Shown: piece by piece, positions 1-56,905 of the stretch | Numbering within the stretch: the first letter of the stretch is position 1 | Layout: each line of letters opens with the position of its first letter | Translations under genes and position numbers: made by a program | Notes under the pieces: generated by a model | What the model was told of the DNA's origin: nothing | The model's database searches: none | The model's input: only the letters and a program-made list of their open reading frames with translations | Assembly (NCBI RefSeq): GCF_000473085.1 | Contig: NZ_AXBA01000012.1 | Coordinates: forward strand, 1 to 56,905 | Direction of reading: 5' to 3' | Source: Azorhizobium doebereinerae UFLA1-100 | Lineage (GTDB): Bacteria; Pseudomonadota; Alphaproteobacteria; Rhizobiales; Xanthobacteraceae | DNA: 56,905 nucleotides

Positions 1-267
1 AGAAGCCTGATCGCCGATCGGGGCTACGACAGTGCCTGGTTCCGCGAGGCACTGGCCTCCAGGGGCATCAATCCCTGCATTCCTTCATCGCGGAGCCGCA
101 AGCAGCCCTTCCTCTATGACAAATCCCTCTACCGGCAGCGGCACAAGGTCGAGAACCTGTTCGCCAAGCTCAAGGACTGGAGGCGCATCGCCACGCGATA
201 CGACCGATGCGCCCACACCTTCTTCTCTGCCATATGCATCGCAGCAGTCGTCATCTTCTGGCTGTGA
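1..267 (+). mobile_element. IS5-family transposase, C-terminal fragment (cut by window edge)
   Basis: The reading frame is open from base 1 and ends at TGA 265-267, giving 88 residues. It carries the end of the DDE catalytic core: an ADRGYD segment holding the second core Asp, and RHKVENLFAKLKDWRR, which supplies the catalytic Glu in IS5-type transposases, followed by a hydrophobic tail. The 5' part lies outside the window, so I cannot tell whether the element is whole. The sequence after the stop, up to about 284, looks like the IS right end (GAGTCCTGAGCC), followed by a TA that could be part of the target duplication. The IS boundary is inference; the transposase assignment is firm. Confidence 0.85.
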
Positions 268-295
268 TCAATGAGTCCTGAGCCTAGCCGCCTTC

Positions 296-913
296 GTGAA
301 TTCCTGGTTCTGGCAGACGCTGCAGCTCTGCCTTGCGCTGTTCGGCACCAGCCTCGCCCTTGCCATCCTAGCCGCCACCGCCGTGGACATCATCGAGGAG
401 GTGAGGCGCGAGCGCGACCTCGACATGCTGACCGGCCTGCTGAACCGCCGCGGCTTCGAGAACAGCTTCGCCCACGCCACCGCGCGGCCCGCGCCAGGGG
501 CGCTGATCCTCCTGGACATCGACCGGTTCAAGCGGATCAATGACACCTTCGGCCATAACGCAGGGGACGCGGTCCTGCGCGAGGTCGGGGCGGTGCTCCG
601 CCAGGCCGCGCGCGCATCAGACCTCATCGGCCGTCTGGGCGGCGAGGAGTTTGCGATCTTCATGCCCGAGGTCGGCCTGCCAGATGCGCGCGCCCGCGCG
701 GAGGCGTTCCGGCTCGCCATCTTCCGCCATGCCTTCCCGCTGCCCGGCGAACTGGGCTCCGTTACGGCAAGCTTCGGCGTGGCGGAACTCCAGCCGCACG
801 AGGAGTTCGACGGGCTCTACGGCCGGACGGACCGGCTGCTCTATGCCGCCAAGAGCGGCGGGCGCAATCGCACCGCCTCGGATCTCGATGCGGCCGAGCA
901 GCCGCAGAGTTGA
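296..913 (+). CDS. Diguanylate cyclase (GGDEF), probably 5'-truncated by the adjacent IS
   Basis: The protein has 205 residues from a GTG start. Residues about 5-33 form one transmembrane helix, followed by a linker and a complete GGDEF domain. Active-site GGEEF is at residues 115-119 and the inhibitory RxxD site (R106-D109) lies five residues upstream, so the domain should make c-di-GMP and be product-inhibited. The frame stays open upstream of the GTG into the presumed IS end near 284. The single helix running straight into the catalytic domain looks like the last helix of a multi-pass sensor. I infer that the IS removed the N-terminal sensor. Whether the remnant is translated from this GTG is unknown. 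Confidence 0.8.
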   Translation: MNSWFWQTLQLCLALFGTSLALAILAATAVDIIEEVRRERDLDMLTGLLNRRGFENSFAHATARPAPGALILLDIDRFKRINDTFGHNAGDAVLREVGAVLRQAARASDLIGRLGGEEFAIFMPEVGLPDARARAEAFRLAIFRHAFPLPGELGSVTASFGVAELQPHEEFDGLYGRTDRLLYAAKSGGRNRTASDLDAAEQPQS

Positions 914-945
914 GACGCGCGGCGTCCTTCCCGGAACGCGGCCGG

Positions 946-1125
946 TCAGCGCAGCTTGACGATGGTGAGGCTGTCGGCCTTGGCGCGGATCTTGACGGAT
1001 TCCTCGCTGCGGGTCAGCGCCTGGGCGATGGCCTTCAGCGACATGCCTTTCTTGGCATAGGTGTGCAGCCGCTGGATCTCCTCATTGGTCCAGGGTTGCC
1101 GATGCCGCTCGAACCGTTCCGCCAT
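946..1125 (-). CDS. Small SANT/Myb-like helix-turn-helix protein
   Basis: This is a 59-residue basic protein starting at the ATG at 1125, preceded by a GGAACAGG stretch; a TTG at 1143 would add six residues. It begins with a WTNEEIQRL motif and continues with KKGMSLKAIAQALTRSEESVKIRA, the pattern of a Myb/SANT-type or sigma-like DNA-binding helix-turn-helix. Proteins of this size and pattern are common hypothetical genes in Hyphomicrobiales. It lies 78 bp downstream of obgE on the same strand and may be co-transcribed with it. Function and target are unknown. Confidence 0.65.
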   Translation of the reverse strand: MAERFERHRQPWTNEEIQRLHTYAKKGMSLKAIAQALTRSEESVKIRAKADSLTIVKLR

Positions 1126-1203
1126 GGCCTGTTCCGATCTCAAGGTCGCATGCCCGCCCGGAGCGGGGGCGCACCGCGCGGCCGAAGGGCAAACCCGCAG
1201 CGC

Positions 1204-2292
<1,089 letters not shown>

Positions 2293-2410
2293 TCAAGCTT
2301 CCGCCAGTGCCTCGGGCTTCGGCACGCCTGCCTGGCCGCGCCCGGTTGAGCTGGGGATGTGCGGCAAGCCAGGCTTTGACCTTTCTCCCGCGCCGGACCA
2401 AAAGAAGAAC

Positions 2411-4588
2411 ATGAGCGCCTCCATCGTCGATGTCCTGCTGCCGCTCGGGCTCGACGTTCCCTATTCCTATCTGGTCCCCGACGGGCTCGACCTTGTCCCC
2501 GGCGATCTCGTCGCCGTGCCGTTGGGATCGCGGCTCGTGGTCGGCTGCGTCTGGCCGCGCGCGGCGGATGCGCCGGAAAAGGCGGTGGATACCTCCAAGC
2601 TCAAGGCCGTGCGCAAGAAGCTGGACCACCGTCCCCTGCCGCCCGACCTCATCCAACTGATCGACTGGATGGCCGACTATACGCTCGCGCCGCGCGGCAT
2701 GGTGCTGCGCATGGCCCTGCGGCACGAGGAGAACCCCGCCCCGCCGCGCGAGCGGGTCGGGGTGCGGGCCACCGGCCACACACCCGAGCGCATGACCGCC
2801 GCCCGTGCCCGCCTGCTCCAGGTGATGGCTGACGGCTTCACCCGCGCCAAGCCGGACGCAGCGCGCGAAGCCGGCGTCTCCCCCTCCGTCGTGGACGGCA
2901 TGGTGGACGAAGGCGCCCTGGAAACATTGGTTCTGCCGCCCGCCCCCGCCGCGGAGACACCGGACCCGGACCACGCCGCCCCCACCCTAAGCGAACCGCA
3001 GGCGGAGGCTGCCCAGGCGCTCGTAAAGGCCGTGCGGGCCAAGGCCTTCTCCGTCCACCTGCTGGACGGCGTCACCGGCTCGGGCAAGACGGAAGTCTAT
3101 TTCGAGGCGGTGGCTGAAGCCGTGCGAGCGGGGCGGCAAGCCTTGATCCTGCTGCCGGAAATCGCCCTCACCCAGGCCTTTCTCGACCGCTTCACCAAGC
3201 GCTTCGGGGTGCTGCCGGCGGAATGGCACTCCGGTGTCTCCACCCGGCGGCGCGGGCGGATCCTGCGCGGCGTGGCGGACGGCGACGTCCAGGTCGTGGC
3301 GGGCGCGCGCTCGGCGCTGTTCCTGCCCTTCAGGGATCTGGCCCTGACCATCGTCGATGAGGAGCACGACCCCGCCTACAAGCAGGAAGACGGCGTCACC
3401 TACCACGCCCGCGACATGGCGGTGGTGCGGGCGCGGTTCACGAAGTCGCCCATAGTCCTCACCTCCGCGACGCCCTCCATCGAGACCGAGGTGAATGCCC
3501 GGCGTGGGCGCTACGCGCGCCTCTCCCTGCCGCTGCGCTTCGGCGGCGCCAAGGTGCCGGGCCTGTCGCCCATCGACCTGCGCAAGGACGGCCCGCCGCG
3601 CGGCCGCTGGATCGCCCCGCGCCTCCAGGCGGAGATCGCCCAGACGCTGGAGGACGGCGGGCAGGCGCTGCTGTTCCTCAACCGGCGCGGCTATGCCCCG
3701 CTCACCCTCTGCCGCTCCTGCGGCGTGCGCATGAAATGCCCGTCCTGCTCCGCCTGGCTGGTGGAGCACCGCTTCCGACGCCGCCTTTCCTGCCACCATT
3801 GCGGCTACCAGGCCCCGGTGCCGGAGCAATGCCCCGCCTGCGGCGAGAAGGACAGCATGATCCCCTGCGGCCCCGGCGTGGAGCGCCTCCAGGAGGAGGT
3901 GCAGAGCCTGTTTCCGCAGGCCCGCAGCCTCGTGCTGTCGTCGGACATCGGCGGCGTCGAGCGCATGCGGGCGGAACTGGACGCCGTCGCCAAGGGCGAT
4001 GTGGACGTGGTGGTGGGCACGCAGCTCGTCGCCAAGGGCCACAATTTCCCCGGTCTCGCCCTGGTCGGGGTGGTGGATGCGGATGTCGGCCTCGGCCATG
4101 GCGACCCACGGGCGGCCGAGCGCACCTTCCAACTGGTGCACCAGGTGGCCGGGCGCGCCGGACGCGGGTCCACCGAGGGGCGCGGCTTCATCCAGACCCA
4201 CATGCCGGAGCATCCGGTGATGCAGGCGCTGATGAAGGGCGACCGCGCCGCTTTCTACGAGACCGAGATCGCCGCCCGCGAGGAGGCGCAACTGCCGCCC
4301 TTCGGCCGCATGGCGAGCCTCGTCGTCTCGGCCAACGAGGGGCCGGCGGCGGAGGGACACGCCCGGCGCCTGGCGGCCAGCGCGCCGCGCGCGGAGGGCG
4401 TGCGGGTGCTCGGCCCCGCCGAGGCCCCGCTGGCCGTCCTGCGCGGCCGCCACCGCTGGCGGCTGCTGGTGCGCGCCCCGCGTGCCTTCGACCTGTCCGG
4501 CTATCTGCGCGCCTGGCGCGCGGTGGCACCGCGGGTGACCGGCAATACCAAGGTTTCCATCGACGTGGACCCCATGAGCTTTCTCTGA
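2411..4588 (+). CDS. priA: Primosomal protein N' (replication restart helicase PriA)
   Basis: Superfamily 2 3'-5' DNA helicase that reloads the replisome at stalled forks. The start MSASIVDVLLPL at 2411 gives 725 residues, the usual length; the frame stays open upstream but that stretch has no family similarity. Visible features are the N-terminal 3'-DNA-binding domain, Walker A GVTGSGKTE near residue 220, a DEEH box near residue 316, and two zinc sites formed by eight cysteines between about residues 434 and 478 (CRSCGVRMKCPSC, CHHCGYQ, CPACGEK). It stands alone, divergent from obgE. Confidence 0.96.
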   Translation: MSASIVDVLLPLGLDVPYSYLVPDGLDLVPGDLVAVPLGSRLVVGCVWPRAADAPEKAVDTSKLKAVRKKLDHRPLPPDLIQLIDWMADYTLAPRGMVLRMALRHEENPAPPRERVGVRATGHTPERMTAARARLLQVMADGFTRAKPDAAREAGVSPSVVDGMVDEGALETLVLPPAPAAETPDPDHAAPTLSEPQAEAAQALVKAVRAKAFSVHLLDGVTGSGKTEVYFEAVAEAVRAGRQALILLPEIALTQAFLDRFTKRFGVLPAEWHSGVSTRRRGRILRGVADGDVQVVAGARSALFLPFRDLALTIVDEEHDPAYKQEDGVTYHARDMAVVRARFTKSPIVLTSATPSIETEVNARRGRYARLSLPLRFGGAKVPGLSPIDLRKDGPPRGRWIAPRLQAEIAQTLEDGGQALLFLNRRGYAPLTLCRSCGVRMKCPSCSAWLVEHRFRRRLSCHHCGYQAPVPEQCPACGEKDSMIPCGPGVERLQEEVQSLFPQARSLVLSSDIGGVERMRAELDAVAKGDVDVVVGTQLVAKGHNFPGLALVGVVDADVGLGHGDPRAAERTFQLVHQVAGRAGRGSTEGRGFIQTHMPEHPVMQALMKGDRAAFYETEIAAREEAQLPPFGRMASLVVSANEGPAAEGHARRLAASAPRAEGVRVLGPAEAPLAVLRGRHRWRLLVRAPRAFDLSGYLRAWRAVAPRVTGNTKVSIDVDPMSFL

Positions 4589-4675
4589 CCCGTTTCCCGC
4601 ATCCGTGCGCGGGGACTTCCCACGACGACCACCGCGCATTAGCGTCGCGCCGGACACATTGAAGGAAACGCCCTT

Positions 4676-4810
4676 ATGCGGATGGTGATGCGCCTGGCCC
4701 TGGTGGCGACCCTCGGCCTCGCGGTTTCAGGCTGCGACCGCTGCGGCGACTGGTTCTGGCAGAAGACCGGCCCGGCCAAGACCTGCTCGGCCGAGCCCAA
4801 GGCCCAATAG
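4676..4810 (+). CDS. Small putative lipoprotein
   Basis: A 44-residue frame begins at ATG 4676, preceded by GAAGGAA at suitable spacing. The peptide has a short basic N-terminus (MRMVMR), a hydrophobic stretch and a lipobox-like VSGC, with the presumed lipidated Cys at residue 20. The mature part is tiny and holds two further Cys (CDRCGDWFW, KTCSAEP). Signal peptide and lipobox are seen directly; membrane anchoring is inference. It ends four bases before the stop of the convergent cytochrome gene. It is too short for standard gene callers, which argues for caution. Confidence 0.6.
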   Translation: MRMVMRLALVATLGLAVSGCDRCGDWFWQKTGPAKTCSAEPKAQ

Positions 4811-4814
4811 GCGC

Positions 4815-5840
4815 CTATTCGTTCGGGTTCGGCACGCTGCCGCGTGCGGCCTTGAGCCGGGCGATCTCGGCGCGGATCGGCGCGAACGGCCCAAGCCGGT
4901 GCTGGGCCTCCGGGAAGGCATCCGCATAGGGGCCGTAGGGCGCGTCCACGGGCTTCGCCAGCAGGTCCGGAAAGTCCTTGGCCGTGCCCGTCCGCTGCGG
5001 GCGCGGCTGGGAGAGCACGAAGGCCGCCACGTCCCAGGCGTCTTCGGGGCTCAGTTGCGGCATGACCCAGCTGGTGCCGTTGGGCATGTTGTCATGGACG
5101 AAGTTCGCCTGGGTGATGAGGCGGGCCATGCCGGCCCCGTCATTGAAGCTGTCCGGACCCCAGAGCGGCGGCACGCCATAACCGAAGCTCGCATCCGCCT
5201 CGTTCCGCCGGACGCCGAGACCGTCGCGGCGATGGCATTCCGCGCAGTCACGCGCATAGACCTGTGCCCCCTTGGCCGGATCCGCCGCCCGGTCCAGCTC
5301 CGCCATGGCCCCCACGCCGCCGCCGGCAATCCGGGCGTCCGGCGGGATATGCTCGGACAGCACCTTGAGATAGGCGGCGAGCGCCTGCATGGGCCTGGCA
5401 TCGGCCGGCATCGGCCGTCCGTTCATGCTGCGCGTCATGCAGCTGTTCAGCCGGTCCTCGATGCTGGCGTCGGCGCCGCGGCGGAAGCTGTAGCCGGGAT
5501 AATCGGCCGACGCCGCCACCAGCGGCAGGCCGAATTTCTTCAGGCCCGCGTTCAGGTGGCAATCGGCGCAGGCCATGTTGTTGCCGGCGAAGCGCTGCGC
5601 CGGATCGGGGGCGGCCGGGCCGATATGGGCGGAGGTCTCCTCCAGCACCGAGCGGCCATAGCGCACCAACTGGCCGAACGCCGTATCAGGGAGGCGGTCC
5701 ACATCCGGCACGTCCCAGACGACGACCGGCCGCCCCGCGCCTGCCCCTTGCGCCCATCCGCTCGCAGCCCCCGCACATACGGAAAACGTGCCCACCACCG
5801 CCAACACCAGCATGCGGCCCGATGCCTTCACCCACGCCAT
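4815..5840 (-). CDS. TsdA-like dihaem cytochrome c (putative thiosulfate dehydrogenase)
   Basis: Periplasmic c-type cytochrome of 341 residues. The start MAWVKASGR at 5840 follows a GGGGGATC ribosome site and gives a clear Sec signal peptide ending near GWAQG. Two haem-binding sites are visible: CADCH at residues 91-95 and CAECH at 199-203. Between them NSCMTRSMNG contains Cys134, at the position of the unusual axial Cys ligand of the TsdA catalytic haem. HDNMPNG near residue 252 supplies a Met suited to the second haem. TsdA oxidises thiosulfate to tetrathionate. The family call rests on these motifs. No TsdB or sox genes are nearby, so the substrate is inferred. Confidence 0.75.
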   Translation of the reverse strand: MAWVKASGRMLVLAVVGTFSVCAGAASGWAQGAGAGRPVVVWDVPDVDRLPDTAFGQLVRYGRSVLEETSAHIGPAAPDPAQRFAGNNMACADCHLNAGLKKFGLPLVAASADYPGYSFRRGADASIEDRLNSCMTRSMNGRPMPADARPMQALAAYLKVLSEHIPPDARIAGGGVGAMAELDRAADPAKGAQVYARDCAECHRRDGLGVRRNEADASFGYGVPPLWGPDSFNDGAGMARLITQANFVHDNMPNGTSWVMPQLSPEDAWDVAAFVLSQPRPQRTGTAKDFPDLLAKPVDAPYGPYADAFPEAQHRLGPFAPIRAEIARLKAARGSVPNPNE

Positions 5841-5910
5841 GAGATCCCCCGACCCCTTATGTTTGTTGCCTTCCGCGCCCAACACGGCTATAAGCCCGCG
5901 TTCTCCGATG

Positions 5911-5980
5911 GCATGCGCCCCCCTGGAGGCGTGCCTGACGGGAAAGTCAGACGGCCGCGCAAGCGGCCGTTGGCTGTTTT
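5911..5980 (+). promoter_or_regulatory. Structured 5' leader of rplY: abutting hairpins
   Basis: A possible G/C stem at 5915-5932 is followed by CTGAC-GGGAAA-GTCAG (5935-5950). Directly abutting it is the perfect eight-base-pair stem ACGGCCGC-GCAA-GCGGCCGT (5951-5970), then TGGCTGTTTT. The divergent cytochrome gene starts at 5840, so no plus-strand gene upstream needs a terminator. The hairpins therefore sit in the untranslated leader of rplY. They could be an attenuator or an autoregulatory site. I do not recognise a named RNA family. Confidence 0.45.
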
Positions 5981-6009
5981 AGACCCAGTCTCAGATTAGG
6001 ACGAGTGCC

Positions 6010-6630
6010 ATGACCGCCATCAAAGAATTGAAGGCTGTGGCGCGCCCGCGGGCCGGCAAGGGGGCCGCCCGTGAAGAGCGCCGCGCTGGACGCGTGCCCG
6101 CCGTGATTTACGGTGAGAAGAAAGAGCCGGTGACCATCTCCTTGAACCACAAGGACCTCACCCGCATCATTTACGCTGGCCACTTCCTGACCACCCTGTT
6201 CGAGCTCGACGTGGATGGCACGAAGTACCGCGTGATCCCCCGCGATTATCAGCTGGATCCGGTGAAGGACCTGCCGCTGCACGTGGACTTCCTGCGGGTG
6301 TCCCAGGGTGCGCGCATCACCGTTGAAGTGCCCGTGCACTTCGTGAACCAGGACGCCTCCCCCGGCATCAAGACCGGCGGCACGCTCAACGTCGTGGCCC
6401 ACGCCGTCGAGCTGGAATGCCCGGCGGACGCCATTCCCGACCACATCGAGGCGGACCTGACCGGCCTCGATATCGGCGACAACGTGCACCTGTCCAACAT
6501 CAAGCTGCCGGCCGGTGTCACCTCCGCCGTCCACGGCGACGACACCCTCGCGACCCTGATGGCCCCGTCGGGCCTCAAGGAAGCGCAGGCCGACGAGGCG
6601 GCTGCGGCCGCCGCGGCCACCAAGGCCTGA
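6010..6630 (+). CDS. rplY: 50S ribosomal protein L25/general stress protein Ctc
   Basis: A 206-residue protein with the N-terminal 5S-rRNA-binding L25 domain ([19 protein letters not shown]) and the C-terminal TL5/Ctc extension ([18 protein letters not shown]). It ends in an Ala-rich tail typical of alphaproteobacterial L25. It binds 5S rRNA in the central protuberance of the large subunit. ATG 6010 is preceded by TTAGGACGAG. pth follows after 25 bp, the usual rplY-pth pairing, so the two are probably one operon. Confidence 0.96.
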
Positions 6631-6655
6631 CGCGCCTTTCGGGCCGGGGCTTCCC

Positions 6656-7267
6656 GTGTTCCTGTTCGCAGGCCTGGGCAATCCCGGCTCGAAATATGCC
6701 GGCAACCGGCACAATATCGGCTTCATGGCGGTGGACGCGATCGTCCGCCGCCATCGCCTCTCCCCCTGGCGCCGGCGGTTCCAGGGCGCGGTGAGCGAAG
6801 GCGAGATCGCCGGCCAGAAGGTCCTGGCCCTGCTGCCGGAAACCTTCATGAACGAGAGCGGCCGCGCGGTCGCCGAAGCCGCCAAATTCTACAAGATCCC
6901 GCTGGAGCGCATCGTCGTGTTCCACGACGAGCTCGACCTGCCTCCCGCCAAGATCCGGGTGAAGAAGGGCGGCGGCAACGCCGGCCACAACGGCCTGCGC
7001 TCCATCACCGCCCAATGCGGCAACGATTATTGGCGGGTGCGCCTCGGCATCGGTCATCCGGGCGACAAGTCGCTGGTGCATTCCTACGTCCTGAACGATT
7101 TCGGCAAGGCCGAGCGTGACTGGGTGGACGGCGTCTGCACGGCCTGCGCGGATTTTGCCCCCGCGCTCACCGCCGGGAAGGCGGAAGAATTCCAGAACCG
7201 CGCGCATCTTTTCCTTGAGGCGCAAGGCTTTGCCGACATCAAGCCGCTGGGCGCGCCCCGCCCCTGA
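6656..7267 (+). CDS. pth: Peptidyl-tRNA hydrolase
   Basis: Cleaves peptidyl-tRNAs released from stalled ribosomes. The 203-residue protein opens [22 protein letters not shown], with the invariant NRHN carrying the catalytic His. FMNESG and the substrate-binding HDELDLP and [12 protein letters not shown] motifs follow in order. The start is GTG at 6656. It sits directly behind rplY in the order standard for the class. Confidence 0.96.
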
Positions 7268-7373
7268 CGTGGACGGCTGCGCTGCAACGCGCACTTGACC
7301 GCAGCGCACAAAGGCCGAACCTTGCGGAAGAGCGTCCCCGCGTCAGCCCGCCCGCGCCCGTCGAGGCCCGCCC

Positions 7374-7676
7374 ATGAAGAACGTGACGATTACGCTTTCC
7401 GACGACCTCGCCAGCCGTGTGCGCCTCGCCGCCGCGCGGGAGGGCAAGAGCCTCTCCAAATTCATCGCCGAACATCTGAGCCGCGCGCTGGGCGGCCACA
7501 CCGATCCGCTCATTCCCTTCGATCGCTGGCTCGCCGGCCCCGGCTGGGACGCCGGCGCCGGAGACCCGCCCACGCGCGAGGACATCCATGACCGTCCGGT
7601 GCTTCGTGGATACGAACGTGCTGATCTACCTGCACGACCGCAGCGCGGCGCGGAAGCGCGCGCTGACGAGGCATAG
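7374..7676 (+). CDS. VapB-type antitoxin (ribbon-helix-helix)
   Basis: A 100-residue protein opening MKNVTITLSDDLASRVRLAA, the beta-strand plus helix of a ribbon-helix-helix or VapB DNA-binding domain. EGKSLSKFIAEHLSRAL forms the second helix. The C-terminal part is Pro/Asp rich and likely disordered, as expected for the toxin-neutralising segment. The last 89 bp overlap the start of the PIN toxin gene, which is more than usual, so the true C-terminus could be shorter if an indel extended the frame. Such modules normally autorepress through the antitoxin; no operator was identified. Confidence 0.7.
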   Translation: MKNVTITLSDDLASRVRLAAAREGKSLSKFIAEHLSRALGGHTDPLIPFDRWLAGPGWDAGAGDPPTREDIHDRPVLRGYERADLPARPQRGAEARADEA

Positions 7677-8043
7677 CCTGCGCTCCATCCGCCGCCACGG
7701 TGAACTGGTGGTGTCGCCGCAGGTGATGACGGAATTCTACGGCCTCGCCGCCGCGCGGTTTCCGCTCGCCCCCCGTGATGACATCCGCGATTTCCTGCGC
7801 GACCTGCTGCCCGCCTGCCGCACCGAGGGCGCGGGCGAACTGATGGGCACCGCCTGGCGCATCGAGGACCGCTTCCGGTTCGACTGGTGGAACTGCCTCC
7901 TGGTGGCGGCGGCGGTGGCGGCGGAATGCCGGCTGCTGGTGACGGAAGCCATCGACGACGGCACCGAGGTGGAGCGCACCACCATCGTCAACCCCTTCAC
8001 CACCGACATCGAGACAGTTTTCGCCGCTCTGAAGGACCGATGA
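7588..8043 (+). CDS. PIN-domain toxin, VapC family ribonuclease
   Basis: A 151-residue PIN nuclease. The acidic metal-binding set is visible: Asp in FVDTNVLIYLHD, Glu in VMTEFYG, Asp in RFRFDWWN and Asp in TEAIDDG. VapC toxins are Mg-dependent RNases that cut tRNA or rRNA and are held inactive by the cognate VapB. The start ATG at 7588 lies inside the antitoxin frame, consistent with translational coupling. All expected active-site residues are present, so it should be functional. Confidence 0.85.
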   Translation: MTVRCFVDTNVLIYLHDRSAARKRALTRHSLRSIRRHGELVVSPQVMTEFYGLAAARFPLAPRDDIRDFLRDLLPACRTEGAGELMGTAWRIEDRFRFDWWNCLLVAAAVAAECRLLVTEAIDDGTEVERTTIVNPFTTDIETVFAALKDR

Positions 8044-8164
8044 CGGCCCCTCCGGCGCGGATTTCCCCCATCCGGCGGCCCGCGACCTTAACAAATGCGC
8101 TCCCGGCCTTTATGGATCGCGCCAAGCTTCAAACGACCGGCTCTTCCAAGAAAGATCGCGCAGC

Positions 8165-9262
8165 ATGGGTTTCAAATGCGGCATCGTCGGACTGCCCAAC
8201 GTGGGCAAGTCCACCCTTTTCAACGCCCTCACCCAGACGGCCGCGGCCCAGGCCGCCAACTACCCCTTCTGCACCATCGAGCCGAACGTGGGCGAAGTGG
8301 CGGTGCCGGACCCGCGCCTCAGCACGCTCGCCGAGATCGCGGGCTCGGGCCAGATCATCCCCACCCGGCTGACCTTCGTGGACATCGCCGGCCTGGTGCG
8401 CGGCGCCTCCAAGGGCGAGGGCCTCGGCAACCAGTTCCTGGCCAACATCCGTGAATGCGACGCCATCGCCCATGTGGTGCGCTGCTTCGAGGATGGTGAC
8501 GTCACCCATGTGGAGGGCAAGATCGCCCCGGTGGACGACATCGAGACCATCGAGACCGAGCTGATGCTGGCCGACCTCGACAGCCTGGAGAAGCGCGCCG
8601 CGGCCTTGGAGAAGAAGGCCAAGGGCGCCGACAAGGAGGCCAAGGAGACGCTGGAGCTGATGCAGCGCGCCCTGGTGCTGCTGCGCGACGGCAAGCCGGC
8701 CCGCCTGACCGAGGTGAAGCCGGAGGAGCAGCGCGCGTTCGGCATGCTCGGCCTGATGACGGCCAAGCCGGTGCTCTACGTGTGCAATGTGGAGGAAGCC
8801 TCGGCCCACGAGGGCAATTCGCTGTCCGCCCAGGTGTTCGCCCGCGCCAAGGAAGAGGGTGCCAAGGCCGTCGTCGTCTCCGCCAAGATCGAGAGCGAGA
8901 TCGCCATCCTGCCGCCCGAGGAGCAGCGCGAGTATCTGGAAGCCATCGAGCTGGACGAGCCCGGCCTCAACCGGGTGATCCGCGCCGGCTACGAACTGCT
9001 GGATCTGGCCACCTATTTCACCGTCGGCCCGAAGGAAGCCCGCGCCTGGACCATCACCAAGGGCACCAAGGCGCCCGCGGCGGCCGGCGTGATCCATTCG
9101 GATTTCGAGAAGGGCTTCATCCGCTCGGAAACGATCGCCTACGCGGACTATGTCCAGTACAAGGGTGAGGCTGGCGCCCGCGACGCCGGTCGCCTGCGGC
9201 TCGAAGGCAAGGATTACGTCGTCCAGGACGGCGACGTGCTGCACTTCCGCTTCGCCAACTGA
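8165..9262 (+). CDS. ychF: Redox-regulated ATPase/GTPase YchF (Ola1 homologue)
   Basis: A 365-residue member of the Obg-related family. G1 is GLPNVGKST, G3 is DIAGL, and the specificity motif is NVEE in place of NKxD. That change is the hallmark of YchF and shifts nucleotide preference towards ATP. A coiled-coil insertion (about residues 135-170) and a C-terminal TGS domain are present. It binds ribosomes and is linked to oxidative-stress control. It stands alone between the VapBC module and the MaoC pair. Confidence 0.96.
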   Translation: MGFKCGIVGLPNVGKSTLFNALTQTAAAQAANYPFCTIEPNVGEVAVPDPRLSTLAEIAGSGQIIPTRLTFVDIAGLVRGASKGEGLGNQFLANIRECDAIAHVVRCFEDGDVTHVEGKIAPVDDIETIETELMLADLDSLEKRAAALEKKAKGADKEAKETLELMQRALVLLRDGKPARLTEVKPEEQRAFGMLGLMTAKPVLYVCNVEEASAHEGNSLSAQVFARAKEEGAKAVVVSAKIESEIAILPPEEQREYLEAIELDEPGLNRVIRAGYELLDLATYFTVGPKEARAWTITKGTKAPAAAGVIHSDFEKGFIRSETIAYADYVQYKGEAGARDAGRLRLEGKDYVVQDGDVLHFRFAN

Positions 9263-9345
9263 CGATCGGCCGGGGTGCCGTCCACCGCCCCGGCTTGACC
9301 TTCGGTGCCGCAACGACTGAGATCGGGACGAAGCCGGAGGAAGGC

Positions 9346-9810
9346 ATGCCCGAAATCTATTGGGAGGACTTCGTGGAGGGCGACGTGAAGACGTTCGGCT
9401 CCCACGAAGTGACAGAAGCGGAGATCATCGACTTCGCCACCGCGTTCGATCCCCAGCCCATGCATCTCGATCCGGCGGCGGGCAAGGCTTCGCTGCTGGG
9501 CGGCCTCGCGGCCTCCGGCTGGCATTCCTGCGCCATCATGATGCGGCTGATCTGCGACGGCTTCCTGCTGCGTGCCGCCGGCATGGGCTCGCCCGGTGTC
9601 CAGGAAACCGTCTGGCGCGAGCCGATCCACCCCGGCGACGTGGTGACCTTGCGCCGCAAGGTGCTGGAAAGCCGCAGCTCCAAGAGCCGTCCGGAGATCG
9701 GCCTCGTCACCTTCCGCTTCGAGCTCCTGAAGCCGAAGGGCACGGTGGCCATGGACCAGACCGTGGTCATCATGTTCTCGCGGCGCAATCCGGGGGCGCG
9801 ACTGGCATGA
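9346..9810 (+). CDS. MaoC-family (hot-dog) dehydratase, first of a pair
   Basis: 154 residues from ATG 9346, which follows a strong GGAGGAAGG. The hot-dog fold is indicated by FDPQPMHLD, whose Asp/His correspond to the R-specific enoyl-CoA hydratase dyad, and by LAASGWHS. The frame stays open upstream but only this start has a ribosome site and the conserved N-terminus. The stop overlaps the next gene's start as ATGA, and the two proteins are paralogous, so they may form a heterodimer. The acyl-CoA substrate cannot be read from sequence. Confidence 0.88.
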   Translation: MPEIYWEDFVEGDVKTFGSHEVTEAEIIDFATAFDPQPMHLDPAAGKASLLGGLAASGWHSCAIMMRLICDGFLLRAAGMGSPGVQETVWREPIHPGDVVTLRRKVLESRSSKSRPEIGLVTFRFELLKPKGTVAMDQTVVIMFSRRNPGARLA

Positions 9811-10283
9811 GATTCTTCGAGGATACCGAGATCGGCAGCCGCCAGATCCTGGGCGCCCACCATTTCACCCGCGAGGAGATCATCGGCTTCGCGCAGAAGT
9901 TCGATCCGCAGCCCTTCCACGTGGATGACGAAGCCGCCCGGCGCAGCCTGTTCGGGGCTCTGTGCGCTTCCGGCTGGCACACCGCCGCCATGTGGATGCG
10001 CTGCTTCGTGGACCACCAGATGCAGGCGATGGCGCAGGCCAAGGCCGCCGGCCAGACCCCGGCCACCTTCGGGCCTTCGCCGGGCTTCAAGAACCTGCAC
10101 TGGCTGAAGCCCGTCTATGCGGGCGACACCATCACCTATGCCACCGAGGTCAAGGACAAGCAGGTGAGCAAGAGCCGCCCGAAATGGGGCCTGCTGACCG
10201 CCTACAACACCGGCACCAACCAGCATGGCGATCTGGTGATCGATTTCGAAAGCGTGGTGTTCCTGGAGCGCCGCTCGGTCTGA
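9807..10283 (+). CDS. MaoC-family (hot-dog) dehydratase, second of a pair
   Basis: 158 residues starting at the ATGA overlap with the upstream paralogue. FDPQPFHVD carries the hydratase Asp/His pair, followed by LCASGWHTA. LKPVYAGDTITY is the usual second hot-dog strand region. A roughly 25-residue insertion (about residues 72-93) distinguishes it from its neighbour. Translational coupling and similarity suggest one gene duplicated and kept as a two-subunit dehydratase. The specific pathway is unknown. Confidence 0.88.
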   Translation: MRFFEDTEIGSRQILGAHHFTREEIIGFAQKFDPQPFHVDDEAARRSLFGALCASGWHTAAMWMRCFVDHQMQAMAQAKAAGQTPATFGPSPGFKNLHWLKPVYAGDTITYATEVKDKQVSKSRPKWGLLTAYNTGTNQHGDLVIDFESVVFLERRSV

Positions 10284-10316
10284 CCGGCGCCCCAGGCATC
10301 ACGAGGCGATGGCCGC

Positions 10317-11303
10317 TCAGATGTTGAGATTGGCCATCACCGGCTCCGGATAGCGCGTGCCCGCAACCGCCGCGGGCGGGAACATGGCGTCGAGTTCCGC
10401 CACCTCCGCCGCCGACAGGCGGATCGCCGTGGCGGCCGCATTCTCCCGCAGATACTTCACCCGCCGCGTGCCGGGGATCGGGATCACGTTCGCCTGCTTG
10501 TTCAGGATCCAGGCGAGCGCGATCTGCGCCGACGTGGCCTTGCGGGCGGCGGCGAAGGCGGCGAGAGCCTCCGCGAGGCGCCGGTTCTGCTCGAATGCCG
10601 CGCCCTGGAAGCGCGGGTTGTTGCGGCGGAAGTCGTTCTCCGCCAGGCCGTCGAGGCTGGTCACGGCGCCGGTGAGGAAGGCCCGCCCGAGCGGGCTGTA
10701 GGCGACGAAGGAGGCGCCCAGTTCCGCGCACGCGGCCAGCATCCCCTCCTCGGGATCGCGGGTCCACAGGGAATATTCGGTCTGCACCGCGCTGATCGGA
10801 TGCACCGCCGCCGCCCGCCGCAGCGTCGGAACCGCGCATTCGGACAGGCCGAGGAAGCGCACCTTGCCCTCCTCCACCAGCCTCTTCATGGCGCCGACCG
10901 TGTCCTCGATGGGGGTCTTCGGGTCCACGCGGTGCTGGTAATAGAGATCGATCGTCTCGATGCCGAGACGCTTCAGGCTGGCCTCGCAGGCGCTGCGCAC
11001 ATAGGCCGGGCTGCCGTCGATGCCCAGGCGTTCGCCGTTCGGCCCGCGCACGTTGCCGAACTTGGTGGCGAGCACGACCTTGTCGCGCTTGTCGGCGAGA
11101 AAGCGGCCCAGCAGCCGCTCGTTATGGCCGGTGCCGTACATGTCGGCGGTGTCGAACAGGGTGATGCCGGCTTCCAGCGCGGCTTCCAGGGTCTCCAGCG
11201 ACTGGTCGTCGTCGCTGGCCCCGTAGAATTCGGACATGCCCATGCAGCCGAGGCCGATGGCGGACACGGAAATGCCGGTGCGACCGAGCGGACGGTGGTC
11301 CAT
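10317..11303 (-). CDS. Aldo/keto reductase
   Basis: 328 residues from [10 protein letters not shown] at 11303, preceded by GAGG; two further in-frame Met codons lie upstream. The TIM-barrel family motifs are present: catalytic Asp and Tyr in [10 protein letters not shown], Lys in LATKFG, His in YYQHRVDP, and the NADPH-binding end PIPGTRR. It resembles the AKR13/YajO-like group of NADPH-dependent reductases of aldehydes and ketones. It is monocistronic and convergent with the MaoC pair. Confidence 0.92.
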
Positions 11304-11516
11304 GGTTCGCCTCATATGTCGGTATGTCAGGAAAAGCACGTCGGACAGGACGTCGCCAACGCCCGGAAGCTAAACTTGCGTGGCCCTCGCCGCAACCGCC
11401 TTCACAACCCCTTCGGCCCGCCTTCCCTTGCCGCAGATCGCCCCGGCTGCTAAGAGCCCCCTCATCGCGCGTGAATGCGCGTCCCTTTCAGCTTCAAGAT
11501 ATACAGGACGGTCATC

Positions 11517-11939
11517 ATGGCGATCGAGCGCACTTTCTCGATCATCAAGCCCGACGCGACGCGTCGCAACCTCACCGGCGCGATCAATGCGGTCATCGAG
11601 AAGGCCGGCCTGCGCATTGTCGCCCAGAAGCGCGTCCTGCTGACCCAGGCGCAGGCTGAGGCTTTCTATGCCGTGCATCGCGCGCGCCCCTTCTTCAACG
11701 ACCTCGTGTCCTTCATGATCACCGGCCCCGTCGTGGTGCAGGTGCTCGAAGGCGAGGGCGCGATCGCGAAGTATCGCGACGTGATGGGCGCCACCAACCC
11801 GGCCAATGCGGCCGAAGGCACCATCCGCAAGCTGTTCGCCGAATCCATCGAGGCCAACTCGGTCCACGGCTCCGACAGCGCCGAGAACGCCGCGATCGAG
11901 ATCGCGCAGTTCTTCTCGCAGAACGAGATCGTCGGCTGA
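11517..11939 (+). CDS. ndk: Nucleoside diphosphate kinase
   Basis: 140 residues beginning [14 protein letters not shown], the exact family N-terminus. The phosphohistidine lies in [12 protein letters not shown], and [11 protein letters not shown] and [14 protein letters not shown] are the nucleotide-binding loops. It balances NTP pools by transferring the gamma phosphate between nucleotides. The start was chosen by the conserved N-terminus; fourteen upstream in-frame residues are not family-like. Confidence 0.97.
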
Positions 11940-12053
11940 CGTGAACTCAGGCGCGGCAGGGCAAGCTTCGCCGCGCCTGGATTTTCGCACCGGACCGCCA
12001 CGCGGAATGTCCGGTTTTGATTGTTTCCGCCCAGGGCTTCCCTTAGCCTGACG

Positions 12054-12097
12054 TTGGGGTATGTATCCCCAAACGGGGGCTGGGCGCCAGGCACCCC
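12054..12097 (+). promoter_or_regulatory. Two adjacent hairpins in the leader of the first TerC gene
   Basis: TTGGGG-TATGTAT-CCCCAA (12054-12072) is followed two bases later by a longer stem, GGGGGCTGG paired with CCAGGCACCCC (12075-12097). They lie 32-75 bases before the TerC-family start. TerC/YjbE genes are often under the Mn2+-sensing yybP-ykoY riboswitch, but I could not match its conserved loops here. The first hairpin could also end ndk, although no T run follows. Confidence 0.35.
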
Positions 12098-12128
12098 AAG
12101 ACCTGATGCTTGAGGGAGGGCCATACGC

Positions 12129-12830
12129 ATGCTTTTCAGCTCGCCCGAATTTTGGATCGCCTTCGTCCAGATCATCTGGATCAACGTGCTGCTGTCCGGC
12201 GACAACGCCGTGGTGATCGCCATGGCCTGCCGCTCGCTGCCGGACCGGGCGCGAAAGTGGGGCATCGTCCTCGGCTCGGGCGTGGCCGTCGGCCTGCGCA
12301 TCGTTTTCACCGGCATCGTCGCGACCCTGCTCGCCCTGCCCTGGCTGAAGGTGGTGGGGTCCCTCGCGCTGTTCTACATCGCCGTGGATCTCGCCCTGCC
12401 CAATGAGGACGGCGAGGAAGCCGTGCAGGCCAGCGAAAGCCTGTGGCGGGCCGTGGGCACCGTGGCCCTGGCCGATGTCTTCATGAGCCTCGACAACGTG
12501 GTCGCGGTGGCTGCCGTCGCCCATGGCGACCTGCTGCTGCTGGCCCTTGGCCTCGCCATCTCCATTCCGCTCATCGTCGCCGGCTCGTCGCTGGTGATGA
12601 CCCTGCTGGATCGGTTTCCCATCCTTGTCTGGGCCGGCGCGGCGCTGCTGGGCTGGGTCGCGGGTGAGATGCTCCTGAGCGACACCGCCATCACCAGCCG
12701 CATCGGCGGCGTCGAAGTGGCGGCCCATTGGTCGCACATCACAGCCGCTGCCGGCGCCGCGTTCGTCGTGGTCGTCGCCTGGAGCTGGAGCCGCCTGCGC
12801 GGACGCAACCACCCCCGCAACGCCGCTTAG
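12129..12830 (+). CDS. TerC/YjbE-family integral membrane protein, copy 1
   Basis: 233 residues with about seven hydrophobic segments. Two repeated motifs with intramembrane acidic residues mark the TerC fold: LLSGDNAVVIAMACR near the N-terminus and DVFMSLDNVVAVAAVA in the middle. Family members act in metal (often Mn2+) export or metalation of exported proteins. A basic tail (RLRGRNHPR) ends the protein. A close paralogue follows 108 bp downstream on the same strand. Confidence 0.88.
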   Translation: MLFSSPEFWIAFVQIIWINVLLSGDNAVVIAMACRSLPDRARKWGIVLGSGVAVGLRIVFTGIVATLLALPWLKVVGSLALFYIAVDLALPNEDGEEAVQASESLWRAVGTVALADVFMSLDNVVAVAAVAHGDLLLLALGLAISIPLIVAGSSLVMTLLDRFPILVWAGAALLGWVAGEMLLSDTAITSRIGGVEVAAHWSHITAAAGAAFVVVVAWSWSRLRGRNHPRNAA

Positions 12831-12938
12831 CCATCGCGCCACCCCTCAGGGGCAGCATTTCGTTTCGGACAGATCACATGACGCAACGTCACACTCCTTC
12901 AGGGGGATCGTGGCGCGAACGTCGTAAGAGGATGTGGC

Positions 12939-13676
12939 ATGGATTTCGATAGTCCCACCTTCTGGCTTTCCCTGCTTCAGATCATCTGGATCGATCTGCT
13001 CCTCTCCGGGGACAATGCGGTGGTGATCGCCCTCGCCTGCCGCTCGCTTCCGCCGGGACAGCGGCGCTGGGGCATCCTGCTGGGCGCCGGGGCGGCGGTC
13101 GGGCTGCGCATCGTCTTCGCCCTCGCCATCTCCTATCTGCTCGGCGTGCCGCTGCTGAAGATCGCCGGCGGCCTGCTGCTGCTGTGGATCGCGGTCAAGC
13201 TGGTACTGACCGAGGAAGAGAGCGCCCACACCATCGCCGCCGCCGACAGCCTCTGGCGGGCCGTGCGCACCATCGCCATCGCCGACGCGGTGATGAGCCT
13301 GGACAATGTGGTGGCCATCGCCGCCGCATCCCGCGGCCATCCGGAGCTGTTCATCTTCGGCCTGCTGCTGACCATCCCGCTGATCGTGGCCGGCTCTCAG
13401 TTGGTCCTGGCCCTGCTCCAGCGCCTGCCGGCCCTGGTATGGGCGGGCGCCGCCCTGCTCGGCTTCATCGCCGGCGAGATGCTGGTGAGCGACGTCGTGT
13501 CCGTGGACCTGCTGCGCGGCATCGACCCCCATTGGGTGAAGGCTGACGAGGAGGCACCGGGCGGCGTCGGGCCGGCCAAGCTGCCGCATTACGTGGCCGG
13601 CGGCCTCGGCGCCCTGTTCGTGCTGGCGTTCGGCTTTGCCCTGCGCGGACGGCGCATGGCGGCCCACAACGCATAA
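12939..13676 (+). CDS. TerC/YjbE-family integral membrane protein, copy 2
   Basis: 245 residues, collinear with the preceding gene. It has the same DNAVVIALACRSLP and DAVMSLDNVVAIAAAS motifs and the same seven-helix pattern. It differs by an extra loop before the last helix (about residues 190-215). A local tandem duplication is the simplest explanation. A GGCGGTG-CACCGCC hairpin follows its stop. Confidence 0.88.
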   Translation: MDFDSPTFWLSLLQIIWIDLLLSGDNAVVIALACRSLPPGQRRWGILLGAGAAVGLRIVFALAISYLLGVPLLKIAGGLLLLWIAVKLVLTEEESAHTIAAADSLWRAVRTIAIADAVMSLDNVVAIAAASRGHPELFIFGLLLTIPLIVAGSQLVLALLQRLPALVWAGAALLGFIAGEMLVSDVVSVDLLRGIDPHWVKADEEAPGGVGPAKLPHYVAGGLGALFVLAFGFALRGRRMAAHNA

Positions 13677-13682
13677 GGCGAA

Positions 13683-13700
13683 GGCGGTGCCTGCACCGCC
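13683..13700 (+). terminator. Hairpin after the TerC pair
   Basis: GGCGGTG-CCTG-CACCGCC is a perfect seven-base-pair stem starting seven bases after the stop. No long T run follows (TCTGTCCCC), so intrinsic termination would be weak. It could equally be an mRNA 3'-end stabiliser. Confidence 0.4.
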
Positions 13701-13774
13701 TCTGTCCCCGCCCGGCCCGGCGGGTGTCTTCGCAAGCCGGCTTCGCGCTATAAGGATGGCGAGGAGCCCCGCTT

Positions 13775-15889
13775 ATGAACCAGCACGTCCCCGCCCGGGC
13801 GGCCCAGACGCTGATGCGCGCGTCCGCCTGCCCGCATGATTGCCCGTCCACCTGCGCCCTTGAAGTTGAGGTGCTGGACGGCAGCCGCATCGGCCGGGTG
13901 CGCGGGGCCAAGGACAACAGCTACACGGCCGGCGTCATCTGCGCCAAGGTGGCCCGCTATGCCGAGCGTATCGATCATCCCGAACGGCTGATGCACCCGC
14001 TGCGCCGGGTGGGACCGAAGGGCTCAGGTCAGTTCGAGCGCATCTCCTGGGACGAGGCGCTGGACCGGGTGGCCGAGGGCCTGCTGGCCGCCGAGCGCAC
14101 CCACGGCGCGGAAAGCGTGTGGCCCTATTATTATGCCGGCACCATGGGCCTCGTGATGCGCGACGGCATCAACCGGCTGACCCACGCCAAGAAATACTCC
14201 CGCTTCTTCTCCAGCATCTGCGTGAACCCGGCCTGGAGCGGCTATATCGCCGGCACCGGCCGCCTCGGCGGCGCCGACCCGCGCGAAATGGCCGTTTCCG
14301 ACCTTGTCGTCATCTGGGGCACCAATGCGGTGGCCACCCAGGTCAATGTGATGACCCACGCGGTGAAGGCGCGGAAGGAGCGCGGCGCGAAGATCGCGGT
14401 GGTGGACGTCTATCGCACCCCCACCATGGAGCAGGCGGACATCCCGCTGCTCATCCGCCCCGGCACCGACGGCGCGCTCGCCTGCGCCGTCATGCACGTG
14501 CTGTTCCGCGACAATCGCGCGGACCGGGCCTATCTCGCCCGCTACGCCAACGATGTCGCGGAATTCGAAGCCCACCTCGCGACCCGCACGCCGGCCTGGG
14601 CGGCGGCCATCACCGGCCTGCCGGTGGATGAGATCGAGGCCTTCGCCAAGCTCGTCGGCGAGACGCCGCGCAGCTTCTTCCGCATCGGCTACGGCCTCTC
14701 CCGCAGCCGCAACGGCGCGGTCAACATGCACGCCATCGCCTCCATCCCGGTGGTTTCAGGGGCTTGGCAGCACGAGGGCGGCGGCGCCTTCCATTCCAAT
14801 TCCGGCATCTTCCGCACCCGCAAGACCATGATCGAGGGCCTGGACATCCTCGATCCCAAGGTCCGCCAGCTCGACCAGTCGCGCATCGGCGCGATCCTCA
14901 CCGGCGACCCGGAGGTGCTGGCGGGCGGGCCGCCGGTCACCGCCATGCTGATCCAGAACACCAATCCCATGAGCATCGCCCCCGACCAGGAGCGGGTGAA
15001 GCGGGGCTTCGCGCGGGACGACCTGTTCGTGGCGGTGCACGAGCAGTTTCTCACCGAGACCGCCCGGCAGGCGGACATCGTGCTGCCCGCCACCATGTTC
15101 ACCGAGCATGACGACCTCTACCAGGGCGGCGGCCACCAGCACCTGCTGCTGGGGGCCAAGCTGGTGGACCCGCCGGGCGAATGCCGCTCCAACCACGCGG
15201 TCATCGGCGAGATCGCCAAGCGCGTGGGCGCCGAGCATCCCGGCTTTTCCATGAGCCCGCGCGAGCTGATCGACTGGACGCTGAACGCGTCCCAGCGCGG
15301 CTCGCTGGCGCACCTGGAGGCGGCGCGCTTCCTCGATATCCAGCCAGATTTCGAGAGCGCCCATTTCCTCACCGGCTTCGGACACAAGGACGGGCGCTAC
15401 CGCCTGAAGCCCGACTGGCGCCGCCCGCCCATCCCCTCCCCGGCGCTGTTCGGCCCGTGGGAGGAGATGCCGGAATTCCCCGACCATTGGGCGGTGATCG
15501 AGGAGGCGACGCTGGAGCATCCGTTCCGTCTGGTGACAGCCCCGGCGCGCAACTTCCTCAACTCCACCTTCAACGAGACACCCACCTCGATGAAGCGCGA
15601 GGGTGGGCCGACGCTGCTCATCCATCCGGAAGATGCTGCGGCGCGCGGCATCGCGGCGGGCGATCGCGTGGAGGTGCGCAATCCGCGCGGGGCGGTGGTG
15701 CTTCAGGCGCGGCTGTTCGACGGGCTCCGGCGCGGCGTCGTGGTGGCTGAGCAGATCCACCCGAATTTCGCCCATGAAGGCGGGCGCGGCATCAATTCGC
15801 TGACCGGCGCCGATCCGGTGGCGCCGGTGGGCGGGGCGGCCTTCCACGACAACCGTGTGGACGTGGTGCGGCTGGATCCTGCCGCCTGA
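13775..15889 (+). CDS. Molybdopterin-dependent oxidoreductase (DMSO reductase superfamily)
   Basis: 704 residues. An N-terminal [4Fe-4S] site is formed by ACPHDCPSTC and the later GVICAK cysteine. Molybdopterin-binding segments follow (VVIWGTNAVATQ, IQNTNPMSIAPDQ) and then a C-terminal molydopterin dinucleotide-binding domain. There is no Tat-type twin-arginine signal, so it is probably cytoplasmic, as in assimilatory or BisC-like enzymes. No small subunit or membrane anchor gene is adjacent, and the substrate is unknown. The ATG at 13775 is the furthest upstream; MRASACPHDC could be an alternative start. Confidence 0.88.
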   Translation: MNQHVPARAAQTLMRASACPHDCPSTCALEVEVLDGSRIGRVRGAKDNSYTAGVICAKVARYAERIDHPERLMHPLRRVGPKGSGQFERISWDEALDRVAEGLLAAERTHGAESVWPYYYAGTMGLVMRDGINRLTHAKKYSRFFSSICVNPAWSGYIAGTGRLGGADPREMAVSDLVVIWGTNAVATQVNVMTHAVKARKERGAKIAVVDVYRTPTMEQADIPLLIRPGTDGALACAVMHVLFRDNRADRAYLARYANDVAEFEAHLATRTPAWAAAITGLPVDEIEAFAKLVGETPRSFFRIGYGLSRSRNGAVNMHAIASIPVVSGAWQHEGGGAFHSNSGIFRTRKTMIEGLDILDPKVRQLDQSRIGAILTGDPEVLAGGPPVTAMLIQNTNPMSIAPDQERVKRGFARDDLFVAVHEQFLTETARQADIVLPATMFTEHDDLYQGGGHQHLLLGAKLVDPPGECRSNHAVIGEIAKRVGAEHPGFSMSPRELIDWTLNASQRGSLAHLEAARFLDIQPDFESAHFLTGFGHKDGRYRLKPDWRRPPIPSPALFGPWEEMPEFPDHWAVIEEATLEHPFRLVTAPARNFLNSTFNETPTSMKREGGPTLLIHPEDAAARGIAAGDRVEVRNPRGAVVLQARLFDGLRRGVVVAEQIHPNFAHEGGRGINSLTGADPVAPVGGAAFHDNRVDVVRLDPAA

Positions 15890-15907
15890 AGCGCGGGCGC
15901 CGCAGGC

Positions 15908-16557
15908 TCAGACCCGCGGCACCACCAGCACGTCGCGGGGCGGGCGCTCGCCCTCCACGACGGTCCGCTCATTCTCCACCTTCAGGCGGCCCGAGGCCAG
16001 CAGCGCGAGACCCTTGGGATAGATCACGTGCTCCTGCTCCAGCACGCGGGCGGCCAGCGCATCCGGCGTGTCGTCGCCGCGCACGGGCACGGCGGCCTGG
16101 AGGATGATCGGCCCCTCGTCCATCTCGGCGCGGACGAAATGCACCGTGCAGCCATGCACGCGCACGCCCGCCCCAAGGGCGCGGGCGTGGGTGTCGAGCC
16201 CCTTGAAGCTCGGCAGCAGCGAGGGATGCACGTTGATCATGCGGTCGCGCCAGCGCTCCACCAGCCAGGGGGTGAGGAGGCGCATGAAGCCGGCGAGGCA
16301 GATGATCTCGATGCCGGCGATGCGCAGATTGGCGTCCAGCGCCGCGTCGAACGCGATGCGGTCGGCAAAATCCCGGTGGCTGAGCACCAGCGTCTCGATG
16401 CCGTGCTCCCGCGCGAAGTCGAGGCCCGCCGCATCGGCGCGGTTGGACAGCACGAGCGCGATCTCGGCCGGAAAATCAGGATCCTGCGCGGCCTTCACCA
16501 GCGCGGCCATGTTCGAGCCGCGCCCGGAGATGAGCACGGCGGTGCGCTTGCGCCCGC

Positions 16558-16561
<4 letters not shown>
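15908..16561 (-). CDS. purN: Phosphoribosylglycinamide formyltransferase
   Basis: 217 residues. It converts GAR to formyl-GAR with 10-formyl-THF, the third step of purine synthesis. [13 protein letters not shown] is the phosphate-binding N-terminus. [27 protein letters not shown] (catalytic Asn/His region) and [13 protein letters not shown] (catalytic Asp) follow. Its start overlaps the purM stop by four bases, so translation is coupled. Confidence 0.96.
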
Positions 16562-17628
<1,067 letters not shown>

Positions 17629-18117
17629 TCCATCCTCGCGCCGTCCACGCGGCGGGTCTTTGCCCGCGTGCGCCAAGCGCGCGGCTTAGCCGCGAACCGC
17701 GCGCGAGGCAAGGCGCGGCTTTGCAGGGCATGCCCGAGCATAGCGCAATGATCCCCCGATGCCGGCACCGGCCGGCGGCGCCCATTCGCGGCCGGTAGCG
17801 CTGCCTCCGGGGAACGCCCCTCTGCGGCGGGCACCGCAGGCCAGTTGCCGGGCCGCCGAGAAATCTGCCCGCTTGGCCGAGACGCCCGCGCCGGGTCAGC
17901 CATGTATTTCAAAATGTAACAGCCCGCGGCAACCGCCGTTTCTCCGCGAAATGCCCGGCACGGCAAGATTTGTCCGCGCGAGATAGCGAGCGCTGTTTCG
18001 AGCCCGCAACAATCCGGCCAATTTTGGCGCGGGCAGACACGCCGGCCCCCGCTGACGCTGCGCCAGTGACGTGATAGTGCTTCGCCACCGCTGGGAGGTA
18101 ATGAGGAGCCGGTTTCC
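17629..18117. other. 489-bp intergenic region between purM and a secreted-protein gene
   Basis: Divergent promoter region for purMN (leftwards) and the large secreted protein (rightwards). It holds an AT-richer spot around 17904-17925 (TATTTCAAAATGTAA) that could contain a promoter, and a GGGAGG/GAGGAG stretch just before 18118. I see no gene, RNA or repeat in it. Confidence 0.5.
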
Positions 18118-20601
18118 ATGCCGTCCGTCACGGGTAAGAAAGCACTGGCGCTGGGCTTGGTTGCAGCGCTGCTGGGCGGAAGCCCGGTGTGGGCGCAGCA
18201 ACCCAGCACTTCCGCGCAGTCCGCGCAGTCCGCGCCGATCGGCGCGCCGGGCCTGGCCTGGCCCCGCAATTTCGATGTAGGCGACAACCGCCTGCAGCTC
18301 TACCAGCCGCAGATCGAGAGCTGGGAAGGCGACCTCATCGGTGGCCGCGCCGCCCTGGCCATCGGGCCGAAGGACGGCGCTCCGGTCTATGGCTATGCCC
18401 ATTTCACGGCGCGCGCGACCGTGGACAAGAGCGCCGGGCTCGTCCACCTGGAAGCCATCGCCGTCGACACGGTGGACGTGGCCACCGCGCCCCAGCAGGC
18501 CGGCGCGGTCCGCAAGGCACTGGAATCGCGGCTGCCCAAGAACGGCATCACCGTGGCGCTGGTGCAGTTGCAGGCGAGCTACGCGGTCAACAAGAAGATC
18601 GCCGACCTGCGCACGCAGCCGGTGCAGAACGAGCCCCCGAAGATCGTCTTCGTCAGCACGCTGACCATCCTGGTGCCCGTCGCCGGCCAGCCCGTGCTGC
18701 GGCCGGTGGACGGCGCGCGCGAGTTCCAGCGCGTCATCAACACCCAGCCCCTGCTGCTGAAGGATGCCGCCGGCACTTTCCACCTCCAGGCAGCCGGCGC
18801 CTGGTATGAAGCCCCCAGCCTCGCCGGCCCTTGGGTGGTGACGCCGCAGGTGCCCCAGGCGCTCCAGGCCGCGGCCAAGGCCGCCGTCAAGACGCAGAAG
18901 GCCGACCCGCTGCTGTCGCAGGACGGCAAGCCGGTCACGCCCCCGCCGGCGATCCGCGTCGCGACCGAGCCGACGGAACTGATCCAGACCAACGGCCAGC
19001 CCGAGTTGCTGCCGGTGGACGGCACCCAGCTGATGAGCATGAAGAATGCGGACCATGCGGTGTTCATGGACCCCAATTCCAATGCCTATTACGTGCTGAT
19101 CTCCGGCCGTTGGTTCCGCTCCACCAGCCTGGACGGGGCCTGGAGCTACGTGGCGAACGACGCCCTTCCGGCGGATTTCGCCAAGATCTCGACCAACGAT
19201 CCCAAGGCGAACGTCCTGGTGTCGGTGGCCGGCACGCCGCAAGCCAAGGAGGCGGCGATCGCCGCCACCATCCCGCAGACCGCCACGGTGAAGAAAACCA
19301 CCACCGCCAAGGTGAGCTATGACGGCGAGCCGAAGTTCGTCGCCATTCCCGGCACGGTGCTGAAATATGCGGTCAACACGCCCCAGCCCGTGATCCAGGT
19401 GGATCGCGGCACCTATTACATGGTCTCGCAGGGCGTGTGGTTCGTCGCCGCCAGCCCCATGGGGCCGTGGAAGGTGGCAACCTTCGTGCCGGAGGTGATC
19501 TATACGATCCCGATCACCTCGCCGATCTCCTACGTCACCTACGTCCGCATCTATTCGGTGCAGCCGGAGACGGTCGTGGTGGGCTACACCCCCGGCTACA
19601 TGGGCGTCATCGTCCAGCCCGGCGGCACGGTGGTCTACGGCACCGGCTATTATTGCAACGGCTATGTGGGCACCTACTGGTACGGCTGCCCGGCCACCTA
19701 TGGCTACGGCGCCGGCTTCTCCGTCGGCTCGGCGGTGGGCTTCGGCTTCGGCTTCGCCGCCGGCTGGGCCTGGGGCGCGGCGGTCACGCCCTATTGGGGT
19801 CCCTATTGGGGCGCCGGACCGTGGGGCGGCCATTGGGGCTATGTGAACGTCAACGCCGCCAACGTCTACGGGCGCTGGGGCGGCGACGCGGTGGTCGGCC
19901 ACGCCTGGGGCACGACGCCGTACGGGACGGAGTGGGGCGCGCGCGGCGTCGCCGGCACCACCGCCCGCGGCACCGATTTCCAGGGCCGCTCGGCCGCTGC
20001 CTTCAACCCCTACACCGGCAACTACGCCGCCGGGCGTGAAGGCAGCTACCACAATCCCTATACGGGCGCCTCCGGGGCCGGCCGCGCCGGCGTCGAGGGC
20101 AATGCCTACACGGGCAACTATGCCGCCGGCCGTGAGGGCGTGGAACACAACCCGGCCACGGGCTCCACCGAGGCGGCCCGCGCCGGCACGGTGGGCAATG
20201 CCTATACCGGCAATGCGGCCGCCGGCCGGCAGTCGGCGGGCTACAACACCACCACCGGCACCGCCCATGCCTCGCAGACCACGGCGACCCGCGTGGACGG
20301 CCAGGTGAATGTGGACAGCAAGGGCGTCGCCACCAACCAGCACACCGGAAACTCGGTCGCCTGGAACAATGGCAACGTCTACACGGACCACAACGGCAAC
20401 ATCTACCAGCACGACGGCTCCGGCTGGAGCCAGCGGTCGGGGAACAGCTGGCAGCCGGTGGACCGCTCCGCGGACATGAGCGGCCTCGACAGCGAACGCC
20501 AGGCCCGGGACTGGAGCAGCCAGCGCGCCTATGGCGGCGGCGACCGCTTCGGTGGCGGGGGCTACGGTGGTTTCCACGGCGGCGGCGGTTTCCGCCGCTG
20601 A
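18118..20601 (+). CDS. Large secreted repeat protein of unknown function
   Basis: 827 residues with a Sec signal peptide (hydrophobic core LALGLVAALLGG, cleavage near VWA-QQ). The first half repeats a module with motifs like YYVLISGRWF and YYMVSQGVWFVAASPMGPW. A Gly/Tyr/Trp-rich stretch follows (about residues 500-595). Three 32-residue repeats begin at residue 630 (DNA 20005, 20101, 20197), each opening N-x-Y-T-G-N. The tail is Gly-rich and ends FRR. This looks like an exported surface or periplasmic protein; carbohydrate binding is often suggested for similar proteins, but nothing here proves it. Confidence 0.8.
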   Translation: MPSVTGKKALALGLVAALLGGSPVWAQQPSTSAQSAQSAPIGAPGLAWPRNFDVGDNRLQLYQPQIESWEGDLIGGRAALAIGPKDGAPVYGYAHFTARATVDKSAGLVHLEAIAVDTVDVATAPQQAGAVRKALESRLPKNGITVALVQLQASYAVNKKIADLRTQPVQNEPPKIVFVSTLTILVPVAGQPVLRPVDGAREFQRVINTQPLLLKDAAGTFHLQAAGAWYEAPSLAGPWVVTPQVPQALQAAAKAAVKTQKADPLLSQDGKPVTPPPAIRVATEPTELIQTNGQPELLPVDGTQLMSMKNADHAVFMDPNSNAYYVLISGRWFRSTSLDGAWSYVANDALPADFAKISTNDPKANVLVSVAGTPQAKEAAIAATIPQTATVKKTTTAKVSYDGEPKFVAIPGTVLKYAVNTPQPVIQVDRGTYYMVSQGVWFVAASPMGPWKVATFVPEVIYTIPITSPISYVTYVRIYSVQPETVVVGYTPGYMGVIVQPGGTVVYGTGYYCNGYVGTYWYGCPATYGYGAGFSVGSAVGFGFGFAAGWAWGAAVTPYWGPYWGAGPWGGHWGYVNVNAANVYGRWGGDAVVGHAWGTTPYGTEWGARGVAGTTARGTDFQGRSAAAFNPYTGNYAAGREGSYHNPYTGASGAGRAGVEGNAYTGNYAAGREGVEHNPATGSTEAARAGTVGNAYTGNAAAGRQSAGYNTTTGTAHASQTTATRVDGQVNVDSKGVATNQHTGNSVAWNNGNVYTDHNGNIYQHDGSGWSQRSGNSWQPVDRSADMSGLDSERQARDWSSQRAYGGGDRFGGGGYGGFHGGGGFRR

Positions 20602-20646
20602 GCCCGACGCCGCATCAGCTCAAGACGAGACACACGAGCAAGACGA

Positions 20647-20675
20647 AACGGGCGGCCGGGAGGCCGCCCGTTTTC
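20647..20675 (+). terminator. Rho-independent terminator
   Basis: ACGGGCGGCC-GGGA-GGCCGCCCGT, a perfect ten-base-pair stem followed by TTTTC. It lies 47 bases after the secreted-protein gene. The A-rich 5' flank means it could also act on the convergent glucosyltransferase transcript. Confidence 0.85.
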
Positions 20676-20707
20676 ATGTCCGGTGGCCGTCCCGGTGGCC
20701 GCGCAGC

Positions 20708-22579
20708 CTAAGCCGCCTGCTCCAGGTGGTCCCGCGTGTCGGGACCGGCGAGGCGCCGCAGGATCAGCGGCATGCGCCGCTCCTCCGGAATGGCGCAGAG
20801 GCCGCGCGCCGCCAGCCATGCGCCCGTGCGCGGGTCGGCGGTGACCACCGCGAACGGCACCGCCAGCCAGCACCCCGCCAGCAGCGGCGCCGTCCAGAAC
20901 AGCAGGGCCGGCGCACAGACGGCCAGGGCGGCGCCGACCAGGAGGCCGAACAGGGTCTGGCCCCACAGGCCCCGCCACGCGCTGGCCCATGACAGGGCAT
21001 GGGCATCGCGCACCTGCCCGTTCCAGCCCGCCCTGACCCTGCCGAGGGTAAGCCCCACCAGGAAGCGCGTGGTGGCCAGCGCCGTGATGGCCCCGAGCAG
21101 CAGCGAGAACGTCATTTCGAGCAGCGCCGAGGCGAGGAAGCGGACCGGCCCGCCGTAGGCGGCCACGCCGCCGCGCGTCAGCGCCACGTCGAGCAGCCCC
21201 GCGAGCTTGGGGAACTGCCCCAGCAGCAGCAGGCCGCCATAGAACCATGCGGTTTCCGGCCCGAGCGCCTCGGCCGCCTCGGCGCTCAATCCGGCAGCGG
21301 CGAACGGCAGCACGGCGAGCGCGACGGGCACCGCGGGAACGCAGGCGAACATGAGCACCGCCCATAGCAACTGGAAACGGCTCACCGGCTTCAGGCCGGA
21401 CAGGCCCTGGAGACGCAGATACTGCATGTTGCCCAGGCACCAGCGCAGGTCCCGGGCCACGAATTCGGCAATGGTGGGAGGATTCTCCTCATAGCTCTCC
21501 CCTTCCACCGGCATCACCCGCACCTCGTAGCCGGCGCGGCGCATCAGCACCGCCTCCACCTGGTCGTGCGAGAGGATCGGCCCGCCGAGCGGCGGGCGGC
21601 CGGGCAGCACCGGCAGGTGGCAGGCGGCATGGAACGGCTTCACGCGGACCAGCGCGTTGTGCCCCCAGAACGGGCCGCAATCGCCGGTCCACCAGCTTGC
21701 CCCCAGCGTGTAGCAGCGCATGCCGTGCCGCATGCCGAACTGGAAAATGCGGGCAAAGGCGCTGGCGCTCGGCATGCCCACCACGAGGCTTTGCAGGATG
21801 CCGATGCGCGGATGCCGGTCCAGGATGCGCGCCATGGCGAGGATGGCGGACGCCCCCATCACGCTGTCCGCGTCCAACGGCAGCATGTAGTCATAGTCCG
21901 CGCCCCATCGCTCGCAGAAGTCGCGGATGTTGCCGGCCTTGAAGCCTTCGTTGGTATCGCGACGCCGGTAGTGGATGCGCCGGCCGGCGTCCGCCTCGCA
22001 CCAGCGCGCCACCTCCGCTTCCTCGGCCTGGGCGACGTCGGGCCGAGACGTGTCGCTGAGCAGGAAATAGTCGAACTGGAGCCCGTGCGCCGTGGCGTCG
22101 AGGTCCGCCTTGACCGCCTTCAGACGCGCCACCGCCCGCGCCGGGTCCTCGTTGCGCAGCGTCATCAGGATGGCGGTACGGCCGGCGACGCGGCCCTCCT
22201 CGCGCGCGCCGCGCAGGAAGGGGGCGGCAACCTCCACGCCGCCGCGCGCCACGTGGGCGAGGACAAGGCCGATGGCGGCGTTCCAGAAACCAATCGCGAT
22301 CCAGGGCGTTGCCATGAGCACGCAGAGGAAGAGGAGGATGTCCGCCACCCGCCAGCCGGCCAGCCCCGCCAGATGCGCCGCCACGAGCCCGATCGCCGCC
22401 CAGGTGGCAAGGTTGAGCGCCAGGACGAGCAGCCGGCGGCCGGCCAGCGAGGGTGATCCGTGAAAAACAACGGGATCGTGTTCGGCCGTTTCAGGATCTT
22501 GACGTAACACATGTGCATGCTGCGCAGTGGCACTGGGCCGGGACACACCCCGGCGCTTCGACATCGGCCGTGACGGCAT
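20708..22579 (-). CDS. mdoH: Glucans biosynthesis glucosyltransferase H (OpgH/MdoH-like)
   Basis: 623 residues from MPSRPMSKRRG at 22579, preceded by AGGGA. The order is two N-terminal membrane helices, a GT2 domain (RTAILMTLRNEDP, FLLSDTSRPD, LPLDADSVM, GPFWGHNALVR, then RDLRW in place of QxxRW), and several C-terminal helices. OpgH makes the beta-1,2-glucan backbone of osmoregulated periplasmic glucans. The usual partner opgG/mdoG is not next to it here. It is transcribed divergently from the dehydrogenase at 22646. Confidence 0.88.
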   Translation of the reverse strand: MPSRPMSKRRGVSRPSATAQHAHVLRQDPETAEHDPVVFHGSPSLAGRRLLVLALNLATWAAIGLVAAHLAGLAGWRVADILLFLCVLMATPWIAIGFWNAAIGLVLAHVARGGVEVAAPFLRGAREEGRVAGRTAILMTLRNEDPARAVARLKAVKADLDATAHGLQFDYFLLSDTSRPDVAQAEEAEVARWCEADAGRRIHYRRRDTNEGFKAGNIRDFCERWGADYDYMLPLDADSVMGASAILAMARILDRHPRIGILQSLVVGMPSASAFARIFQFGMRHGMRCYTLGASWWTGDCGPFWGHNALVRVKPFHAACHLPVLPGRPPLGGPILSHDQVEAVLMRRAGYEVRVMPVEGESYEENPPTIAEFVARDLRWCLGNMQYLRLQGLSGLKPVSRFQLLWAVLMFACVPAVPVALAVLPFAAAGLSAEAAEALGPETAWFYGGLLLLGQFPKLAGLLDVALTRGGVAAYGGPVRFLASALLEMTFSLLLGAITALATTRFLVGLTLGRVRAGWNGQVRDAHALSWASAWRGLWGQTLFGLLVGAALAVCAPALLFWTAPLLAGCWLAVPFAVVTADPRTGAWLAARGLCAIPEERRMPLILRRLAGPDTRDHLEQAA

Positions 22580-22645
22580 TGCGGATCCCTGGCGCGGAAT
22601 TCGGGGGAACGGGCAGTGAGGCGATACTCTCAGGAAGGTGTCCGA

Positions 22646-23656
22646 ATGGAAGCACAATCCGCACGCGAACGCTTGGCTCAAGCTCACTCTTCAGCGAGTG
22701 CCCTTTGGTACGTCGGGCCGCGCCGCGCGGATCTTCGCCGTGAGGATCTTCCTCTTCCGGGCCCTGATGAACTGCTGGTGGCAGCGCAATGGAGCGCGCT
22801 CAGCCGGGGGACGGAGCGGCTCGTCTTCTCCGGCCTTGTCGGCCCGTGCCACAGGGAGCGCATGCGCGCGCCCATGCAGGATGGCGAATTCCCCTTCCCG
22901 GTGAAATACGGCTATTGCAGCGTCGGGCAGGTGGAGGCCGGCGGGCCACGCTTCCTCGGCCGCAACGTCTTCGTGCTGCATCCCCACCAGGACCGCTTCG
23001 TGGTGAAGCGGGACGACGTGGTGCTGGTGCCCGAGGCGGTGCCCGCCCGCCGGGCGACGCTCGCGGCCAACATGGAGACCGCGCTGAATGCGCTCTGGGA
23101 CAGCGGCGCTGGCGCTGGCGACCGCATCATCGTGGTCGGGGCGGGACTGATCGGGCTGCTCATCACCTTCCTCGCCGCCGGCCTGCCGGGAGCCGAGGTG
23201 GTGGCGGTGGATCCTGACCCGGCTCGCGGCGCCCTGGCGCGGGCGTTCGGCGCACGCTTCACCGACCGGGCGGATGCGGCGGGCGAGGCGGACGTGGTGT
23301 TCCACACCAGCGCCTGTTCGGAAGGGCTCGCCGCGGCATTGGCCTGCTGCGCCATGGAGGCGAGCCTGGTGGAAGTGAGTTGGTATGGCGACGCGCCCGT
23401 GACGGTGGCGCTCGGCGGCAACTTCCACGCCAAGCGGCTGCGGCTGATCTCCTCCCAGGTCGGCGCCGTGCCGGCGCCCCGCGCCCCGCGCTGGCCGCTG
23501 AAGCGGCGCCTCGCCAAGGCCCTCGATCTGCTCGCCGACCCGCGCCTCGATGCGCTCATCACCGAGGAAGTGGCGTTCGCCGATCTGCCGGATGCGCTGG
23601 AGCGTATCCTGGGGGACGGCCCGCCCGGCGTCGCCACAGTCGTGCGCTATTCCTGA
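22646..23656 (+). CDS. Zinc-type alcohol dehydrogenase-like protein (MDR superfamily)
   Basis: 336 residues from ATG 22646, behind AGGAAGG. It is a medium-chain dehydrogenase/reductase: a GroES-like N-terminal domain (LSRGTERLVFSG), then a Rossmann fold with IIVVGAGLIGLLITFLAAG and an acidic AVDPD that favours NAD(H). The Cys-rich structural zinc loop of classical ADHs is not evident. It heads a tight four-gene operon with a PTPS-like protein, a glycosyltransferase and a methyltransferase, so it probably oxidises or reduces a pathway intermediate. Confidence 0.82.
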   Translation: MEAQSARERLAQAHSSASALWYVGPRRADLRREDLPLPGPDELLVAAQWSALSRGTERLVFSGLVGPCHRERMRAPMQDGEFPFPVKYGYCSVGQVEAGGPRFLGRNVFVLHPHQDRFVVKRDDVVLVPEAVPARRATLAANMETALNALWDSGAGAGDRIIVVGAGLIGLLITFLAAGLPGAEVVAVDPDPARGALARAFGARFTDRADAAGEADVVFHTSACSEGLAAALACCAMEASLVEVSWYGDAPVTVALGGNFHAKRLRLISSQVGAVPAPRAPRWPLKRRLAKALDLLADPRLDALITEEVAFADLPDALERILGDGPPGVATVVRYS

Positions 23657-23692
23657 GCCGCTTCCCTGTCCATCGTCCGCCGGAGTGCCCTC

Positions 23693-24127
23693 TTGCCCAA
23701 CGCCCCCCTTGCCAGCGGCCCGCTTTATGCGGTGGAAGTCCGGGACCACATCATGATCGCCCACAGCTTCAAGGGCGGCCTCTTCGGCCCCGCCCAGGCG
23801 CTGCACGGGGCGACCTTCGTGGTGGATGTCGCCTTCATGAGCGAGAACCTCACGCCCGAGGGCGTGGTGGTGGACATCGGCCGGGCCACCGAGGCGCTCA
23901 AGGCGGTGCTGGGCCCGCTCAACTACCGCAACCTCGACGACGAACCCGCCTTCGCCGGCCGCAACACCACCACCGAAGTGGTTGCCCGGCACATCTTCGA
24001 TGCCATGGCGGCGGCCGCGCGCGAGGGCCGTCTCGGCACCGGAGGCGACCGGCTGTCCCGGCTGCGCGTGACCCTGCACGAATCCCATGCGGCCCGCGCC
24101 TGGTTCGAAGGACCCATCGGCGCATGA
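23693..24127 (+). CDS. 6-pyruvoyl-tetrahydropterin synthase/QueD-fold protein lacking catalytic residues
   Basis: 144 residues from a TTG start, preceded by CGGAG; no better start fits. The PTPS/QueD fold is clear from IMIAHSF, LHGATFVVDV, NLDDEPAF, NTTTEVVARHIFDAM and VTLHES. By eye against QueD, the catalytic Cys is Ala, the HGH zinc pair is HGA, and the LDH catalytic Asp-His is LNY. Only two zinc His and the substrate-binding Glu remain. Normal dihydroneopterin-triphosphate chemistry therefore seems unlikely. It may bind a related pterin or pyrimidine, or catalyse something different. It overlaps the next gene as ATGA. Confidence 0.85.
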   Translation: MPNAPLASGPLYAVEVRDHIMIAHSFKGGLFGPAQALHGATFVVDVAFMSENLTPEGVVVDIGRATEALKAVLGPLNYRNLDDEPAFAGRNTTTEVVARHIFDAMAAAAREGRLGTGGDRLSRLRVTLHESHAARAWFEGPIGA

Positions 24128-25179
24128 GGGCAATCCTGGCCTTTCCCGGCACGCTCGACACGCCCACGGGCGGCTATGCCTACGACCGCGCGGTGCTCAA
24201 GGCCCTCCCCGGGCAAGGGGTCGCGATCGCGCCGCTGGCGCTGCCCCCGGCCTTTCCCTTTGCCGACCCTGCCGACCTCGATACCACGGCGCGGCACCTC
24301 CGCGCCGCGCCGCCGGACAGTGTCCTGCTGATCGACGGGCTCGCCCTCGGCGTGCTGCCGGCGGACATGCTGCGGGCGCTGGAGCAGCCGGTGGTCGCGC
24401 TGATCCACCACCCGCTGGCCCGTGAGGCCGGGCTCTCCGACGGGCAGAAGGCCCGCTTCGCGGCGAGCGAGCGGGCGGCGCTCTCCGCCTGCGCCGGGGT
24501 CATCGCCACCAGCCCCGCCACGGGGCGGGATCTGACGGCCCATTACGACGTCGCTCCCCACCGCCTCACCATCGCCGAGCCCGGCGTCGCCCCCGCGCCC
24601 CGCGCGGCGGCGGACGGCGACCCACCGCGCCTTCTCGCCGTCGGATCGGTCATCCCGCGCAAGAATTACGCGGGCCTTGTGGAGGCACTGGCGCAGGCCC
24701 GTGATCTCCGCTGGCAGCTCACCATCATCGGCGGCCTCGGTTTCGCGCCCGACACGGTGGCGGAGGTGCGGGCCCGCATCGCGCGTCATCAATTGGGCGA
24801 TCGCGTCACCCTTCATGGCGCGGTCGCGCCCGAGGCGCTGGAAGCGGCCTATGCGGCCTGCGACCTGTTCGTTCATCCCTCGCTTTACGAAGGCTACGGC
24901 ATGGTGCTGGCCGATGCCCTGCGCCGCGGCCTGCCGATGATCTGCACCACCGGCGGGGCAGCCGGCGAGACGGTGCCGGACGGCGCGGCCCTCAAGGTCC
25001 CGCCCGGCGACACGGCGGCCCTGGCTGCCGCGCTGCGGTCCCTGCTGGCTGCGCCGGCCGAACGCCGCCGGCTGGCGGATGCCGCGGCCCTTGCCGGTCG
25101 CGCCCTGCCCACCTGGGACGACACGGCGGCACGCATCGCCGCCGCATTGCGCGCCGTGCGCCACGCGGTGACGGCATGA
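24124..25179 (+). CDS. Glycosyltransferase family 4
   Basis: 351 residues, GT-B fold. The N-terminal acceptor domain opens with ILAFPGTLDTPTGGYAYDR. The C-terminal donor domain has LAVGSVIPRKNYAGLVEAL and HPSLYEGYGMVLADAL. The second acidic residue of the usual E-x7-E motif is Asp here. GT4 enzymes use NDP-sugars with retention. Overlaps of four bases with both the PTPS-like gene upstream and the methyltransferase downstream imply one translationally coupled unit. In this context the acceptor may be a pterin- or flavin-like molecule rather than a polysaccharide, which is inference. Confidence 0.88.
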   Translation: MRAILAFPGTLDTPTGGYAYDRAVLKALPGQGVAIAPLALPPAFPFADPADLDTTARHLRAAPPDSVLLIDGLALGVLPADMLRALEQPVVALIHHPLAREAGLSDGQKARFAASERAALSACAGVIATSPATGRDLTAHYDVAPHRLTIAEPGVAPAPRAAADGDPPRLLAVGSVIPRKNYAGLVEALAQARDLRWQLTIIGGLGFAPDTVAEVRARIARHQLGDRVTLHGAVAPEALEAAYAACDLFVHPSLYEGYGMVLADALRRGLPMICTTGGAAGETVPDGAALKVPPGDTAALAAALRSLLAAPAERRRLADAAALAGRALPTWDDTAARIAAALRAVRHAVTA

Positions 25180-26042
25180 GCGGCTTCTCCACCGACTGGC
25201 TCGCCCTGCGCGAGCATGCCGACCTGCGGGCACGCGATACCAGCCTCGCCCGCCTTCTCGGGGATCACCTGACCCGCCAGAGCCCCGTGCGAGTCGTGGA
25301 TGTGGGCGCCGGAACGGGCGCCAACCTGCGCGCCACCGCCCCCTATCTCGGCCCGCTGCAAAGCTGGCATCTGCTCGATCACGACCCCGAGCTGCTGGCG
25401 GCGGCGGGCAGCGCGCTCGCCGCCTGGGCGGACGAGGCCGAAATCGAAGGCAGCGGCCTGTTCCTCACCCGGGGGGCGCAGCACATCCACGTCACCGTGG
25501 AACTGGTGGACCTGTCCGCCCATCCGGAGGCGGCCGCCTCCCGCGCGCCGCATCTGGTCACGGCCTCCGCCTTCTTCGACCTCGCGTCCGCCGCCTGGAT
25601 CGAGCGTTTCACGGCGGCGGTGGCGCGGGCGCAGGCGGTGTTCTTCACCGTGCTCACCTGCGACGGGCGCAACGACTGGGCCCCGCCCCATGCCACCGAC
25701 GCCGCCGTTGCCGCAGCCTTCCGCACCCATCAGGGACGCGACAAGGGCTTTGGCCCCGCCGCCGGCGATGTGGCCACCGACCTGCTGCTGCATGCCTTCC
25801 ACCAGCATGGCTACGAGACCCGCGTGCAGGACAGCCCCTGGCTGCTCGACGCCGCCGATGCCGCCGACCGCCGCCTCATGGCGGCGCTCGCCACGGGCAC
25901 CGCCGACGCGGCGGGTGAGACGGGCTTCGTCCCGCCCGCGCGGCTCGACGCCTGGCTCGAAGCCCGGCAGGAGGCCCGGCAGTGCCGCATCGGCCATGCG
26001 GACCTTCTCGCCTGGCCGAAGACATCCCCCCAGCGGCGCTAG
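25176..26042 (+). CDS. Class I SAM-dependent methyltransferase
   Basis: 288 residues. Motif I VVDVGAGTGANLRATA and the acidic LLDHDPELL at the end of strand 2 define the SAM site. VTASAFFDLAS corresponds to motif IV. The start overlaps the glycosyltransferase stop (ATGA), so the product most likely modifies the same metabolite. The target atom cannot be deduced. The stop is 13 bp from the convergent cytochrome b561 gene. Confidence 0.85.
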   Translation: MSGFSTDWLALREHADLRARDTSLARLLGDHLTRQSPVRVVDVGAGTGANLRATAPYLGPLQSWHLLDHDPELLAAAGSALAAWADEAEIEGSGLFLTRGAQHIHVTVELVDLSAHPEAAASRAPHLVTASAFFDLASAAWIERFTAAVARAQAVFFTVLTCDGRNDWAPPHATDAAVAAAFRTHQGRDKGFGPAAGDVATDLLLHAFHQHGYETRVQDSPWLLDAADAADRRLMAALATGTADAAGETGFVPPARLDAWLEARQEARQCRIGHADLLAWPKTSPQRR

Positions 26043-26055
26043 ACGGTGTGGAGGT

Positions 26056-26601
26056 TCAGCGGCTGAGGCCGGGCAGCATGCGCGACAGCACGCCGTCGCG
26101 CCGGATGATGCCGTGATAGAGCCCGCCGGCGATGTGGGCGAGCACCAGGAGCGTCATGAAGAATCCGAGATAGGCGTGGATGTTGCCGTACAGATCCGAC
26201 ATGGCCTCGTTCTTCGGCACGAGGTTCGGCAAGGTAAACAAGCCGAACACGCTGACCTGCGCGCCGAAGGCCGAGGACGAGGCCCAGCCCAGCAGCGGCA
26301 TGATGAAGATCAGCGCATAGAGCAGATGGTGGACCGAATTGGCCGCGCGCCACTGCCAGTCGGGAATGCCCTCCGGGCGTGGCGGCGTGCCGAGGGCGAC
26401 CCGCACCGCCACGCGCAGAACCGAAAGGGTGAGAATCAGGATGCCCACGGATCGGTGCAGGTCGAACAGGCGGTCCTGCGCCGGCCCCGAAGGCAGGTTC
26501 ATCATGGCGATGCCGGCCGGGATCACGAACAGCACGGCGAGCGCCGTGAGCCAATGGATCCACCTAGCCGGTCGAGCATAAGGCACGATTTGCGTCGTCA
26601 T
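26056..26601 (-). CDS. Cytochrome b561 family protein
   Basis: 181 residues from MTTQIVPYARPARWIHW at 26601, behind GGGAGGGAG. It is a four-helix di-haem b membrane protein; His in RWIHWL, LHRSVG, VHHLLY and IHAYLG/LAHIAGGLYH are suitable haem ligands. Family members pass electrons between quinol and periplasmic acceptors. Its first 38 bases overlap the 3' end of the RibD-like gene, so the two are expressed together. Confidence 0.88.
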   Translation of the reverse strand: MTTQIVPYARPARWIHWLTALAVLFVIPAGIAMMNLPSGPAQDRLFDLHRSVGILILTLSVLRVAVRVALGTPPRPEGIPDWQWRAANSVHHLLYALIFIMPLLGWASSSAFGAQVSVFGLFTLPNLVPKNEAMSDLYGNIHAYLGFFMTLLVLAHIAGGLYHGIIRRDGVLSRMLPGLSR

Positions 26602-27316
26602 GGGCTCCCTCCCCGCCTGCGCTTCGGCGTAGATCACACGCGAACAACACGTCGCCGTCCGAGAACACATGGACGGCTGTCGCCGGCCGCAGCGCCTGCC
26701 TCAGGCTGGCAATGGGCGCGAGATCGAGGGCGGCCCGTCCGCTGCCCAGGATGACCGGGGACACGACGATATGGAAGCGGTCCATGCAGCCGGCATCGAG
26801 AAAGGCCGAGAGCGTGCGCGGCCCGCCTTCCACCAGGATGCGGGCGAGCCCGCGGGCGCGGAGCGCGTCGAGGATCGCCTGCGGCGCCAGCGGGCCGTCG
26901 GCCCCTCCCACCACGACGACCTCTATGCCGGCGGGGTGCGCCGGCAACTTGAGCTCTGCGGCAGGGCGTCGCACCACGAGCCGCCGCACGCCATCGTCCG
27001 CGAGGCAGCGGGCGTCCGGCGGCAGCCGGCCGGAGGGATCGATCACCACCCGCGCCGGGCTGCGGCCGGGCACGCGCCGCACGGTGAGCAGGGGATCGTC
27101 CGCCAGCACGGTGCCCACGCCCACGATCACCGCATCGACCATCGCCCGCAGGCGGTGGATGTGATCCAGCCCCGCCGGGCCGTTGATGTATTTGGATTCG
27201 CCCGAGGGCAGCGCGATGCGCCCGTCCAGCGACTGTCCCAATTGCCCGACCACGAATGCGGGAGAGGCATTGAGTTCGGCCAGGATCGTCCCCAAATCCA
27301 TGCTGCGGTCATCCAT
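26564..27316 (-). CDS. RibD C-terminal-type (DHFR-fold) pyrimidine reductase
   Basis: 250 residues. It matches the stand-alone reductase half of RibD: QSLDGRIALPSGESKYINGP, VDAVIVGVGTVLADDPLLTVR, RILVEGGPRTLSAFL and SPVILGSGR. No deaminase domain is present. The family reduces the ribosyl side chain of the diaminopyrimidine made by GTP cyclohydrolase II. It is divergent from a GTP cyclohydrolase II gene and close to the PTPS/GT/MT operon. I infer a specialised pathway rather than housekeeping riboflavin synthesis. Confidence 0.88.
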   Translation of the reverse strand: MDDRSMDLGTILAELNASPAFVVGQLGQSLDGRIALPSGESKYINGPAGLDHIHRLRAMVDAVIVGVGTVLADDPLLTVRRVPGRSPARVVIDPSGRLPPDARCLADDGVRRLVVRRPAAELKLPAHPAGIEVVVVGGADGPLAPQAILDALRARGLARILVEGGPRTLSAFLDAGCMDRFHIVVSPVILGSGRAALDLAPIASLRQALRPATAVHVFSDGDVLFACDLRRSAGGEGAHDDANRALCSTG

Positions 27317-27515
27317 GAGCGAAGCCTCACCGTATGGGACGAAGGGGGGTTAAGCCGGAACATGATGACGCTTAGCAAGGTTACGGACCCGCAGTCACCC
27401 CGGATGGGTTGCACAGTGCGCGTTCGTGCAAATTAAGATGGAACATCATTTCCGGCGGCTTTAGCGGCACGCCCCACTGTCAAACCCCTGATTTTCAGCG
27501 TATCGTGAGGCTCTC

Positions 27516-28628
27516 ATGTCTCCACCTGTGGAAATACCTGGTCTCTCCTTCGGTGCCACGCAGACGGCCGTCGAGCGCGCCATAGCGGAATTGCGCTCCG
27601 GGCGTCCCGTCGTCATCGGGTTCGAGGATCAGGCCCTGCTCGTCATCGGCGTCGAAGCGCTGGATGCTGGCATCGCTGAAGGTTTCACCGCTCTTGGGCC
27701 GGGGCTGGGCCGCCTTGTGCTGCCCGCGCCGCGCCTGACGCGGATCGGCGCGCCGCGCTCCTGCGCCGGCTCCATCGCGCTGCCCGACATGGACCTCGCC
27801 CGCATCGAGACATTGGCGCTGCGCATCGACGGACGCATCGACGCGCCGGTGGCGCTGGCGACCCCGCTCGACCGGGCCGCCCTGGAACTTCTCGGCTTCG
27901 CTTTGCTGCTCCCGGCCGCCGTCGTCACCCCCATCGCCGGCGACGCCCTTCCCCATCTTCTCCGGGTGGAGAAGGAGGACATCGCCGCCTTCCACAGCGA
28001 GCAGGTACGCTCCCTGCATGTGGTCGGCCGCGCGCCAGTGCCTCTGGAAGGGGCCGTGGATACGGAATTCGTCGTGTTCCGCGGCGGCGAAGGCCTGCGC
28101 GACCAGGTGGCCGTGGTGGTGGGCAAGCCCGACCTGACGCAGGCCGTCCCGGTGCGGCTGCATTCCGCCTGCCTCACCGGCGACCTGTTCGGCTCGCTGA
28201 AGTGCGATTGCGGCGACCAGTTGCGCGACACGGTGCAGCGCATGGCGCGCTCCAGCGGCGGCATCCTGCTCTATCTGGACCAGGAAGGCCGGGGCAACGG
28301 CATCGCCAACAAGATGCGCGCCTACCAGCTCCAGTCGCAGGGCTTCGACACCTATGAGGCCGACGCGGCGCTCGGCTTCGACCTCGACCAGCGGCGGTTC
28401 GACTTCGCGGCGGAGATGCTGCGCCAGCTCGGGGTCGCGGCGGTGGAGATCATCACCAACAATCCGCAGAAGATCGCCGCGCTGAAGGCAGCCGGGATCG
28501 ACGTGGTGGCCGACCGCCGCGTGCTCGGCCGCCCGACCGCCGAGAACGTGCGCTATCTCGCCTCCAAGCGCGACCGCGCCGGCCATTATATCGACTTCGA
28601 CGCCCTCACCGCCCGCGCCTCCGACTGA
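27516..28628 (+). CDS. ribA: GTP cyclohydrolase II with a degenerate N-terminal extension
   Basis: 370 residues. The C-terminal half is a complete GCH II: RLHSACLTGDLFGSLKCDC supplies zinc Cys219, Cys230 and Cys232, and DQEGRGNGIANKMRAYQLQ and IITNNPQKI carry the catalytic and GTP-binding residues. The first 170 or so residues look like a remnant DHBP-synthase-like domain without its acidic active-site signature. GCH II opens GTP to a diaminopyrimidine, releasing formate and pyrophosphate. A separate riboflavin pathway is usual in this order, so this copy may serve the neighbouring cluster. Confidence 0.92.
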   Translation: MSPPVEIPGLSFGATQTAVERAIAELRSGRPVVIGFEDQALLVIGVEALDAGIAEGFTALGPGLGRLVLPAPRLTRIGAPRSCAGSIALPDMDLARIETLALRIDGRIDAPVALATPLDRAALELLGFALLLPAAVVTPIAGDALPHLLRVEKEDIAAFHSEQVRSLHVVGRAPVPLEGAVDTEFVVFRGGEGLRDQVAVVVGKPDLTQAVPVRLHSACLTGDLFGSLKCDCGDQLRDTVQRMARSSGGILLYLDQEGRGNGIANKMRAYQLQSQGFDTYEADAALGFDLDQRRFDFAAEMLRQLGVAAVEIITNNPQKIAALKAAGIDVVADRRVLGRPTAENVRYLASKRDRAGHYIDFDALTARASD

Positions 28629-28643
28629 GCGGCACCGCGTCCC

Positions 28644-28686
28644 CGCCTCGCCGGCCCTGCGGCGAAGCTGAGGCGCGGCAAGGGTT
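28644..28686 (+). terminator. Possible terminator after ribA
   Basis: CGCCTCGCCG pairs imperfectly with CGGCGAAGCTGAGGCG, and a GGTTTTTCC tract follows. It lies 16-58 bases behind the ribA stop and before the SDR gene. The stem has an internal bulge, so the call is moderate. Confidence 0.45.
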
Positions 28687-28786
28687 TTTCCTCCCGATTC
28701 CGGATCCAAAAAAGCTGGAGCACAGCCGTCCCGGCGGTTGGCAACGGCATCGTCTCCTGATCTAAAACGATTTGGAGGATACGCGC

Positions 28787-29530
28787 ATGACCAGAAAAAT
28801 CGCGATCGTGACGGGGGCGGGCTCGGGCGTCGGCAAGGCCGTGGCCCTGGGTCTCGCGGAAGCCGGCTATACGGTGGCCCTGGCCGGCCGGCGAGCGGAT
28901 GCGCTCGAATCCGTCGCCAAGGAGATCGGCGCCGAAACGCTGGCGGTGCCGACGGATGTGACCGATCCCGACCAGGTGGCGCGGCTGTTCGGCACGGTGC
29001 GGGACCGCTTCGGCCGGGTGGACGTGCTGTTCAACAACGCCGGCACCGGCGCGCCCGGCGTGCCGCTGGAAGACCTGACGGTGCAGGAGTGGCGGAAGGT
29101 GGTGGACACCAACCTCACCGGCCCGTTCCTGTGCACGCAGGAAGCCTTCCGCATCATGAAGGACCAGGAGCCGCGCGGCGGCCGCATCATTAACAACGGC
29201 TCCATTTCCGCCACCGCGCCCCGCCCGTTCTCGGCGCCCTACACGGCCACCAAGCACGCCATCACCGGGCTGACCAAGTCCACCTCGCTGGACGGCCGCG
29301 CCTATGACATCGCCTGCGGCCAGATCGACATCGGCAATGCCGAGACGGAAATGACCCAGAGGATCAAGGCCGGCATCATCCAGGCCGACGGCTCCCTGAA
29401 GCCGGAGCCGGTGATGAACGCCAAGCACGTGGCCGACGCGGTGGTCTACATGGCCAACCTGCCGCTGGACGCCAACGTGCAGTTCATCACCGTGATGGCC
29501 ACCAAGATGCCGTTCGTCGGCCGCGGGTGA
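28787..29530 (+). CDS. Short-chain dehydrogenase/reductase
   Basis: 247 residues from [16 protein letters not shown] at 28787, directly behind TTTGGAGGAT. The classical SDR set is present: TGxxxGxG, FNNAG, Ser in NNGSISA and YTATK. AGRRA after strand 2 suggests NADP(H). It is monocistronic and convergent with the FAD oxidase gene. The substrate is unknown; a link to either flanking pathway is possible but not shown. Confidence 0.92.
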
Positions 29531-29575
29531 GGCGCCGGGCGCCCTCGCTTTTCCAGCGGGGGCCGCCGGCCCCGG

Positions 29576-30757
29576 TCACACCACCTTCAGTTCCAGCACC
29601 GGGTCGTTCTCGGCCATGCGCGCGAAGCGCAGCGGCGCCAGATCGAGGGTGGTGAAGCGGCCGTGGACGATGAGCTCGGCGATCCCGCGGCCCACCGCCG
29701 GGGATTGTTGCAAGCCGTGGCCGCTGAAGCCGTTGGCGAAGTAAAAGTTCGACAGATCCGGCGCCGGCCCGACGATGGCGTTGTGGTCGAACGCGTTCAT
29801 GTCGTAGTGCCCGGCCCAGGCCCGGCCGGGCCGGATACGCTCGAAAGCCGGCACGCGCCCGGCCAGCACCGGCCAGATGCGCTCCTCGAAGAAGCCCACG
29901 TCCACGTCGAAATCCGTGCTGTCGGGGTCCTCCTCGTCCGGCGGGGCGAGCCCGCACAGGAAGCCTTCCCCCTCCGGCCGCCAGTAGACGCCGGTGGGAT
30001 CAATCACCAGGGGGCAGCGCTCCACGGGGTCGGGGCAGCGGAAGGTGAAGATCATCCGCTTCTTGTTGTGCACCGGGATCTCGATGCCCGCCGCCTTGGC
30101 GAGCGCCGGGCCGCCGGCCCCGGCCGCATTCACGACGGCGCCGCAGGAGATGCGCGTGCCATCCGCCAGCACCACGCCGGTGATGCGCCCGCCGTCGCGG
30201 ACCACGTCCACCGCCTGGGCCGCCTGATAGGTGACGCCGAGGGACCTCGCCTTGCGGCGGAACGCCTGCATCAGGCCATAGCCATCGAACCAGCCCTCGC
30301 CCGAGCGGCCGTAGCAGCCGGCGGCGAGGTCCGCCGTGGAAAGCCAGGGAAACGTGCCCTGGAGCTGGGTCGGGGTCAGCAGGGCGATATTGGCGCCGAG
30401 GCGCGCCTGGACGGCGTGGCCCGCCTCCAGCGCCGGACGTCCGCTGTCGGTCGCCAGGAAAAGATAGCCGCCCTCGTGCAGGCCGATGTCCGGGCGTTCG
30501 CCGTCCACGGCGAGATGGCTGCCGATGTCACGCAGGAAGGAGATGCCGTAGAGCGAAATCTCCACATTGATGGCCGTGGAATATTGCTGGCGGATGGATG
30601 CCGCCGACAGCGCCGAGGCGCAGCGCTGGTAGGTCGGGTCCTTCTCCAGCACCAGCACCGAGCCGGTGAAACCGGGGTCGGCCGCCAGATGATAGGCGAC
30701 CGAGCTGCCCACCGCCGCGCCGCCGACGATCACCACGTCATAATGCGCCTCGGCCAT
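29576..30757 (-). CDS. FAD-dependent amino-acid oxidase/dehydrogenase (DAO family)
   Basis: 393 residues. The N-terminal dinucleotide fold is VVIVGGAAVGSSVAYHLA with an acidic VLEKD. SALSAASIRQQYS is the segment where related DAO-family members hold FAD, and FANGFSGHGLQQSPAVGRGIAE is the conserved C-terminal FAD site. It is the last gene of an operon with a ThDP enzyme (4-bp gap) and an ALDH7. In lysine catabolism an enzyme of this family oxidises L-pipecolate; I assign that role here only by context. Confidence 0.82.
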   Translation of the reverse strand: MAEAHYDVVIVGGAAVGSSVAYHLAADPGFTGSVLVLEKDPTYQRCASALSAASIRQQYSTAINVEISLYGISFLRDIGSHLAVDGERPDIGLHEGGYLFLATDSGRPALEAGHAVQARLGANIALLTPTQLQGTFPWLSTADLAAGCYGRSGEGWFDGYGLMQAFRRKARSLGVTYQAAQAVDVVRDGGRITGVVLADGTRISCGAVVNAAGAGGPALAKAAGIEIPVHNKKRMIFTFRCPDPVERCPLVIDPTGVYWRPEGEGFLCGLAPPDEEDPDSTDFDVDVGFFEERIWPVLAGRVPAFERIRPGRAWAGHYDMNAFDHNAIVGPAPDLSNFYFANGFSGHGLQQSPAVGRGIAELIVHGRFTTLDLAPLRFARMAENDPVLELKVV

Positions 30758-30761
30758 CGGC

Positions 30762-32444
30762 TCAGGCTCCCTGGCGGGCGAGCGCCGCCGTGCGGATCGC
30801 CGTCAGCGTGGTCATGGGCGTGATGGCTTCCGGATCGAGCTTGCAGTGCAGGATGGCCGGCAGGCCGCTGGCCACGGCGCGGGCGAAGGCGGGGGCGAAA
30901 TCCTCGGTGCGTTCCACCGTCTCGCCATGGCCGCCGAAGGCGCGGGCGTAAGCTGCGAAATCCGGATTCTTCAGCCGCGTCGCCGAGATGCGGCCGGGAT
31001 ATTCGCGCTCCTGGTGCATGCGGATGGTTCCGTACATGCCATTGTCCACCACCACCACGATGATCGGGATGTCGTATTGCACGGCGGTCGCGAATTCCTG
31101 GCCGTTCATCAGGAAGCAGCCGTCGCCGGCGAAGGCGACCACCGGCACGTCCGGCTTCTGGCGCTTGGCCATCACCGCCGCCGGCACGCCATAGCCCATG
31201 GAGCCGGAGGTGGGCGCGAGCTGGGTGCCGCGCTGCCGCAGGCGGTAGTAGCGGTGCAGCCAGGTGGCGTAATTGCCCGCGCCGTTGCAGACGATGGCCT
31301 CGGGCGGCAGCGTGTCGCGCAGGTGGCGCATGGCCTCGCCATACTGGAACGGGCCGGGCAGCGCCGACGGCTGCTCGGTCCAGGCCAGATAGTCCGCATG
31401 GGCGGTCTTGGTATCCTCGGCCCAGCGCGGCGTCTGGCCGGGCGAAAGGGCGGACAGCGCCGCCACGAAGCTGCCGGGCGTCGCCTCGATGGCGAGGGCG
31501 GGCTGGTAGACCCGGCCGAGTTCCTCGGCGCCCGGATGCACCTGCACCAGGGTCTGGCGCGGCGCCGGAATGTCGATGAGCGTGTAGGAGGAGGACGGCA
31601 TCTCCGACATGCGCGCGCCCACCAGGATCAGGACGTCCGCCTCCTTCACCCGCGCGGCGAGCTTCGGGTTCAGGCCGATGCCCACGTCGCCCGCATAGTT
31701 GGGATGGTCGGCCGGAAAGAGATGCGCGCGGCGGAAGGAGGTGGCGATGGGCAGATGGTAGCGCTCGGAGAAGGCCACCATCCCGGCATAGGCCGCGTCG
31801 GTCCAGCGGCTGCCGCCGAGGATGACCAGCGGGCGCTCGGCGCCTTCCAGCAGGCCGGCGAGGCGCGCCACGTCGGCCGGATGCGGGAACGGCTCGGCCG
31901 GAGCGACATAGGGCGCGTCCGGCACCGTGGCGGTCTCCACCAGCACGTCCTCAGGCAGCGCGATCACTACCGGGCCGGGGCGGCCCTGCATGGCGACGCG
32001 GAAGGCGCGGCTGACCAGTTCGGGGATGCGCGCGGCATCGTCGATCTCCACCACCCATTTGGCGATGGAGCCGAACGCCGCCCGGTAATCCAGTTCCTGG
32101 AACGCCTCGCGCTCGCGCATGCCGCGCTCCACCTGCCCGACGAACAGGATGAGGGGCGTCGAATCCTGCGCAGCGATGTGCAGGCCGTGCGAGGCGTTGG
32201 TGGCGCCGGGGCCGCGCGTGACGAAGCAGATGCCCGGCCGCCCGGTGAGCTTGCCATAGGCGTCCGCCATCATCGCCGCGCCGCCTTCGTTGCGGCAGAC
32301 GAGGACGTCGATGTCCGCGTCATGCAGGGCGTCGAGCACGGCAAGGTAGCTCTCGCCGGGCACGCAGGTGATGCGCTCGGTGCCCTGGGCACGCAGTTGG
32401 TCCACGATCAATTGGCCGCCGGTACGGGATGTCAGCTCAGTCAT
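30762..32444 (-). CDS. Thiamine-diphosphate enzyme (acetolactate synthase-like family)
   Basis: 560 residues from MTELTSRTGGQLIVDQL at 32444, behind AGGATCC. The N-terminal Pyr domain has the activating Glu in CRNEGGAAMMADAYG. A central domain and a C-terminal PP domain with the ThDP/Mg motif GDGCFLMNGQE through VDNG follow. Catalytic decarboxylation or carboligation of a 2-oxo acid is expected. No small regulatory subunit is nearby, so it is unlikely to be the biosynthetic acetolactate synthase. In this operon a 2-oxoadipate-type acid would be a logical substrate (inference). Confidence 0.88.
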   Translation of the reverse strand: MTELTSRTGGQLIVDQLRAQGTERITCVPGESYLAVLDALHDADIDVLVCRNEGGAAMMADAYGKLTGRPGICFVTRGPGATNASHGLHIAAQDSTPLILFVGQVERGMREREAFQELDYRAAFGSIAKWVVEIDDAARIPELVSRAFRVAMQGRPGPVVIALPEDVLVETATVPDAPYVAPAEPFPHPADVARLAGLLEGAERPLVILGGSRWTDAAYAGMVAFSERYHLPIATSFRRAHLFPADHPNYAGDVGIGLNPKLAARVKEADVLILVGARMSEMPSSSYTLIDIPAPRQTLVQVHPGAEELGRVYQPALAIEATPGSFVAALSALSPGQTPRWAEDTKTAHADYLAWTEQPSALPGPFQYGEAMRHLRDTLPPEAIVCNGAGNYATWLHRYYRLRQRGTQLAPTSGSMGYGVPAAVMAKRQKPDVPVVAFAGDGCFLMNGQEFATAVQYDIPIIVVVVDNGMYGTIRMHQEREYPGRISATRLKNPDFAAYARAFGGHGETVERTEDFAPAFARAVASGLPAILHCKLDPEAITPMTTLTAIRTAALARQGA

Positions 32445-32503
32445 CGGATGGGATCCTGCCTCGTCGGCCAAAGGTCTCTGATCGGGGGTACGCGCGGGAC
32501 GGC

Positions 32504-34036
32504 TCAGCCGACGTCGAAGGTGACGCCCTGGGCCAGCGGCAGGCTGCTGCCGTAATTGATCGTGTTGGTGGCCCGGCGCATGTAGGCCTTCCAGGAATCC
32601 GAGCCCGCCTCGCGGCCGCCGCCCGTCTCCTTCTCGCCGCCGAAGGCGCCGCCGATCTCGGCACCGGACGGGCCGATGTTCACATTGGCGATGCCGCAGT
32701 CCGAGCCTGCGGCGGACATGAACCGCTCCGCCTCGCGCAGATCGTTGGTGAAGATGGAGGAGGACAGGCCCTGCGGCACGCCGTTGTGCACGGCGATGGC
32801 GGCGTCGAAATCGGAATAGCGCATCACATAGAGGATGGGGGCGAAGGTCTCGTGCCGCACGATCTCGCTCTGGCCGGGCATCTCGACGATGGCCGGGCGC
32901 ACATAATAGGCCTCGCCCAGCCCCTCGGCCGCGACGCGATCACCGCCGGTGACGGTGCCGCCCTGGGCGCGGGCCGCGTCGAGCGCCTTCTGCATGCCCT
33001 CGAACGCCGCCTTGTCGATCAGCGGGCCGATGAGCGTGCCCTCGGTGCCGGGATCGCCCACCTTCACGGAGGCGTAGGCCGGCTTCAGGCGCGAGACCAG
33101 CGCGTCGTAGATGCTCTCATGGACGATCAGGCGGCGCAGGCTGGTGCAGCGCTGGCCGGCGGTGCCCATGGCCGCGAAGGCGATGCCGCGCACCGCCAGG
33201 TCGAGGTCCGCGGTCGGGCAGACGATGGCGGCGTTGTTGCCACCCAGTTCCAGGATGGCGCGGGCGAAGCGGGCCGCGAGGCGCGGGCCGACGGCCCGGC
33301 CCATGGCGGTGGAGCCGGTGGCGGAGACGACCGGCACGCGCGTGTCGTCCACCAGAGCCTCGCCCACCGCCTTGCCGCCGATCAGCAGCGTGGAGAGGCC
33401 GGCCGGCACGCCGCCGAAGCGGGCGGCGGCGCGCTCGAAGATTGCCTGGGTGGCCAGCGCCGTGAGCGGGGTCTTCTCCGACGGCTTCCACACCACCGAA
33501 TCGCCGCACACCAGAGCGAGCGCGGAATTCCACGACCACACCGCCACCGGGAAGTTGAAGGCGGAGATGACGCCGACCACGCCGACGGGGTGCCACGTCT
33601 CCATCATGCGATGGTCCGGGCGCTCGGTGGCGATGGTCAGGCCCTGGAGCTGGCGCGACAGGCCGACCGCATAGTCGCAGATGTCGATCATCTCCTGGAC
33701 CTCGCCAAGGCCCTCCGAGGTGATCTTGCCCGCCTCGAGCGTGACGAGGCGCCCGAGGTCGGCCTTCGCTGCCCGCAATTCCTCGCCCATCAGGCGCACC
33801 AGTTCGCCGCGCCGCGGGCCGGGCACAGCCCGCCAGGCCAGGAAGGCGTCATGCGCCGTGTCGATGGCAGCGGTGGCGCCGGCGGCATCGGTCTGGGCGA
33901 TGGAGGCGATGATCTCGCCGGTCAGCGGGGAGCGGACCGGGAGATCGCCGGTGAGCGCCGCCGCCGGAACGCCGAGGCGGTCGAGGATGGCGCGGGCCTC
34001 CGCAGCGATGGTGCCAGGGCGCGGAAACGAGGACAT
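32504..34036 (-). CDS. Aldehyde dehydrogenase, ALDH7/AmaB-like (aminoadipate semialdehyde dehydrogenase)
   Basis: 510 residues from MSSFPRPGTIAAEARAIL at 34036. The ALDH7 (antiquitin) signature is strong: VGVISAFNFPVAVWSWN, Glu in ILELGGNNA, catalytic Cys in GQRCTSLRR, and a C-terminus carrying GGEKETGGGREAGSDSWK then RRATNTINYG. This group oxidises alpha-aminoadipate semialdehyde (in equilibrium with piperideine-6-carboxylate) to aminoadipate in lysine breakdown. It is the first gene of the ALDH-ThDP-DAO operon, facing the LysR gene. Confidence 0.9.
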   Translation of the reverse strand: MSSFPRPGTIAAEARAILDRLGVPAAALTGDLPVRSPLTGEIIASIAQTDAAGATAAIDTAHDAFLAWRAVPGPRRGELVRLMGEELRAAKADLGRLVTLEAGKITSEGLGEVQEMIDICDYAVGLSRQLQGLTIATERPDHRMMETWHPVGVVGVISAFNFPVAVWSWNSALALVCGDSVVWKPSEKTPLTALATQAIFERAAARFGGVPAGLSTLLIGGKAVGEALVDDTRVPVVSATGSTAMGRAVGPRLAARFARAILELGGNNAAIVCPTADLDLAVRGIAFAAMGTAGQRCTSLRRLIVHESIYDALVSRLKPAYASVKVGDPGTEGTLIGPLIDKAAFEGMQKALDAARAQGGTVTGGDRVAAEGLGEAYYVRPAIVEMPGQSEIVRHETFAPILYVMRYSDFDAAIAVHNGVPQGLSSSIFTNDLREAERFMSAAGSDCGIANVNIGPSGAEIGGAFGGEKETGGGREAGSDSWKAYMRRATNTINYGSSLPLAQGVTFDVG

Positions 34037-34124
34037 GGGGGGCTCCCGGTTCAAAAACAAAGGCGGCGGCCGGGGCGGACGGACCGCGGCGTCGGTGTCC
34101 GGCAGGACCGTGATCGGAAGCCAT

Positions 34125-34145
34125 ATCATGGCTTCGCGTCATGAT
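34125..34145. promoter_or_regulatory. LysR-type operator (T-N11-A dyad)
   Basis: ATCAT-N11-ATGAT, a perfect dyad of the T-N11-A form recognised by LysR-type regulators. It sits in the 189-bp region between the ALDH7 operon and the divergent lysR gene, the classic place for such a site. Binding is inferred. Confidence 0.6.
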
Positions 34146-34225
34146 CGCGCGTGGGCTGGCGGAGAATTTCCTTCACACGCGCCATTGCCAAGCGATAGAT
34201 TGTCAGGACCTCATGAGCATTCGGA

Positions 34226-35155
34226 ATGAGCGCGATGCGGCATCGTTTTCTGCCCCCGATCCCCACCTTGACCGCCTTCGAGGCGGCGGCGCGGCACCAG
34301 TCGTTTTCCCGGGCGGCGGCGGAGCTGCATCTGACCCAGGGGGCGGTGAGCCGGCAGATCCGGCACCTGGAGGAGCAGGTGGGGATCGAGCTGTTCGAGC
34401 GGGTGCGCCAGCGGGTGGTGCTGACCGACGGCGGGCGGCTTTATCTGGCCGACGTTCGGCAGATCCTCCAGGCGCTGTCGGACGCCACCCAGCGGGCGAT
34501 GACCTATGGCGGCGGCGCCGGCAGCCTCCAACTCGCCGTGCTGCCCACCTTCGCCATCCGCTGGCTGATGCCGCGCCTGCCGGACTTCCTCGCCCGCTTC
34601 CCCGACACCACGATCAATTTCGTCACCCGCATCGCGCCGTTCGATTTCGCCGCCGAGCCGCTGGACCTCGCCATCCATTACGGCGACCCGGTGTGGCCCG
34701 GCGCCATCTGCGAGCATTTGATGGATGAGGAGGTGGTGCCGGTGTGCAGCCCGGCGCTGCGCGCCCGCCACCATTTGACCACGCCCGCCGCCCTCGCCGG
34801 CGTGCCGCTGCTGCAACAAAGTACCCGCCCGCACCTGTGGAGCGAATGGCTGGCCCTGGCCAAGGCCAGCCACGCCGGCCCGTTCCGCGGCCCGCGCTTC
34901 GAGCAGTTCTCGATGATCGCCGAGGCCGCCGCGGCCGGCCTCGGGGTCGGCCTGGTGCCGCGCTTCCTGGCCGGCGACGAGATCGCCGACGGCCGGCTGG
35001 TGGAGCTGTTCGACTGCCCGATGGCCAGCGAGAAGGCCTATTACGTGGTCTATCCCGAGGCCAAGGCCGGCACCGGCGCCGTCACCGCCTTCGTGCGCTG
35101 GATTGTTGCCGCCGCCCGCGATCAGAGGGTAGACCCTGCCGTCGTCCGCCACTGA
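34226..35155 (+). CDS. LysR-family transcriptional regulator (GcvA-like)
   Basis: 309 residues. The N-terminal winged HTH is TLTAFEAAARHQSFSRAAAELHLTQGAVSRQIRHLE, and the C-terminal half is the periplasmic-binding-like effector domain with the GcvA-type LAIHYGDPVWPG pattern. ATG 34226 and ATG 34235 are both possible starts. It is divergent from the ALDH7/ThDP/DAO operon and 41 bp upstream of the OCD-family gene, so it likely controls both, with a lysine-pathway metabolite as effector (inference). Confidence 0.92.
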   Translation: MSAMRHRFLPPIPTLTAFEAAARHQSFSRAAAELHLTQGAVSRQIRHLEEQVGIELFERVRQRVVLTDGGRLYLADVRQILQALSDATQRAMTYGGGAGSLQLAVLPTFAIRWLMPRLPDFLARFPDTTINFVTRIAPFDFAAEPLDLAIHYGDPVWPGAICEHLMDEEVVPVCSPALRARHHLTTPAALAGVPLLQQSTRPHLWSEWLALAKASHAGPFRGPRFEQFSMIAEAAAAGLGVGLVPRFLAGDEIADGRLVELFDCPMASEKAYYVVYPEAKAGTGAVTAFVRWIVAAARDQRVDPAVVRH

Positions 35156-35196
35156 GCGGCGCCCGCCCTCAAGACGCCCCCCTAAGAGGACTGCCC

Positions 35197-36132
35197 ATGC
35201 GTTTCCATGCCGCCGACGACGTGCATCGCGCCCTGGCGTTTCCGCGCCTGATCGAGGCCCTGGCCGGGGCGTTCGCCGCCGGCACGGTCGAGGCGCCGGT
35301 GCGCGCCGCCTATGAGGTGGGCCAGCCCGGTGCCCCGGCGCACCTGCTCACCATGCCGGCCTGGCAGCGCGGGCAGGCGATCGGCGTCAAGATGGTCAAC
35401 GTCTTCCCCACCAACGCCCAGCGCGGGCTCGGCGCGGTCTCCTCGCTCTATGTGCTGTTCGACGGCCAGACCGGCGCGCCTGCCGCGATCATCGACGGCG
35501 AGGCGCTGACCAACCGGCGCACGGCGGCCGCCTCGGCGCTGGCCGCGCGCTTCCTCTCCCGGCCGGACAGCGCCACCCTGGTGCTGGTGGGCACCGGCCA
35601 TCTGGCGCCCTATCTCGCCGCCGCCCATGCCAGCGTGCGGCCGATCACCCGCATTCTGGTATGGGGCCGCAGCGGCGCCAAGGCGGAAGCCGCCGCCGCC
35701 GGCCTGCGCGCGCAAGGCCTTGCGGCGGAAGCGGTATTCGACCTTTCCGCCGCCGTCCGCGAGGCCGACATCGTCAGCGCCGCCACCACCTCCACCGTGC
35801 CCCTGGTGCTGGGCGCCGACGTGCGGCCGGGCACCCATGTGGACCTGGTCGGCGCCTTCACCCCGGCCATGCGCGAGAGCGACGACGCCTTGGTGGCCAA
35901 GGCGCAGGTCTATGTGGACACGGCGGCGGGAACGCTGGCGGAGGCCGGCGACCTGCTCCAGCCCATTGCCGCCGGCGCCTGGTCGCCCGAGCGCCTGCGC
36001 GGCGACCTGCACGATCTGTGCGCCGGCCGCGTGTCCGGCCGGCAGGACGCCGCCGCGGTCACGCTGTTCAAGTCGGTGGGCGCGGCGCTGGAGGACCTGG
36101 TGGCGGCGCGCCTCGTCGCCGGAAACGCCTGA
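35197..36132 (+). CDS. Ornithine cyclodeaminase/mu-crystallin family protein
   Basis: 311 residues from ATG 35197, behind AAGAGGA. The NAD(P)-binding fold is LVLVGTGHLAPYLAAAHA followed by VWGRSGAKA. GVKMVNVFP and ALTNRRTAAASALAA are the substrate-site motifs. Bacterial members include delta1-piperideine-2-carboxylate/pyrroline-2-carboxylate reductases. Next to ALDH7 and a DAO-type oxidase, reduction of piperideine-2-carboxylate to L-pipecolate is the most economical role. Ornithine cyclodeaminase activity is the alternative. Confidence 0.85.
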   Translation: MRFHAADDVHRALAFPRLIEALAGAFAAGTVEAPVRAAYEVGQPGAPAHLLTMPAWQRGQAIGVKMVNVFPTNAQRGLGAVSSLYVLFDGQTGAPAAIIDGEALTNRRTAAASALAARFLSRPDSATLVLVGTGHLAPYLAAAHASVRPITRILVWGRSGAKAEAAAAGLRAQGLAAEAVFDLSAAVREADIVSAATTSTVPLVLGADVRPGTHVDLVGAFTPAMRESDDALVAKAQVYVDTAAGTLAEAGDLLQPIAAGAWSPERLRGDLHDLCAGRVSGRQDAAAVTLFKSVGAALEDLVAARLVAGNA

Positions 36133-36198
36133 GCTACCCCGAGATACCATTCCGGCGCCAAGCCCGAACCGTTTGGCGCCGCTTCGCATTTGCCGGTC

Positions 36199-36223
36199 GG
36201 AACCGGAGCCATCCCGCTTCGTT
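36199..36223 (+). promoter_or_regulatory. EcfG-type promoter of the KGG-repeat gene
   Basis: GGAAC (36199-36203), 16 bases, CGTT (36220-36223). This matches the alphaproteobacterial general stress sigma factor consensus GGAAC-N16/17-CGTT and lies 50 bp before the ATG at 36273. Confidence 0.8.
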
Positions 36224-36272
36224 GTGCCAGGGAAGTCAACAACGGCTGACCCAGCACCGAGGAGCTAAGGAG

Positions 36273-36551
36273 ATGGCAGAAACCCGCGCAAAGGGAGCAT
36301 CCAACCGGGGGTTCGCGGCGATGGATGCGGAGAAGCAACGGGCCATCGCGCGCAAGGGCGGCGAGAGCGTCCCGGCGGAAAAGCGCAGCTTTTCGCAGAA
36401 CCGGGAACTGGCCTCCGCCGCCGGGCGCAAGGGCGGCCAGAGCGTCGCCGACGAGGATCGCAGCTTCTCCCGCGACCGCTCGCTGGCCTCCCAGGCCGGC
36501 CAGAAAGGCGGCCAGGCCTCGCATTCCGGCAGCAATACCGACCGCTCCTAG
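36273..36551 (+). CDS. KGG-repeat general stress protein
   Basis: 92 residues, very hydrophilic, with the KGG domain signature repeated: IARKGGES, AGRKGGQS and AGQKGGQAS, plus RGFAAMD. Such small GsiB/con-10-type proteins accumulate under desiccation and osmotic stress and are thought to be intrinsically disordered protectants. AAGGAG precedes the ATG, and a perfect EcfG-type promoter stands in front. A strong terminator follows, so the gene is monocistronic. Confidence 0.9.
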   Translation: MAETRAKGASNRGFAAMDAEKQRAIARKGGESVPAEKRSFSQNRELASAAGRKGGQSVADEDRSFSRDRSLASQAGQKGGQASHSGSNTDRS

Positions 36552-36553
36552 GG

Positions 36554-36580
36554 GGAAGCGGCGCAAGCCGCTTTTCCTTT
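36554..36580 (+). terminator. Rho-independent terminator of the KGG gene
   Basis: AAGCGGC-GCAA-GCCGCTT, a perfect stem followed by TTCCTTT, beginning directly after the stop codon. Confidence 0.85.
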
Positions 36581-36643
36581 CCCCGGCCGGCAAGCCGCCA
36601 TTTACCAAGCGGCCTGCCAAACGTGACTGTGTGAGAGGGCACG

Positions 36644-36669
36644 GGAACCTTATCCGCCGAGCTGACGTT
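36644..36669 (+). promoter_or_regulatory. EcfG-type promoter of ecfG (autoregulation)
   Basis: GGAAC (36644-36648), 17 bases, CGTT (36666-36669), 107 bp before the sigma factor start. It indicates that the sigma factor drives its own gene, as is known for EcfG in other alphaproteobacteria. Confidence 0.75.
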
Positions 36670-36776
36670 GAACTCTTCACGGAAGGGATGACGTGGCTGT
36701 CCCAGCTGCGATCCAGGTGGCGTCAGCATTGGCGTGGCCGGGGGTATGACCCCCTCGTTCGCGATGGGGGGCGGGC

Positions 36777-37379
36777 ATGTATCATCCAGAGGAAGCGGAT
36801 ATCGGACGCCCCATGGACTTGCCTCGAAAGACAGACGTGCCCGGCGGAAACGACTTGCGGACCCAGGTGCTCGAGTTCCTGCCGGCCCTGCGCGCCTTCG
36901 GGCGCTCGCTGACCCGGAACCGCACGGAAGCCGACGACCTGGTCCAGGAGACCCTGCTCAAGGCCCTGTCAAACATCGATAAATTCGATCCGGGCACGAA
37001 CCTGCGGGCGTGGCTGTTCACCATCCTGCGCAACACCTATTACACCGAGATCCGCAAGCGCCGGCGCGAGAACGACGGCATGGCCACGCTGGCCCAGCAG
37101 GATTCCAACATGGGTCCGGCGCAGGAATGGGCGGTCACCCTCACCAGCCTGAAGGAAGCCTTGGAGCTGCTGCCCACCGACCAGCGCGAGGCGCTGGTGC
37201 TGGTGGGCGCCGCCGGCCTGTCCTACGAGGAGGCGGCCGAGGTCTGCGGCTGCGCGCTCGGCACCATCAAGAGCCGGGTCAACCGCGCCCGCGCCAAGCT
37301 GCTCACCCTGATGGGCGCCGACGGCACCTCCGACGTGGTGGAAACCGACGCCTTGGCGCTCTCCGCCGCGCGCAGCTGA
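36777..37379 (+). CDS. ecfG: ECF RNA polymerase sigma factor, EcfG (general stress response) type
   Basis: 200 residues; ATG 36777 is the first start, and an internal Met at residue 13 is an alternative. Region 2 is FLPALRAFGRSLTRNRTEADDLVQETLLKAL with NLRAWLFTILRNTYYTEIRKRRRE. Region 4 is LPTDQREALVLVGAAGLSYEEAAEVCGCALGTIKSRVNRAR. These are typical of the EcfG (sigma-T/RpoE2) group. In the pathway NepR sequesters EcfG until phosphorylated PhyR binds NepR. No phyR is seen nearby. An EcfG-type promoter lies upstream. Confidence 0.85.
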   Translation: MYHPEEADIGRPMDLPRKTDVPGGNDLRTQVLEFLPALRAFGRSLTRNRTEADDLVQETLLKALSNIDKFDPGTNLRAWLFTILRNTYYTEIRKRRRENDGMATLAQQDSNMGPAQEWAVTLTSLKEALELLPTDQREALVLVGAAGLSYEEAAEVCGCALGTIKSRVNRARAKLLTLMGADGTSDVVETDALALSAARS

Positions 37380-38236
37380 GCCGCCGGCGCGATGCGACAC
37401 CGCATCCGCGCATCGACCTGAAATTCCCCATTTGTGACACCGCGACCGCCCCGCGCCCGCGACCCTTTGCCCCGCAAGGCGTTGCGCCGGCCCGGACGGG
37501 CCGCGCCGGCATGTGTGGCACATGCGAGGGCCGCGCACCGACGCGAAGCAGCGCGCACCGCCGCGCAGCGGGCAGAATCGCCCCGCTCAATAGCTCGCTC
37601 ATGACCTGATGGAATGCCCCCCCGCCCATAACTTTTCGGACGCCCTCGCCGCCGGCGGGGCTCCGAGGCGGGCCGGACGAGGACGCCCCGGCGCGGCTCT
37701 GCCCCCTCGGCCACGACCGGCGGAGGGGGGGAGCGGAACGCCGGCGGACCCGTCTGGGTGCCGACGACCGCGTGCCCCCCCGCCTGAGCGCGACCTTGGG
37801 CGAAAGCGTCCGGACGCGATCCCGGCGGGCGCCTCGCGGACGCGGGGCCGAACGGCCCTGGCGGGATCCGCCGGTGGTCGAAGCTTGGTGGTGATCGGAG
37901 CGTGTGGCGATCCGGCCGTGGCGGCGAGCCAGCCGTGAAGCTGATCGGGGCCTGGCGGTGATCGGGGCTTGGGGCTTGGCGCCCCTCGGGCGTCCGGGCG
38001 CGGAGCTCGGATCGGCTCTCGGTCCGAATCCTCGGGGCCCAGTCTTTGGGGGCCCAATCTGTGGGGGCAGATCTTTGGAGCCTGCTCTCGGCGCCCGGCT
38101 CTCGGCGCGTCCCGGCGCGGCCTCAGGCCAGCCGGGCTCTGCGCCGGCTGGCATCGCGTTGCGTCAGGCGTCGCCCATGGCTCGCCCGCGCGTCCCCTCG
38201 CGCGACGTCAGCCGACGTCGCGGTCAGGCGCGGTGC
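37380..38236. other. 857-bp GC-rich region without a recognisable gene
   Basis: Lies between convergent ecfG and the NepR-like gene. A perfect GATGCG-ACAC-CGCATC hairpin (37391-37406) follows ecfG and may end it. Frames on both strands are long only because of high GC and read as Arg/Pro-rich shadow. From about 37880 to 38110 the sequence is locally repetitive, with GTGATCGG-like units and three imperfect TCTTTGGGGGC-like units (38038-38080). I see no RNA gene that I recognise. Confidence 0.5.
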
Positions 38237-38488
38237 TCAGGCGACTTCGGGATCGGACGGCTGCGCGGCGGCAGGGTCCTTCGCAGGGTCCTTGGCGGTG
38301 CCCTCGCCAGGCCCGGCCGCCGGCGTCGCCGGAGCGGCCGGGCGCTCGAACGCACCCTGGAGCTGGGCGGCCAGCTTCAGCAGTTCGTCGGGCATGTCTT
38401 CCTGGGTATAGTCGTCGAAGAGCTGTCGCAGCTCCTTGCCCAGCAAATCCTGCCGCGCCGAAATGTCTCGACGATGAGGCGCTTTCAT
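38237..38488 (-). CDS. Small NepR-like protein (putative anti-sigma factor)
   Basis: 83 residues from MKAPHRRDISARQDLLG at 38488, with a strong GGGAGGCGG ribosome site. LLGKELRQLFDDYTQEDMPD then ELLKLAAQL matches the NepR pattern: helix, acidic loop with a conserved Pro, helix. The C-terminal 35 residues are Ala/Pro/Asp-rich and probably disordered. NepR binds EcfG and is released by PhyR. Its orientation, convergent with ecfG rather than co-operonic, is unusual, so a paralogue or an unrelated small protein remains possible. Confidence 0.5.
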   Translation of the reverse strand: MKAPHRRDISARQDLLGKELRQLFDDYTQEDMPDELLKLAAQLQGAFERPAAPATPAAGPGEGTAKDPAKDPAAAQPSDPEVA

Positions 38489-38683
38489 GCCGCCTCCCTC
38501 TCTCTGGTCTTGCGTCATAAGACGATCCGGGCGCTGCGTGCGCATCGTGACTGCCCGCCTGCTGTAAAATTTCGACCGAAGACTTCAGCCTCAAGCTCTG
38601 CCACGGCTCGGCAGCGCCTTGCAAGAGACGTCCGTGCACCGGACCTCCCCGCCTCGCACCGCCCCGCCGCGCGCGCCATGGCC

Positions 38684-38992
38684 TCAATCCCTGTAAAGAC
38701 GCGATGCGCCGTTGACGGACGGACCGTCCTCGGCGTCCCATTTCTCGTCCACATTGCCGACCGCACTCTCGCTCTGCCCTTCGCCGATGGCGGCGTGCGC
38801 CACGCGAAGCTGCCGCCGTTCCTCGTCCGCCTCGCGCGGACGACGGGGCCGCGCGAAATCTCGCGTGCACTGCTCGGGAGAAAATTCGCACTGGTCGTAG
38901 CCATGGGGGACAGCCCCCGCCGGCCAGATGACCTGCCCCGCGCCCTGATCGCGGTGCGGTGTCCCGGTTCCGGGCGTGCGCGAAGCGGCCAT
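38684..38992 (-). CDS. Hypothetical protein under an EcfG-type promoter
   Basis: 102 residues from ATG 38992, preceded by AGAAGGAGA at ideal spacing. A perfect EcfG-type promoter lies 33 bp upstream (39025-39049, minus strand). The protein is hydrophilic and charged with no membrane segment; its middle DFARPRRPREADEERRQLRV is basic/acidic mixed, and two Cys occur in DQCEFSPEQC. I recognise no family. The reading frame is chosen on the ribosome site and promoter; overlapping frames on both strands lack these. Confidence 0.6.
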   Translation of the reverse strand: MAASRTPGTGTPHRDQGAGQVIWPAGAVPHGYDQCEFSPEQCTRDFARPRRPREADEERRQLRVAHAAIGEGQSESAVGNVDEKWDAEDGPSVNGASRLYRD

Positions 38993-39024
38993 GGTGCTCT
39001 CCTTCTACCGTACAGTTGTGAAGA

Positions 39025-39049
39025 AACGCCGTTCCTGAACGTTTGTTCC
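39025..39049 (-). promoter_or_regulatory. EcfG-type promoter, minus strand
   Basis: Read on the minus strand: GGAAC (39049-39045), 16 bases, CGTT (39028-39025). It drives the hypothetical gene starting at 38992 and possibly the NepR-like gene further downstream. Confidence 0.75.
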
Positions 39050-39095
39050 ATGATGTCGCCGCCGCTTTTTCATGCCGGCGACTTGGCTCGGACCG

Positions 39096-39121
39096 GGAAC
39101 CCGAAAAGCCCCTGTGCGGTT
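39096..39121 (+). promoter_or_regulatory. Possible EcfG-type promoter (one mismatch)
   Basis: GGAAC (39096-39100), 17 bases, GGTT (39118-39121). The first base of the -10 differs from CGTT. It lies 38 bp before the ATG at 39159. Confidence 0.5.
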
Positions 39122-39158
39122 CCTACAGCACAGGTTCAGCAAGGCTTTGGAGGCGGGC

Positions 39159-39590
39159 ATGTCAGAGGCCGTGTCCAGCGCTTCGCCCCGGTCGGCGGTG
39201 TTCGATCCGGCGGAGCAGGAAAAGAACGACCCCGGCCATTTCGAGCGCCAGGGCGACTATGACGACCCGCGCGCCTCGCTGGTGCATGACGACGGCGTGC
39301 CCCCCGGACGGCGCGCCGACGCCGCCGGGCCCGACACCCGCGAGACCGACCCCCGCGCGCCCGGCGCCCGCCGCGCCCCGCCCGCCGACCCCGACTATCT
39401 GGCGTGGCGGGAGGCGGAACTTCGGAGCCTCGACGAAGCTTATCAGGCATGGCGGCAGGATCAGGCGCGAGCCTATGACGCCGCCTACCAGACGTGGCGC
39501 GACGCTCCGGGGCAGACCTCGTTCGCGCAATGGCGGGAAGCCGCCTCAGCCAACCGCGCATCGCGCCGGCCGTGGAGCCGCCGGCCCTGA
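39159..39590 (+). CDS. Hypothetical acidic protein with C-terminal AWR repeats
   Basis: 143 residues from ATG 39159, preceded by TTGGAGG; longer in-frame starts lack a ribosome site. The first 80 residues are Asp/Pro-rich and likely disordered. The C-terminal third repeats a short motif: DYLAWREAE, AYQAWRQDQA, AYQTWRDA and FAQWREA, spaced about 13-15 residues apart, predicted as an amphipathic helix. I know no function for this pattern. The neighbourhood and possible EcfG promoter suggest a stress protein. Confidence 0.7.
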   Translation: MSEAVSSASPRSAVFDPAEQEKNDPGHFERQGDYDDPRASLVHDDGVPPGRRADAAGPDTRETDPRAPGARRAPPADPDYLAWREAELRSLDEAYQAWRQDQARAYDAAYQTWRDAPGQTSFAQWREAASANRASRRPWSRRP

Positions 39591-39641
39591 ACCGGGCGCG
39601 GACCGCAACATATCAACCGCAACACGACAGGAGTATCGGAC

Positions 39642-39824
39642 ATGCTGAGTTGGGCTCTCACTTTCCTCGTGGTCGCGCTGATCGCCGCCGTGCTCGGCTT
39701 CACCGCCATCGCCGGCACGGCCATCGAGATCGCCAAGATCATCTTCTACGTGGCGATCATCCTGTTCCTGATCTCCGCCGTCATGGGCTTCATGCGGCGC
39801 GGCCGCGGCCCGACCGTGCCCTGA
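39642..39824 (+). CDS. DUF1328 small membrane protein
   Basis: 60 residues with two hydrophobic helices ([19 protein letters not shown] and [21 protein letters not shown]) and a basic end, the exact architecture of the DUF1328/YtjA family. ACAGGAG precedes the ATG. Members are often stress-induced inner-membrane proteins. It lies 51 bp after the AWR-repeat gene and may share its transcript. A clear terminator follows. Confidence 0.9.
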
Positions 39825-39874
39825 GCATCGCACGGTCCCTCACGTCCGCCGGCCCCGTGGCCGGTGCGAGAAAC

Positions 39875-39909
39875 GCCATGGCCCCGACCACCGGGACCAT
39901 GGCTTTTTT
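39875..39909 (+). terminator. Rho-independent terminator
   Basis: GCCATGG pairs with CCATGGC across a GC-rich loop and is followed by TTTTTT, 50 bases after the DUF1328 gene. Confidence 0.85.
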
Positions 39910-40117
39910 GTTCGGGCGCGAGACCGGGCGCAAATGCCCGGTGGCCGGCGAGGGTCGGCGGCTGCATCGCGCGCCGTTTGATCTAAGATGACGCACCCTG
40001 GTCCGCGCCGCGCGCCGGGCCGGGGGCGAAAAGCCGGCCGGGACAGGCCGGGAGGCAACAGCCGGGAGCGGGCAAGCGGACCTTCCGCCGGCCCATCGCT
40101 GAAGGATCGGGACCGAC

Positions 40118-41347
40118 ATGAGGCGCCTCACCGTCGAGCACAAGACCCACTACCGCTATGCGGAGCCGGTGTCCTTCGGCCAGCATCGGCTGATGCTGCG
40201 CCCGCGCGACAGCCATGGGCTGCGCCTCTTGGATTCCACCCTCACGCTGTTTCCCATCGCCGAGGTGACCTACGTCTATGACGTGTTCGGCAATTCCATC
40301 GCCCTGCTGGACTTCCAGGAGAGCGCGGACGAGCTGCGCATCGACAGCGTGCTGGAGCTGGAAATCTATCCGGTGCCGCCGCTGGAAGGGCTGATCTCGC
40401 CGGACGCCGCCACCTACCCCTTCGTCTATTCCAGCGACGACCGCCTCGACATCTCGCTCATCTCCACCCGCCACTATACCGACAGCGGCGCGGTGGAAGC
40501 CTTCGCCCGCTCGTTCCTGCCGGCCTCCGGCCACCTGCCGACGCTGGACCTGCTGATGGCCATCAACCAGGCCATCAAGGACCGCCTCGCCTACAAGGCG
40601 CGCTACGAGGAAGGCACGCAGAGCCCGGCCGAGACGCTGAGCCTGGGCAGCGGCACCTGCCGGGACTTCGCTTTGCTGTTCATGGAGACGGTGCGCGAGC
40701 TGGGCTTCGCCGCGCGCTTCGTCACCGGCTATCTCTACACGCCCCAGCTCGACCCGCTGGCGGAGGGCGACTTCCTCGGCGCCGGCGCCACCCATGCCTG
40801 GGCCACGGTCTACCTGCCCGGCGCCGGCTGGATCGATTTCGACCCCACTAACGCTCTGGTCGGCACCGAGCATCTGGTGCGGGTGGCGGTGGTGCGCGAT
40901 CCGCGCCAGGCGATCCCGGTGAGCGGCAGCTTCCACGGCTCGGCCGGCGCCTTCCTCGGCATGGACGTGGAAGTGCTGGTGTCCTCGCACGGGGTGCGGC
41001 CCTCCGTGCCGGTGCGCTCCACCCCGCCGGCGGAGGCGGCCGCGCCGGCGCGGCCGGCGAAAGCCGTGCCCGCCGTGGCGGCAGCCCCGCCGGAGGCCGC
41101 GCCGCCGGAGGCCGGGGCGCAGGAGCCGCAGCCGTCAGATGACGCCCCGCCGGTGGAAGCCCTGCCGGTGGAGGCCCCGCCCGCCGCCGAGGCGCCGATC
41201 ACGGTGCCCGCCGAGGTGGCGGAGCTGCTGGAGGGCGAAAGCCTCGCCCAGCCCCCGTCCGGCCCGGCCTCGGCGCTGGACGAGGTGGAGGCCGTGGCGC
41301 CCGCCGCCGCGCCGCCGGCCGAAGCCACGCCGCTGCCGCCCGCCTAG
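40118..41347 (+). CDS. Transglutaminase-like cysteine protease-fold protein with Pro/Ala tail
   Basis: 409 residues. An N-terminal bacterial transglutaminase-associated beta domain (residues 1-90, HKTHYRYAEPVSFGQHRLMLRPR) precedes the transglutaminase core. The catalytic triad is Cys in GSGTCRDFALL, His in GATHAWATVY and Asp in WIDFDPTN. The last 130 or so residues are Ala/Pro/Glu-rich, low complexity and unusual for the family. No signal peptide is seen, so it is cytoplasmic. Homologues often neighbour alpha-E proteins and ATP-grasp enzymes, absent here. Its substrate is unknown. Confidence 0.85.
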   Translation: MRRLTVEHKTHYRYAEPVSFGQHRLMLRPRDSHGLRLLDSTLTLFPIAEVTYVYDVFGNSIALLDFQESADELRIDSVLELEIYPVPPLEGLISPDAATYPFVYSSDDRLDISLISTRHYTDSGAVEAFARSFLPASGHLPTLDLLMAINQAIKDRLAYKARYEEGTQSPAETLSLGSGTCRDFALLFMETVRELGFAARFVTGYLYTPQLDPLAEGDFLGAGATHAWATVYLPGAGWIDFDPTNALVGTEHLVRVAVVRDPRQAIPVSGSFHGSAGAFLGMDVEVLVSSHGVRPSVPVRSTPPAEAAAPARPAKAVPAVAAAPPEAAPPEAGAQEPQPSDDAPPVEALPVEAPPAAEAPITVPAEVAELLEGESLAQPPSGPASALDEVEAVAPAAAPPAEATPLPPA

Positions 41348-41460
41348 AGCACGCGCCGATCAGCTTGCAACGCAAGCTGATCGGATAACGCGTTCTCTAT
41401 CAACAGGTTAGAGGGCGATTCACCGATCAGATTGATTCAATCTGATCGGATCGCGCTCTA
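41345..41460. repeat. Paired REP-like palindromes (BIME-type element)
   Basis: Two palindromic units in tandem. Unit 1 (41345-41399) has core CCGATCAGCTTG-5 nt-CAAGCTGATCGG inside flanks TAGAG/CTCTA. Unit 2 (41409-41460) has core CCGATCAGATTG-ATT-CAATCTGATCGG inside similar flanks. The cores differ by compensatory G/C to A/T changes that keep pairing, showing selection on the hairpin. The first unit begins at the stop codon of the transglutaminase gene. Confidence 0.85.
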
Positions 41461-41502
41461 GGGCCGAGGCGAGGACCGGCGGCGACGCACGGCCGGCCGA
41501 AA

Positions 41503-41529
41503 CGAAAACGGGGCGCCGAAGCGCCCCGT
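41503..41529 (-). terminator. Rho-independent terminator of the glycine-zipper gene
   Basis: On the minus strand: ACGGGGCGC-TTCG-GCGCCCCGT followed by TTTTCG, 26 bases after the gene's stop. Confidence 0.85.
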
Positions 41530-41554
41530 CGAAACCGTCAGGTCCGGTCGCCGC

Positions 41555-41824
41555 TCAGGGGCAGCGCACCTGGTAGGCGTTGCCATAGGCGTCGCGCGCC
41601 CAGCAGGCGTTCGGGGTGGTGGCCGCGCCGACCACCGCGCCGGTGGCCGCGCCCAGCGCGCCGCCGACCAGGGCACCCGTGGCATTGCCGGTCGCCGCGC
41701 CGCCGATCAGCGCGCCGGCGCCCGCGCCCAGCAGACCGCCGCCCACGGCGCGGTCGGATTCGGAATATTGGCTGCAGCCGGCGAGAGCCAGGGCGGCAGC
41801 GAGGACGATCACAGCACTTTTCAT
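41555..41824 (-). CDS. Glycine-zipper lipoprotein
   Basis: 89 residues. The signal peptide ends in the lipobox LAGC (Cys16), and the mature part is a glycine-zipper repeat (GGGLLGAGAGALIGGAATG, then GALVGGALGAATGAVVGAA) expected to span or associate with a membrane. A short C-terminal domain with one Cys pair (ACWARDAYGNAYQVRC) follows. It resembles SlyB/YMGG-type outer-membrane lipoproteins. It is monocistronic with its own terminator. Confidence 0.85.
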   Translation of the reverse strand: MKSAVIVLAAALALAGCSQYSESDRAVGGGLLGAGAGALIGGAATGNATGALVGGALGAATGAVVGAATTPNACWARDAYGNAYQVRCP

Positions 41825-42066
41825 TTGGACTCTCCCTTAAGGCATTGCCGGCCCGAGCCGGTTGTCCTGCGCGTTACCAGATTCGCCCGCCCCATGCTCG
41901 GGCTCGGATACCCCTGGGGAAACCTTCCCCCCGAGGGGCGTGCCCCCGGGGGCGTCGGCGTCCCCGGCAGGTCCTTCCACCGCTCCCTTAACCTTAAGCT
42001 GAACGGGAAAGAACACTTTTTTGCGACCGTTTGGCGTCCGCGCCGATCCCGCGCCGAAAATCGCGG

Positions 42067-42453
42067 TCAGCGGCGGCCGGCGCGTTCGCCGGCCGCAATG
42101 GCATACAGAACCGCGCCCACGGTCAAGCCCACGGCCACCGCCGCCAGCACCGCCGTGCCCGGATTGGCGCTCACCAGATGCTCGGCCCGGTCCACCGTGC
42201 GGCCCATCTTGCGCGCCGCCGAGCGCGAGCCGTCGCGGGCCAGCGACAGGCCGCCGGCGGCCAGCGCCTGGGCGCCGTCCTCCACCAGATGCAGCGCCCG
42301 GTCGGCATAGCGCGCGGCTTCACGCCGCGGCGCGCGGGAATTTTCCGCCGCCGCGTCGGCCAGCGCCTCGCCCAGCTTGGCGAGGTCGGTCTTCAGCGCG
42401 TCGATCTGGCGGGAGATGTCGGTGGTGGAGGAACGCGATCCGTAGCCGAGCAT
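42067..42453 (-). CDS. ElaB/YqjD/DUF883-like membrane-anchored protein
   Basis: 128 residues from MLGYGSRSSTTDISRQI at 42453, behind ACGGAG. An N-terminal helical, charged region (about residues 1-90) resembles the coiled coil of DUF883 proteins. One C-terminal transmembrane helix (GTAVLAAVAVGLTVGAVLYAIAA) and basic residues follow. In enterobacteria such proteins tether ribosomes to the inner membrane in stationary phase. A perfect EcfG-type promoter precedes it, so stress induction is well supported. Confidence 0.78.
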   Translation of the reverse strand: MLGYGSRSSTTDISRQIDALKTDLAKLGEALADAAAENSRAPRREAARYADRALHLVEDGAQALAAGGLSLARDGSRSAARKMGRTVDRAEHLVSANPGTAVLAAVAVGLTVGAVLYAIAAGERAGRR

Positions 42454-42504
42454 GAGCCTGTCTCCGTTGATGGTCCCGGATGCATCCGAGGGAATGTCCT
42501 CAAG

Positions 42505-42529
42505 AACGCCGGCGGACGGCGACGGTTCC
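42505..42529 (-). promoter_or_regulatory. EcfG-type promoter of the DUF883-like gene
   Basis: Minus strand: GGAAC (42529-42525), 16 bases, CGTT (42508-42505), 52 bp before the start at 42453. Confidence 0.78.
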
Positions 42530-42611
42530 GGCGACGGTCCAGGTTGCGCGGGCGCAATCTCCGTTGCGTCACCCGGAAGTGTTCGTGGCGGAAGTTCGAC
42601 CGACGTTTGCG

Positions 42612-42636
42612 GGAACAATGGCAGCGCGATCACGTT
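42612..42636 (+). promoter_or_regulatory. EcfG-type promoter of otsBA
   Basis: GGAAC (42612-42616), 16 bases, CGTT (42633-42636), 31 bp before the otsB start. Together with the minus-strand site it forms a divergent pair of general-stress promoters. Confidence 0.82.
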
Positions 42637-42666
42637 GGACCTTGGAGTTTCATGCAAGAGGATTTC

Positions 42667-43452
42667 ATGCACGCTACCTTTGCACCTCCAAAGGCGCATG
42701 ATCGTTCGGCGGCCCCGCTGGAAGATCTTCTGAACCCGCGGCAGTGCGCGTTCTTCTTCGACGTGGATGGCACACTGATCGACATCGCCATTCACCCGGA
42801 CGCGGTCAGCGTTCCCAAGTCCCTGCTCGACACCCTCGACATCCTCGACCGCGAGACCGGCGGCGCGCTGGCGCTGGTCAGCGGCCGCCCGGTGGCCGGG
42901 CTCGACGCTCTGTTCTCGCCGCTGCGCCTCGCCGCCTCCGGCGTGCATGGCGCGGAGGTCCGCCTCTCCCCCGACGCCGAGACCGCCCGGCAGAGCCCGG
43001 CGCTGGCCGAGGGGCTGCGCGGCGCCGTGGCGGCGCTCGCCCGCGACCTGGAGGGCGTGCTGGTGGAGGACAAGGGCAGCAGCATCGCCCTGCACTACCG
43101 GCTCAATCCCGAGATCGGCCCGCGCCTGCGCGAGACGCTGGCGGGCTTCGTGGCGGCGGACGCGGGCCTCGCCTTGCTGCCCGGCCGGCTGGTGTTCGAG
43201 CTCAAGCACGCCGGCCACGACAAGGGCAGCGCGGTGCGCCAGTTCATGCAGACCCCCGCCTTCGCCGGCCGCACGCCGGTGTTCATGGGCGACGACGTGA
43301 CCGACGAGGCGGCGTTCGCCGTCATCAAGGACATGGGCGGCATCGTCATTTCCGTGGGGCGCGATTTTCCCGATGCGGACGTGGTGCTGCCGGAGGCGCA
43401 GGACGTGCGCGCCCTGCTGGACACCATCGCCGCCAACAGCCGGAGGGCCTGA
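42667..43452 (+). CDS. otsB: Trehalose-6-phosphate phosphatase
   Basis: 261 residues from MHATFAPPK at 42667, behind AGAGGA; an in-frame ATG at 42652 is an equally spaced alternative. It belongs to the HAD superfamily: nucleophile motif FFDVDGTLIDIA, VSGRPVAGLD, and metal-binding GDDVTDEAAF. It dephosphorylates trehalose-6-P made by OtsA, whose gene follows after 2 bp. Placement behind an EcfG promoter fits osmotic and desiccation protection. Confidence 0.94.
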   Translation: MHATFAPPKAHDRSAAPLEDLLNPRQCAFFFDVDGTLIDIAIHPDAVSVPKSLLDTLDILDRETGGALALVSGRPVAGLDALFSPLRLAASGVHGAEVRLSPDAETARQSPALAEGLRGAVAALARDLEGVLVEDKGSSIALHYRLNPEIGPRLRETLAGFVAADAGLALLPGRLVFELKHAGHDKGSAVRQFMQTPAFAGRTPVFMGDDVTDEAAFAVIKDMGGIVISVGRDFPDADVVLPEAQDVRALLDTIAANSRRA

Positions 43453-43454
43453 CC

Positions 43455-44936
43455 GTGTCGCGCTTGATCGTCGTATCCAACCGCGTTGCCGTTCCCCAGG
43501 CCAATGGCAAGGTCTCCGCCGGCGGCCTCGCGGTGGCGGTGAACGCGGCCCTGAAGGAGCGCTCCGGCATCTGGTTCGGCTGGAGCGGCAAGATCACCGA
43601 GCAGCCCTCCGAGCGCCCGGCCATCTCCAGCCGCAACGGGGTGAAATACGCCGTGGTCGACCTCAAGGAGGACGACTACCAGGAATATTACAACGGCTTC
43701 GCCAACCGCGTGCTGTGGCCGATCCTGCACTATCGCGTGGATCTGGCCGAATTCCACCGCTCCGACCTGTCCGGCTACATCCGGGTCAACCGGAACTTCG
43801 CCGAGCACGTGTCCAAGATCATCGAGGATGACGACATCCTGTGGGTGCACGACTATCACATGATGCCGCTGGCCCGGTACCTGCGCGAGCGCGGGCACAA
43901 GAACCGCATCGGCTTCTTCCTGCACATCCCCATGCCGCCGCCGGAGCTGATCCAGACCCTGCCGCGCCACGGCGAGATCATCGGCTCGCTGGCGCATTAC
44001 GATTTGCTCGGCTTCCAGACCGAGAACGACAAGGAGAATTTCGGCCGCTACCTGGAATCGCGCGGCGGCCAGGCCACCGCCGACCGCAAGGCCTATGACA
44101 TCGGCGGCCGGCGGGTGCGGGTCGGCGCCTTCCCGGTGGCGATCGAGACCGAGAGCTTCGCCCGCCGCGCCCGGCATGCCATGCGCACCAATTTCATGAA
44201 GGACTTCAAGGCCAGCCTCGGCGACAAGAAGATGGTGCTGGGGGTGGACCGGCTGGACTATTCCAAGGGCATCCCCAACCGGCTGGAGGCGTTCGAGACC
44301 CTGCTGCGCACCACGCCGGAGTGGCACCAGAAGGTGACCTTCGTGCAGATCACCCCCAAGAGCCGCACGGAAGTGCCGGAATATGCCGAGATGGACCGCT
44401 ACGTCTCCACCAAGGCGGGGCAGATCAACGGCGATTACGGCCACGTCTCCTGGACGCCGCTGCGCTATGTGAACCGCACTTATTCCCGCTCGGCGCTGGC
44501 CGGCCTCTACCGCGCGGCGGACGTGGCCATGGTGACGCCGCTGCGCGACGGCATGAACCTCGTCGCCAAGGAGTTCGTCGCCGCCCAGGACCCGGAGAAT
44601 CCCGGCGTGCTGCTGCTGTCGCAATTCGCCGGCGCGGCGGCGGAGATGGGCGGCGGGGCGCTGATGGTGAACCCGCACGAGACCGAGGGCGTCGCCGCCG
44701 CGCTGCGCCGGGCGCTGGAGATGCCGCTCGCCGAGCGCAGGGAGCGCCATGCCCGGATGATGGCCGTGCTCACCGACCACGACATCGACCATTGGGCGCA
44801 GAGCTTCCTCGACGCCCTCACCGAGCCCGGCCGTCCGGAGTTAGACAGCCTGCTGGCCCGCGGCGCACCGCTGCGGGCGCACTCCTCCGCCCGGATCACC
44901 GACCGGCAGGGCCTCCAGCGGCCGTTGGAGATGTGA
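43455..44936 (+). CDS. otsA: Trehalose-6-phosphate synthase
   Basis: 493 residues from a GTG at 43455, preceded by GGAGGGCC and opening VSRLIVVSNRVA. GT20 family motifs: SAGGLAVAVNAAL, WVHDYHMMPLARYLR, GVDRLDYSKGIPNRLEAFE and LRDGMNLVAKEFVAAQ. It joins UDP-glucose and glucose-6-P. It is co-transcribed with otsB and ends convergent with a LuxR-type regulator gene 6 bp away. Confidence 0.96.
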   Translation: MSRLIVVSNRVAVPQANGKVSAGGLAVAVNAALKERSGIWFGWSGKITEQPSERPAISSRNGVKYAVVDLKEDDYQEYYNGFANRVLWPILHYRVDLAEFHRSDLSGYIRVNRNFAEHVSKIIEDDDILWVHDYHMMPLARYLRERGHKNRIGFFLHIPMPPPELIQTLPRHGEIIGSLAHYDLLGFQTENDKENFGRYLESRGGQATADRKAYDIGGRRVRVGAFPVAIETESFARRARHAMRTNFMKDFKASLGDKKMVLGVDRLDYSKGIPNRLEAFETLLRTTPEWHQKVTFVQITPKSRTEVPEYAEMDRYVSTKAGQINGDYGHVSWTPLRYVNRTYSRSALAGLYRAADVAMVTPLRDGMNLVAKEFVAAQDPENPGVLLLSQFAGAAAEMGGGALMVNPHETEGVAAALRRALEMPLAERRERHARMMAVLTDHDIDHWAQSFLDALTEPGRPELDSLLARGAPLRAHSSARITDRQGLQRPLEM

Positions 44937-44942
44937 GCCGGC

Positions 44943-46091
44943 TCACCCGCCGGAGGGCGGCGCCGGCAGCAGGCCGCGCAGCAGGGCCACCACCTGGCTC
45001 TGCTGGCTGGTCTCGGTCTTCAGGAAGATGCGCGCCATATAGGTGCGCGCGGTGGAGATGGTGATGCCGCAGGCATAGGCCGCCTCCTTCAGCGAGCGCC
45101 CGGCCGCCAGTTCGCCGGCGATCTCCGCCTCGCGCGCGCTGAAGCCGAACAGCGCCCGCGTCATGGCCGGGAAGCCCGGCGGCAAGGCAAATCCCACCGG
45201 GCGCAGGAACAGCGCGGCGGCCCCCGCCACGTCCATGCCATAGGCCTGCGCGTCGCGCATCGGGCTCACCGCCACCGCCAGGGCCGGCGCCGCCGGGCCC
45301 GGACGCGGCGGAGAGGCGCCCGGCGGGCGCACCAGCAGGTCGCCGCCGGGACCCGGCGGGCTGGCGCAGGCCTCCGCCACCAGCTTGCGCAGCGCCTTGG
45401 CCTCGGCATGGCCGCCCGCCGCCAGATGCCCGTCGCGGCCGATGAGGCCGGCGGCGCGCAGGAGGCCGAGCGCGGCCTCGCTCATGTGCAGCAGCCGCCC
45501 GTCCGCCGCCGCCAAGGCGAAGCCGACGCCGGCATTGGCCAGCACCTGCCCGGACGCGCGCTCGGCCAGCCGCAGCGCGCCGAAGCGCTGGCGCAAAGCG
45601 GCCACCCGCGCCAGCGTCGGCGCCAGGTGCCGCATCAGCGCGAGATCCTCGTCCTCGAAGTCCGGCTGCCGCCCGCCCCGGTTCACCACCACGAAGCCGG
45701 CGCCGCCTGAGGGCGCCGACACCTTGCAGCTCAGCGAGGCGTGGTAGTCCTGCGGCGCGTACCAGTCGTTGTAGATGACCGTCTTCCGGAAGTCGTCCTT
45801 GTCCATCAGCATCCGGTCGCTGGCCACGGCGCCCACGGGCGCGCCCATCAGCGGGCGCCAGACCAGATTGTGCGGGATCATCTCGCTGAGGTAGAGGCCG
45901 GCGTAATGGGGATCGCAATTGCCGCTGACGACGTCGGCGTGGCGGCCGTACTCGATGCAGAAGCAGGCCGCCGCGCCATGGAAGGCGCCTTGCAGGGCGG
46001 CGATGGCGGCGGGCCATGCGGCCGGGTCGTAGGCCGCCTCGAACAGGCGTCCCGTCAGCTCCGTCACGCCGTCCCGGTCCGCAACCGTCAT
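44943..46091 (-). CDS. LuxR-family transcriptional regulator
   Basis: 382 residues. The C-terminal HTH is LuxR/FixJ-type (FGFSAREAEIAGELAAGRSLKEAAYACGITISTARTYM). The N-terminal 200 residues carry no autoinducer-domain signature I recognise and look like a small-molecule sensing fold seen in orphan LuxR regulators. It is monocistronic and divergent from the LIV transporter operon across 346 bp, so it may regulate that operon. Confidence 0.85.
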   Translation of the reverse strand: MTVADRDGVTELTGRLFEAAYDPAAWPAAIAALQGAFHGAAACFCIEYGRHADVVSGNCDPHYAGLYLSEMIPHNLVWRPLMGAPVGAVASDRMLMDKDDFRKTVIYNDWYAPQDYHASLSCKVSAPSGGAGFVVVNRGGRQPDFEDEDLALMRHLAPTLARVAALRQRFGALRLAERASGQVLANAGVGFALAAADGRLLHMSEAALGLLRAAGLIGRDGHLAAGGHAEAKALRKLVAEACASPPGPGGDLLVRPPGASPPRPGPAAPALAVAVSPMRDAQAYGMDVAGAAALFLRPVGFALPPGFPAMTRALFGFSAREAEIAGELAAGRSLKEAAYACGITISTARTYMARIFLKTETSQQSQVVALLRGLLPAPPSGG

Positions 46092-46437
46092 GCCGTCGCC
46101 TCCCCCCGGCGGGCACGGCGCGGCCCCCGCCCGGCGGCGCCGCGCGGGACCTGGCGCCCCACCCGACGCCGGCTCAAGGATCAGCCCGCGCGTCCCGCTC
46201 CGTCAAGCCGTTCCGCGCCAGCGCCGGCACCCCGCCCCGCGCCCGCGCGGCCGGCTCCGGACATGCCGCGCGGAGAGGCGGGAGAGGCTGAAATCCGCCT
46301 GAAATTTCAGCTTGACCATGCCGGATATTTAGCTTTGTTTGTTATCTAGTTTAGTTGCCATTCCCTAAGGTCCACCCGCTGGACCGAAGGACAGCGCGCC
46401 CCCACGCGCCGGTCACAGAAGGTGCCATAGCCGCCCC
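46092..46437. other. 346-bp divergent intergenic region with a palindromic site
   Basis: Between the LuxR gene and livH. The left half is Pro/Arg-coding-like GC-rich DNA without a gene. An AT-rich stretch (46329-46365, containing TTTAGCTTTGTTTG and TAGTTTAG) marks the likely promoter. A perfect 12-bp palindrome CTGAAATTTCAG (46299-46310) just upstream, with a half site GCTGAAAT at 46288, is a candidate operator. Confidence 0.5.
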
Positions 46438-47310
46438 ATGCTGTCGCAGCAGATCATCAACGGCCTGATGCTTGGCGCCATCTACATGCTGGTCGCCGTC
46501 GCCTTCACCCTGGCCATCGGCGTCCTGAACTTCCTCAATTTCTCGCTTCCCGGCCTGTTCATGCTCGGCGGGATGCTGGCGTTCGGCTTCCTCAAGCTGG
46601 GCTGGCCCTTCTTCCTCGCCGCCGGCGGCGCGCTGTTCGTCGCCGCTCTGGTCTCGCTGCTGGTGGAGCGCCTCGCCTACCGCCGCATGCGCGAGGGCGA
46701 CGCGGAGGTGCCGCTGGTCTCTTCGCTCGGCTTCCTCGTCCTGCTCGAAAACCTCGTCCTGATCCGCTACGGCTCGGACCAGCAGGCCTTCCCGGCGCTG
46801 TTCGCCGACATGAACGTGCGCGTCGGCGGCCTCGTCATCGGCATCGCGCAGATGGTGTCGCTGGCCATCTCGCTCGGCCTCGTGGCGTGGCTGTCGTGGT
46901 TCCTGCGCGCCACCAACGCCGGCCGGCGCATCCGCACCGTGGCGGAGAACCGCGAGACGGCGCTGCTCATGGGCATCAATATCGAGCGCCTGGTGCCGCA
47001 ACTGTTCGTCGGCAGCGCCCTGCTGGCTGCCCTCGCCGGCCTTTTGTTCGCGGTCAACTACCAGCAGGTCTCGCCCTTCATGGGCGAGGGCATCGGCTTC
47101 AAGGCCGTGGCCGCCATGATCATCGGCGGCATGGGCTCGATCTGGGGCGCGGTGATCGGCGGGCTGCTGATCGGACTGGCGGAAGTCCTGTCCATCAGCC
47201 TGATCGGCGCCGACGTGGTCAACATCACCGTCTATGGGCTTCTCTTGGTCATCCTCATCGTCCGGCCGCAGGGCCTCATCGGCCGCCCGCCGGCCCGGGA
47301 GAAGCTGTGA
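46438..47310 (+). CDS. livH: Branched-chain amino-acid-type ABC transporter permease LivH
   Basis: 290 residues with about eight membrane helices. It opens QQIINGLMLGAIYMLVAVAFTLA, and the family EAA-like loop AVAAMIIGGMGSIWGAVIGG lies near the C-terminus. It is one of the two permeases of a LIV/HAAT importer. Its stop overlaps the livM start by one base (TGATG). The substrate is inferred from the neighbours to be an amide, carboxylic or amino acid. Confidence 0.92.
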   Translation: MLSQQIINGLMLGAIYMLVAVAFTLAIGVLNFLNFSLPGLFMLGGMLAFGFLKLGWPFFLAAGGALFVAALVSLLVERLAYRRMREGDAEVPLVSSLGFLVLLENLVLIRYGSDQQAFPALFADMNVRVGGLVIGIAQMVSLAISLGLVAWLSWFLRATNAGRRIRTVAENRETALLMGINIERLVPQLFVGSALLAALAGLLFAVNYQQVSPFMGEGIGFKAVAAMIIGGMGSIWGAVIGGLLIGLAEVLSISLIGADVVNITVYGLLLVILIVRPQGLIGRPPAREKL

Positions 47311-48152
47311 TGAGCGGCTATCTCACCGGCGTCCTCGTCGTCCTCGCCTTCAACGTCATGGCGGCCTATGCGGTGTATCTGCCGCTGGCCGCCGGGCAGC
47401 TCAACCTCGGCATCGCCGGCTTCATGGCCATCGGCGCCTATGCCGCCGCCTATCTCACCAATGAGCTGGGCTGGTCCATGTGGGCCGCCGTGCCCATGGG
47501 CAGCGCCGCCGCCGGGCTGGTGGGCATCCTCATCGGCATCCCGGTGCTGCGCACCCACGGCATCTATCTGGCGCTGGCCACCTTCGCGCTCGGCCAGGTG
47601 ATCGCCGCCGTCTTCCTCAATCTCGACGTGGTGGGCGCCGCCGCCGGCTATCCGGTGACCGACTATGCCGCGCCCGGCGTGGTGTTCGCCTGCGCCATCG
47701 GCGTCGTGCTGCTGATGGCGCTGATCTCGCGCACCCGCTTCGCCCTCTACCTCACGGCGGTGAAGAGCGACGCCACGGTGGCCGACCTCATGGGCATTTC
47801 CGTGCGCGGCATCCAGGTCGCCGCCTTCGCGCTCGGCGCGGCGCTGGCCGGCTTCGGCGGCGCCATGTACGCCCACCACTACAGCTTCATCGAGGCCCAG
47901 CACTTCAACGTGCTGCTCTCGGTGTTCACCGTGCTCTACGTGCTGTTCGGCGGCGTGCAGACGGTGTGGGGCCCGCTGGTGGGCGCCGCCTTCTTCACTT
48001 TGGTGCCCGAGCTGCTGCGGGCCAGCGACCAGTGGCGCTACGCGCTGTTCGCGCTGTTCATCATCATCTTCATGGCGCTCCGGCCGCAGGGGCTGGTCAC
48101 CGCCTCGCTGTTCCGCCTGTTCCGCCGCCGCAGCAAGGGAGCCTCCGCATGA
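47310..48152 (+). CDS. livM: Branched-chain amino-acid-type ABC transporter permease LivM
   Basis: 280 residues from MSGYLTGVLVV, the start fixed by the one-base overlap with livH. About nine helices; LNLGIAGFMAIGAYAAAYL and ALAGFGGAMYAHHYSFIE are typical LivM motifs, with a basic C-terminal end. It pairs with LivH to form the channel. It overlaps livG by four bases. Confidence 0.92.
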   Translation: MSGYLTGVLVVLAFNVMAAYAVYLPLAAGQLNLGIAGFMAIGAYAAAYLTNELGWSMWAAVPMGSAAAGLVGILIGIPVLRTHGIYLALATFALGQVIAAVFLNLDVVGAAAGYPVTDYAAPGVVFACAIGVVLLMALISRTRFALYLTAVKSDATVADLMGISVRGIQVAAFALGAALAGFGGAMYAHHYSFIEAQHFNVLLSVFTVLYVLFGGVQTVWGPLVGAAFFTLVPELLRASDQWRYALFALFIIIFMALRPQGLVTASLFRLFRRRSKGASA

Positions 48153-48943
48153 GCGCCCCAGCTCCCACCGCCACCCCCGCCGCCGCGCCGGCCCTCGCCA
48201 TCTCCGGCCTGCAGAAGTCGTTCGCCGGCGTGCGCGCCATCCGCGACCTCTCCTTCAGCGTGCCGAAGGGCCGCGCCACCGCCCTGATCGGCCCGAACGG
48301 CGCCGGAAAGACCACGGTGTTCAATCTGGTCAGCGGCGTCTATGGCGTGGACAGCGGCTCGATCCACGTGAACGGCGTGGACGTGACCCACCTGCCCTCG
48401 CGCCGGCGCATCCGCACCGGGGTGGCGCGCTCGTTCCAGAACATCCGCCTGATGTCGCACCTCTCGGTGCTGGAGAATTTGCTGGTGGGCCAGCATGTGC
48501 GCGCCTCCTCGCTCGCCGCGCTGCTCACCCCCTACCGGCTGATCCCCAACCACCGCTGGAAGCGCGAGGCCCGCGCGGCGCTGGCTGAGAGCGGCCTTGA
48601 GCAATATGCCGAGGAGACGGTGGGCGCCCTGCCCTATGGCGTGCGCAAGCGCATCGACCTGGTGCGCGCCACGCTCGCCGGGGCCAGCGTGCTGATGCTG
48701 GACGAGCCCGCCGCCGGGCTCAATCCCAGCGAGACCAATGCGCTCCGGGACCACCTGAAGGCGCTGATCGCCCGCGGGCTCACCCTGCTGGTGGTGGAAC
48801 ATGACATGCACTTCGTGGACAGCATCTGCGAGAACGTGGTGGTGCTGAACTTCGGCGAGAAGATCGCCGAGGGTCCGCTCTCCGTGGTGTGGCGCGACCC
48901 CAAGGTGCGCGAAGCCTATATCGGCACGGACGAGGAGGCCTGA
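48149..48943 (+). CDS. livG: Branched-chain amino-acid-type ABC transporter ATPase LivG
   Basis: 264 residues from MSAPAPTATP, at the ATGA overlap with livM. Walker A is GPNGAGKTT, Walker B LMLDEPAAGLNPSE, and the H-loop lies in LLVVEHDMHFVDSI. The signature is PYGVRKRIDLVRA rather than LSGGQ, as is common for LivG. An N-terminal Ala/Pro-rich leader of about fifteen residues precedes the domain. Confidence 0.94.
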   Translation: MSAPAPTATPAAAPALAISGLQKSFAGVRAIRDLSFSVPKGRATALIGPNGAGKTTVFNLVSGVYGVDSGSIHVNGVDVTHLPSRRRIRTGVARSFQNIRLMSHLSVLENLLVGQHVRASSLAALLTPYRLIPNHRWKREARAALAESGLEQYAEETVGALPYGVRKRIDLVRATLAGASVLMLDEPAAGLNPSETNALRDHLKALIARGLTLLVVEHDMHFVDSICENVVVLNFGEKIAEGPLSVVWRDPKVREAYIGTDEEA

Positions 48944-48946
48944 GCC

Positions 48947-49675
<729 letters not shown>

Positions 49676-49722
49676 CCCGCGAAAACTCTTCCAGCAAGAA
49701 ATCTTCCAGAAGGAGCCGGTTC

Positions 49723-50895
49723 ATGAAAAGGTCGCTTGTCTTCAGTGCAACCCTTCTCGCGGCGCTGTCCGCTGGCGCCGCCGCCCGCGCCGACGGCGAA
49801 TTGGTGCTCGGCTACATGATGGCCAAGAGCGGCCCCTATGTGAGCCTCGCCGGCACCAACGAGATCGCCGTGGACCTGGCGGTGGAAGAGATCAACGCCA
49901 AGGGCGGCATCAACGGCAAGAAGATCAAGGTGGTGAAGTTCGACACCGCCGGCGATCCCAAGCAGGCCACCACCGCGCTGCGCCGCTTCGCCGAGGATGA
50001 CGCGGCGCTGGCCGTCATCGGCCCGTTCTCCTCCTCCGAGGTGCGCACCACCTTCCCGGTGGGCGAGCGCGCCGGCGTGCCGCAGATGTCCATGGCCTCC
50101 TCGGCCCCCGGCCTGACCAAGGGCTTCTCCTACGGCTTCCGCAACACCACCGACGAAGGCATCGTCATCGACCAGGTGCTCGGCTCGATCAAGGACAAGA
50201 AGCTGCCCGCCGCCTCCGGCGCCGCCGCCTATGCCACCGACGACGTGGTGTCCAAGTCCATCGGCACCGTGGTGGTGCCCAAGATGTTCGAGAAGTACGC
50301 GATTCCGGTGAAGGGCGCGGTGGACTTCCAGCTCGCCGCCTTCGACCTGTCGCCCCAGGTCTCCAAGCTCAAGGAGATGGCCCCCGACATCGTCGGCCTC
50401 GGCTCGCCGCCGGAAGGCGCGGTGAATCTGGCCAAGGAGCTGAAGCGCCAGGGCGTCTCCACCCGCGTCATCGGCGGCACCACCATCGCCGATCCCGAGC
50501 TGCCCAAGCGCATGGACGGCGCCGGCGAGAACCTCACCATCGGCACCACCTTCTTCCCCGACGTGAACGCCAAGACCAAGGCCTTCACCGCCGAGTTCGG
50601 CAAGCGCACCAAGGCCGCCGGCCTGGAGCGCAGCGAGCCCAACCAGATGGACGCCGCGGTCTACGACATCGTCTATCTCTACGCCGAGGCGATGAAGCGG
50701 GCCGGCACCACCGGCGCCAAGGACAAGCTGGTGGCCGAGCGCACCGCGGTGCGCGACGAGCTGGCCAAGATGAAGGATTACGACGCCCTGGAAGGCAAGA
50801 TCTCCTTCAAGGACGGCGACGCGGTGAAGCCGGTCTATATCCTTGAGGTCAAGGGCGGCAAGTGGACCCTGCTCGACACCCGCATGCCTGAATAA
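49723..50895 (+). CDS. ABC transporter substrate-binding protein (LivK-like, type I fold)
   Basis: 390 residues from MKRSLVFSATLLAAL at 49723, behind AAGGAGCC. It has a Sec signal peptide ending AAARA-DGE. Two-lobed periplasmic binding fold: LVLGYMMAKSGPYVSLAG, VDLAVEEINAKGGINGKKI and VIGPFSSSEVRTT. It delivers the ligand to LivHMGF. The ligand may be linked to the downstream DUF2848 protein. A strong terminator follows the gene. Confidence 0.92.
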   Translation: MKRSLVFSATLLAALSAGAAARADGELVLGYMMAKSGPYVSLAGTNEIAVDLAVEEINAKGGINGKKIKVVKFDTAGDPKQATTALRRFAEDDAALAVIGPFSSSEVRTTFPVGERAGVPQMSMASSAPGLTKGFSYGFRNTTDEGIVIDQVLGSIKDKKLPAASGAAAYATDDVVSKSIGTVVVPKMFEKYAIPVKGAVDFQLAAFDLSPQVSKLKEMAPDIVGLGSPPEGAVNLAKELKRQGVSTRVIGGTTIADPELPKRMDGAGENLTIGTTFFPDVNAKTKAFTAEFGKRTKAAGLERSEPNQMDAAVYDIVYLYAEAMKRAGTTGAKDKLVAERTAVRDELAKMKDYDALEGKISFKDGDAVKPVYILEVKGGKWTLLDTRMPE

Positions 50896-50904
50896 GGCGT
50901 GCGC

Positions 50905-50950
50905 GGGGACCGGCGGCGCCCTCCCCCCTGCCGCCGGTCCCCCTTCTCTT
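50905..50950 (+). terminator. Rho-independent terminator after the LIV operon
   Basis: GGGGACCGGCGGC pairs with GCCGCCGGTCCCC across a 12-base C-rich loop and is followed by CTTCTCTTT. Confidence 0.8.
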
Positions 50951-50980
50951 TCCGACCCTTCTTGCATTCAAGGACAGGCC

Positions 50981-51670
50981 ATGACGGGCACCGCCCTCAC
51001 TTTCACCATCCACGCCGACGGGCGCAGCTTCGAGGAGACGCTGCTGATCCGCACCTGCGTCATCGCCGGCTGGACCGGGCGGGACAAGGTGGCGCTGGAG
51101 AAGCACATCGTCGAGTTGGAGGAGCTGGGCGTGCCGCGCCCCGCCTCCACCCCGATCTACTACCGCGTCTCGGCCGCGCGCCTGACCACCGCCACCGCCA
51201 TCGAGAGCACCGGCCCGGACTCCTCCGGCGAGATCGAGTTCATGATCGTCAACGCCGGCGGCCGGCGCTATCTCGGCATCGGCTCGGACCATACCGACCG
51301 CAAGGTGGAGACCTACAACATCACCGTCTCCAAGCAGATGTGCGACAAGCCGGTGGCCCCGGAGCTGTGGGCGCTGGACGACGTGCTGCCGCACTGGGAC
51401 AGCCTGATCCTGCGCTCATTTGCGGTGATCGACGGGGCGCGGGTGCTCTACCAGGAGGGCACGGTGAACGCCATGCTGCCGCCGGCCGAGATCGTCGCCG
51501 GCTTCCAGGGCGAGAATCTGGCCGGCGGCTCGGTGATGTTCTGCGGCACGCTGGCGGCCAAGGGCGGCATCCGCCCGGCGCAGCGCTTCGAGTTCGAGAT
51601 CGAGGACCCCATCCTCAAGCGCACCATCCGCCACGGCTATGACGTCGCCGTCCTCCCGGTGGCCGGCTGA
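50981..51670 (+). CDS. DUF2848 family protein
   Basis: 229 residues from MTGTALTFTIHADG at 50981, behind AAGGACAGG. It resembles the DUF2848 family, distantly related to fumarylacetoacetate hydrolases; CVIAGWTGRDKVALEKHIVELEELG and GIGSDHTDRKVETY are conserved-looking blocks. The neighbouring LIV transporter and the GntR regulator 2 bp downstream suggest catabolism of the imported compound. The reaction is unknown. Confidence 0.82.
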   Translation: MTGTALTFTIHADGRSFEETLLIRTCVIAGWTGRDKVALEKHIVELEELGVPRPASTPIYYRVSAARLTTATAIESTGPDSSGEIEFMIVNAGGRRYLGIGSDHTDRKVETYNITVSKQMCDKPVAPELWALDDVLPHWDSLILRSFAVIDGARVLYQEGTVNAMLPPAEIVAGFQGENLAGGSVMFCGTLAAKGGIRPAQRFEFEIEDPILKRTIRHGYDVAVLPVAG

Positions 51671-51672
51671 GC

Positions 51673-52350
51673 ATGTTCGTGCCCGGCGCCTCCTTCCGGA
51701 CCCTCGAAGCGGAGGAGGCGCCGCGCTCGCTGCGCGAGGAAGCCTACGAGATCATCAAGCAGCGGATCATCATGGGCCTGTTCCGGCCCGGCGAGGCGCT
51801 GTCCGAGGCCGCCGTGTCCTCCGCGCTGAGCCTGGGGCGCACCCCGGTGCGCCAGGCGTTCGACCGGCTGATGCGCGACGGGCTGGTGGAGGTGCTGCCG
51901 CGCAAGGGCATCATCGTGCGCCCGATCACCCGCGACGAGGTGCAGGACATGGTGTCCGTGCGCCTGCTCAACGAGGGCTTCTGCGCCCGCCTCGCGGCGG
52001 AGCGGGCGGACGGGGCGACGGTGGAGGCGCTCACCGACGCGGTGGTGCGCGGCCGCATCGCGGCGCAGGCGGGCGACGCGGACGCGCTGATGGCGCTCGA
52101 CCGGCGCTTCCACGGCGCCATCTCGGCCTCCGCCCGCAACATGGTTCTGGGCGACATCCTGCGCAACCTGCACGACCGCTCGCAGCGGGTGTGGTTCCTC
52201 TCCCTGCGCGAGCACGAGCACCACCACCGCGTGGTGGAGGAGCACGCCGCCATCGTCGACGCCATCGCGGCGCGGGATGCGGACGGCGCGGAAGCGGCGA
52301 TGCGGGCGCACATATTGTCGTTCGCGGAGAATCTCGCGCGGCAGATGTGA
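51673..52350 (+). CDS. GntR-family transcriptional regulator (FCD domain)
   Basis: 225 residues. The N-terminal winged HTH is EIIKQRIIMGLFRPGEALSEAAVSSALSLGRTPVRQAF. A helical FCD effector domain follows, with the metal-site residues Asp and His in LDRRFHGAI and EHHHRVVEEHAAIV. FadR/VanR-type repressors of this kind bind carboxylic-acid ligands. It starts 2 bp after DUF2848 and probably controls the transporter/DUF2848 genes. Confidence 0.92.
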   Translation: MFVPGASFRTLEAEEAPRSLREEAYEIIKQRIIMGLFRPGEALSEAAVSSALSLGRTPVRQAFDRLMRDGLVEVLPRKGIIVRPITRDEVQDMVSVRLLNEGFCARLAAERADGATVEALTDAVVRGRIAAQAGDADALMALDRRFHGAISASARNMVLGDILRNLHDRSQRVWFLSLREHEHHHRVVEEHAAIVDAIAARDADGAEAAMRAHILSFAENLARQM

Positions 52351-52391
52351 GGGGGCTGGCGAGCGGATCAACAAGGGTTGTCTTTGAACCG

Positions 52392-54077
52392 CTAGACCAA
52401 CTTGCCGTTCAAATGCGTCACCACCTCGCCCATGAACCGGCGCGCATTTGCTAACGTCTCGTCTGTCGCCAAGTCCAGCTTCAGCACATCCTCGACCCAG
52501 CGCGGCCCATGTCCACTAACGTCCCGGCAGAACCCTTCCATCTCACCATCGGGTACGACGAAGACGCCTATGGCATTGAGGTCCGCCAACAGAGCCTTGG
52601 CCCTTCTTGTCGGCTCGCCATTGGGCAGGCTGGTCAAGCCGCTACGCTTTGCATGGTCCCAAGGCGACGCATTGCGTGCGAGGCTCTTGATTCTAGAAAG
52701 AATTGACTTTTCAACGGCCGTTCCCGAGGGGATCAACTTGAGCAGATCCGTCATCTGCGTCTTGAATTGATCTGCGCCGACGAAAGTGCTGCTCTGCTCA
52801 ACGGTCTTTTTGACGGCCTCCCAGTTGGGCTTGATCGCGGACCAGTCCCCTCCGTGCGCTTCGACGATGAGCGATAGAGGCGTCTCGTTGTTCAAGAGAT
52901 CGAAATCGGCAATGGTCGCGACTGGCACACCCAGCTTCCTAAGTGCCTTGACGACGACCGGCAGGCGATCTTTACCGCCGCTGTATGTGTAATGAATATC
53001 GGGCAACTGGCCCGACGGCGTCGTACATTGAGCTAATGATTCGTAGAATCTACAGTCAGCGTCAGCTTCCGTAACTACAACAGCCTCGTGAAAAAGGCCG
53101 TCAAGCACGTTACTGAAACGAAGGATCGGATCCTTCCACAGTGCCGCGATATCGGCGCTTGGCAGATGGACAGCCGATCCGCCCGACGCTGTACGTGTGA
53201 GCCGAACGACTGACACTCGCGCAGCGTGATTGCCCAGCAAACCCTGTAAAATCTCGCGACTATGGGTGGCGATAAAGGTCTGTCGTTCTGTTGACTCCGC
53301 GGCGATGATGTCTGCGATCAGCCTGGCCTGTGGCGGATGCAGGAAAGCTTCGGGCTCGTCGATTAGGAGGATTGGCTTCGATTCGGCAAGCGTGCGCCCA
53401 AGAATGGAAGCGAAGCTGCGCATGCCGTCGCCCTGTGTCTCAAGCTTGTCCAGTGCCTCTAAGCGATCGAGATAGGACCCTGAAATTCGATCCTCATCGG
53501 GCAGAACTTTGGGGCGACCTCCAATGTAAGCGGGAATATTGACTGACGCTCCGCGATGTATGATGAAATCTTTCTTAAAAGCACGCCTAAAGAGATCCGA
53601 CGCGCGTGCCTCCAAAGCGTCATCTTTAAAAAAGTGTTGGAATGGATGTGTTGCACTGAAGCCCTGCCTGCGATCAAAGGGTGGTGGGGGGTCGCAATCA
53701 GCAAGCCGTTCGCGGGTCGATAGATTAGAGACGATCCTCTCAACCAGAAAAGGGCCGACGGGACGGCGCGGCCCTTCCCACCAATGCGCCAAAACACTCT
53801 TAGGAAAGCTATGATTTTGAACATTAATTTGGTCATTTGCACCTACATACGGATCCAGATCCCTTTCCAATTCGGACAATGGCGTCAGCCGCGTTATTGT
53901 AACGCTCTCTAGCACAACTCCTGGAATCCCATCGCGAAGCGCGGCGAGCATGTCTTTTAATGCTGCGCTTTTTCCAGAATTGTTGGGACCGATCACTACT
54001 ACTATATCATTTTCGTTCAACTTGAGACTGAGGCCGCTTTTGAACCTGATTTCACTAATAAGAGCCTTAATGTTCAT
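52392..54077 (-). CDS. OLD-family ATP-dependent nuclease (AAA + TOPRIM), low-GC singleton
   Basis: 561 residues. An ABC-like AAA domain has Walker A GPNNSGKS (30-37), LETQGDGMRSF (212-222) as signature, Walker B LLIDEPEAFLHP (238-249) and His-switch ATHSRE (272). A TOPRIM domain follows, with Glu in VTEADADCRFYE (about 337) and Asp-x-Asp in IADFDLL (391-393). OLD nucleases are frequently anti-phage defence genes. The gene is clearly lower in GC, with many AT-ending codons, than everything around it, and no partner nuclease, UvrD-like or RT gene is adjacent. Horizontal acquisition is likely. Confidence 0.85.
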   Translation of the reverse strand: MNIKALISEIRFKSGLSLKLNENDIVVVIGPNNSGKSAALKDMLAALRDGIPGVVLESVTITRLTPLSELERDLDPYVGANDQINVQNHSFPKSVLAHWWEGPRRPVGPFLVERIVSNLSTRERLADCDPPPPFDRRQGFSATHPFQHFFKDDALEARASDLFRRAFKKDFIIHRGASVNIPAYIGGRPKVLPDEDRISGSYLDRLEALDKLETQGDGMRSFASILGRTLAESKPILLIDEPEAFLHPPQARLIADIIAAESTERQTFIATHSREILQGLLGNHAARVSVVRLTRTASGGSAVHLPSADIAALWKDPILRFSNVLDGLFHEAVVVTEADADCRFYESLAQCTTPSGQLPDIHYTYSGGKDRLPVVVKALRKLGVPVATIADFDLLNNETPLSLIVEAHGGDWSAIKPNWEAVKKTVEQSSTFVGADQFKTQMTDLLKLIPSGTAVEKSILSRIKSLARNASPWDHAKRSGLTSLPNGEPTRRAKALLADLNAIGVFVVPDGEMEGFCRDVSGHGPRWVEDVLKLDLATDETLANARRFMGEVVTHLNGKLV

Positions 54078-54156
54078 GATCCAAGCTCAGTTCTGAAGCT
54101 AGTCGTTCAAATTCATTCCAGTATGCGGGCTGTGACGGCGTTTCGCTAGTGGGCAT
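54067..54156 (-). CDS. Possible 29-residue ORF overlapping the OLD nuclease start
   Basis: ATG 54156 to TAA 54067, peptide beginning MPTSETPSQPAYWNEFERL. It overlaps the nuclease start by 11 bases, so it could couple translation. It could also be the surviving end of a deleted upstream gene. A purine-rich AAAGGGGA abuts the ATG too closely to be an ideal ribosome site. Low confidence. Confidence 0.3.
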   Translation of the reverse strand: MPTSETPSQPAYWNEFERLASELSLDHEH

Positions 54157-54196
54157 TCCCCTTTGCCCCAATTGCCTATTGGCTCTCCCTACCCAA

Positions 54197-54226
54197 CAAA
54201 AAAGCCGGCCCCGAAGGACCGGCTTC
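54197..54226 (-). terminator. Rho-independent terminator of mdh
   Basis: Minus strand: AAGCCGGTCC-TTCG-GGGCCGGCTT then TTTTG, 27 bases after the mdh stop. It marks the boundary between native DNA and the low-GC nuclease gene. Confidence 0.9.
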
Positions 54227-54252
54227 TAATCATCCTAGCTTGAAAGAAAGCC

Positions 54253-55236
54253 TCAGCCGATGATCTCGGCGACGCCGTCGCGCTCTTCCAGCAGTTCCTT
54301 CAGCGTGATGTCCAGCATGGACTGGGCATAGGCGTCGATGGGCAGGTCCTTGACCACCGTGTAGCTGCCGCCCGCGCACACCGCCGGGACACCGAACACG
54401 ATGCCCGCCGGCACGCCGTAGGAGCCGTCCGAGGCGATGCCCATGGAGACCCAGCGGCCGTTGGTGCCGTGGATCCAGTCGTGCATGTGGTCCACCGCCG
54501 CGTTGGCCGCCGAGGCCGCAGACGACAGGCCGCGCGCCTCGATGATCGCCGCGCCGCGCTTGCCGACGGTGGGGATCAGGGTCTCGCGGTACCAGGTCTC
54601 GTCATTGACCAGCTTGGGCAGCGCCTCGCCCTTCACGGTGGCGAAGCGGTAGTCGGCGAACATGGTCGGGGAGTGGTTGCCCCACACGGCCAGCTTCTCG
54701 ATGTCGGCGCTGTTGATGCCCACCTTGGCGGCGAACTGCGACAGCGCGCGGTTGTGGTCGAGGCGCAGCATGGCGGTGATGTTGCCGGCCGGCAGGTCCG
54801 GGGCGCTCTTGGCGGTGATGTAGGCATTGGTGTTGGCCGGGTTGCCGACCACCAGCACCTTCACGTCGCGCTTGGCCACCGCGTTCAGGGCCGCGCCCTG
54901 GACCTTGAAGATCTCGGCATTGGCGGTGAGCAGGTCGCGGCGCTCCATGCCCTTCGAGCGCGGGCGCGCGCCCACCAGGAAGGCCGCGTCCACGTCCTTG
55001 AAGGCCACCTTCGGATCATCGGTGATGACCACGCCGGCGAGCAGCGGGAAGGCGCAGTCTTCCAGCTCCATCACCACGCCCTTCACGGCGTTCTGCGCCT
55101 GCGGCAGGTCGAGCAACTGGAGGATGACCGGCTGGTCCTTGCCGTACACGTCGCCGTTGGCGATGCGGAACAGCAGCGAATAACAGATCTGGCCGGCGGC
55201 GCCGGTGACAGCTACGCGGACGGCGGGCTTCGTCAT
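54253..55236 (-). CDS. mdh: Malate dehydrogenase (cytosolic/MDH-type-2 group)
   Basis: 327 residues from [21 protein letters not shown] at 55236, behind GGGGAAGGA; fifteen upstream in-frame residues are not conserved. NAD-binding TGAAGQI, active-site loop [23 protein letters not shown], and catalytic His in [12 protein letters not shown] are intact. The [14 protein letters not shown] and GNPANTNAY blocks mark the cytosolic-type MDH, unlike the LDH-like MDH found in many alphaproteobacteria. It interconverts malate and oxaloacetate. Confidence 0.94.
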
Positions 55237-55326
55237 GATGAATCCTTCCCCGAAAAGTCCGAACGGGTTTACGGGGGGCACTCTATGGCCGTCCCGGCGC
55301 GGAATTGGAAGCGTCCGTTCGTCGGA

Positions 55327-56676
55327 TCAGCCTCCAAGATGGCGTTCAATTCCCGCCGCAATGGCGAACAATCCTGCATCCATGCCGCCCGCCGCCGCCA
55401 CCATCAGGCCCACCGGCGCATCGCCCGGGGCGCGGATCGGCAGCGAAATGGCGCAGCCGTCGATCATGTTGATCAAGGTGGCGTTGCGCAAGGCGAGGAT
55501 GTTGGCGCCGGCATAGGCCTCGTCGTCGACTTCCAGCGGGGCGATCTCCGGCGGCAGGATGGCGACGGAGGGCAGCAGCAGCGCGTCGAACGGGGCGATG
55601 CGGGCGCCGGCGCGGGCGATCAGCCCGGCGCGCGCCGCCACCGCGTCCAGATAGTCCGCCGCCTCCTGCTGGTGGCCGCGCTTGATGCGCACGGAGACGC
55701 GCGGGTCATAGCCCGCCTCCTTCTCCGCCAGCAGGGCGCGATGCCAGGCATAGCTCTCGGCGGCGGTGAAGCCGCCCTTGGCGTTGATGCTGGCGACCTC
55801 GGCGAATTCCGGCACCTCGGCGAAGGTCACCCGCGCCCCGGCGGCGGAGAGCTGTTCCACCGCCGTAGCGAACGCCTGCGCGACCACCGGGTCGAGCCCG
55901 TCCAGCGCCACGGTGGTGGGCACCAGCAGGCGCAGGCCGGCCAGCGCCGCCGGCTCCGGGGCGGCCGGCGGCGCGCCGGCGAGCACGGCGTCCAGCACGG
56001 CGCAGCAGGCCACCGAGCGGGCCAGCGGGCCGATGGAATCGAGACTCTGCGACAGCGGCACGCAGCCGTCCTGCGGCACCCGGCGGGCGGTGGGCTTGTA
56101 GCCGGTGATGCCGCAGAAGGCGGCCGGGATGCGGCAGGAGCCGCCGGTGTCGGTGCCGAGCGCGGCATGGGCCATGCCGTCGGCCACCGCCACCGCGCCG
56201 CCGGAGGTGGAGCCGCCGGGCGCATGGCCGATGTCGCGCTTCCACGGGCTCTTCGGCGTGCCGTAATGCGGATTGAGGCCGAGGCCGGAATAGGCGAACT
56301 CCACCATGTTGGAGCGGCCGATGACCACGAAGCCGGCCGCCCGCAGGCGCGCCACGGCGGTGGCGTCGGCGGTCGCCGGCGGGTTGTCCGCCAGCACCTT
56401 GGAGCCGGCGGTGGTGACCTCGCCGGCGATGTCGAACAGGTCCTTGATGGCGATGGGGATGCCGGCATAGGGCGAAGGCGCGGCGCCCGCCCGGCGCAGG
56501 GCGTCCTGCCCGTCCGCCGCCGCCAGCGCCTGGTCGCGCGCCACCGAGACGAAGGCGCGGGCGCCCTCGCCGGCGGGATCGTCGATGCGGGCGAGGCACG
56601 CCTCCACCAGCGCGCGCGAGGTGGTGCGCCCGGCGGCAAGGTCCGCGGCGAGGCTGGCGAGGGTGGGTGCGGTCAT
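55327..56676 (-). CDS. Amidase signature family hydrolase
   Basis: 449 residues. The Ser-cisSer-Lys triad is visible: Lys in GIPIAIKDLFD, the cis-Ser in GGSTSGGAVAVA, and the nucleophile Ser in GTDTGGSCRIPAAFCG. It resembles AtzF/GatA-like amidases acting on small amides or carbamates. The gene precedes mdh on the same strand with a 90-bp gap. Functionally it would fit the LIV transporter/DUF2848/GntR set on the other side of mdh and the nuclease. The substrate is not determinable. Confidence 0.93.
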   Translation of the reverse strand: MTAPTLASLAADLAAGRTTSRALVEACLARIDDPAGEGARAFVSVARDQALAAADGQDALRRAGAAPSPYAGIPIAIKDLFDIAGEVTTAGSKVLADNPPATADATAVARLRAAGFVVIGRSNMVEFAYSGLGLNPHYGTPKSPWKRDIGHAPGGSTSGGAVAVADGMAHAALGTDTGGSCRIPAAFCGITGYKPTARRVPQDGCVPLSQSLDSIGPLARSVACCAVLDAVLAGAPPAAPEPAALAGLRLLVPTTVALDGLDPVVAQAFATAVEQLSAAGARVTFAEVPEFAEVASINAKGGFTAAESYAWHRALLAEKEAGYDPRVSVRIKRGHQQEAADYLDAVAARAGLIARAGARIAPFDALLLPSVAILPPEIAPLEVDDEAYAGANILALRNATLINMIDGCAISLPIRAPGDAPVGLMVAAAGGMDAGLFAIAAGIERHLGG

Positions 56677-56815
56677 GGCGGGGATCCGGGCAGGGAGGCG
56701 GTGGGGGGCGGACGGGCGGATAGGGTTCAGGTTCGGGGGCGGATGTCCAGCGGGGGCATCCGGTGGTGGGGCTGGGCGACGCCGCTTCGCCGCTGGCGCG
56801 GCGCGCCCACCCCAA

Positions 56816-56905
56816 CCCTCCCCCGCAGGCGGGAGAGGGAGTTCGGTTGCGCGGGAGAGAAGCGCGCGCCCCCTCCCCCGTCGCGCGGGAAAACCCTCTC
56901 CCGCT
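56816..56905. repeat. Intergenic palindromic repeats at the window end
   Basis: CCTCCCCCGC-AG-GCGGGAGAGG (around 56817-56838), then GCGGGAGAG at 56851 and CCCTCTCCCGC at 56894-56904. These GGGAGAGGG-type palindromes are widespread dispersed repeats in high-GC proteobacteria. The element continues beyond the window. Confidence 0.6.

Follow-up and report, generated by a model that had tools for sequence, protein, structure and literature searches.

Vitamin B2 is made from GTP, and the early riboflavin enzymes of archaea and fungi comprise a GTP cyclohydrolase, the deformylase ArfB, and the reductase ArfC. In PTPS/QueD (6-carboxytetrahydropterin synthase), three zinc histidines and a Cys/Asp/His triad are the catalytic positions. 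Among the closest described systems is that of Streptomyces coelicolor, with the PTPS homologue SCO6650 (PDB 3d7j) and the GTP cyclohydrolase II homologue SCO6655: SCO6650 is said to lack the zinc and the triad, and SCO6655 reportedly makes FAPy. To our knowledge, the SCO6650/SCO6655 region has no known product. SCO6652 is listed as hypothetical in one published table (PMC3610822) and SCO6655 appears in another (PMC2853524). Searches of an open-access library brought up no description of the gene block reported below, passages of PMC10012899, PMC8536739, PMC3509567, PMC3610822, and PMC2853524 included.

The block lies in a window of 56,905 nucleotides from Azorhizobium doebereinerae UFLA1-100 (contig NZ_AXBA01000012.1), the whole stretch of DNA that was analyzed, and contains the following genes:

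20711..22687, minus strand: MdoH/OpgH-like membrane GT2 glucosyltransferase, cluster-specific subfamily (NCBIfam PRK05454.2-6, 956 bits vs. cut-off 884)
22646..23656, plus strand: MDR-type dehydrogenase, weakly BchC-like, without a conserved Cys (bchC 42.6 bits vs. cut-off 291)
23693..24127, plus strand: PTPS/QueD-like T-fold protein, SCO6650 type, catalytic site lost (Pfam PTPS, 7.9e-22)
24124..25179, plus strand: GT4 glycosyltransferase (Pfam Glycos_transf_1, 2.2e-28)
25176..26042, plus strand: class I SAM-dependent methyltransferase (weak Pfam match; model; Foldseek)
26056..26670 (or 26601, second ATG), minus strand: cytochrome b561, frequent but positionally variable neighbor (Pfam cytochrome b561, 9.1e-30)
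26564..27316, minus strand: stand-alone RibD reductase domain, cluster-specific subfamily, GQxGQSxDG motif (Pfam RibD_C, 3.6e-40)
27516..28628, plus strand: GTP cyclohydrolase II (RibA, PRK08815 type), zinc Cys and catalytic Tyr intact (Pfam GTP_cyclohydro2, 1.1e-48)

The first-pass annotation had delimited seven genes here, from the MDR to RibA. All seven are open reading frames and their positions were confirmed, but the edge of the block was drawn too narrowly, as the divergent MdoH-like gene (20711-22687), which had been overlooked, belongs to it too. The starts of the GT4 and methyltransferase genes overlap the stops of the PTPS and GT4 genes, respectively, at ATGA, and the 38-bp overlap between b561 and RibD described earlier was reproduced if b561 starts at the ATG at 26601. 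The start of the MdoH-like ORF overlaps that of the MDR; the PRK05454 family profile begins at residue 60, and the true start of this gene is probably downstream of the ORF start. There are no tRNA genes in the whole window. Control by a known riboswitch was also considered and discarded, since nothing in positions 16000-34000 reached the gathering score of an Rfam family.

A gene-neighborhood check bore out the earlier proposal that these families co-occur in other genomes. The block recurs in other genera and phyla, and the arrangement is therefore not due to chance; the MDR, PTPS-like, GT4, and methyltransferase genes are kept together in alpha-, beta-, and gammaproteobacteria and in some Actinomycetota. 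In 28 stretches around the PTPS gene, we found MDR and GT4 in all 28, methyltransferase in 27, MdoH-like in 25 (the three stretches without it are contigs of 4.6-7.6 kb), and RibD and b561 in 21 each. A wider locus survey gave a count of at least 592, with the best 80 loci scanned, and 10 of the 27 PTPS-positive genomes of a 398-genome sample were taken for inspection. A set of 113 loci contains 6 duplicates and thus 107 distinct loci, with GT4 in 103, MDR in 102, methyltransferase in 96, MdoH-like in 84, RibD in 71, b561 in 50, and RibA in 49. Incomplete cases include two Streptomyces plasmids with a PTPS gene and no block (L150, L195), a locus without RibD (L152), an Arthrobacter locus with MDR, PTPS, and GT4 only (L196), three loci in which no GT4 adjoins the PTPS gene (L106, L129, L142), and a genome in which RibD is 62 kb distant (G076).

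Genomes carrying the PTPS subtype were then compared with those lacking it, absence meaning no search match in assemblies of which a few are <90% complete; the profiles used (A1, A3) mostly represent alpha- and betaproteobacterial block members. Among 61 genomes (our own and 60 relatives, with a weak PTPS match of 5.4e-4 in G025 scored as negative), the stand-alone RibD was present in 22/29 PTPS-positive vs. 0/32 PTPS-negative genomes, the RibA type in 20/29 vs. 0/32, and the MdoH-like protein (>400 bits) in 27/29 vs. 0/32; the p-values of this profile ignore shared ancestry. The control gene OpgG gave 12/29 vs. 9/32. RibD lies within 6 kb of PTPS in 22/22 genomes and RibA in 19/20. The PTPS subtype, our marker, is present in 27 of 398 sampled Pseudomonadota genomes, plus some Actinomycetota, and the stand-alone RibD occurs in 24 of these 27 and in 0 of the other 371, with a score gap between the lowest member (265 bits) and the next protein (162 bits). 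This sample includes at least G000 and G023 of the 61-genome set and is therefore not wholly independent of it. From genome to genome, RibD and RibA both go with the PTPS subtype, in line with the earlier view that they are tied to the set. RibD was not found in 7/29 and canonical GTP cyclohydrolase II was absent by score in 8/29 PTPS-positive genomes, so neither is indispensable. The block genes are co-inherited and co-located, and some have altered active sites. We give roughly even chances to reading the block as a single dedicated biosynthetic pathway, one that would start from GTP and end at the cell envelope.

The PTPS-like protein belongs to the Pfam PTPS family, and its closest solved relative is SCO6650 (residues 10-139, E = 5.9e-44; profile A1, E = 5.9e-55), the relation spanning the whole PTPS-like domain. 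It differs from PTPS/QueD in that the zinc-His motif HGH is changed to HGA in 113/113 loci (111 by pattern and two by eye; 107 distinct) and that Asp-His is replaced by Asn-Tyr in the alignment to 3i2b, whose printed part ends short of the triad Cys. A conserved glutamate is present (alignment A1). The QueD equivalog model is not reached either (38.2 bits vs. cut-off 89.25), and an identity as QueD of queuosine synthesis was rejected on this score and on the replaced zinc His and Asp-His. With these catalytic residues lost, ordinary PTPS/QueD activity is not supported for this protein.

The RibD-type protein consists of 250 aa and contains the reductase domain alone, with no fused deaminase. 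A full-length RibD is encoded beside RibE elsewhere in the genome (G000:C28), and the window copy is thus an extra one, in line with the earlier suggestion of a set separate from housekeeping riboflavin synthesis. A plain riboflavin locus was rejected on the same ground, the RibD-type reductase being also not found in block-less genomes. Both the family domain and the conserved reductase positions place the protein among RibD/ArfC pyrimidine reductases. Gln25 and Gln28 occur in 35/35 sequences of the subfamily, and the GQxGQSxDG motif in 69 of 71 distinct loci; five aligned solved homologues, from a list of 19, carry K or N at the first position and A, M, L, or S at the second.

These features bear on a different route, in which GTP cyclohydrolase I (FolE) would feed a pterin glycoside pathway: the T-fold protein and the MDR would process dihydroneopterin-type compounds, the RibD-like protein would be a dihydropterin reductase, GT4 would attach a sugar (compare cyanopterin and limipterin), with RibA a mere neighbor. 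The PTPS fold with its conserved glutamate is compatible with such a route, as are the kinship of RibD_C to dihydrofolate reductase, the existence of pterin glucosyltransferases, and the 9/29 PTPS-positive genomes in which the RibA type (PRK08815) was not found. However, R57, D73, R80, and E163 are present in 35/35 subfamily sequences and shared with aligned bacterial RibD proteins (R80 is His in 2azn and 6p8c), the structure matches are to 6p8c (1.4e-25) and 2azn (3.5e-23) ahead of Rv2671 (8.9e-12), and the co-location of RibA with PTPS in 19 of 20 genomes does not fit a mere neighbor. We therefore regard this route as unlikely.

RibA itself scores 533 bits against NCBIfam PRK08815 (cut-off 464) and has both the zinc motif CxTGDxxxSxxCxC, as CLTGDLFGSLKCDC, and the catalytic Tyr, within NKMRAY. 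The first-pass annotation had held that its idea would fail if the RibA and RibD copies here were the only ones in the genome and needed for riboflavin. For RibA this is literally the case as to copy number: no other GTP cyclohydrolase II with intact zinc cysteines was found in its own genome, and 10 of 14 further carriers examined likewise have no high-scoring copy besides that of the block, so that RibA could be housekeeping. On the other hand, no zinc-Cys GTP cyclohydrolase II was found in 21 of 32 block-less relatives, whose riboflavin supply therefore seems not to rest on this enzyme, and RibA may still serve the block. A reading in which RibA supplies riboflavin in the usual way beside a locus for an envelope glycan or lipid, whose T-fold and RibD-like proteins have taken up sugar or lipid chemistry with no tie to GTP, would draw on these copy numbers, on the PTPS-like protein without catalytic residues, and on the GT2, GT4, FkbM methyltransferase, ABC-transporter, and lipid genes frequent in the neighborhoods. 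It is at odds with the block-less relatives, with this RibA type having been found in PTPS-positive genomes only, and with the Martelella (L131), Paracoccus (L142), and Acuticoccus (L145) carriers that have a second high-scoring copy outside the block; we consider it improbable.

The remaining enzymes would fit the tailoring part of a dedicated pathway. The MDR has BchC dehydrogenase as its best NCBIfam match, far below the BchC cut-off, and is also below the cut-off of Pfam ADH_zinc_N (29.2 vs. 31.8 bits); an alignment of 34 sequences (A4) shows no invariant or nearly invariant Cys. The methyltransferase is likewise below its Pfam cut-off (20.3 vs. 27 bits), and its predicted model (mean pLDDT 96.4) indicates a class I SAM fold: SAM methyltransferases rank top in Foldseek (3mgg, TM 0.62), and the best 50 of 1890 matches reveal the general class I fold only, with no hint of the substrate. 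GT4 and the methyltransferase may glycosylate and methylate a pterin or flavin, and the neighboring genes suggest that the product is passed on to the membrane. Cytochrome b561 varies in position and strand between loci, and its link to the block is looser.

The MdoH-like glucosyltransferase resembles OpgGH periplasmic glucan synthesis in exceeding the NCBIfam cut-off, but is without an OpgG partnership: it is 37% identical to a second OpgH that sits with OpgG elsewhere in the same genome (G000:C22). An OpgGH glucan locus was accordingly rejected, OpgG pairing with that other OpgH and showing no link across the 61 genomes. A CDP-alcohol phosphatidyltransferase occurs in 14/107 distinct loci, 13 of these without MdoH, and adjoins the MDR in 5/10 further loci; 10/107 loci, some of them short contigs, have neither. 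No Pfam match was obtained for two members of a secreted protein of 310-340 aa next to MdoH, nor for one member of a 550-aa membrane protein next to the CDP-alcohol gene. One record annotates a protein in a similar position as a sulfatase.

Comparison with the described systems shows both likeness and difference. The window PTPS-like protein is of the SCO6650 type, and a Streptomyces fungicidicus plasmid carries MDR, PTPS, GT4, methyltransferase, creatininase, RibA, and CDP-alcohol phosphatidyltransferase genes together; relative to the Streptomyces block, the window adds the MdoH-like protein and the RibD-type reductase and has no creatininase or CDP-alcohol gene within its block. In one Streptomyces locus, RibA has Met for the catalytic Tyr and adjoins a creatininase-family protein, and this Met type presumably matches the FAPy-forming SCO6655. 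Judged from such Streptomyces loci, the SCO6650/SCO6655 system thus differs from the window, where RibA has Tyr and should therefore deformylate by itself. Creatininase-family proteins occur in 8/107 loci, but six of the eight have RibA with the ordinary Tyr, and the family is therefore no marker of the Met type. The archaeal and fungal steps share a GTP cyclohydrolase, a creatininase-family protein (in those eight loci), and a stand-alone reductase similar to 2azn and 6p8c. In contrast, these two structures have Asn/Met at Gln25/Gln28, and the block includes sugar, methyl, and membrane genes, with a full RibD and RibE elsewhere in the genome.

Taken as a dedicated pathway, the block could work as follows. 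RibA, with intact residues and judging from its family, would open GTP to 2,5-diamino-6-ribosylamino-4(3H)-pyrimidinone 5'-phosphate, and the RibD-type reductase with its two changed residues would reduce this product or a close relative, much as archaeal and fungal reductases act before deamination. The T-fold PTPS relative may bind the pyrimidine or a derived pteridine, for a different reaction or as a scaffold, and the BchC-like dehydrogenase, GT4, and SAM methyltransferase would tailor the compound. As the gene exchange suggests, a membrane enzyme would finally take it into the envelope: the MdoH-like glucosyltransferase here, and the CDP-alcohol phosphatidyltransferase, in the same place, in other bacteria. 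In its full form, the idea is of an undescribed pathway that would turn GTP into a diaminopyrimidine or pteridine compound, add a sugar and a methyl group, and anchor it in the envelope (to glucan in MdoH carriers and to phospholipid in CDP-alcohol phosphatidyltransferase carriers), by way of a reductase derived from RibD and a T-fold protein of novel chemistry; it is put forward tentatively, at somewhat less than even chances. That the core instead scavenges or repairs damaged GTP- or folate-type intermediates, with the residue loss in the T-fold protein pointing to a sensor or chaperone, is very improbable, as the glycosyltransferase and methyltransferase in overlapping genes with membrane enzymes alongside look biosynthetic, and only one of 16 named recurrent families, the creatininase family (7/97 loci), is a small-molecule hydrolase by name. 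This count retained 97 of 102 loci >9 kb, from the 113; its ABC group (26) is a mixture of several kinds of ABC protein, and its PTPS figure (85/97) is an underestimate, since the ORF picker can overlook short genes or give them a wrong label.

We know of no product of the block. Nevertheless, genes that stay together across phyla are likely to make something of use, and with the set and its altered enzymes now delimited, the pathway is directly testable. The finding also touches on vitamin B2 in Hyphomicrobiales, many of which lack a recognizable GTP cyclohydrolase II for it. A RibD-derived reductase and a PTPS fold have apparently been recruited to a new function, and the block offers a defined place to seek the role of the solved structure SCO6650.

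All seven genes proposed in this region by the first-pass annotation were found to be open, with the positions and families assigned to them, and the reported 38-bp overlap between the cytochrome b561 and RibD-type genes is exact, provided that b561 begins at ATG 26601. The genes for the PTPS-like protein, the GT4 glycosyltransferase and the methyltransferase are joined by ATGA overlaps. The methyltransferase scores 20.3 bits in Pfam, below the cut-off of 27; its predicted model is confident (mean pLDDT 96.4), and the top Foldseek matches are SAM methyltransferases. The located members of the block (about 20711-28628), which also contains the MDR dehydrogenase gene, include:

20711-22687, minus strand: MdoH/OpgH-like membrane glucosyltransferase (MdoH-like), divergent from MDR
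26564-27316, minus strand: stand-alone RibD reductase domain (RibD-type)
27516-28628, plus strand: GTP cyclohydrolase II (RibA)

The SCO6650-type T-fold protein (PTPS subtype) was used as the marker of the block, and strong scores were obtained in 29 of 61 genomes (the own genome and 60 relatives), one additional weak match (5.4e-4) being left out of this count. Presence tests against this marker in the 61 genomes covered four families. The MdoH-like subfamily was found in 27 of the 29 carriers versus 0 of the 32 other genomes (Fisher p 2.6e-15), the RibD-type reductase in 22 versus 0 (p 7e-11) and RibA in 20 versus 0 (p 1.6e-9), whereas the control, OpgG, was found in 12 versus 9 (p 0.30); these p-values ignore shared ancestry. 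Where the genes occur, the RibD-type gene always lies within 6 kb of the PTPS gene (22 of 22 genomes), and RibA does so in 19 of 20. Among 398 sampled Pseudomonadota genomes, which overlap the 61-genome set in at least two positives, the PTPS subtype occurs in 27, and the RibD subfamily in 24 of these versus 0 of the 371 others (lowest member, 265 bits; next-best protein, 162 bits); in genome G076 the RibD gene is about 62 kb away from PTPS.

The surroundings of the PTPS gene were fetched as 28 stretches, all of them with MDR and GT4; the methyltransferase was found in 27, MdoH-like in 25, RibD and b561 in 21 each, and RibA in 19. The three stretches lacking MdoH-like are contigs of 4.6-7.6 kb. 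The families first proposed do co-occur, and the edge of the block was drawn too narrowly, the MdoH-like gene belonging to it too. A PTPS profile search of species genomes returned at least 592 coding stretches, and the best 80, which were scanned, come from Alphaproteobacteria, Betaproteobacteria and one Xanthomonas. Moreover, the block or most of it is present on plasmid records of Thiodictyon, Streptomyces fungicidicus, Methylosinus and Microbacterium and on a pAt plasmid of Agrobacterium tumefaciens; an Arthrobacter plasmid record has MDR, PTPS and GT4 only. On two further Streptomyces plasmids (L150 and L195), the PTPS subtype stands alone, near genes for a sigma factor, a BTAD regulator, a cupin and an MBL-fold protein, a further setting for this T-fold family.

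In total, 107 distinct loci were tallied, with GT4 in 103, MDR in 102, the methyltransferase in 96, MdoH-like in 84, RibD in 71, b561 in 50, RibA in 49, a CDP-alcohol phosphatidyltransferase in 14, and creatininase-family and LPG-synthase-TM proteins in 8 each. The leading families of an unsupervised count over 97 loci agree with this tally, and that count added ABC proteins of mixed kind (26), an FkbM methyltransferase (25) and a secreted protein (22). Several loci of Betaproteobacteria have the methyltransferase on the opposite side of MdoH, which indicates linkage without a fixed order. Beyond the block, an 827-aa protein (18118-20598) with no match in Pfam or NCBIfam adjoins MdoH in the nearest genera, and two matching stretches are present in locus L038. 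Downstream, at 28772-34129, genes for an SDR, an FAD-dependent oxidase, a TPP enzyme and an aldehyde dehydrogenase (the last three named from reading of the ORFs) share a conserved order in the nearest genera only and have the look of a distinct catabolic unit.

Several of the enzymes are altered at positions of expected function. In the PTPS-like protein, the zinc-binding HGH is HGA in 113 of 113 loci (107 distinct), and alignment with the solved PTPS 3i2b shows Asp-His replaced by Asn-Tyr; Glu130, which we take to be the pterin-anchoring glutamate, is invariant in 17 of 17 sequences. The sole close solved relative, SCO6650 (PDB 3d7j), reportedly lacks the zinc, the triad and PTPS activity. 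In the RibD-type reductase, Gln25 and Gln28 are present in all 35 sequences compared and, as the motif, in 69 of the 71 distinct loci, the exceptions being L133, which begins past the motif, and Thiodictyon, with His at the first Gln; at these positions, five aligned solved homologues (of 19 listed) carry K/N and A/M/L/S. Its R57, D73, R80 and E163 are invariant, R80 being His in 2azn and 6p8c but Arg in aligned fused RibD proteins. MDR is BchC-like at low score, and no invariant or nearly invariant cysteine was found among 34 sequences, so that the usual catalytic zinc should be absent, judging from the alignment.

It was proposed at first that sole RibA/RibD copies in the genome would speak against a dedicated pathway, and for RibA this is literally the case: no second GTP cyclohydrolase II with zinc cysteines was found in the own genome. 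Pfam gave one other match, a RibB fusion without zinc cysteines in its second half, which resembles the RibBX proteins described for Aeromonas and Shewanella (PMC10012899). The entries behind the comparison with block-less genomes are as follows:

G000:C2:243161-243604 (L002 655-1965): own genome
L179-L184 and L228-L257: PTPS-negative relatives

Among 14 other carriers, the block RibA reaches at least 160 bits in 12, is weaker in L145 (Acuticoccus, 122 bits) and was not found in L132 (Polynucleobacter). A copy of at least 160 bits lies outside the block in four (L131 Martelella, L142 Paracoccus, L145 and L132), and the block RibA is the only such copy in ten, including Agrobacterium larrymoorei (L144) and Xanthomonas (L139), which fits a shared or housekeeping RibA. 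The 32 block-less genomes bear on the same question: a canonical GTP cyclohydrolase II was found in three (G037, G041 and G059) and another Cys-bearing protein in six (G004, G025, G027, G035, G036 and G056), G009 had no match, and G045 could not be classed. In the remaining 21, all Hyphomicrobiales, only zinc-less RibBX-like halves were found and no zinc-cysteine enzyme. The canonical enzyme, by score, is also absent in 8 of the 29 carriers. Riboflavin supply in Hyphomicrobiales thus appears not to depend on RibA, and the confinement of this RibA type to carriers suggests a role in the block.

Unless the assemblies are incomplete, the enzyme opening riboflavin synthesis in those 21 genomes is unconventional or yet to be recognised; a study of Bradyrhizobium RibBX reportedly met the same puzzle. 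A third class of GTP_cyclohydro2 proteins, with open frames of about 430-480 aa and the motif CNGSDVFGSDICTC (L244-L247, L254 and L255), could be the missing cyclohydrolase in the genomes that have it. The N-terminal 180 residues of the window RibA (27516-28055) matched no Pfam family; one possibility is that the enzyme is a RibBA in which the RibB half has decayed, the reverse of the situation in RibBX.

At the catalytic position of RibA, 46 of the 49 distinct loci with a match have Tyr; the others are S. fungicidicus (Met), L145 (Cys) and L118 (too partial to read). Met at this position reportedly marks SCO6655, whose reaction ends with the formyl compound FAPy; in archaea, creatininase-family proteins deformylate FAPy. 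The Met-type RibA of S. fungicidicus adjoins a creatininase-family protein; if these roles hold here, both phyla would use GTP cyclohydrolase II chemistry in the pathway, but along two different routes. Six of the eight creatininase-family loci have an ordinary Tyr RibA and one has no RibA, which counts against a simple Met-creatininase rule. In Acuticoccus, the block RibA (frame ending near 14050 of L145) has Cys for the catalytic Tyr and a divergent zinc motif region, possibly a third product type, and a high-scoring copy is present elsewhere in the genome.

The membrane end of the proposed pathway varies. The CDP-alcohol phosphatidyltransferase loci lack MdoH in 13 of 14 cases, and 10 of the 107 loci have neither gene. 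In 5 of 10 further loci this enzyme adjoins MDR, the place of MdoH in the window, one of them (L191) having a weak MdoH match further off as well. It stands in for the MdoH-like gene in other bacteria, and its companions there are a flippase-like protein and one with the annotation sulfatase. The secreted-looking protein tallied above in 22 of 97 loci is about 310-340 aa long and is encoded next to the MdoH-like gene (such as L074 5053-6084 and L040 5227-6183); it has no Pfam match and may have an extracytoplasmic action on the product.

None of the papers listed in searches of the open-access literature describes the block. The original idea of a dedicated GTP-derived pathway provides the best reading of the block, which we hold with moderate confidence, the sugar and methyl transfers being putative. 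The exchange of the two membrane enzymes, together with the flippase-like and sulfatase neighbours, suggests that the product is probably passed on to the cell envelope and attached to a glucan or a lipid there.
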